From the IMG/VR virus record IMGVR_UViG_3300021406_000052, positions 1 through 20,810 of that record: a DNA stretch of 20,810 bases. One strand, given 5' to 3'. Origin of the DNA: a virus. The position numbers and the translations under genes are program-made. Positions 1-20,810 of this stretch are shown here, piece after piece (position 1 is the stretch's first letter; each line of letters begins with the position of its first letter). The notes under the pieces are model-generated. The model worked only from the letters and a program-made list of their open reading frames with translations, did not search any database and was not told the DNA's origin.

Positions 1-398
1 TCCTTCACGTTACGGCCCTCATCGTGAGCGATCGCCGTCTTCACCATCTCCAACGGCACCTCAACACCTTCCCACCGGAACGTGTACCGCACCGACGGAT
101 CATCAGCCTTAACCATCCCAAACGTCAAATACGGCAACCCGCGCTGATTCTTACCGAACTGCGCCCGAGCCTTCGGGTTCGGCACCCAAGTCTGCCCATC
201 CTCAAACTCGATCCCATTCTCGATGGCCTTGTTGACATCCAACGCGATCCGGCACGCAAACCGAACCTCCTGCGCAACATCGCTGCCATCCTTGAACGCA
301 TCAGCGATCAACCGCCGCTGCGCCCGCGTCACCACATGCTGCGCCTCAATGTCCACATCAATAGACCCCTGGAACAGCTCGTTCCTACTTTTACTCAT
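1..398 (-). CDS. Hypothetical phage protein, 3' end outside window
   Basis: An open minus-strand frame runs from ATG at 398 to the window edge, giving 132 visible residues that begin MSKSRNELFQGSIDVDIEAQ. The start overlaps the stop of the upstream gene by 8 nt (ATGAGTAA), and an AGGAG lies about 12 nt upstream. The protein is charged and looks soluble, with a likely helical first half (residues 15-60) and a later segment, GLPYLTFGMVKADDPSVRYT, that looks like beta structure. I see no signal peptide or membrane segment. I do not recognise the family. As the last member of a chain of overlapping genes downstream of the capsid gene it could be a connector, a tail-related protein or an accessory protein, and nothing in the sequence decides between these. 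The reading frame itself is well supported by codon character and coupling; the function is unknown. Confidence 0.7.
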   Translation of the reverse strand, partial: MSKSRNELFQGSIDVDIEAQHVVTRAQRRLIADAFKDGSDVAQEVRFACRIALDVNKAIENGIEFEDGQTWVPNPKARAQFGKNQRGLPYLTFGMVKADDPSVRYTFRWEGVEVPLEMVKTAIAHDEGRNVK

Positions 399-714
399 GG
401 TTGTGTCGCTCTCCTATCCATTTCCTAACGGGCCGCAACAACTCCACCAAACGCTGCCGCGGCGGCAGCGGCGGCGCACCCGCCGCTGCACGTTCCACAT
501 AAACATCAAGACGATCCGTACCAAGCAACTCCACATGCCCGTCCGGCGACCTCTTGATCCGGCCATCGGCCACCATAGACCAATACGTCCCCCGCACCTC
601 ACTCTGATGGAACGGGTGCTGAGTCGACACCGCCCTAATCACCGTCGACACGGTCGCATCCCGCCCCTGCTCGGCGATCGTCTGCAGCAACGCAGTCTCA
701 ATGGCAGCGTTCAC
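391..714 (-). CDS. Small winged-helix-like hypothetical protein
   Basis: This encodes 107 aa from a GTG whose bases overlap the TGA of the preceding gene (GTGA), so translational coupling is likely. Residues 5-60 (ALLQTIAEQGRDATVSTV, then HPFHQSEVRGTYWSMVADGR and a following short hairpin) read like a winged helix-turn-helix: two or three helices, then a strand-turn-strand wing around SPDGHVELL. The C-terminal third is Pro/Arg rich (APPLPPRQRLVELLRPVRKW). The protein may bind DNA, or the fold may serve as a structural adaptor, as occurs in phages. The sequence shows no partner beyond its neighbours. The call as a gene is firm; the fold is a by-eye judgement, and the function is unknown. Confidence 0.7.
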   Translation of the reverse strand: MNAAIETALLQTIAEQGRDATVSTVIRAVSTQHPFHQSEVRGTYWSMVADGRIKRSPDGHVELLGTDRLDVYVERAAAGAPPLPPRQRLVELLRPVRKWIGERHNHE

Positions 715-1376
715 GCCGGCTCCTCCACCAAAATCCCCAAACCCCGCGCTGTCCGCCGAACTTCCTCCGGCGGCGGCAAATAGTCAACCGGATACACATA
801 CCGTTCTGTGCGGCTGCCCAGCTGCGCACCGCACCAGTTACAAACCTCCAGCACATACGCCAAATACCGGTCGTTGTCGTCGGCGTTCCCCAGCATCGTC
901 ATCCGCGAATGCTCACACGCCCCATCCAGGCCGTACGCCTCCGCCATCTCCGAAGCCCGATCGAACCGCGCCGCGCCCGGAGCGTGCCGCTCATAGATGC
1001 CCTGCAACTGCCAATCCGGCGCATGCCAATAGGCCACAATCCTGGCCGCAGCCGTCCTCAACCCGGTATCCCCGATGATCGTCTTACCCTCGGCGGCGAA
1101 CACCGCAACACTCTTACGGGCGTCCACGTACTGAGACCGCAACGCCTGCAACGACAACGTCCCGTATATCCCGCACTTGCACTCCTCGTCGGGTGCCGGG
1201 TGCCGAGGCGGCGCGATCCTGTGCATCGTCGACCCGGCGTAGCAGCGCGCCTCACACACGCCGCCCTCCCAGAAATGAGACAGCACGGTCACCGACCGCA
1301 ACCTGTTTTTGTAAAGCGCGAACGTCCGCAACGCGAACCGACCAACCTCAACATCAGGAACCACAGCTTCACTCAC
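711..1376 (-). CDS. Conserved actinobacterial CxC-motif hypothetical protein
   Basis: This is a 221-aa protein starting at GTG 1376. Residues 18-110 contain a Trp-x-x-G-x-x-x-A-x-C segment (WEGGVCEARC) and a Cys-x-Cys-Gly-Ile-Tyr motif (ECKCGIYG, about 66-72), followed by VAVFAAEGKTIIGDTGLRTA. From memory, this combination (a Cys/His segment, CGIY, then a beta strand and a 'G-x-R-A' turn) recurs in uncharacterised actinobacterial and actinophage proteins; I could not search to confirm it. Further Cys pairs occur late in the protein (VCNWCGAQL), so metal binding is plausible. There is no membrane segment. A 33-nt gap separates it from the upstream glycosyltransferase, and a TATACT box sits 7 nt before the GTG with no Shine-Dalgarno, which suggests its own leaderless transcript. 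Confidence 0.75.
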   Translation of the reverse strand: MSEAVVPDVEVGRFALRTFALYKNRLRSVTVLSHFWEGGVCEARCYAGSTMHRIAPPRHPAPDEECKCGIYGTLSLQALRSQYVDARKSVAVFAAEGKTIIGDTGLRTAAARIVAYWHAPDWQLQGIYERHAPGAARFDRASEMAEAYGLDGACEHSRMTMLGNADDNDRYLAYVLEVCNWCGAQLGSRTERYVYPVDYLPPPEEVRRTARGLGILVEEPA

Positions 1377-1389
1377 ACCACAGAGTATA
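1377..1389 (-). promoter_or_regulatory. Putative -10 box of a leaderless promoter
   Basis: On the minus strand TATACT (1389-1384) is followed by 7 nt (CTGTGGT) and then the GTG start at 1376-1374. No Shine-Dalgarno is present. The stretch TATACTCTGTGGTGTG closely matches TATAATTTGTGGTGTG ahead of the plus-strand glycosyltransferase at 7885. No convincing -35 box is visible. This is an inference from spacing and similarity. Confidence 0.5.
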
Positions 1390-1409
1390 GCAGCCCACTG
1401 GCATAACGG

Positions 1410-2084
1410 CTAATCGGGGAGATGCCTCACACAATCCTCCGCACCAATCGGCACCTCAGACAGATGCCCACACTGAACACCCGTATCCAAAAACACCTTA
1501 TGCCCCTGCGCCCGAACCTGCCGACAAAACCACAGATCATGCCCTAACTTCTGATCGTTAAGGAACAACGACCGCCCTGAGTCCCAACCCTCCAACACCG
1601 GTCGCGCGATACTTGTGCACCCGAACCCAACCCCGTCCACCTGATGCAAAGACGGCTCCACGGACCACCGGCGGACGAGGCTTCCAGACAAAGCGTGATA
1701 GTTCCCATCAGGCCCATCCCAATACGCAATCGGAGCATGCGGAGGCGTGTGCTTAAAATACGTCCCACACACAACAGCCTGCTCATCACTGTAATGAGCC
1801 ATCCGCGTCAACGCATGCAAAGGCAAAATCATGTCCTGCTCAACAAACACCAACCGGTCCCACCCCGGCACCTTAAACGCCTTCTCCATCAACCGCTCAA
1901 ACGCATCCAAAATATAGACATGATTTATCGAAATCGCATCCAACACATGCGTCTTATCCACCGCCAACCACCTACGAAAAAACTCCGCAGACACCAACTT
2001 GTACAGCGGAAACGCCACAAGCAACTTCCCCGGAACCACCCGTCCAGGAAACCCATCCGACAGCGCGGACTCCGCCAAACTCAC
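1410..2084 (-). CDS. GT-A-like glycosyltransferase, EQDM-type paralogue
   Basis: This encodes 224 aa with a GTG start overlapping the upstream TGA (GTGA). It shares an ordered set of motifs with the plus-strand proteins at 9701 and 12570: an N-terminal strand (KLLVAFPLYKLVSAEFFRRW, about 20-39), the acidic motif FVEQDMILP (about 80-88) in the place where GT-A enzymes carry DxD, a VCGTYFKH strand, VDGVGFGCTSIARPV, and a C-terminal block DLWFC..V..QGHKVFLDTGVQCGHL. GT-A (family 2-like) enzymes transfer sugars from nucleotide-sugars. The likely acceptor, by context only, is a virion protein. It is the only glycosyltransferase copy on the minus strand and the only one downstream of the capsid gene. 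The Gln in EQDM where the paralogues have His is a small difference. The family call is by pattern, so confidence in the exact enzyme class is moderate. Confidence 0.7.
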   Translation of the reverse strand: MSLAESALSDGFPGRVVPGKLLVAFPLYKLVSAEFFRRWLAVDKTHVLDAISINHVYILDAFERLMEKAFKVPGWDRLVFVEQDMILPLHALTRMAHYSDEQAVVCGTYFKHTPPHAPIAYWDGPDGNYHALSGSLVRRWSVEPSLHQVDGVGFGCTSIARPVLEGWDSGRSLFLNDQKLGHDLWFCRQVRAQGHKVFLDTGVQCGHLSEVPIGAEDCVRHLPD

Positions 2085-2410
2085 CGCTTCTCAACCTCAC
2101 GCCACCGCGCCAAAAACTCCGCCTCAAGCTCCACCGTCGGCGGATGACCACGAACCAAAACCTTCCGCGCATGACCCCACATGCTGCCGCTGTTCTCTTC
2201 ACCGGGCAAATCGATAACCAACTCACAAGCAGGATGCCTATCATTGCCCGCATGACTGATCCGCAACGTCACATCCTGATACCCCCGCCGAACAACATGC
2301 GACTCATACCCCCCATTGCAATATTCCGCGGCGATCGCCTCAACAGTGTCGAACCACACCGGCACCGCGGTGCGCCGCTCCGGCCTCTCCTCAAACGTCT
2401 TCCACACCAC
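2081..2410 (-). CDS. Hypothetical phage protein
   Basis: A frame of about 109 aa containing VPVWFDTVEAIAAEYCNGGY, a likely strand RGYQDVTLRISHAG, and CELVIDLPGEE, ending in a charged helix (ELEAEFLARWREVEKR). The start is uncertain. The frame is open back to a TTG at 2422 that overlaps the upstream stop, but a GAGG at 2420-2417 is best placed for one of the three consecutive GTG codons at 2413, 2410 or 2407; I chose 2410 (6-nt spacing). The stop overlaps the start of the glycosyltransferase gene by 4 nt. No family is recognised. The position inside a tightly packed cluster suggests co-expression with its neighbours. Confidence 0.6.
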   Translation of the reverse strand: MVWKTFEERPERRTAVPVWFDTVEAIAAEYCNGGYESHVVRRGYQDVTLRISHAGNDRHPACELVIDLPGEENSGSMWGHARKVLVRGHPPTVELEAEFLARWREVEKR

Positions 2411-2418
2411 CACACACC

Positions 2419-2715
2419 TCAATCCAACGTGTCATCATTGAAATGATTCTCAATCCCCAAAGAATCCAACCACTTCCAATACAACCGCAACACCTGACCC
2501 CGCGCCGGATCCTTATAATCCAACAACCGCAACGTATCACCAAAAAAATCCAACAACTCCTGATGCTCCGGAGCCGCCTCACCCCTCAAATACGCACACC
2601 TACCACGATGCACACCACCACGACCGTTACCGGTGTCCACCGCCAACGTGTTACCCACCGTCAACGGGCCACAACACACACCACACAACCCGCCCCACAA
2701 CTCAGCAGAAGCCAT
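2419..2715 (-). CDS. Small Cys-containing hypothetical protein
   Basis: This encodes 98 aa from ATG at 2715, which overlaps the stop of the upstream 54-aa gene (TGATG). The N-terminal third has CGVCCGP (residues 11-17), then NTLAVDTGNGRGGVHRGRC. The Cys-x2-Cys, a hydrophobic-Val-Asp strand and a third Cys at residue 40 vaguely recall the zinc/beta-beta-alpha layout of endonuclease VII-like HNH proteins, but the catalytic DHxH residues are missing (DTGN instead). So this is either a decayed relative or an unrelated zinc-binding protein. The C-terminal half (EHQELLDFFGDTLRLLDYKD) is helical and acidic. I do not recognise the family. The real-gene call rests on coupling and codon character. Confidence 0.6.
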   Translation of the reverse strand: MASAELWGGLCGVCCGPLTVGNTLAVDTGNGRGGVHRGRCAYLRGEAAPEHQELLDFFGDTLRLLDYKDPARGQVLRLYWKWLDSLGIENHFNDDTLD

Positions 2716-2879
2716 CAACGACCCCGACGCCAGCCGCCGGCGTACCGGCCCAGATAGAAGTCCCGAAGCTCAGCGGACCGACGCTCGACGCACCGACGGT
2801 CACGCTCAGCCACCAAGGCGCGCATCTCACGCACCACCCAATCATCAGGCGCAACGAAAGCCGAAACCCTAAGAGGCAT
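2715..2879 (-). CDS. 54-aa basic hypothetical protein
   Basis: A small frame from ATG 2879 to TGA 2717-2715, beginning MPLRVSAFVAPDDWVVREMR. The rest is a highly charged, Arg-rich helix (ALVAERDRRCVERRSAELRD) and a Gly/Trp/Arg tail. Its stop shares one base with the next ATG (TGATG), and it lies 25 nt after the upstream gene. A competing minus-strand frame covers the same bases from an ATG at 2887, but that frame lacks coupling and overlaps the well-supported upstream gene. The helix could mediate oligomerisation or nucleic-acid contact; no function is assigned. Confidence 0.55.
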   Translation of the reverse strand: MPLRVSAFVAPDDWVVREMRALVAERDRRCVERRSAELRDFYLGRYAGGWRRGR

Positions 2880-2904
2880 CCCGGCATCCTAACAGGCAGA
2901 TGGC

Positions 2905-3081
2905 CTAAACCTCGTCCATTAACACGACATCGCCCACAGTCAACGACTCCCACAACGCCGGCCACGAACCACCAAACTCCGCCAACAACCGGCTCAACTC
3001 CGTCATCCTCTTCACCCACGCCGCGAAGATAGGCCCAGCAAGCGGATCATCAGAACCAACCGCCCTCACCGACAACGCCAC
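2905..3081 (-). CDS. 58-aa hypothetical protein
   Basis: The frame is open back to 3138, but I place the start at the GTG at 3081 because GGGAGG lies 5 nt upstream of it. The product begins MALSVRAVGSDDPLAGPIFA, followed by a helix AAWVKRMTELSRLLAEFGG and WPALWESLTVGDVVLMDEV. It has no membrane segment or metal motif. A 12-bp inverted repeat lies between it and the upstream HNH gene, so it may begin a new transcript or escape a terminator. The family is unknown. Confidence 0.6.
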   Translation of the reverse strand: MALSVRAVGSDDPLAGPIFAAWVKRMTELSRLLAEFGGSWPALWESLTVGDVVLMDEV

Positions 3082-3098
3082 AAAAACCTCCCTTAAGG

Positions 3099-3150
3099 GT
3101 CCGGGGCGGTTTAGAGTGGTGCCGGCTTCGGACGACACACCGCCCCGGAC
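3099..3150. repeat. 12-bp perfect inverted repeat (terminator or operator)
   Basis: GTCCGGGGCGGT (3099-3110) and ACCGCCCCGGAC (3139-3150) are perfect reverse complements separated by 28 nt. They fill the gap between the end of the HNH gene (3160) and the Shine-Dalgarno of the next gene. No T-run follows. It could be a factor-independent terminator of the HNH gene with a long loop, or a protein-binding site. Confidence 0.5.
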
Positions 3151-3159
3151 GCGCCGAGT

Positions 3160-3846
3160 CTACGCTTCCTGCCACTTACGGAGATACCGGGCAGCGCCGA
3201 TTAGGCGATCCGGATCATCGCCGAGAAGTCCTATCCCCCGGTTACAGTTGTTGCACAGTAGCCCGCGCACAGCACCAGTCCGATGATCGTGGTCGACATG
3301 CAGCCGCTTGCCACGCTCCTCCACATGCGGTTTACCGCAGGCCGTATTCGCACACGTCCCGCCCTGGCTCGCCAACAACTCATCGAACTCAATGCCGGAC
3401 ATTCCGTAGAGCCGTCGAATGCTGGATTCGCGCTCGCGCAGATGCCAACCTTCAGGGTCTGCCGCCTTCCTAGCGCCCCGGTTGCCCTTCTGATTGATCG
3501 ATTGACATTTCTTACACGAGCTTTGGTAACGTACTGTTGTTTTCCGGCAGCGCGTATCTGTCCACGCGCCGAACTCGGACAGAGGCTTAAACTCACGGCA
3601 GCCATTACACCACCACAAATTTGGATCAGGACTTTCGGGACGCCGGCCCAAGACCGTATCAGTATCGCCATGCGTCCACCAGCGCATGTAGTGCATGCCG
3701 CACCATCCGCGAGTGGCCGCAGGCTTATCGCAATCTGGATCTTTGCATTCACGGACTGCATACAGGCGGTAATGCTTCTTGCATAACCCCTTGGCGTAGA
3801 ACGGCCTATCGCAACCGTCGTCGCCGCATTGCTTAGAATCAACCAT
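3160..3846 (-). CDS. Endonuclease VII-like HNH endonuclease with N-terminal zinc repeats
   Basis: This encodes 228 aa from ATG 3846. The frame is open to 3891, but that would start inside the capsid terminator. The C-terminal domain (about 160-225) has the recombination endonuclease VII signature: Cys165 and Cys170, then LHVDHDHRTGAVRGLLCNNC with Cys198 and Cys201, Asn202, and a helix with DDPDRLIGAARYL. The HVDHDH His/Asp residues and the Asn form the expected metal-dependent nuclease site. Upstream are two C-x4-C...C-x2-H units (residues 7-26 and 34-53, ending KKHY and GMHY) and a CxxC pair (80-83) with CKKC (111-114), so it probably has several zinc knuckles for DNA binding. It sits between the capsid gene and small late genes, as free-standing homing endonucleases often do. 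A role in resolving DNA before packaging is the alternative. Confidence 0.85.
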   Translation of the reverse strand: MVDSKQCGDDGCDRPFYAKGLCKKHYRLYAVRECKDPDCDKPAATRGWCGMHYMRWWTHGDTDTVLGRRPESPDPNLWWCNGCREFKPLSEFGAWTDTRCRKTTVRYQSSCKKCQSINQKGNRGARKAADPEGWHLRERESSIRRLYGMSGIEFDELLASQGGTCANTACGKPHVEERGKRLHVDHDHRTGAVRGLLCNNCNRGIGLLGDDPDRLIGAARYLRKWQEA

Positions 3847-3874
3847 AACTAAGACTGTAGTCACAACGGTAATC

Positions 3875-3920
3875 AATAGCAAATCCCCCACCGTCCGAAA
3901 ACGATGGGGGATTTGCTATT
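3875..3920 (-). terminator. Strong hairpin terminator after the capsid gene
   Basis: AATAGCAAATCCCCCA (3875-3890) and TGGGGGATTTGCTATT (3905-3920) form a perfect 16-bp stem with a 14-nt loop, 39 nt beyond the capsid stop codon. The stem ends are A/T rich, and no clear T-run follows. The capsid message probably ends here, or is stabilised at its 3' end. Confidence 0.8.
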
Positions 3921-3959
3921 TACGCTATTCTCCCAGCTAGGGTTGGTATCCCTAATTTG

Positions 3960-5411
3960 CTAGAAGGTCGGGGCGGTCAACCCGGTGATCGTAACTACGG
4001 ATTGCGGGTAGCGGGCTGCGCTAAACGCGAGGTAGTTGTAGATTTGGAGCAGGACCGTCAAGTTACTTGCCTTCGTCTCTGGTAAGACGCGAGCTCGGAT
4101 GCCCGATTCCCACAGCACGATGTCGCTGGCACGAAGGACATAGATGATGTCTTCGTTACCCGACGGGCTGAACGGACCGTTGGTGATCGAAATGTTCGGG
4201 TCGGTAACAACCGGCAGGCCGAACATCTGGCCCACAACCTGCTGCGAAGCGACGTCCTCCAAAACACCTGCCGTGTTGAAAAGGCCGTTAGCCGACGGCA
4301 AGAACAAAGGGCGGTCAGCCGTGTCAAGCAGCGACTGGAACCAACCCCACCGGCGGGGATGCATAACGATAACCTCAGGAGGCAGGAAGCGCTGCGTGTG
4401 CACCAACTGGATCGCGTTAGCGATAGCCGAGTACACGCCCTGAATGGTGACCGAGTCGGCGGTAACGGTCGAGATACCCGGCGTGTAGTCCACACCAAGA
4501 ACCTGGCCGTTCGAACCGGTACCGTCCAACACCTGGGTGTCGGTAGCTGCAGCGTGAGCTGCAACAAGGTCACGGAACACCACGTCGTCAAACGCGATCG
4601 GAGACTGGTCGATCAGCTGAATCGCCACACCCTGCTGACCACTGATCGTACGCACAGGTGCGTTAATGAACGTGTCCTGCAGGTCCGTGTCCGAAACCGT
4701 GGCGTTGTCAGAAGTCTGAACACCCACCGTAGTACCGGAAAGGATCTTCGGGATGTTGATCGAATCTGTTCCACCAGGCAGCGGCTGCCGTTGGACAAGG
4801 TTCGCAAAAGCGCGACCCGGACGAGCCAGTTCGATATATTGGTTCATTAACCATGCAGGTGGGACAGCGTATCCACCTTGGCCGTCGGTGCGGGAGATGT
4901 CGCGGAACTCCATGTACTCCGGGAGGGTTGCGACGTCCTGCGCGTGACGCAGAAGACGGTCCCGGCACTCGCCGGTGTCGTCCACATTCAGCGACACTTT
5001 AATCATATCTTGCATGTAGCTGCGGCGCGGGTCACCCTTCTGGTAGATGGCCTGCTCGCGGACGTGAGAGATGGTGCCCTCAGCGCGGCGGATGCGTGCG
5101 AGGTTCGAGTTGATCTGACCCGAACGCTCAACCTCGGCGCGGATCTCCTCGATGCGCTCGTCCAGGCCGATCAGCTCGGCCCCGAGAGTCTTCATCTCGT
5201 CCATGTACTTGCGGAACTCGCCGTCTTCGGCGGGGTCCAGCGTCTCGCGTCCCTGCTCACGGGCCAGCAGCAGAACTGCTTCACCCTTTTGCTGGGCGCG
5301 GGCGCGCTCTTCGTGAACCTGGCCGCGGCGCTTGATCAGGGTGGCGAGGAAGTCTTCCATGCCACCTGCAGCGACGAGGCCACGGTTCTCAATAGAACCG
5401 TACTCGCTCAT
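3960..5411 (-). CDS. HK97-fold major capsid protein
   Basis: This encodes 483 aa from ATG 5411, preceded by AAAGGTGAT with 6-8 nt spacing. The open frame extends upstream to 5555, but that extension is low-complexity and has no start signal. Residues about 18-110 form a charged coiled-coil/delta-like region (FLATLIKRRGQVHEERARAQ through IEEIRAEVERSG), as in proheads where it acts as a scaffold and is removed by the protease. The capsid body follows: GGYAVPPAWLMNQYIELARP, an INIPKI strand, GQQGVAIQLIDQSP, PPEVIVMHPRRWGWFQSLLD, QMFGLPVVTDPNI, and a C-terminal AARYPQSVVTITGLTAP. The order and spacing match HK97-like capsid proteins of actinophages. It is unusual that the protease gene lies over 11 kb away instead of directly upstream. 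The gene ends before a strong terminator. Confidence 0.93.
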   Translation of the reverse strand: MSEYGSIENRGLVAAGGMEDFLATLIKRRGQVHEERARAQQKGEAVLLLAREQGRETLDPAEDGEFRKYMDEMKTLGAELIGLDERIEEIRAEVERSGQINSNLARIRRAEGTISHVREQAIYQKGDPRRSYMQDMIKVSLNVDDTGECRDRLLRHAQDVATLPEYMEFRDISRTDGQGGYAVPPAWLMNQYIELARPGRAFANLVQRQPLPGGTDSINIPKILSGTTVGVQTSDNATVSDTDLQDTFINAPVRTISGQQGVAIQLIDQSPIAFDDVVFRDLVAAHAAATDTQVLDGTGSNGQVLGVDYTPGISTVTADSVTIQGVYSAIANAIQLVHTQRFLPPEVIVMHPRRWGWFQSLLDTADRPLFLPSANGLFNTAGVLEDVASQQVVGQMFGLPVVTDPNISITNGPFSPSGNEDIIYVLRASDIVLWESGIRARVLPETKASNLTVLLQIYNYLAFSAARYPQSVVTITGLTAPTF

Positions 5412-5663
5412 TGCGGTATCACCTTTCAGTGAAAGTTTTTTTGGGGGTACTGCTGGCTGGGTGCGTGGGCCACGTGTTGTGGTGACGACTTGGTGCGCGG
5501 GCCTCGGTGAGGTGGCGGCTTGGTTTCCGCGGAGACAGCCTTGTGGCTGTCCCAAGCAGTACCTGCGGGCTAGCGTAAAAAATGTTTACCGTGAAATGGG
5601 TGGAGCGACACGCCGTGTGTGTCGTGCAGTTTGGTGCCGTTAAAGCTGCGGGACCATTTTGTG
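5412..5663. promoter_or_regulatory. Divergent intergenic region ahead of capsid gene
   Basis: This 252-nt gap separates the capsid gene (minus) from a plus-strand gene. It should hold promoters for both, since the capsid gene is cut off from the portal/protease transcript. I see a 7-bp hairpin GACAGCC-TTGT-GGCTGTC (5534-5551), and a GTAAA/TTTAC inverted repeat around 5579-5590 that contains a GTTTACC-type word also found near 12452 and 12496. No clear -35/-10 pair stands out. The hairpin would lie in the capsid leader RNA. Confidence 0.35.
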
Positions 5664-5975
5664 ATGACCACAGGTTTTGAGGGGCTCGCGTATCCGCAGT
5701 TCGTTCCGTCGCCGGGGAAGTATTCTCAGCGGGTTAATGAGCTGCTCGATTATGGGATCGATTGGTCGACGGAGTTGCCGACTGGCGACACGATTGTGGC
5801 GTCGACCTGGGTTGGGGATACCGGTTTGACGTTATCGAATGAGTCGTTCACGACCACGACGACCACAGTCTGGGTATCTGGTGGTACCAAAAATTACCTT
5901 TACCGGGTTCTGAACACGATCACGACCGCCGGAGGTCGCGTAGCCGTTGGGAAATTGTATTTCCGAATTAAGTGA
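5664..5975 (+). CDS. Small beta-sandwich virion-like protein
   Basis: This encodes 103 aa from ATG 5664 (a GTG sits directly before it at 5661, and the frame is open to 5619). After a short N-terminus the protein reads DYGIDWSTELPTGDTIVAST, then W..DTGLTL, TTTTTTVWVSGG and YRVLNTITTAGGR. I recognise this D-W-S...DTI..STW...VW.SGG...NTI.T..GR pattern from small Ig-like/BACON-like proteins encoded near head genes of many phages and prophages, thought to be virion decoration or fibre parts; this is from memory, not a search. It overlaps the convergent HNH gene by 8 nt. There is no convincing Shine-Dalgarno, only a weak GCGGGA. Confidence 0.75.
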   Translation: MTTGFEGLAYPQFVPSPGKYSQRVNELLDYGIDWSTELPTGDTIVASTWVGDTGLTLSNESFTTTTTTVWVSGGTKNYLYRVLNTITTAGGRVAVGKLYFRIK

Positions 5976-6852
5976 TAATCAGTAGTAGTTGTTCTACAGC
6001 ATCTCGATGGTAAGTAACCACATAATTGATGAGGTCCGCTACTCGCGCCCCCTTGGGTTGACTACTAGTCTGCCATAGTTCGAGATTCTCAGGACGGTTG
6101 TCGCTGCGTAACGAGTTCTTGTGGTGAACTTCCTCACCGGCGTTTAGCGGACGGCCTAGCATCTGACTCATTACCAGAACATGCTCCTTGATGGAGCCGT
6201 CTTTACGTGCATTCGGATGGTCGGGGCGATGTAGCACGCGGTATCCATCTTTACTGATATATCCATTGACGCGGGCCTCTGCGGCGCGTATATGCAGACA
6301 CCCGGTGGAACTGCGAAGGCGACTGACACTTTTGAGTAGCTCTACACCGCACGCACAACGGCACCACCACCTTGTCGATCCACTTTTACTATTGTCTCCA
6401 CGTTTAATTACGGTCCAGTCACCGTACGTATGGCCTGTCAGGTCTACAAATCTAGCAGATGGGCGACGGCTCTTGCGGCGGCTACATCCACAGCTCTTGG
6501 TGTTACCGCTCTTGAGGGTCCCCCCGTAGAGGACTTTTTCAGTCCCGCATTCACAGCGACATAGCCACAGGGCCGCCCCGTTGGAATTATTGCCAAATTT
6601 CTCTATTACAGTCCATCTTTCAAAAGTTTTACCTGTTAGATCCTGTAAATTCGAATTTGGATGACCACGGTAACGCCGACATCCACAGCTGGCTGCCTTT
6701 TCAGTGGATAAGTAATTACCGTACATAACTTTCTCGGTGCCGCAATCACAGCGGCAAAGCCACATTGACCCGCCGTGCTTATTATTTTCTGCGCGTTCAA
6801 CGACCACCAACATACCTACAGTTTTCCCTGTCAAATCTCGTAAGGCTGGCAT
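5968..6852 (-). CDS. HNH endonuclease with three zinc/DNA-binding repeats
   Basis: This encodes 294 aa from ATG 6852, with GAAGG 6 nt upstream. Three tandem modules of about 55 aa (residues 5-60, 70-125, 136-187) each read DLTG.T...WTV........S..W.CRC.CG......, the first two ending SCGC and the third TGC. Each supplies a likely zinc site (CRCDCG, CRCECG, CRCACG). The C-terminal domain (about 195-275) is HNH_3-like: YISKDGYRVL, IKEHVLVMSQMLGRPL, EEVHHKNSLRSDNRPENLELW, with His224, His243/244 and Asn residues in the expected places, then a helix. Enzymes of this kind are usually mobile homing endonucleases with repeated sequence-recognition modules. It is unusual that its start codon shares a base with the stop of an XRE regulator (TAATG), so the two are translationally coupled. 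It is inserted head-on between plus-strand virion-like genes. Confidence 0.88.
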   Translation of the reverse strand: MPALRDLTGKTVGMLVVVERAENNKHGGSMWLCRCDCGTEKVMYGNYLSTEKAASCGCRRYRGHPNSNLQDLTGKTFERWTVIEKFGNNSNGAALWLCRCECGTEKVLYGGTLKSGNTKSCGCSRRKSRRPSARFVDLTGHTYGDWTVIKRGDNSKSGSTRWWCRCACGVELLKSVSRLRSSTGCLHIRAAEARVNGYISKDGYRVLHRPDHPNARKDGSIKEHVLVMSQMLGRPLNAGEEVHHKNSLRSDNRPENLELWQTSSQPKGARVADLINYVVTYHRDAVEQLLLIIT

Positions 6853-7307
6853 TATTTTCCTTCGGCGGTGTACGTTTCTGTACCTGTGGAGAGCTGGCCG
6901 CGTCCGCTGATAGCGGTGCCGATGAGTTTATCGAGTCCGTCGACCATTGCTTCGATTTGTATAAGGGGTCCGTGTTGGTGGTGGTCGCCGCTGTGGCGCA
7001 TGATCGCCGTTGCCGTGGAAGTTGTTTCTCCGGGTATTAATTCGATTGCGCAGGCTATTGGACCCGGGAATAGTAGGCCGAGGAGCGGTACGTCGAGGGC
7101 GTGGGCGATGATGAGTAGTTCGGCTGTGTCGAGAGATTGTCGGCGACCGGATTCATAGTTGGCGATTTGGGATCTGGTGATTGGGTAGCCAAGTTCGGTC
7201 GTTTTAGCGGCGAGTTGTTCCGCCGTTAGGTGTTCGTGCTTGCGGCGCTGTTTGATCGCGGCGGCGATCCGTGTGTGTAAGGCCGCTACCCAACTTTGTG
7301 TCACCAT
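6852..7307 (-). CDS. XRE-family helix-turn-helix regulator
   Basis: This encodes 151 aa from ATG 7307 (MVTQSWVAALHTRIAAAIKQ); an upstream in-frame ATG at 7343 would overlap the proposed -10 box. Residues 9-70 are an XRE/Cro-type domain: a first helix RIAAAIKQRRKHEHL, the helix-turn-helix TAEQLAAKTTELGYPITRSQ, IANYESGRR as the recognition/structural turn, and ELLIIAHALDVPLLGLLFPG. The C-terminal half has no clear fold, contains a His-rich stretch (GDHHQHG), and ends in a low-complexity tail. It probably represses its own divergent intergenic region and perhaps the co-transcribed HNH gene. It is coupled to that gene by a TAATG junction. It resembles small actinobacterial XRE proteins with an LGYP-type turn. 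Confidence 0.85.
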   Translation of the reverse strand: MVTQSWVAALHTRIAAAIKQRRKHEHLTAEQLAAKTTELGYPITRSQIANYESGRRQSLDTAELLIIAHALDVPLLGLLFPGPIACAIELIPGETTSTATAIMRHSGDHHQHGPLIQIEAMVDGLDKLIGTAISGRGQLSTGTETYTAEGK

Positions 7308-7424
7308 GACATTCTTGCGTGCAGTGTGTATTACTGCAATCATATCCGGGCGTGTCGCGAAATTTGCGTGGTAACTGATGCGACTCTGTGGGCAGAAGAC
7401 CTCTACTAGCAGGAGCTTTTGAAA
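7308..7424. promoter_or_regulatory. Divergent regulator/structural promoter region
   Basis: On the minus strand TATGAT (7344-7339) is a good -10 candidate, about 30 nt before the regulator ATG, without a clear -35. On the plus strand the only firm signal is the Shine-Dalgarno AGGAG (7411-7415), 9 nt before ATG 7425. As an autoregulated XRE gene boundary it is a natural operator location, but I see no strong palindrome. Confidence 0.4.
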
Positions 7425-7772
7425 ATGGTCACTTGCACCGCAACTCTTAACACGCTGGCCGCTGATTATGTCGGTTTGGGCAGCTGGATTGGTTTGGCTA
7501 CGGCTTCGCCGGGCACGACGAACGCGCCGACCGGTGAGGCGTCTTCTGGTTCGCCGGCTTATGCCCGTTTGGCGACCACATGGTCTGCCGGTAGCACGGG
7601 TGTGCAGAACGGTACCGCGGTCACCCTGAACGTGTCCGCCGCCACATACACCTATATGTTGGTTGCCAGCTCATCGAGCGGAAACGCCATGTACGACAAT
7701 GTTTCGATCACCTCGGTCGTCATGGGCGCTCAAGGACAGATCGTGGTAACACCGACTTTCACCCAGACCTAA
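7425..7772 (+). CDS. Small virion-associated (tail fibre/decoration-like) protein
   Basis: This encodes 115 aa from ATG 7425, preceded by AGGAG (9-nt spacing); an in-frame TTG at 7419 is less likely. It begins MVTCTATLNTLAADYVGLGS and contains IGLATASPGTTNAPTGEASS followed by GSPAYARLATTWSAG. That 'L.TA.PGTT......GSPAYAR....W' pattern is one I know from small phage structural proteins found next to fibre or head genes. The remainder is Ser/Thr/Ala-rich beta structure ending IVVTPTFTQT. There are no enzymatic motifs. It lies between the XRE regulator and the first glycosyltransferase and is followed by a GC-rich hairpin. A surface protein of this type could be a substrate for the neighbouring glycosyltransferases, which is inference. 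Confidence 0.75.
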   Translation: MVTCTATLNTLAADYVGLGSWIGLATASPGTTNAPTGEASSGSPAYARLATTWSAGSTGVQNGTAVTLNVSAATYTYMLVASSSSGNAMYDNVSITSVVMGAQGQIVVTPTFTQT

Positions 7773-7792
7773 ATCTAGGGTAGAATTACCGC

Positions 7793-7849
7793 AGGCCGGG
7801 GTCGGCCAAGGAGCAGGTGTCACCCAATGCCCGCTCGCCGCCCCGGCCT
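7793..7849 (+). terminator. GC-rich stem with long loop, possible terminator
   Basis: AGGCCGGGG (7793-7801) pairs perfectly with CCCCGGCCT (7841-7849), and the next bases are TTT... The loop is 39 nt, long for an intrinsic terminator. It sits 20 nt after the stop at 7772 and just upstream of the next promoter. Confidence 0.4.
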
Positions 7850-7871
7850 TTCGCGTGCCAGCTTATTGCTG

Positions 7872-7884
7872 TATAATTTGTGGT
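7872..7884 (+). promoter_or_regulatory. Consensus -10 box of a leaderless promoter
   Basis: A perfect TATAAT (7872-7877) lies 7 nt before GTG 7885, exactly where a transcript would start at the G of the start codon. There is no Shine-Dalgarno. A weak -35 (TTTCGC, 7849-7854) is 17 nt upstream. Leaderless GTG messages are common in actinobacteria. Confidence 0.6.
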
Positions 7885-8595
7885 GTGGCTGCCGCAAATA
7901 TCTTCATAGCGACTCCGATGTACGGCGGGACATGTTACGGCAGTTACGAGGCGTCGATGCTGCGGACGATCCCAGCGTTTATGAACGCTGGCGTTCCTTT
8001 GCGGGTGGGCTGGACGGTGAACGAGTCTCTGGTCACCCGCGCCCGGGACAGTCTGGCCCGGGATTTCATGCAGACGGGCTGCACTCATTTGATGTTCATC
8101 GACGCCGATATCGGATTTCGGCCCGAGGACATCCTGAAGATGGCGGAATCCGATAAGGACATCATCGCCGGCCTGTATCCGCGTAAGGAGATCGATTGGG
8201 GCATGGTGGCCGCGGCTGTTCGCCGTGGCGTCCCGGACGGTGAGTTGCACCTTCATACTGGGGCGTTGGTGGTGAACACGTGGGCTGGTGAGCAGCCGAT
8301 TGAGGCGTTGCATCCTGGTGATGATCCGGTTGAGGTGGAATCGGTGGGTACCGGGTTCATGTTGATTAAGCGCGAGGTATTGGAGGTGGTGGCCGGCGGT
8401 GTGGCTACCTATCTGAATGGGCGAGACGCGGCTTTGTATCATCAGTTCTTCACTACCAGCATCAACAGTGATGGGATCCTGTTGTCTGAGGATTTCTATT
8501 TTTGTGAGTTGGCGCGTAGGTATGGGTTTAAGGTGTGGGTCGCGCCGTGGGCGCAGTTGACGCACACCGGCGCTTACCGGTTCGGCAGAGGATGA
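7885..8595 (+). CDS. GT-A-like glycosyltransferase, DxD type
   Basis: This encodes 236 aa. I chose GTG 7885 over an in-frame GTG at 7855 because the product then aligns with the paralogue at 8929 from residue 1 (IFIATPMYGG versus VFIATPMYGG) and because of the TATAAT placement. The motifs are a nucleotide-binding first strand, ESLVTRARDSLARDFMQTGC, the metal-binding HLMFIDADIGF (Asp73, Asp75), DKDIIAGLYPRKEIDW, ESVGTGFMLIKREV (acceptor-side loop), SEDFYFCELARRYGFKVWVA, and LTHTGAYRF. This is the layout of GT-A, family-2-like enzymes acting in the cytoplasm on nucleotide-sugars. The ATGA overlap with the next gene couples it to a zinc-ribbon protein. The acceptor is unknown; capsid, fibre or decoration proteins are the contextual candidates. 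Confidence 0.85.
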   Translation: MAAANIFIATPMYGGTCYGSYEASMLRTIPAFMNAGVPLRVGWTVNESLVTRARDSLARDFMQTGCTHLMFIDADIGFRPEDILKMAESDKDIIAGLYPRKEIDWGMVAAAVRRGVPDGELHLHTGALVVNTWAGEQPIEALHPGDDPVEVESVGTGFMLIKREVLEVVAGGVATYLNGRDAALYHQFFTTSINSDGILLSEDFYFCELARRYGFKVWVAPWAQLTHTGAYRFGRG

Positions 8596-8918
8596 CGATG
8601 GATCCGCGGGAAGCGGAGTGGCGGCAGTACGAGGCCGAACAGCTAGCTAGGGGCCGCTGTCCGCATAGCGGAGAGGTACTGCATCGCGAGGGTGAAGCTG
8701 GGCCGCACGCCGCGTCCTGCGACATGTGCGATTGCTTCGGATACGACCCTGAGCTGGTGAAAGTGTGGCCGCGCCCGCTGCGTGTGGTGCGCTGGAAGGT
8801 GACTAGAAAAAGGTGCCCCGAGTGCGGTCTTCCGTTCGCGTCCGACAAGTGGTCGCGAATCTGCCATCAGTGCTTCGACAAGACGCTCACCCCGTTGCGG
8901 CGCATATCCTGGCTATAG
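8592..8918 (+). CDS. Zinc-ribbon hypothetical protein
   Basis: This encodes 108 aa from ATG 8592, overlapping the glycosyltransferase stop by 4 nt (ATGA). It has three Cys groups: CPHSGE near residue 23, CDMCDCFGYD near 43, and RKRCPECGLPFASDKWSRIC..C towards the C-terminus. The last group (C-x2-C...C-x2-C) is a typical zinc ribbon. The first 30 residues form a charged helix (DPREAEWRQYEAEQLARG). No catalytic residues are recognised. It may be an adaptor or DNA/RNA-binding protein; coupling suggests it works with the glycosyltransferase, but small zinc proteins are also common passengers in phages. The -10-like box of the next gene overlaps its stop codon. Confidence 0.7.
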   Translation: MTMDPREAEWRQYEAEQLARGRCPHSGEVLHREGEAGPHAASCDMCDCFGYDPELVKVWPRPLRVVRWKVTRKRCPECGLPFASDKWSRICHQCFDKTLTPLRRISWL

Positions 8919-8928
8919 CCTCATACCC

Positions 8929-9612
8929 GTGACTAATCCTTCCGTGTTCATCGCCACACCCATGTACGGCGGAATGTGTCACGGTAGCTACGCATTTTCG
9001 CTGACGCGAGTTATCTCGGTTTTGCAGAGCGCACGGATTTCAGTGCGTCTTGGCCACCTAGAGAATGCGTCCCTGATTACTTTGGCGCGGGACTTCTTGG
9101 CTGATGAATTCCTTACCACCGATTGCACGCATCTGATGTTCATTGACAGCGACATTGGCTTCCGGGCCGAAGATATCGTGTCGATGGTCGCGGCAGACAA
9201 GGACATCATTTTGGGGTCGTATGCCCGTAAGGGGATCGATTGGGAGCGGGTAGCCGCCGCGGCGAAGCAGGGCGTACTGGCGCAGGAATTACATCGATAC
9301 GCCGGTGTCTCCGTGGTCACGACATTAGATGGAGCTGGGATCACCGGAGTGGCACCGGTAGAAGTTGCTGGCGGCGGCATGGGCTTCACGCTCATCAAAC
9401 GCGAGGTGTTCCATGGCCTGGCTAGCAAGGTGCGGGATTACGACGAACTGGGCCGATATCGGATGAAGCACTTTTTCGCGTCTATTGTCGAGGGCGGTCG
9501 CATGCTGGGCGAAGATGAGTACTTCTACAAGCTGGCCCGCGATAACGGGTACCGGGTATGGGCCGCCCCGTGGGTGGAGCTAACCCACACCGGGTCCTAC
9601 AAATTCACCTAG
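8929..9612 (+). CDS. GT-A-like glycosyltransferase, DxD type, paralogue
   Basis: This encodes 227 aa from GTG 8929. There is no Shine-Dalgarno; TAGCCT (8916-8921) lies 7 nt before the start, which fits a leaderless message. It aligns with the 7885 product along its length: VFIATPMYGG, SLITLARDFLADEF, HLMFIDSDIGF with Asp73 and Asp75, DKDIILGSYARKGIDWERVA, GGGMGFTLIKREVF, GEDEYFYKLARDNGYRVWAA, and LTHTGSYKF. The two differ most in the middle (about 120-150) and in the acceptor-side loop, so they may use different acceptors or sugars. Local gene duplication or separate acquisition of related genes are both possible. The enzyme class is well supported by motif; the substrate is unknown. Confidence 0.85.
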   Translation: MTNPSVFIATPMYGGMCHGSYAFSLTRVISVLQSARISVRLGHLENASLITLARDFLADEFLTTDCTHLMFIDSDIGFRAEDIVSMVAADKDIILGSYARKGIDWERVAAAAKQGVLAQELHRYAGVSVVTTLDGAGITGVAPVEVAGGGMGFTLIKREVFHGLASKVRDYDELGRYRMKHFFASIVEGGRMLGEDEYFYKLARDNGYRVWAAPWVELTHTGSYKFT

Positions 9613-9647
9613 ACCGCCGCGTCGCGCAAAAAGTTGCGCTGCAGTCG

Positions 9648-9694
9648 GTTCCGGCGCGCCGTAAACGGCAAACCGGGAGGCGGGACTATAGCGT
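9648..9694 (+). promoter_or_regulatory. Conserved upstream element plus -10-like box
   Basis: The segment 9648-9675 matches 12517-12544 at 26 of 28 positions, and both begin exactly 53 nt before a GTG start of a glycosyltransferase gene. It contains GCCGTAAACGGC, a 4-bp-arm palindrome around TAAA. TATAGC (9687) or TAGCGT (9689-9694) then lies 8 or 6 nt before the GTG. I read it as a promoter or activator/repressor site. Confidence 0.55.
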
Positions 9695-9700
9695 TCTTGG

Positions 9701-10360
9701 GTGACCAACCGCCTAGTCGTCGCGTGGCCCTTCTACCGAACGCTCAGTGTCGACTGGTTCCTGACCTGGAGCCAAATGGGGAAAGGGCCGCTGGTTGCGC
9801 AGCTCGCCACGAACGGCGCGGCCCTCGCTTCTGCGATGCAGCAACTGGTCGATAGAGCGTTCTCGCAAGTCGGCGACCAGTGGGACTACCTGGTCTTCTA
9901 TGAGCACGACATGATACCGCCGCTGGATGCGTTTGACCGCGTGGCTGAGTACAACCCGGAGGAACACCACATCGTCGGTGCTATGTACTTCGCTCGACAG
10001 CCACCTCATTCTCCAACTGTGTCCATGAAACTCGACCGGGGCGCGAATCAGGCACCGGACTACGTATATCCAACTCCGGAATTAACCAAGCAAATGGTCG
10101 AGGCCCCGGCGCTCTACGAAGTGGAATCCGTTGGTACCGGTTTCACCGCCATCCACAGGACGGTGTTCGAGAAATGGGATAAGAACATCCGAATGTGGGA
10201 GGCCCAAGAGCCCATCCTCGTCCACGACATGTGGTTCTGCCTGAAAGCAAAAGAACAAGGCTTCAAAGTGTGGGTCGATTCAGGCATCGTATGCGGACAT
10301 ATCACGGAGCGGGCCGTCAGCTACGACGATTACCGACGCTACCAGCAGTGGGCCGGCTAG
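9701..10360 (+). CDS. GT-A-like glycosyltransferase, EHDM type
   Basis: This encodes 219 aa from GTG 9701, with no Shine-Dalgarno. The pattern shared with the 12570 and 1410-2084 products is RLVVAWPFYRTLSVDWFLTW, DYLVFYEHDMIPPLDAFDRV (EHD in the DxD position), HHIVGAMYFARQPPHSP, QMVEAPALYEVESVGTGFTA, then VHDMWFCLKAKEQGFKVWVD and CGHI. The order is that of GT-A glycosyltransferases, with the last His and the GTGF loop as likely metal/acceptor residues. It belongs to a second subfamily, distinct from the DxD pair upstream. It abuts the FkbM methyltransferase directly (its TAG is followed immediately by ATG), suggesting a glycosylate-then-methylate pair, which is inference. Confidence 0.8.
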   Translation: MTNRLVVAWPFYRTLSVDWFLTWSQMGKGPLVAQLATNGAALASAMQQLVDRAFSQVGDQWDYLVFYEHDMIPPLDAFDRVAEYNPEEHHIVGAMYFARQPPHSPTVSMKLDRGANQAPDYVYPTPELTKQMVEAPALYEVESVGTGFTAIHRTVFEKWDKNIRMWEAQEPILVHDMWFCLKAKEQGFKVWVDSGIVCGHITERAVSYDDYRRYQQWAG

Positions 10361-11197
10361 ATGCACACGTTCCTCAAGGATTGCCGCCATGGACGCTTTG
10401 TCTTGGTGCGCGGCGACATGGTCAGCAGTTACGTTGACCTGTACGGAGAGTGGAGCGAACTAGAGGTCAAGCTGTTTAGTCGGTTATTGAAGCCCGATAG
10501 TGTGGTCATCGAGGTCGGATCTAATCTCGGCATGCACAGTGTTCCGTTGGGCAACATCGTGCCGGATGGCCGAGTCGTCTGCTTCGAGCCGCAGCGCCCA
10601 ATATTCAACATCTTGTGCGGAAATATCGCGCTCAATAATCTGCTGAACGTCCATGCCCACCGTTTGGCTGTCGGGGAACGCAACGAGACCGTCGCTATAG
10701 CGTCTACCGATTACGAAGCGCCGTGGAATTACAGCGCCTTCTCCCTTTCTGTCGGTTTCAACCGTGATGGCCAATTCTTCGGCGGGGTTGAATCGGAGCG
10801 CGTCGAGGTCGTCACCCTCGACCAGTTCCCCGATACCGCGGATCTGGAACGCTTGGATCTGCTCAAGCTAGACGCCGAGGGAATGGAACTCCCGGTGCTT
10901 CGCGGTGCCAGGACTCTTATTGAGCGGACGAGGCCGATCCTATTCGTTGAAAACGACAAAGCCGGCGGCGATGATCTGATCGGCTATATTCGTGGCCTCG
11001 GATACTACTGCTACTGGTACCACACCGAACGCTTCTCGTGGACCAACTACAACCGCGCTCCCTGGAAAGTTGATGGGACGGACGCCAACATGGTGTGCTT
11101 CCCTAAGGGGGAGGCCCTTCCCGTGAAGGGCCTCCCCCGGGCGGAATCTTTCGGCCAGCTTGAGCGCGGCGAGGTGCCGTTGGTCGAGGTGATCTGA
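10361..11197 (+). CDS. FkbM-family SAM-dependent methyltransferase
   Basis: This encodes 278 aa from ATG 10361, with no gap after the upstream stop codon. Residues 48-60 (VVIEVGSNLGMHS) are the SAM-binding motif I. RVVCFEPQRPIFNILCGNIA follows with the acidic motif II residue, and LDLLKLDAEGMELPVLRGA is the hallmark of FkbM/Methyltransf_21 proteins. The C-terminal third (GLGYYCYWYHTERFSWTNYN) is aromatic. Members of this family commonly O-methylate sugars or polyketide hydroxyls; here the paired glycosyltransferase makes glycan methylation the natural guess. A 13-bp-stem hairpin lies inside the last 30 codons. The gene converges with a minus-strand gene 2 nt away. Confidence 0.9.
   Translation: MHTFLKDCRHGRFVLVRGDMVSSYVDLYGEWSELEVKLFSRLLKPDSVVIEVGSNLGMHSVPLGNIVPDGRVVCFEPQRPIFNILCGNIALNNLLNVHAHRLAVGERNETVAIASTDYEAPWNYSAFSLSVGFNRDGQFFGGVESERVEVVTLDQFPDTADLERLDLLKLDAEGMELPVLRGARTLIERTRPILFVENDKAGGDDLIGYIRGLGYYCYWYHTERFSWTNYNRAPWKVDGTDANMVCFPKGEALPVKGLPRAESFGQLERGEVPLVEVI
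11107..11138 (-). terminator. 13-bp hairpin inside the methyltransferase gene, likely terminator of the convergent gene
   Basis: GGGGGAGGCCCTT (11107-11119) and AAGGGCCTCCCCC (11126-11138) form a perfect stem with a 6-nt loop. It lies about 60 nt past the stop of the minus-strand gene ending at 11200, a normal terminator distance, while being embedded in codons of the methyltransferase. No T-run follows on either strand. Confidence 0.55.
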
Positions 11198-11199
11198 CG

Positions 11200-12408
11200 C
11201 TAGGAAGCGTAGGTTAACTCGTCTCCCGGACCTGTCTCCGATGTGCCGACCGGGGTTGTGATGGTGACATCCACGGTTCCGGTCTGATCGGATGGCACTA
11301 CAAAACCCGCAACCTCGTCGCTGTTGACACTCCAGTCGGCCTCGGAAAGTAAAAGGTCCCCAAGGTGGAGCGCAGTGGCACCGCCGAGGTGCGTTCCGTT
11401 GATCTGCATGCTATCCCCGGGCGCACCGGTAGAGGTTCCCTCGTAAGTAGGATTGGTGTAGTTAACGACGCTGGTGATAGCGGGTGTTGGCGGCACTTCG
11501 AAGGTGAATTGGTCGGCAGTGTTGGCGGAACTGCCTGCCGGGGTGATCACGATTACGTCAACCGTTAAATCAGCCGGTACGCCGCCGGGTGGAAGGTTGG
11601 CGATCATGAACTTTATCCAGTTCGTTGGTGTATACGCGGTAATCGAAGTATCGGAGTTTACGGTGAACTCCCACGCTGGTGTAGTGCCAAAGTTGACTGC
11701 TGTGGCTCCGGTGAAGTTGTAGCCGGTTATCTCAACGGTGTTGATGCCAGCGCCTTCGTCGGTTTCTGTGGGCGACACCGCGGTCACCACTGGCGTTGTC
11801 GGAGTAGCAGGTACCGAGACGAGCGCGGCGGTGATGCCGCCCCAGTTGTCGGTGGCGCTCAGGGTTGCCCCGAACGTAGTGGTAGTGTCAGCGTCGCTGA
11901 TGGCGACGCCGGTTGACGGGTCTGAGTAGCTGGTCACGCAACGGTTTGTGCCCCCAGTTGGTGACGAAAGTGTACCTGAACCTATATTGCCGAAGCCCTG
12001 GATAACCACCTGTCCCGGAAACGTGACATCCACTGTTTGCGACAAACTCTCACCGCTGCCGTAGGTAGTGGTGGCCGGTGTACCAACCAAGTCCACACCG
12101 GTGTAGGAAACCGAGTTACCGGCCCAGTAGCCACCCCAACTGGGGGAGATTTCAACGGTTTCCTCCCCGCCGGCCACATCGGGCAGGTAGAAAAGGAACA
12201 GGGTTCCAGCCCCACCATCAAGGTTGACCGAACCCAACTCGATCATCGGCACACCGCCGTACGTGGCCGAACCTGTGTATGTGTAAAGGCCGTATTGAAT
12301 AACGAAGTAGGCAAACACGTCGGCTCCGGCGGTCGCGGTGTGCGACCAGGAAAACGAAAATCCAAACCCTGAACCACCTACACCTGTAGCATCGTAAGCG
12401 ATAGACAT
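11200..12408 (-). CDS. Surface/fibre-like protein with IPT/TIG repeats
   Basis: This encodes 402 aa from ATG 12408, with AGGAG and a 5-6 nt spacer; the frame is open to 12540, but that extension lacks signals. Residues 1-205 form a Gly/Ser/Thr-rich beta module beginning MSIAYDATGVGGSGFGFSFS and ending near GGITAALVSVP. It resembles the first ~210 residues of the 955-aa protein (MSIAWDGTSG..., ending AIAIDLAPSG). Two IPT/TIG (Ig-like) units follow: about 215-310 (VTAVSPTETDEGAGINTVEI...GYNFTGATAVNFG...DVIVITPAGSS) and about 315-402 (ITSVVNYTNP...INGTHLGGATALHLG...VDVTITTPVGTS). IPT domains typically occur in binding or spacer regions of surface proteins. There is no signal peptide, consistent with a virion protein. 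It is the only minus-strand structural-type gene inside the plus-strand cargo. Confidence 0.8.
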   Translation of the reverse strand: MSIAYDATGVGGSGFGFSFSWSHTATAGADVFAYFVIQYGLYTYTGSATYGGVPMIELGSVNLDGGAGTLFLFYLPDVAGGEETVEISPSWGGYWAGNSVSYTGVDLVGTPATTTYGSGESLSQTVDVTFPGQVVIQGFGNIGSGTLSSPTGGTNRCVTSYSDPSTGVAISDADTTTTFGATLSATDNWGGITAALVSVPATPTTPVVTAVSPTETDEGAGINTVEITGYNFTGATAVNFGTTPAWEFTVNSDTSITAYTPTNWIKFMIANLPPGGVPADLTVDVIVITPAGSSANTADQFTFEVPPTPAITSVVNYTNPTYEGTSTGAPGDSMQINGTHLGGATALHLGDLLLSEADWSVNSDEVAGFVVPSDQTGTVDVTITTPVGTSETGPGDELTYAS

Positions 12409-12569
12409 ACAATCTCCTATTGTCATTGTTAGACAACAAGATTCGCACACGTTTACCATGCAACAAGCGCAGGCGGTGAAAGGCGGGCGTGTCGGTAAAC
12501 AGGGCGTGTACGGTGCGTTCCGGCGCGGCGTAAACGGCAAACCTGGCGCGGGGGGATACGCTTCCGTTT
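12409..12569. promoter_or_regulatory. Divergent promoter region with repeated GTAAAC words
   Basis: This 161-nt gap separates the IPT protein (minus) from a glycosyltransferase (plus). It holds GTTTACC (12451), GGTAAAC (12494) and CGTAAACGGC (12530), three related words in both orientations. At 12517-12544 is the second copy of the 28-nt element found at 9648. TACGCT (12557-12562) lies 7 nt before GTG 12570. On the minus strand no clean -10/-35 is seen, but a Shine-Dalgarno (AGGAG) precedes the gene. Confidence 0.5.
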
Positions 12570-13304
12570 GTGCAGAAGTTGGTGGTGGCGTGGCCGCTGT
12601 ACCGTACAGTACCCGTCCAGTGGCTATTCCAGTGGACTCAGATGGAGCGGGAGCACGGCGCTAATGTGGTGGCCGTGGTGGGCACGGAGGCTATCTATTT
12701 GCCGATGGCGATGCACACGCTGATCAACGAGGCGTTCAAGAAGTGCCCCGATTTTGATCGGCTTGTCATTATGGAGCATGACATGATTCCGCCGGTTGAT
12801 GCGTTTGAGCGTATCGGCCAGTACGGCGATGAGCATGACATTGTTGGGACGATGTATTTTAAGCATGAGTGGCCGCATCATGTGATGGCGTGGATGCAGG
12901 TTAAGCCGCCTTATTATTCGCCGTTGACGGCTGCGGTGACTAGGCAGATGGTGGAGACGCCGGCGTTGTATGAGGTGGATGCGGTGGCGATGGGTTTCAC
13001 TGCGATCCGGCGGCAGGTTTTTGAGGGTTGGGATCGGAATGTTCCGATGTGGGATCCGGTTGCGCCGCTGGTTGGGCATGATTTGCATTTCTGCAATGAG
13101 GCCAAGAAGCAAGGTTTCAAGGTTTGGGTTGACAGCGGGATCGGGTGTGGGCATTTGACGACGATGCCGATTGGTTATGGGCATTCGCAGCAGGCGTTGG
13201 AGGCTGATCCGCCGCCGCGGTGGAAAGCTGGGGATGGTACTGAGTGTTATGACGAGCGTGGCGATGGTGGGGAATATGATGATCCTCCTAACAGGGAGGT
13301 GTGA
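12570..13304 (+). CDS. GT-A-like glycosyltransferase, EHDM type, paralogue
   Basis: This encodes 244 aa from GTG 12570. The motifs match the 9701 product in order: KLVVAWPLYRTVPVQWLFQW, HTLINEAFKKCPDFDRLVIM, EHDMIPPVDAFERIGQYG, DIVGTMYFKHEWPHH, RQMVETPALYEVDAVAMGFT, GHDLHFCNEAKKQGFKVWVD, and GIGCGHLTTMP. It carries about 25 extra C-terminal residues rich in Asp/Glu/Gly/Pro (DGTECYDERGDGGEYDDP). The AMGF loop replaces GTGF of its paralogue, a change in the presumed acceptor/donor loop. There is no Shine-Dalgarno, and a TACGCT box lies 7 nt upstream. It overlaps the next gene by one base (TGATG). Confidence 0.8.
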   Translation: MQKLVVAWPLYRTVPVQWLFQWTQMEREHGANVVAVVGTEAIYLPMAMHTLINEAFKKCPDFDRLVIMEHDMIPPVDAFERIGQYGDEHDIVGTMYFKHEWPHHVMAWMQVKPPYYSPLTAAVTRQMVETPALYEVDAVAMGFTAIRRQVFEGWDRNVPMWDPVAPLVGHDLHFCNEAKKQGFKVWVDSGIGCGHLTTMPIGYGHSQQALEADPPPRWKAGDGTECYDERGDGGEYDDPPNREV

Positions 13305-13639
13305 TGGCGAATCATGGGGAGTTGACGCCGCATGTTTGGCCGCCGTATGTGGGTTTGTCCACCATTGAGGGGGAGCCGATTGATGACCCTAATTATGGTC
13401 GGGGTTTGATTTCTTGGCGGACCGAGCCGGACGGCAGCATTCTGGGTTCCGCACGCATTTTGGCCCCTAAGGGTATTTACACCCATGTTGTGTTTTATTC
13501 GGGGCCGCGTAAGGAGCATCCGCCGATGCCTGGGCATGATCCTCAGCAGGTGCCTCATCCGGTGGTGTTTGATAGGCCGGGGACGATTGAGATAAATCCG
13601 ATCAGGAATGGTGAGTACCTGCCTCGGCAGGGTTGGTGA
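13304..13639 (+). CDS. Hypothetical protein coupled to glycosyltransferase
   Basis: This encodes 111 aa from ATG 13304, with a good GGGAGGTG 4 nt upstream; the ATG shares a base with the preceding TGA. The sequence is Pro/Gly/His rich and beta-like: HVWPPYVGLSTIEGEPIDDP, GLISWRTEPDGSILGSARIL, GIYTHVVFYSGPRKEHPPMP, VPHPVVFDRPGTIEINPIRN. There is no membrane segment, signal peptide or recognised catalytic motif. It looks like a compact single-domain structural or accessory protein. Coupling to the glycosyltransferase suggests it may be a virion protein or accessory to modification, but nothing fixes that. A terminator-like hairpin follows. Confidence 0.65.
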   Translation: MANHGELTPHVWPPYVGLSTIEGEPIDDPNYGRGLISWRTEPDGSILGSARILAPKGIYTHVVFYSGPRKEHPPMPGHDPQQVPHPVVFDRPGTIEINPIRNGEYLPRQGW

Positions 13640-13672
13640 ACGGCGTGGTGGGCCGCTAGTACGGGGTAAGTT

Positions 13673-13711
13673 GCCCGAAACTTAGGTTATGTTCCGGGCC
13701 TTGTTTGTTTC
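13673..13711 (+). terminator. Intrinsic terminator
   Basis: GCCCGAAAC (13673-13681) pairs with GTTCCGGGC (13691-13699) with one mismatch and a 9-nt loop, followed by the T-rich CTTGTTTGTTT. It lies 34 nt after the stop at 13639. This is the best T-tract terminator in the window. Confidence 0.65.
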
Positions 13712-13732
13712 GCGCTTTGTGGTGCGTGGCTG

Positions 13733-16600
13733 ATGTCTATCGCGTGGGACGGGACGTCGGGCAACAGCCAATATCAGGCTGCGGCGACGATCACTTGGAA
13801 CGACAATATCTCCGGTAACTATCTGCTGGTGGCGGTCAACTATCAGGACTTCGGGCCGGGTTCGTTGACGGTCACGGCGGGTGGCACGTCGATGACCCAG
13901 TTGAACAACACGTCCTACAACGGCAACTATATTATGGCGTTGTTTGAGCTGGTAAGCCCGCCGACCGGGTCTTCGGTGGCGATGAGTGTCAGCGGTGTGG
14001 GTTTCGGTGGGCAAGCGTCGTCTATCGCATTCACCGGCGTCGGTCACAGCGTTTCAGCTAACTTGGTGAAAAACAATTCCACTAACAACAACGCTGCGAC
14101 GGTGACCGGTACGTCCAGTTCGGGGGATGCGGCTGTCGTTGTTTTCTACGCTGAGTGCGGTGGTTCCAGCTCGGCCACCTTTACTGGTTTGGATGTCGGT
14201 GCGACGTCTTTACTGAACGCGGACGTGGGCAGCGGCGGCTACCCGATTCTTATCGCGTCGGCTTCCGGTGCGGCTACTGTGAATTTTTCGGCTACGTCGC
14301 CGGCCCCGTCTTTCGCGGAAAACTTTGGTGCGATCGCGATCGATTTGGCACCTTCGGGGAATTTCGCGACCGGGGCTGCCGCCGGGAAAGGCGTGCTGAA
14401 GGCCACGCCGTCTGGGGCTAAGGGCGGCCCGGCAGCGTTCGTTGGGCGTGGTGTTCTGTCTGTCACGGTGAAACCGAAGCTCACAGCTAATCTGTCTGGT
14501 CGCGGCGTGTTGTCTTCCACCCCGGTGGCGACCGGACACTTCACCGGTCATGGTGTTTTGTCTGCGTCTGCGGTGGCTAAAGAGTTCACGTTGGCGGCAC
14601 CGCTCGCAGGTAAAGGGGTGTTCGGCGGAACAACGGTTGCTAAGATCCCGGTCACCGTCACGCTGCCTGGGCGGGGAGCATTATCAGGGTCGGCGTTTAC
14701 GGGTGCTTTCGGCGGCATCGTCAATAAGCTGAACAGCGGCCAGTCAGTCAACATTCAAGTGCTCGGCGACTCGACCGCTGAGGGGTACGGCGACGGTCAG
14801 GCCGGTGGTTGGGTCACCAGGCTCGGGCAACTCCTCGGGCGCCACTACAATGTGACGGTTTACGAGTATTCCGTTTCCCCAGGGTCTGGATACACTCAGA
14901 CCACGGTGTTCACCGGGGGCGGTTCGAACACTATTTCTATGTTCAACGCTGGCATCATCGGGTCGGGTTTCGAGGGTTTCGGGAACGACGAATACGACAT
15001 CGTCAATGGCGGCTTGTTGGCTGTTCAGTTCAGCTACGCCGCCCCCGATGCGGTGATGATCTACAACGGCTACAACGACATCTCCAACGGCACGTCGATC
15101 ACCGCGCCGCAATGGGTGGCTGATGTTGAAACGTTCCTGTCCGGTCAGGGCACCGGTGATGGTGGTGTCGCATCCGGGTATCTGGGTTTGTTTCATTACT
15201 TCCCTAACACCCCGATCATTTTCTGCACCCAGAACACGAGCTGGGCGGTCACCAACTTTAATACCGCCTACTATCCTTACCAGTCGGCGGTGGCTGATGC
15301 GCTGGTTGGGAATAATCTTCCGTTGACCCCACCGGTGCAGTCCAGCACGAACGTTTCGTTCCCCAATGTGTGGGTGTTGGACACTCAGCAAGTTTTCACC
15401 GACGCCCGCTACACGTCGGCGACCGCGTCTTTGATCATGTATGAGGATCCGCACCCGAATGCTTTCGGTTATGAGCTGATCGCTTCGTGGATGGCGTCGG
15501 TGTTGACACCTACAGTTGTCAACTGGCAGCTCAGTAACACGTTGCCCGGTACGGGCACTTTGTCGGCGACGGTACAGACGAGCGCGGTGGACCGGTCGGC
15601 CAGCTTGCATGGTGTTGGTGTGTTGTCGGCGAAGATCGCCGTCAAATCGCCTGCTGGGTTGGCTGGCCGCGGTGTGCTGGTGGCCGCGCCGGTGCCGAAG
15701 CTTCCGACGGTGTTGTCCGGGCATGGTGTGCTGTCGGCGTCGGTGGTCCCGAAGGTTGCTGTCGCGTCCGCTGGTCACGGTGTGCTGTCTGTAACTGTGG
15801 TGCCGTCCCTGAAGACTGCCCTGGCAGGTCATGGTGTTTTGGCTGCGGCGGTGGTTCCGAAGCTGGCGGTGCCGCTGGCCGGGCATGGTGCGCTCGCCGG
15901 TGCTGTGGTCCCGAAACTGGCTGCGGCACTGACCGGTCACGGTGTCCTGTCCGCAACAACACAGACTGGTCTGAACCGGTCAGCCGCCCTGGCCGGGCAT
16001 GGTGTGCTGTCGGCCACGGTGGTGCCGGAACTCGCTGCCGCACCAGCAGGCCGCGGTGTCCTGTCAGCTGCGGGAAGCCCGAAGCTGGGTGCCGCACTCG
16101 CCGGTCATGGTGTGCTGGCCGCGACCGCGGTCCCCAAGCTCGCCGCAACACTGGCCGGGCATGGTGTCCTATCTGCTGCAACGCAGGCCGGCCTGCAGCG
16201 TCCCGCCAACCCCGCAGGGCATGGTGTGCTGGCGGCCACAGCATCAGCTGTCAAGTTCAACTTGGCTGTAACTTTGACGTCGCGGAGCGTCCTGTCGGCG
16301 GCCACAGAGTCCAGCTTCCGTCCCGGCAACATCACCGGTGTCGGTGTCTTGTCCGCCGCGGCCCGCGTGTTCGCGGTATCCGTCGCAGCACACCTACTCG
16401 GGGGCGGCGCACTTTCCGCCAAGATCAACCCCGTTGGCGCGTTCGGGTCCGGTGTGCTGTCGGTTTTAGTTACCGAACCACCAACACCTGGCCGTGTCTC
16501 CGCGGCGTCTGTGTCTGCGGTGCCGCGCGTGTTCAGCGCACCGGTCAGGCAGCGGGTAGCGGCCAGCGGAACATCCGCATCGCGGATAACGCGGGCCTAA
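13733..16600 (+). CDS. Large repetitive fibre-like protein with SGNH hydrolase domain
   Basis: This encodes 955 aa from ATG 13733, with no clear Shine-Dalgarno. (1) Residues 1-210 are a beta-rich module (MSIAWDGTSGNSQYQAAATI ... AIAIDLAPSG) resembling the N-terminus of the 402-aa IPT protein, a likely shared virion anchor. (2) About 215-330 hold six G-x-G-[VA]-[LF] units. (3) About 338-600 form an SGNH/GDSL hydrolase: GDSTAEGYG with Ser347, GYND with Asn448, and DPHP with Asp572 and His574. Such domains hydrolyse esters, often O-acetyl groups on polysaccharide or cell-wall glycans. (4) About 605-915 hold seventeen units of 17-20 aa around GHGVLSA and VVPKL. (5) An Ala/Ser/Arg/Val tail completes the protein. 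It is a plausible tail or head fibre acting on the host surface, or an enzyme trimming acetylated glycans. It converges with the minus-strand head genes. Confidence 0.85.
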   Translation: MSIAWDGTSGNSQYQAAATITWNDNISGNYLLVAVNYQDFGPGSLTVTAGGTSMTQLNNTSYNGNYIMALFELVSPPTGSSVAMSVSGVGFGGQASSIAFTGVGHSVSANLVKNNSTNNNAATVTGTSSSGDAAVVVFYAECGGSSSATFTGLDVGATSLLNADVGSGGYPILIASASGAATVNFSATSPAPSFAENFGAIAIDLAPSGNFATGAAAGKGVLKATPSGAKGGPAAFVGRGVLSVTVKPKLTANLSGRGVLSSTPVATGHFTGHGVLSASAVAKEFTLAAPLAGKGVFGGTTVAKIPVTVTLPGRGALSGSAFTGAFGGIVNKLNSGQSVNIQVLGDSTAEGYGDGQAGGWVTRLGQLLGRHYNVTVYEYSVSPGSGYTQTTVFTGGGSNTISMFNAGIIGSGFEGFGNDEYDIVNGGLLAVQFSYAAPDAVMIYNGYNDISNGTSITAPQWVADVETFLSGQGTGDGGVASGYLGLFHYFPNTPIIFCTQNTSWAVTNFNTAYYPYQSAVADALVGNNLPLTPPVQSSTNVSFPNVWVLDTQQVFTDARYTSATASLIMYEDPHPNAFGYELIASWMASVLTPTVVNWQLSNTLPGTGTLSATVQTSAVDRSASLHGVGVLSAKIAVKSPAGLAGRGVLVAAPVPKLPTVLSGHGVLSASVVPKVAVASAGHGVLSVTVVPSLKTALAGHGVLAAAVVPKLAVPLAGHGALAGAVVPKLAAALTGHGVLSATTQTGLNRSAALAGHGVLSATVVPELAAAPAGRGVLSAAGSPKLGAALAGHGVLAATAVPKLAATLAGHGVLSAATQAGLQRPANPAGHGVLAATASAVKFNLAVTLTSRSVLSAATESSFRPGNITGVGVLSAAARVFAVSVAAHLLGGGALSAKINPVGAFGSGVLSVLVTEPPTPGRVSAASVSAVPRVFSAPVRQRVAASGTSASRITRA
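14385..16465 (+). repeat. Degenerate tandem repeats encoding G-H-G-V-L-S-A units
   Basis: The coding DNA carries about 23 copies of a 51-60 bp unit centred on a GGTCATGGTGTGCTGTC-like word. They fall in two blocks, 14385-14690 (6 units) and 15545-16465 (17 units), interrupted by the hydrolase domain. Units differ mostly at third positions and at His/Arg/Lys/Val of the G-x-G, which suggests old duplication with selection on the protein. The most regular run is 15700-16240. Confidence 0.85.
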
Positions 16601-16601
16601 G

Positions 16602-16751
16602 TCACCAAGCCGCACCCCGGGTGCGGCAATAGCATCCATGGCGCTCGGCGATTGTGCAGCCTGCGGGGTTATGCCAATACATGCGGTGGCCGCAACCGTG
16701 GCACCGCCTGCCGAAAAGGTTGTTCCAAGTCAGCCGGGTGCGCCAAAACAT
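16602..16751 (-). CDS. 49-aa Cys/His-rich small protein
   Basis: A short frame from ATG 16751 to TGA 16604-16602. It begins MFWRTRLTWNNLFGRRCHGC and continues GHRMYWHNPAGC, ERHGCYC. It has five Cys and four His in 33 residues, with a C-x2-C pair followed by two more Cys in C-x-C, a plausible single zinc-binding knuckle. It follows the 23-aa membrane peptide by 9 nt on the same strand and ends 2 nt from the end of the convergent 955-aa gene. No strong Shine-Dalgarno is visible, so it could depend on read-through. It fits the small zinc-protein class common in actinophages. The composition is unlikely by chance but not proof. Confidence 0.5.
   Translation of the reverse strand: MFWRTRLTWNNLFGRRCHGCGHRMYWHNPAGCTIAERHGCYCRTRGAAW
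16609..16627. terminator. Bidirectional hairpin between convergent genes
   Basis: GCCGCACCC (16609-16617) and GGGTGCGGC (16619-16627) form a compact palindromic stem directly after the stop of the 955-aa gene, overlapping the last codons of the small minus-strand frame. There is no T-run. It is the natural stop for both converging transcripts. Confidence 0.5.
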
Positions 16752-16760
16752 TGGCCCAGT

Positions 16761-16832
16761 CTACGCAGGCGCGAGCGCCAGCAGCGCGGCGGCGAACCAC
16801 GTGATGTAGATACCGCAGATAAGGAACGTCAC
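16761..16832 (-). CDS. 23-aa single-pass membrane peptide, coupled
   Basis: GTG (16832-16830) overlaps the TGA of the upstream 109-aa gene (GTGA), and the frame ends at TAG 16763-16761. The product reads MTFLICGIYITWF then AAALLALAPA. Nearly every residue is hydrophobic, enough for one transmembrane helix. It is too short for routine gene finders. The 4-nt overlap and the composition support translation. Short coupled hydrophobic peptides in phages can be holin-like, superinfection-related or without known role; none can be assigned here. Confidence 0.45.
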   Translation of the reverse strand: MTFLICGIYITWFAAALLALAPA

Positions 16833-17158
16833 CAGGTTTGCGTGGTCGGTGTGGTGTAGGCGATCGGCGGTGCCTGCCAAGGGACCTGCTTACCGATAGC
16901 CGGCTGCCCAGAACCTGGGGTGCCGCTCTTAGGGGCGCTGTCCTTCTTGCCCGGCTTCAAATCGGGAACCTTCCCGCCGCTCGCGCCTTCACCGATAGCG
17001 GCCACATCCGCGGCGGACAGGCCCTCCATGTTCAGCTGAGTCATCTGCATGACCGCCGACGCGCGGGTAGCGTGGCAGCCAGCCACCGCGCCCTCGCCGT
17101 CGATCACGGCGAACGGACGGCCCGGCAGATCAGAGACCGCAAGGTGCCATGACGCCAT
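16829..17158 (-). CDS. Hypothetical head-region protein
   Basis: This encodes 109 aa from ATG 17158, 2 nt after the protease stop codon. The N-terminal half is a compact alpha/beta segment (SWHLAVSDLPGRPFAVIDGE, GCHATRASAVMQMTQLNMEG), and the second half is a flexible, Lys/Pro/Gly/Ser-rich linker (GGKVPDLKPGKKDSAPKSGT) ending PIAYTTPTTQTW. The gene order portal-protease-this gene suggests a head accessory, scaffold or decoration protein, or a partner of the long protease tail. I do not recognise the family. The coupling to the next tiny frame is by GTGA overlap. Confidence 0.7.
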   Translation of the reverse strand: MASWHLAVSDLPGRPFAVIDGEGAVAGCHATRASAVMQMTQLNMEGLSAADVAAIGEGASGGKVPDLKPGKKDSAPKSGTPGSGQPAIGKQVPWQAPPIAYTTPTTQTW

Positions 17159-17160
17159 AT

Positions 17161-19479
17161 TTAACGCTCCTTAGCTTGACGGTGACGGCGGATTGCGTCG
17201 TTCAGTTCAGCTTCACGCTGCGCGGCCTTCAAACGCTCCGCAGCTTTGTCCGACTCCTGCGCCGCGGTGCGGGCACGCCGGTCGCTTTCCAAAGCTTCGC
17301 GGGCCAAACGCTCAGCAGGCGTAGTGACGTGCAGCTGCGGATCGTGATCCAGCAGACCACCGTAACCGACCGGCGCGGAACCAGCCGCCCGCAGATGCTT
17401 CATGTAATCGGTCACCGTCCCGGTGCCAAGGTCCCCAACCTCGGAACGGATCTCAGCCATCCTCTTCTGAATGTCCGACGGCCCAGCAGGCTTAGGTGCC
17501 TTACCGGCCAGAATGTAAAGCTGCTTACGCGCCACAGCCAACGTTTGACGCACCTCCTGGTTACCTTCGGCCAGCTTGTAGCAGTGGACGATGGTCCGCT
17601 CCAGGGCTTCAACCATCCCCATGTCGAGGCCGAGTTCCACATGCTCACCGTCGTCGGCGTCGTCGTTGCTCTTGTGCAGCGACCCGCCTTCAATGTTGGT
17701 TGGCTCCCAACCGCCGGTGTGGAAGTGGGTGCCCGGGCCGCCTAACGTTGGGGTGTCATGCGGGTCGCATGACGCTTCCATCGCGCGGACCGCAGCGTCC
17801 AACTCTTGGGCCGGGTCGCCCGGCTCGAGGCTGCCCTCAGACCAGTCCCATTCGTGGTCACCCGACGTCACCACCGGTCCGGTGCCCACCGACGGCGGCG
17901 TTCCGGGACTCACAGAAGAACCGCCACCAAGCGCCGGGGTGTTCTCCATGATGTTGTCCGGCACACGGCCTGAGTCGCCGGCGTGGGTGCCGACGTTCGG
18001 GCGGTCACCGGGCACACGACCGACCTGGCCACCCAACGTGTACGGGGTGTGGTGCGGGTCACCGCCCCCGCCCTCGCCGTTAGCGAAGCCGTCCTCGATG
18101 GCGATCTTCGATCCGCCCGGGTAAGGTCCGAATTCCAACGAACCGTCATGTGGATCCATTGACAGCTTCTCCTCAGTGTCGAAGGATTGGTCGTGCGGGT
18201 CCTCTTCGGGTGAGGGCTGCGCGAACGATGGGTTGTCGGCGGTGAATTTGTTTCCGCCGCCCTGAATGTTGTCGGGAATAGGTCCGGCAGCGACGAGTCC
18301 CATCGGGCCGACTTCATACTTGTTGTCGTGCGGATCTTCGGTCTGCACGTTGCCCGGGTCCCAATCGCTGTCCCCGTTGTTGCCTTTCAGGTCGCCCCTG
18401 GCGGCGGGCAGGGCCGGCGCTTGCGTCGGCAGCGGCACCCGCGAACCGTCCATCATCACCGCAACCAGCGTGATATTCCCGTCAGCGCGGTACACCTGCT
18501 CAATGTGCGACAAACCTGTCTTGCCTTTACTCTTATCGGCGTCATCGCTGGTCTCCACACCGAACTTCTTCAACGCAGCCTTGATACGGCCCTTGATAGC
18601 CGACACCTGAGTGGACGTGTAACCCTTCTGGTTTTTCGGCATATTGATGTACGACCAGGCCGCTTTGGCGCGTTCCTTATTGTTGATCGGGTAACGCTTC
18701 TTGCCCTCTTTGTAGCCAGGGTCAGCGTAAGTGACGTCACCGTAGTCGCCGCTGTCGTCGCGCACAGACACAGTCTTAGCCGGCGCACCCAACGAACCCG
18801 GACCAGGAGGAACCTCATAGCCGGTGAGGGACATGAGGATCGCAGCTGCCCGCTTAACCTGCTTACCGTCCAACTTACCGACCTGATTACGCAACTCCAC
18901 CAACTCCTTAGTGGACAACTGCGACAACATACCGACAGCGTCAGCCAAAACCACCTTAGTGGTGGGGTTCATGCCGTAATTCACAACGCTCACGTCCCCC
19001 TTCTCCAAACTGAGCGCACTGATCGTGCGGTTACTATAGCTGGTGTTCCAAGCTTGCTTCGTCACCCGGAAAGCGAACGACATTTCGTCCATGTCGCCGC
19101 GCCGCATCTTAGGCACAAGCGCCTGAACATCCGGATCGGTAGGGTCCAAAGAAGCCCAAACCCGCAACCCATGAGAGTCGCGGGTCAATTTCAAAGTGCC
19201 GCTCTTAGTACGCGCAAGAGGCGTACCGGTGTGGTTAATCAACAATTGAACATCAGGCTTCTCGGCCAGCGTCTCATCAAACGCGCGCTGATCAAGCTGC
19301 TCAACCCAACCGCCAGCATCCGGTCCGCCGTGACAATCGTAAGGCTGATACGTTGCGGCGTACCCCTGGAGTATGATTTCACCAGAGGACTTGTCTTCGC
19401 GGAACTCGAGACGCTCAGCACCCGCACGGCGCTCAACGGTGCCGAGCAGGTTCTCCCGCTCACTGCGAAACTCAGTCAT
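17161..19479 (-). CDS. HK97-type prohead protease with long acidic DPHD-rich extension
   Basis: This encodes 772 aa from ATG 19479, with GAGGAG 8 nt upstream; an in-frame GTG at 19488 overlaps the portal stop but lies inside that Shine-Dalgarno. Residues 15-185 are the S78-type serine protease that matures the capsid: INHTGTPLARTKSGTL with catalytic His83, and GDMDEMSFAFRVT with Ser134. Residues 250-307 (DPGYKEGKKRYPINNKERAK ... AALKKFG) look like a small domain (DUF6582-like, from memory) seen after such proteases. Residues 375-600 are disordered, Gly/Pro/Asp rich, with five D-P-H-[DH] motifs (382, 427, 442, 474, 572) and repeated P-x-N-I. The tail (720-772) is a charged coiled coil that could serve as scaffold. 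Typical family members have about 200-300 aa, so this is far longer than usual. No separate scaffold gene is visible. Confidence 0.88.
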   Translation of the reverse strand: MTEFRSERENLLGTVERRAGAERLEFREDKSSGEIILQGYAATYQPYDCHGGPDAGGWVEQLDQRAFDETLAEKPDVQLLINHTGTPLARTKSGTLKLTRDSHGLRVWASLDPTDPDVQALVPKMRRGDMDEMSFAFRVTKQAWNTSYSNRTISALSLEKGDVSVVNYGMNPTTKVVLADAVGMLSQLSTKELVELRNQVGKLDGKQVKRAAAILMSLTGYEVPPGPGSLGAPAKTVSVRDDSGDYGDVTYADPGYKEGKKRYPINNKERAKAAWSYINMPKNQKGYTSTQVSAIKGRIKAALKKFGVETSDDADKSKGKTGLSHIEQVYRADGNITLVAVMMDGSRVPLPTQAPALPAARGDLKGNNGDSDWDPGNVQTEDPHDNKYEVGPMGLVAAGPIPDNIQGGGNKFTADNPSFAQPSPEEDPHDQSFDTEEKLSMDPHDGSLEFGPYPGGSKIAIEDGFANGEGGGGDPHHTPYTLGGQVGRVPGDRPNVGTHAGDSGRVPDNIMENTPALGGGSSVSPGTPPSVGTGPVVTSGDHEWDWSEGSLEPGDPAQELDAAVRAMEASCDPHDTPTLGGPGTHFHTGGWEPTNIEGGSLHKSNDDADDGEHVELGLDMGMVEALERTIVHCYKLAEGNQEVRQTLAVARKQLYILAGKAPKPAGPSDIQKRMAEIRSEVGDLGTGTVTDYMKHLRAAGSAPVGYGGLLDHDPQLHVTTPAERLAREALESDRRARTAAQESDKAAERLKAAQREAELNDAIRRHRQAKER

Positions 19480-19484
19480 AAAAG

Positions 19485-20810
19485 TCACTCCTCGTCGCTA
19501 AGCATGGCAGGAGATTTGCCGTGGTTGTGGTAGGCGACGCGCATTTCGCGCTCATATGTCGCTATCGAGTCAGAACCGTCGTCCGGTCTAATAAGCGCAC
19601 CTTCGGACGTGTATTCATATCCCGGAGGAGCGCCGTCCCGGCCACGCCCTCCGCTGTGCTCCCCGCCGCCCACCGGAGGCATAGGCAACGTGCCACTACC
19701 AGGAGATTTACTCGGCGACTTCGGCCTGGAACCGCCACCGTTACCATTCCCGCCAGCAGAACCCCCACCAGCACCACCAAGAGCGGCGATATCCTGAACA
19801 CCCAAAGACGTGTAGTTCGGCGGCACCAACAAATTGTCACCATTAGGCACCGGATCCATTTCCTCAGACGCACGCGCCTCATTGGGCGTCATAAACGTCC
19901 CCTGGATAGCGGTCTGCAAAGCGTTATAACGTCCCGTCATGTCACCCCGCAGCAAGCTGTTATAGTCGAACCGCACAAACTGGCCCCGCGGCAACAAACC
20001 AGAAATAACCGACTCGATACACGAAGTCCACGGCCTAAACGTATACGTCACAGCACCCAAAGTTATCTGCTCGACACCAGTACCCCACGCGGTTGTGTTG
20101 TGGGAAATAATGCCATTCGTGATATGGGTATGGGTTTGCTCGATCTCTATCCCCACACTCTGGCCGGGTCCCATGTGCTCTACGCTCTTGACGCGGTCGT
20201 ACTCAAATGTGACTTCCCGTTTCGGCGATGCACCTTCATGCGTGGTTGCAAGGTTTGCCAGCTTGTTCCGTTTTTCGGGATGGGTTATATCCAGTAGCTG
20301 CGCTAGCTTGGCCAATTCTCTGCGGCCTTTGATACGCAACTGCCATCCGTCGCGGCAGACGGCCATGCGACCACCTGGCACTGAGCGATACCGGGCCTTG
20401 GTCGCCAAATAGATCGATGAGTTGATTCCCAGCAACGCAAGGAGGTGCTGGCACCCCTCTAGCAGCTCTCGACTGGCTGAGCCGAAGTGAGCATGCGGCT
20501 GTTTGGCCGTGGTGGAGATGCAGCCGTCTGCGTCGAAGTAGCCGGACAAGAAGCCTTTCCACGCTTCCGGGCCGCCGGTCATCACCATGTCCGGCACGAA
20601 CTTGTCATGGGCATGGGTGCCGACGAGTTCCGACTGTTGGAGGATGCCGCCGATGACGGAGGTGTAGCCCGCGTTCAGAAGGTCAAAGGTCCGGTTTCCG
20701 CGATAAACCAGACGGCCTCCGAGCGACTCCACTACCTCGCTCATGCGGGCGATGACATCTTCATTGGTGTTGGCCCAGCGGCTCTGGTGCTTACTTGTGA
20801 GCCTGATGTG
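19485..20810 (-). CDS. Portal protein, 3' part, interrupted by an intein (partial)
   Basis: The frame is open to the right edge, so the start is outside. The C-terminal host segment (20096-19485) is recognisably HK97-like portal: TTAWGTGVEQITLGAVTYTF, RPWTSCIESVISGLLPRGQF, DYNSLLRGDMTGRYNALQTA, IQGTFMTPNEARASEEMDPV, DNLLVPPNY, then a Gly/Ser/Pro-rich tail of about 100 aa. The portal forms the ring through which DNA enters the head. It precedes the protease gene, with the stop 5 nt from the protease ATG. The long low-complexity tail (GGAGGGSAGGNGNGGGS...) is unusual for this family. The N-terminal half and the upstream terminase are outside the window. Confidence 0.9.
   Translation of the reverse strand, partial: HIRLTSKHQSRWANTNEDVIARMSEVVESLGGRLVYRGNRTFDLLNAGYTSVIGGILQQSELVGTHAHDKFVPDMVMTGGPEAWKGFLSGYFDADGCISTTAKQPHAHFGSASRELLEGCQHLLALLGINSSIYLATKARYRSVPGGRMAVCRDGWQLRIKGRRELAKLAQLLDITHPEKRNKLANLATTHEGASPKREVTFEYDRVKSVEHMGPGQSVGIEIEQTHTHITNGIISHNTTAWGTGVEQITLGAVTYTFRPWTSCIESVISGLLPRGQFVRFDYNSLLRGDMTGRYNALQTAIQGTFMTPNEARASEEMDPVPNGDNLLVPPNYTSLGVQDIAALGGAGGGSAGGNGNGGGSRPKSPSKSPGSGTLPMPPVGGGEHSGGRGRDGAPPGYEYTSEGALIRPDDGSDSIATYEREMRVAYHNHGKSPAMLSDEE
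20097..20810 (-). other. Intein with LAGLIDADG endonuclease in portal gene (C-terminal part)
   Basis: At least 238 codons of intein precede the portal C-terminal part. The visible features are a LAGLIDADG-type motif FLSGYFDADG (residues about 65-74 counted from the Met at 20744), an endonuclease/DNA-binding stretch through LANLATTHEG, and a C-terminal splicing block IEIEQTHTHITNGIISHN with the penultimate His, the terminal Asn (codon 20097-20099) and a following Thr as first residue of the C-extein. This is the canonical end of a self-splicing intein. The N-terminal Cys/Ser and the first endonuclease motif would be beyond the window edge. I do not see an inactivating change in the visible part. 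Confidence 0.93.

What the first reader, a model, noticed from the sequence alone, without database searches (positions are those of the whole stretch)
7885..11197. Multi-glycosyltransferase plus FkbM methyltransferase cassette embedded in head genes
Four GT-A-like genes (7885, 8929, 9701, 12570) lie with an FkbM methyltransferase directly behind the third, in the segment separating the protease and capsid genes, and a fifth relative sits downstream of the capsid (1410-2084). Two subfamilies are visible: DxD-type (IDADIG/IDSDIG) and E[HQ]DM-type. Established: some mycobacteriophages glycosylate virion proteins with phage-encoded glycosyltransferases. Inference: this phage builds a stepwise, methylated glycan on its virion. 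Several transferases with divergent middle loops suggest different sugars or acceptors.
Basis: partly seen in the sequence, partly recalled or inferred. Interest (0 to 1): 0.85.

Follow-up and report, generated by a model that had tools for sequence, protein, structure and literature searches.

The report
Phage genes for coating virions with sugars
This phage fragment, probably from a virus of mycobacteria or their relatives, carries five related sugar-attaching enzymes and a methylating enzyme among its particle genes, most likely to decorate its own particles, a strategy already known from other mycobacterial phages but built here from a different set of parts.

Summary
Confirmed: five related GT-A glycosyltransferase (GT) genes (7885, 8929, 9701, 12570 on +; 1410-2084 on -) and an FkbM methyltransferase directly behind the third. 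Models of two GTs match the viral GT-A enzyme STIV A197 (Z 20.2, 17.6). The fragment is related to mycobacteriophages; the closest characterised GT lies behind the capsid gene of cluster J phages (54%), whose GT + methyltransferase cassette was described in 2013.

Corrected: the + strand GTs sit between two genes that are neighbours at the end of the tail block in four reference phages, and this module lies inverted between protease and capsid genes. Related contigs show the same inversion beside the capsid gene. More distant relatives fill the protease-capsid gap with unrelated GT, methyltransferase or sulfotransferase genes, which argues for a conserved role at the virion.

Four of five GT genes have a -10 box 6-7 nt before a start codon without ribosome-binding site: predicted leaderless promoters.

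Acceptor unproven: the capsid C-terminus is equally conserved with and without GTs, and the GTs show no family-level similarity to the proven Che8 enzymes. Best reading: a new member of the actinophage virion-glycosylation loci.

The parts
7885..8595 (+). glycosyltransferase 1 (DXD type, phrog_1574); TATAAT 7872-7877 ends 7 nt before the GTG start
8592..8918 (+). small zinc-ribbon-like protein; ATG overlaps the stop of glycosyltransferase 1 (ATGA); role unknown
8929..9612 (+). glycosyltransferase 2 (DXD type, phrog_1574; 52% to glycosyltransferase 1)
9648..9684 (+). 37-nt upstream element shared (86%) with 12517-12553, at the same distance from the start codon
9701..10360 (+). glycosyltransferase 3 (E-x-D type, phrog_12406)
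10361..11197 (+). FkbM-family methyltransferase; ATG abuts the stop of glycosyltransferase 3
12517..12553 (+). second copy of the 37-nt upstream element
12570..13304 (+). glycosyltransferase 4 (E-x-D type, phrog_12406; 54% to Optimus gp12)
13304..13639 (+). phrog_37805 protein, a gene at the end of the tail block in reference phages; start overlaps the stop of glycosyltransferase 4
1410..2084 (-). glycosyltransferase 5 (E-x-D type, phrog_12406), downstream of the capsid gene
7425..7772 (+). Ser/Thr-rich (30%) phrog_240 protein ('head protein' in some records, end of the tail block by synteny); candidate acceptor
5619..5975 (+). Gp77-like fibre-tail adaptor (PF23148); candidate acceptor
11200..12540 (-). 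minor-tail-like protein with TIG-like region (phrog_553); interrupts the cassette on the other strand
3960..5411 (-). major capsid protein (ORF open from 5555; ATG 5411 has an upstream GAAAGG); candidate acceptor
17161..19488 (-). head maturation protease (Peptidase_S78), other edge of the interval

Best explanation
The genes make a virion-glycosylation locus of an actinobacteriophage. Soluble, metal-dependent GT-A glycosyltransferases take host nucleotide sugars and attach them to one or more virion proteins (capsid, or the tail and fibre proteins encoded alongside). Further transferases extend or branch the sugar, and the FkbM enzyme O-methylates a sugar hydroxyl with S-adenosylmethionine. 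Shown here: the gene families, the predicted GT-A fold, conserved metal-site and catalytic-site positions, synteny with virion genes in relatives, and predicted separate promoters. Inferred: that the acceptor is a virion protein, the order of steps, and the methyl cap.
For: (1) GT-A fold predicted for both subfamilies: STIV A197 Z 20.2, rmsd 2.3 over 173 residues, and Z 17.6, rmsd 2.5 over 163; then LH3, COLGALT1, Mnn9 and GlfT2, several of which glycosylate proteins. (2) The invariant Asp aligns with position 151 of A197, the residue whose D151E change delays STIV replication; STIV's major capsid protein is glycosylated (PMC10551542). (3) No transmembrane-like stretch in the GTs (highest 19-residue mean 1.42), fitting a cytosolic acceptor. 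(4) Relatives carry GT genes close to the capsid gene: GT_1410-like in L021/L022/L035, GT_7885-like and GT_12570-like in L024; unrelated GT2-type, methyltransferase and sulfotransferase genes in the protease-capsid gap of L026, L027/L028, L029, L030/L031. (5) Cluster J phages have GT-kinase-methyltransferase-GT-GT-GalT directly behind the capsid gene (PMC3706429). (6) Cluster O carries an O-methyltransferase plus GTs between portal and protease (PMC4351075); capsid and tail-tube glycosylation is reported for mycobacteriophages including Che8, Corndog and Myrna (Freeman 2023, as cited in PMC12363180, and PMC12619734). (7) FkbM abuts GT_9701.
Against: No biochemical evidence. No sequence similarity to the proven Che8 GTs beyond the DXD region (hhalign probability 1.7-9%). 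The capsid C-terminus (TGLTAPTF) is the same in phages with GTs and in Bipper, which has none behind its capsid gene, so no acceptor site stands out. FkbM was not found in the 15 related records, though several are short fragments. Four GT genes lie on the strand opposite to the head genes with predicted promoters of their own, so late co-expression is not shown. phrog_1574 GTs also occur away from structural genes in another phage.
Confidence: 0.72

Rival explanations
1. The enzymes modify host cell-envelope glycans, for example to block superinfection or hide a receptor, as serotype-converting phages do.
For: Fold neighbours include envelope-glycan enzymes such as GlfT2 of Nocardia and TarP. 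FkbM enzymes also act on surface and small-molecule glycans (general knowledge).
Against: The GTs have no membrane segment, unlike Gtr-type enzymes, and no flippase family was hit among the ORFs scanned. Placement follows virion genes in many relatives, and published cassettes of this kind modify virions.
Confidence: 0.13
2. The enzymes glycosylate modified bases in phage DNA to protect it from restriction.
For: phrog_1574 relatives occur in T4-like and other phages outside structural genes, and phage DNA glycosyltransferases are known (Pyle 2024, cited in PMC12619734).
Against: No thymidylate synthase / dCMP hydroxymethylase family gene (PF00303) in the complete Optimus genome or the tested relatives, with working controls. 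Tet_JBP also absent, but no control rang. The genes sit beside the capsid gene.
Confidence: 0.06
3. The cassette is a set of exchangeable accessory genes parked in a recombination hot spot between protease and capsid, with no single shared role.
For: The interval varies greatly (2.1-11.8 kb). It also contains HNH and HTH genes in the window and a chalcone-synthase-like gene in L035.
Against: GT genes recur there or close by, often with methyltransferase or sulfotransferase partners, in unrelated forms, which chance cargo would not predict. GT_1410 is under purifying selection.
Confidence: 0.09

Closest known systems
Cluster J mycobacteriophage cassette (Optimus gp12-gp17, gp21; Thibault, BAKA), PMC3706429
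   Same: phrog_12406-type GT directly behind the capsid gene (54% to GT_12570, 41% to GT_1410); several GTs plus a methyltransferase within virion genes
   Different: Here most GTs are on the opposite strand, between protease and capsid, inside a tail-gene module. The methyltransferase is FkbM-type, no kinase or zinc protease was found in the fragment, and phrog_1574 GTs are added.
Cluster O cassette (Corndog gp35-gp38), PMC4351075; Freeman 2023
   Same: O-methyltransferase plus GTs inserted among head genes; glycosylated virion proteins reported
   Different: Located between portal and protease. Corndog's own sequences were not held here, so direct comparison was not possible.
Che8 gp108-gp110 (cluster F); gp110 named as essential for capsid glycosylation in PMC12363180
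   Same: Phage-encoded GTs with a DXD-like region
   Different: No family-level sequence match to the window GTs; located near the right end of the genome, away from structural genes.
STIV A197 (PDB 2c0n)
   Same: Minimal viral GT-A enzyme; best or joint best structural match; Asp at position 151 shared
   Different: Archaeal virus, single gene, 16-21% identity in the structural alignments, sugar and acceptor unknown
FkbM-family methyltransferases (TIGR01444, PF05050)
   Same: Clear match above curated cut-offs; related methyltransferase genes in Rhodococcus phage Grayson and Sinorhizobium phage phiM12
   Different: In those phages the gene is not beside GT or capsid genes

Membership tests
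GT-A fold glycosyltransferases | GT-A fold | tested here: met
   Predicted models, pLDDT 86.9 and 82.7; best matches STIV A197, LH3, Mnn9, COLGALT1. Modelled for GT_12570 and GT_7885 only; the other three by sequence homology.
GT-A fold glycosyltransferases | DXD-type metal motif and conserved catalytic-site Asp | tested here: met
   DAD/DSD in two, E-x-D in three; invariant Asp and near-invariant His across 19 sequences; Asp aligned to A197 position 151
GT-A fold glycosyltransferases | transferase activity with a nucleotide sugar | not testable with these tools
   needs enzyme assay
phrog_12406 glycosyltransferases (cluster J type) | profile match over most of the protein | tested here: met
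   GT_9701, GT_12570, GT_1410
FkbM family methyltransferases | score above curated cut-off | tested here: met
   TIGR01444 101.2 vs 37.7 bits; PF05050 61.1 vs 22.7
Proven virion glycosyltransferases of phage Che8 | GTs of the same sequence family as Che8 gp108-gp110 | tested here: not met
   hhalign probability 1.7-9%, only the DXD region aligned. So the window GTs are not filed in the Che8 enzyme families; the locus is only said to work alike.
Actinophage virion-glycosylation loci (clusters J and O type) | several GTs plus a methyltransferase within virion structural genes | tested here: met
Actinophage virion-glycosylation loci (clusters J and O type) | recognisable acceptor tail on the capsid C-terminus | tested here: inconclusive
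   C-terminus TGLTAPTF conserved with and without GTs
Actinophage virion-glycosylation loci (clusters J and O type) | glycan present on virion proteins | not testable with these tools
   needs glycoproteomics
Serotype-conversion (Gtr) glycosyltransferases | membrane-anchored GT | tested here: not met
   no transmembrane-like segment in any of the five GTs by a simple hydropathy scan
Phage DNA glycosylation systems | pyrimidine hydroxymethylase of the PF00303 family in the same genome | tested here: inconclusive
   absent in complete Optimus and six related records with working controls, but the window's own genome is incomplete

The most novel reading that the evidence does not exclude
The protease-capsid interval of this phage clade is an exchange site for whole glycan-modification pathways: unrelated GT, methyltransferase and sulfotransferase sets replace each other there and change the sugar coat of the virion. 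In this subclade the exchange also involves the fibre/tail-end module, so tail-tip or fibre proteins rather than the capsid may be the acceptor.
Probability: 0.3. Interest if true: 0.65.

Novelty: new member of a known kind. Interest (0 to 1): 0.42.

Why it matters
Phage virion glycosylation has been demonstrated in only a few phages. This locus and its relatives suggest that, in uncultivated relatives of mycobacteriophages, a GT and methyltransferase set beside the capsid gene is common and is repeatedly rebuilt from unrelated enzymes. That makes the question of acceptor and benefit testable in cultivated cluster J phages that carry the same GT family.

Tried and rejected
Assembly chimera as the reason for the inverted module: rejected for the capsid side, since L021, L022, L024 and L033 also have the gp77-like gene (L024 also the phrog_240-like gene and a GT) on the opposite strand upstream of the capsid gene; L021, L022 and L033 are very alike, so this is about two independent cases. 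The protease-side junction is not covered by a relative. Acceptor hunting in the capsid C-terminus: no difference between phages with and without GTs. Prophage relatives in GTDB genomes by capsid query: none. FkbM against the PDB by sequence: no match. Rfam: nothing. Two motif classes as two chemistries: rejected, since E-x-D sits in the DXD column. The 320-aa L024 protein (5343-6305) could not be assigned. Freeman 2023 was not held in the library, so its results are taken from papers that cite it. The Corndog record was not held under the accessions tried.

Full report
What is there. The window is a 20,810-base virus record with no larger genome held. Portal (with a LAGLIDADG intein), S78 protease and capsid genes lie on the minus strand. 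The capsid is closest to mycobacteriophages prophiGD43A-5 and Bipper (51-53%) and then to phages such as Lucky2013, Courthouse and MiaZeal. Five GT genes and an FkbM methyltransferase are present as reported. GT_7885 and GT_8929 belong to phrog_1574; GT_9701, GT_12570 and GT_1410 belong to phrog_12406, named glycosyltransferase in PHROGs. The tree separates the two groups with full support.

Fold and active site. AlphaFold models of GT_12570 (pLDDT 86.9) and GT_7885 (82.7) both match GT-A enzymes. The best or joint best is STIV A197 (Z 20.2, rmsd 2.3 over 173 residues; Z 17.6, rmsd 2.5 over 163), followed by LH3, COLGALT1, Mnn9, a mimivirus enzyme (R699) and GlfT2. A profile search against PDB sequences finds A197 at E 5e-12. 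The invariant Asp of the family aligns to position 151 of A197. A review reports that the A197 D151E change delays STIV replication and that STIV's capsid protein is glycosylated (PMC10551542). The E[HQ]DM motif lies in the DXD column and keeps the second Asp. It is therefore a variant of the metal site and not a separate chemistry.

Surroundings. The phrase 'embedded in head genes' needs correction. The + strand genes next to the GTs are tail-type: a phrog_240 protein (7425-7772), a Gp77-like fibre-tail adaptor (5619-5975) and a phrog_37805 protein (13304-13639). In prophiGD43A-5, JustASigh and prophiFSQJ01-1 the phrog_240-like and phrog_37805-like genes are direct neighbours at the end of the minor tail block, shortly before lysin A. 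The matches in NM241 are also adjacent (12603-12923 and 12974-13270), and Douge has the first gene in the same place. In the window, and in the 180 kb contig of L016/L017, GT genes lie between the two. So the cassette appears inserted into the end of a tail module. That module lies inverted between protease and capsid, 11,750 bp, where Optimus, Bipper and prophiGD43A-5 have 175-190 bp. It is not an assembly artefact on the capsid side: L021/L022/L033 and L024 show the same inverted gp77-like gene beside the capsid gene, and L024 also the phrog_240-like gene and a GT_7885-like gene.

Relatives. Capsid genes 60-92% identical were found in 15 loci. GT_1410-like genes follow the capsid gene in L021/L022 (75%) and L035 (55%), and L024 has a GT_12570-like gene there. 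More distant relatives lack both GT families but have other enzymes in the protease-capsid gap: in L026 a Methyltransf_23 protein, a TylF-like methyltransferase, a GT2 and a GT2/galactosyltransferase-like protein; in L027 and L029 methyltransferase-GT2 fusions; in L030 a sulfotransferase-GT2 fusion plus a second GT2-like protein. Some of the GT2 scores are below Pfam's cut-off. In the 127 kb contig G011 both PF00535 matches lie in this gap, and in the 101 kb contig G008 one of two does. Unrelated enzymes of the same two or three kinds at the same place are best explained by selection for modifying something made there, most simply a virion protein. FkbM itself was found in none of the 15 related records.

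Known cassettes. Cluster J phages carry eight to ten genes between capsid and connector genes with several GTs and a methyltransferase (PMC3706429; Optimus map). Optimus gp12 is 54% identical to GT_12570. Cluster O carries an O-methyltransferase, two GTs and a GlcNAc-transferase between portal and protease, and methyl and glycan modification of the capsid was proposed in 2015 (PMC4351075). Freeman and colleagues (2023) reported glycans on the C-termini of capsid and tail-tube proteins (as cited in PMC12619734), with glycosylated proteins in Che8, Corndog and Myrna (PMC12363180). Direct comparison with Che8 gp108-gp110 gave no family-level match. So this locus works like those systems, but its GTs are not members of the proven Che8 families.

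Expression. Four of five GT genes have a TANNNT hexamer ending 6-7 nt before the GTG start and no ribosome-binding site (TATAAT at 7872-7877; TAGCCT, TAGCGT, TACGCT for the others). Only 1.2% of all RTG triplets in the window have this, giving a nominal P of 9e-8 for four of five; the motif was looked for after seeing TATAAT, so this is somewhat optimistic. The L021 GT gene has the same feature, and so does the window's gene starting at 1376. Optimus GT genes do not. Capsid and phrog_240 genes have ribosome-binding-site-like sequences instead. This predicts leaderless mRNAs from dedicated promoters; leaderless genes are common in mycobacteria (general knowledge). A 37-nt element, 86% identical, lies at the same distance before GT_9701 and GT_12570. 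FkbM abuts GT_9701 and the zinc-ribbon gene overlaps GT_7885, so each pair is probably translated together.

Which acceptor. Nothing decides it. The capsid C-terminus is equally conserved in phages with and without GTs. By neighbourhood and Ser/Thr content the phrog_240 protein (30%), the TIG-type tail protein (24%) and the gp77-like protein (23%) are candidates, which is inference. Envelope modification is less likely because the GTs lack membrane segments. DNA modification is less likely because the complete Optimus genome and the tested relatives lack PF00303 enzymes.

Verdict. Observation confirmed, interpretation partly supported, and a new member of a known kind. The recurring replacement of unrelated GT and methyltransferase sets at one place beside the capsid gene is the most interesting part.

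Noticed in passing
window 19485-20810, - strand: Portal gene interrupted by an intein with LAGLIDADG domain (PF14528, E 1.7e-16); the C-terminal extein begins at about 20096 after 'HN'.
   Followed up: partly
window 7872-7877, 8916-8921, 9689-9694, 12557-12562: TANNNT hexamers 6-7 nt before the GTG starts of four GT genes, without ribosome-binding sites; predicted leaderless promoters. The gene at 711-1376 (-) has the same (TATACT, 7 nt).
   Followed up: partly
window 11105-11140 (approximate): Perfect hairpin GGGGGAGGCCCTT...AAGGGCCTCCCCC inside the 3' end of FkbM, where it meets the tail-like gene tail to tail.
   Followed up: no
window 13733-16600, + strand: GDSL esterase domain inside a 955-aa protein with 54-nt (18-residue) repeats; a repeat protein matching only the repeat part lies near the GTs in L016/L017.
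   Followed up: partly
L035 7824-8906, - strand: Chalcone/stilbene-synthase-like (type III polyketide synthase) gene in the protease-capsid interval of a relative.
   Followed up: no
L030 7475-8827: Sulfotransferase fused to a GT2-like domain beside the capsid gene, suggesting sulfated sugars in that relative.
   Followed up: no
L068 6953-8447 (phage ctz7E20): GT_7885-like gene (47%) followed by a methyltransferase gene in a non-structural region, so a GT-methyltransferase pairing also occurs away from virion genes.
   Followed up: no
window 3160-3891 and 5968-6852, - strand: Endonuclease VII-like and HNH genes on both sides of the capsid gene, as expected of free-standing homing endonucleases; they could drive exchange at this site.
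   Followed up: no
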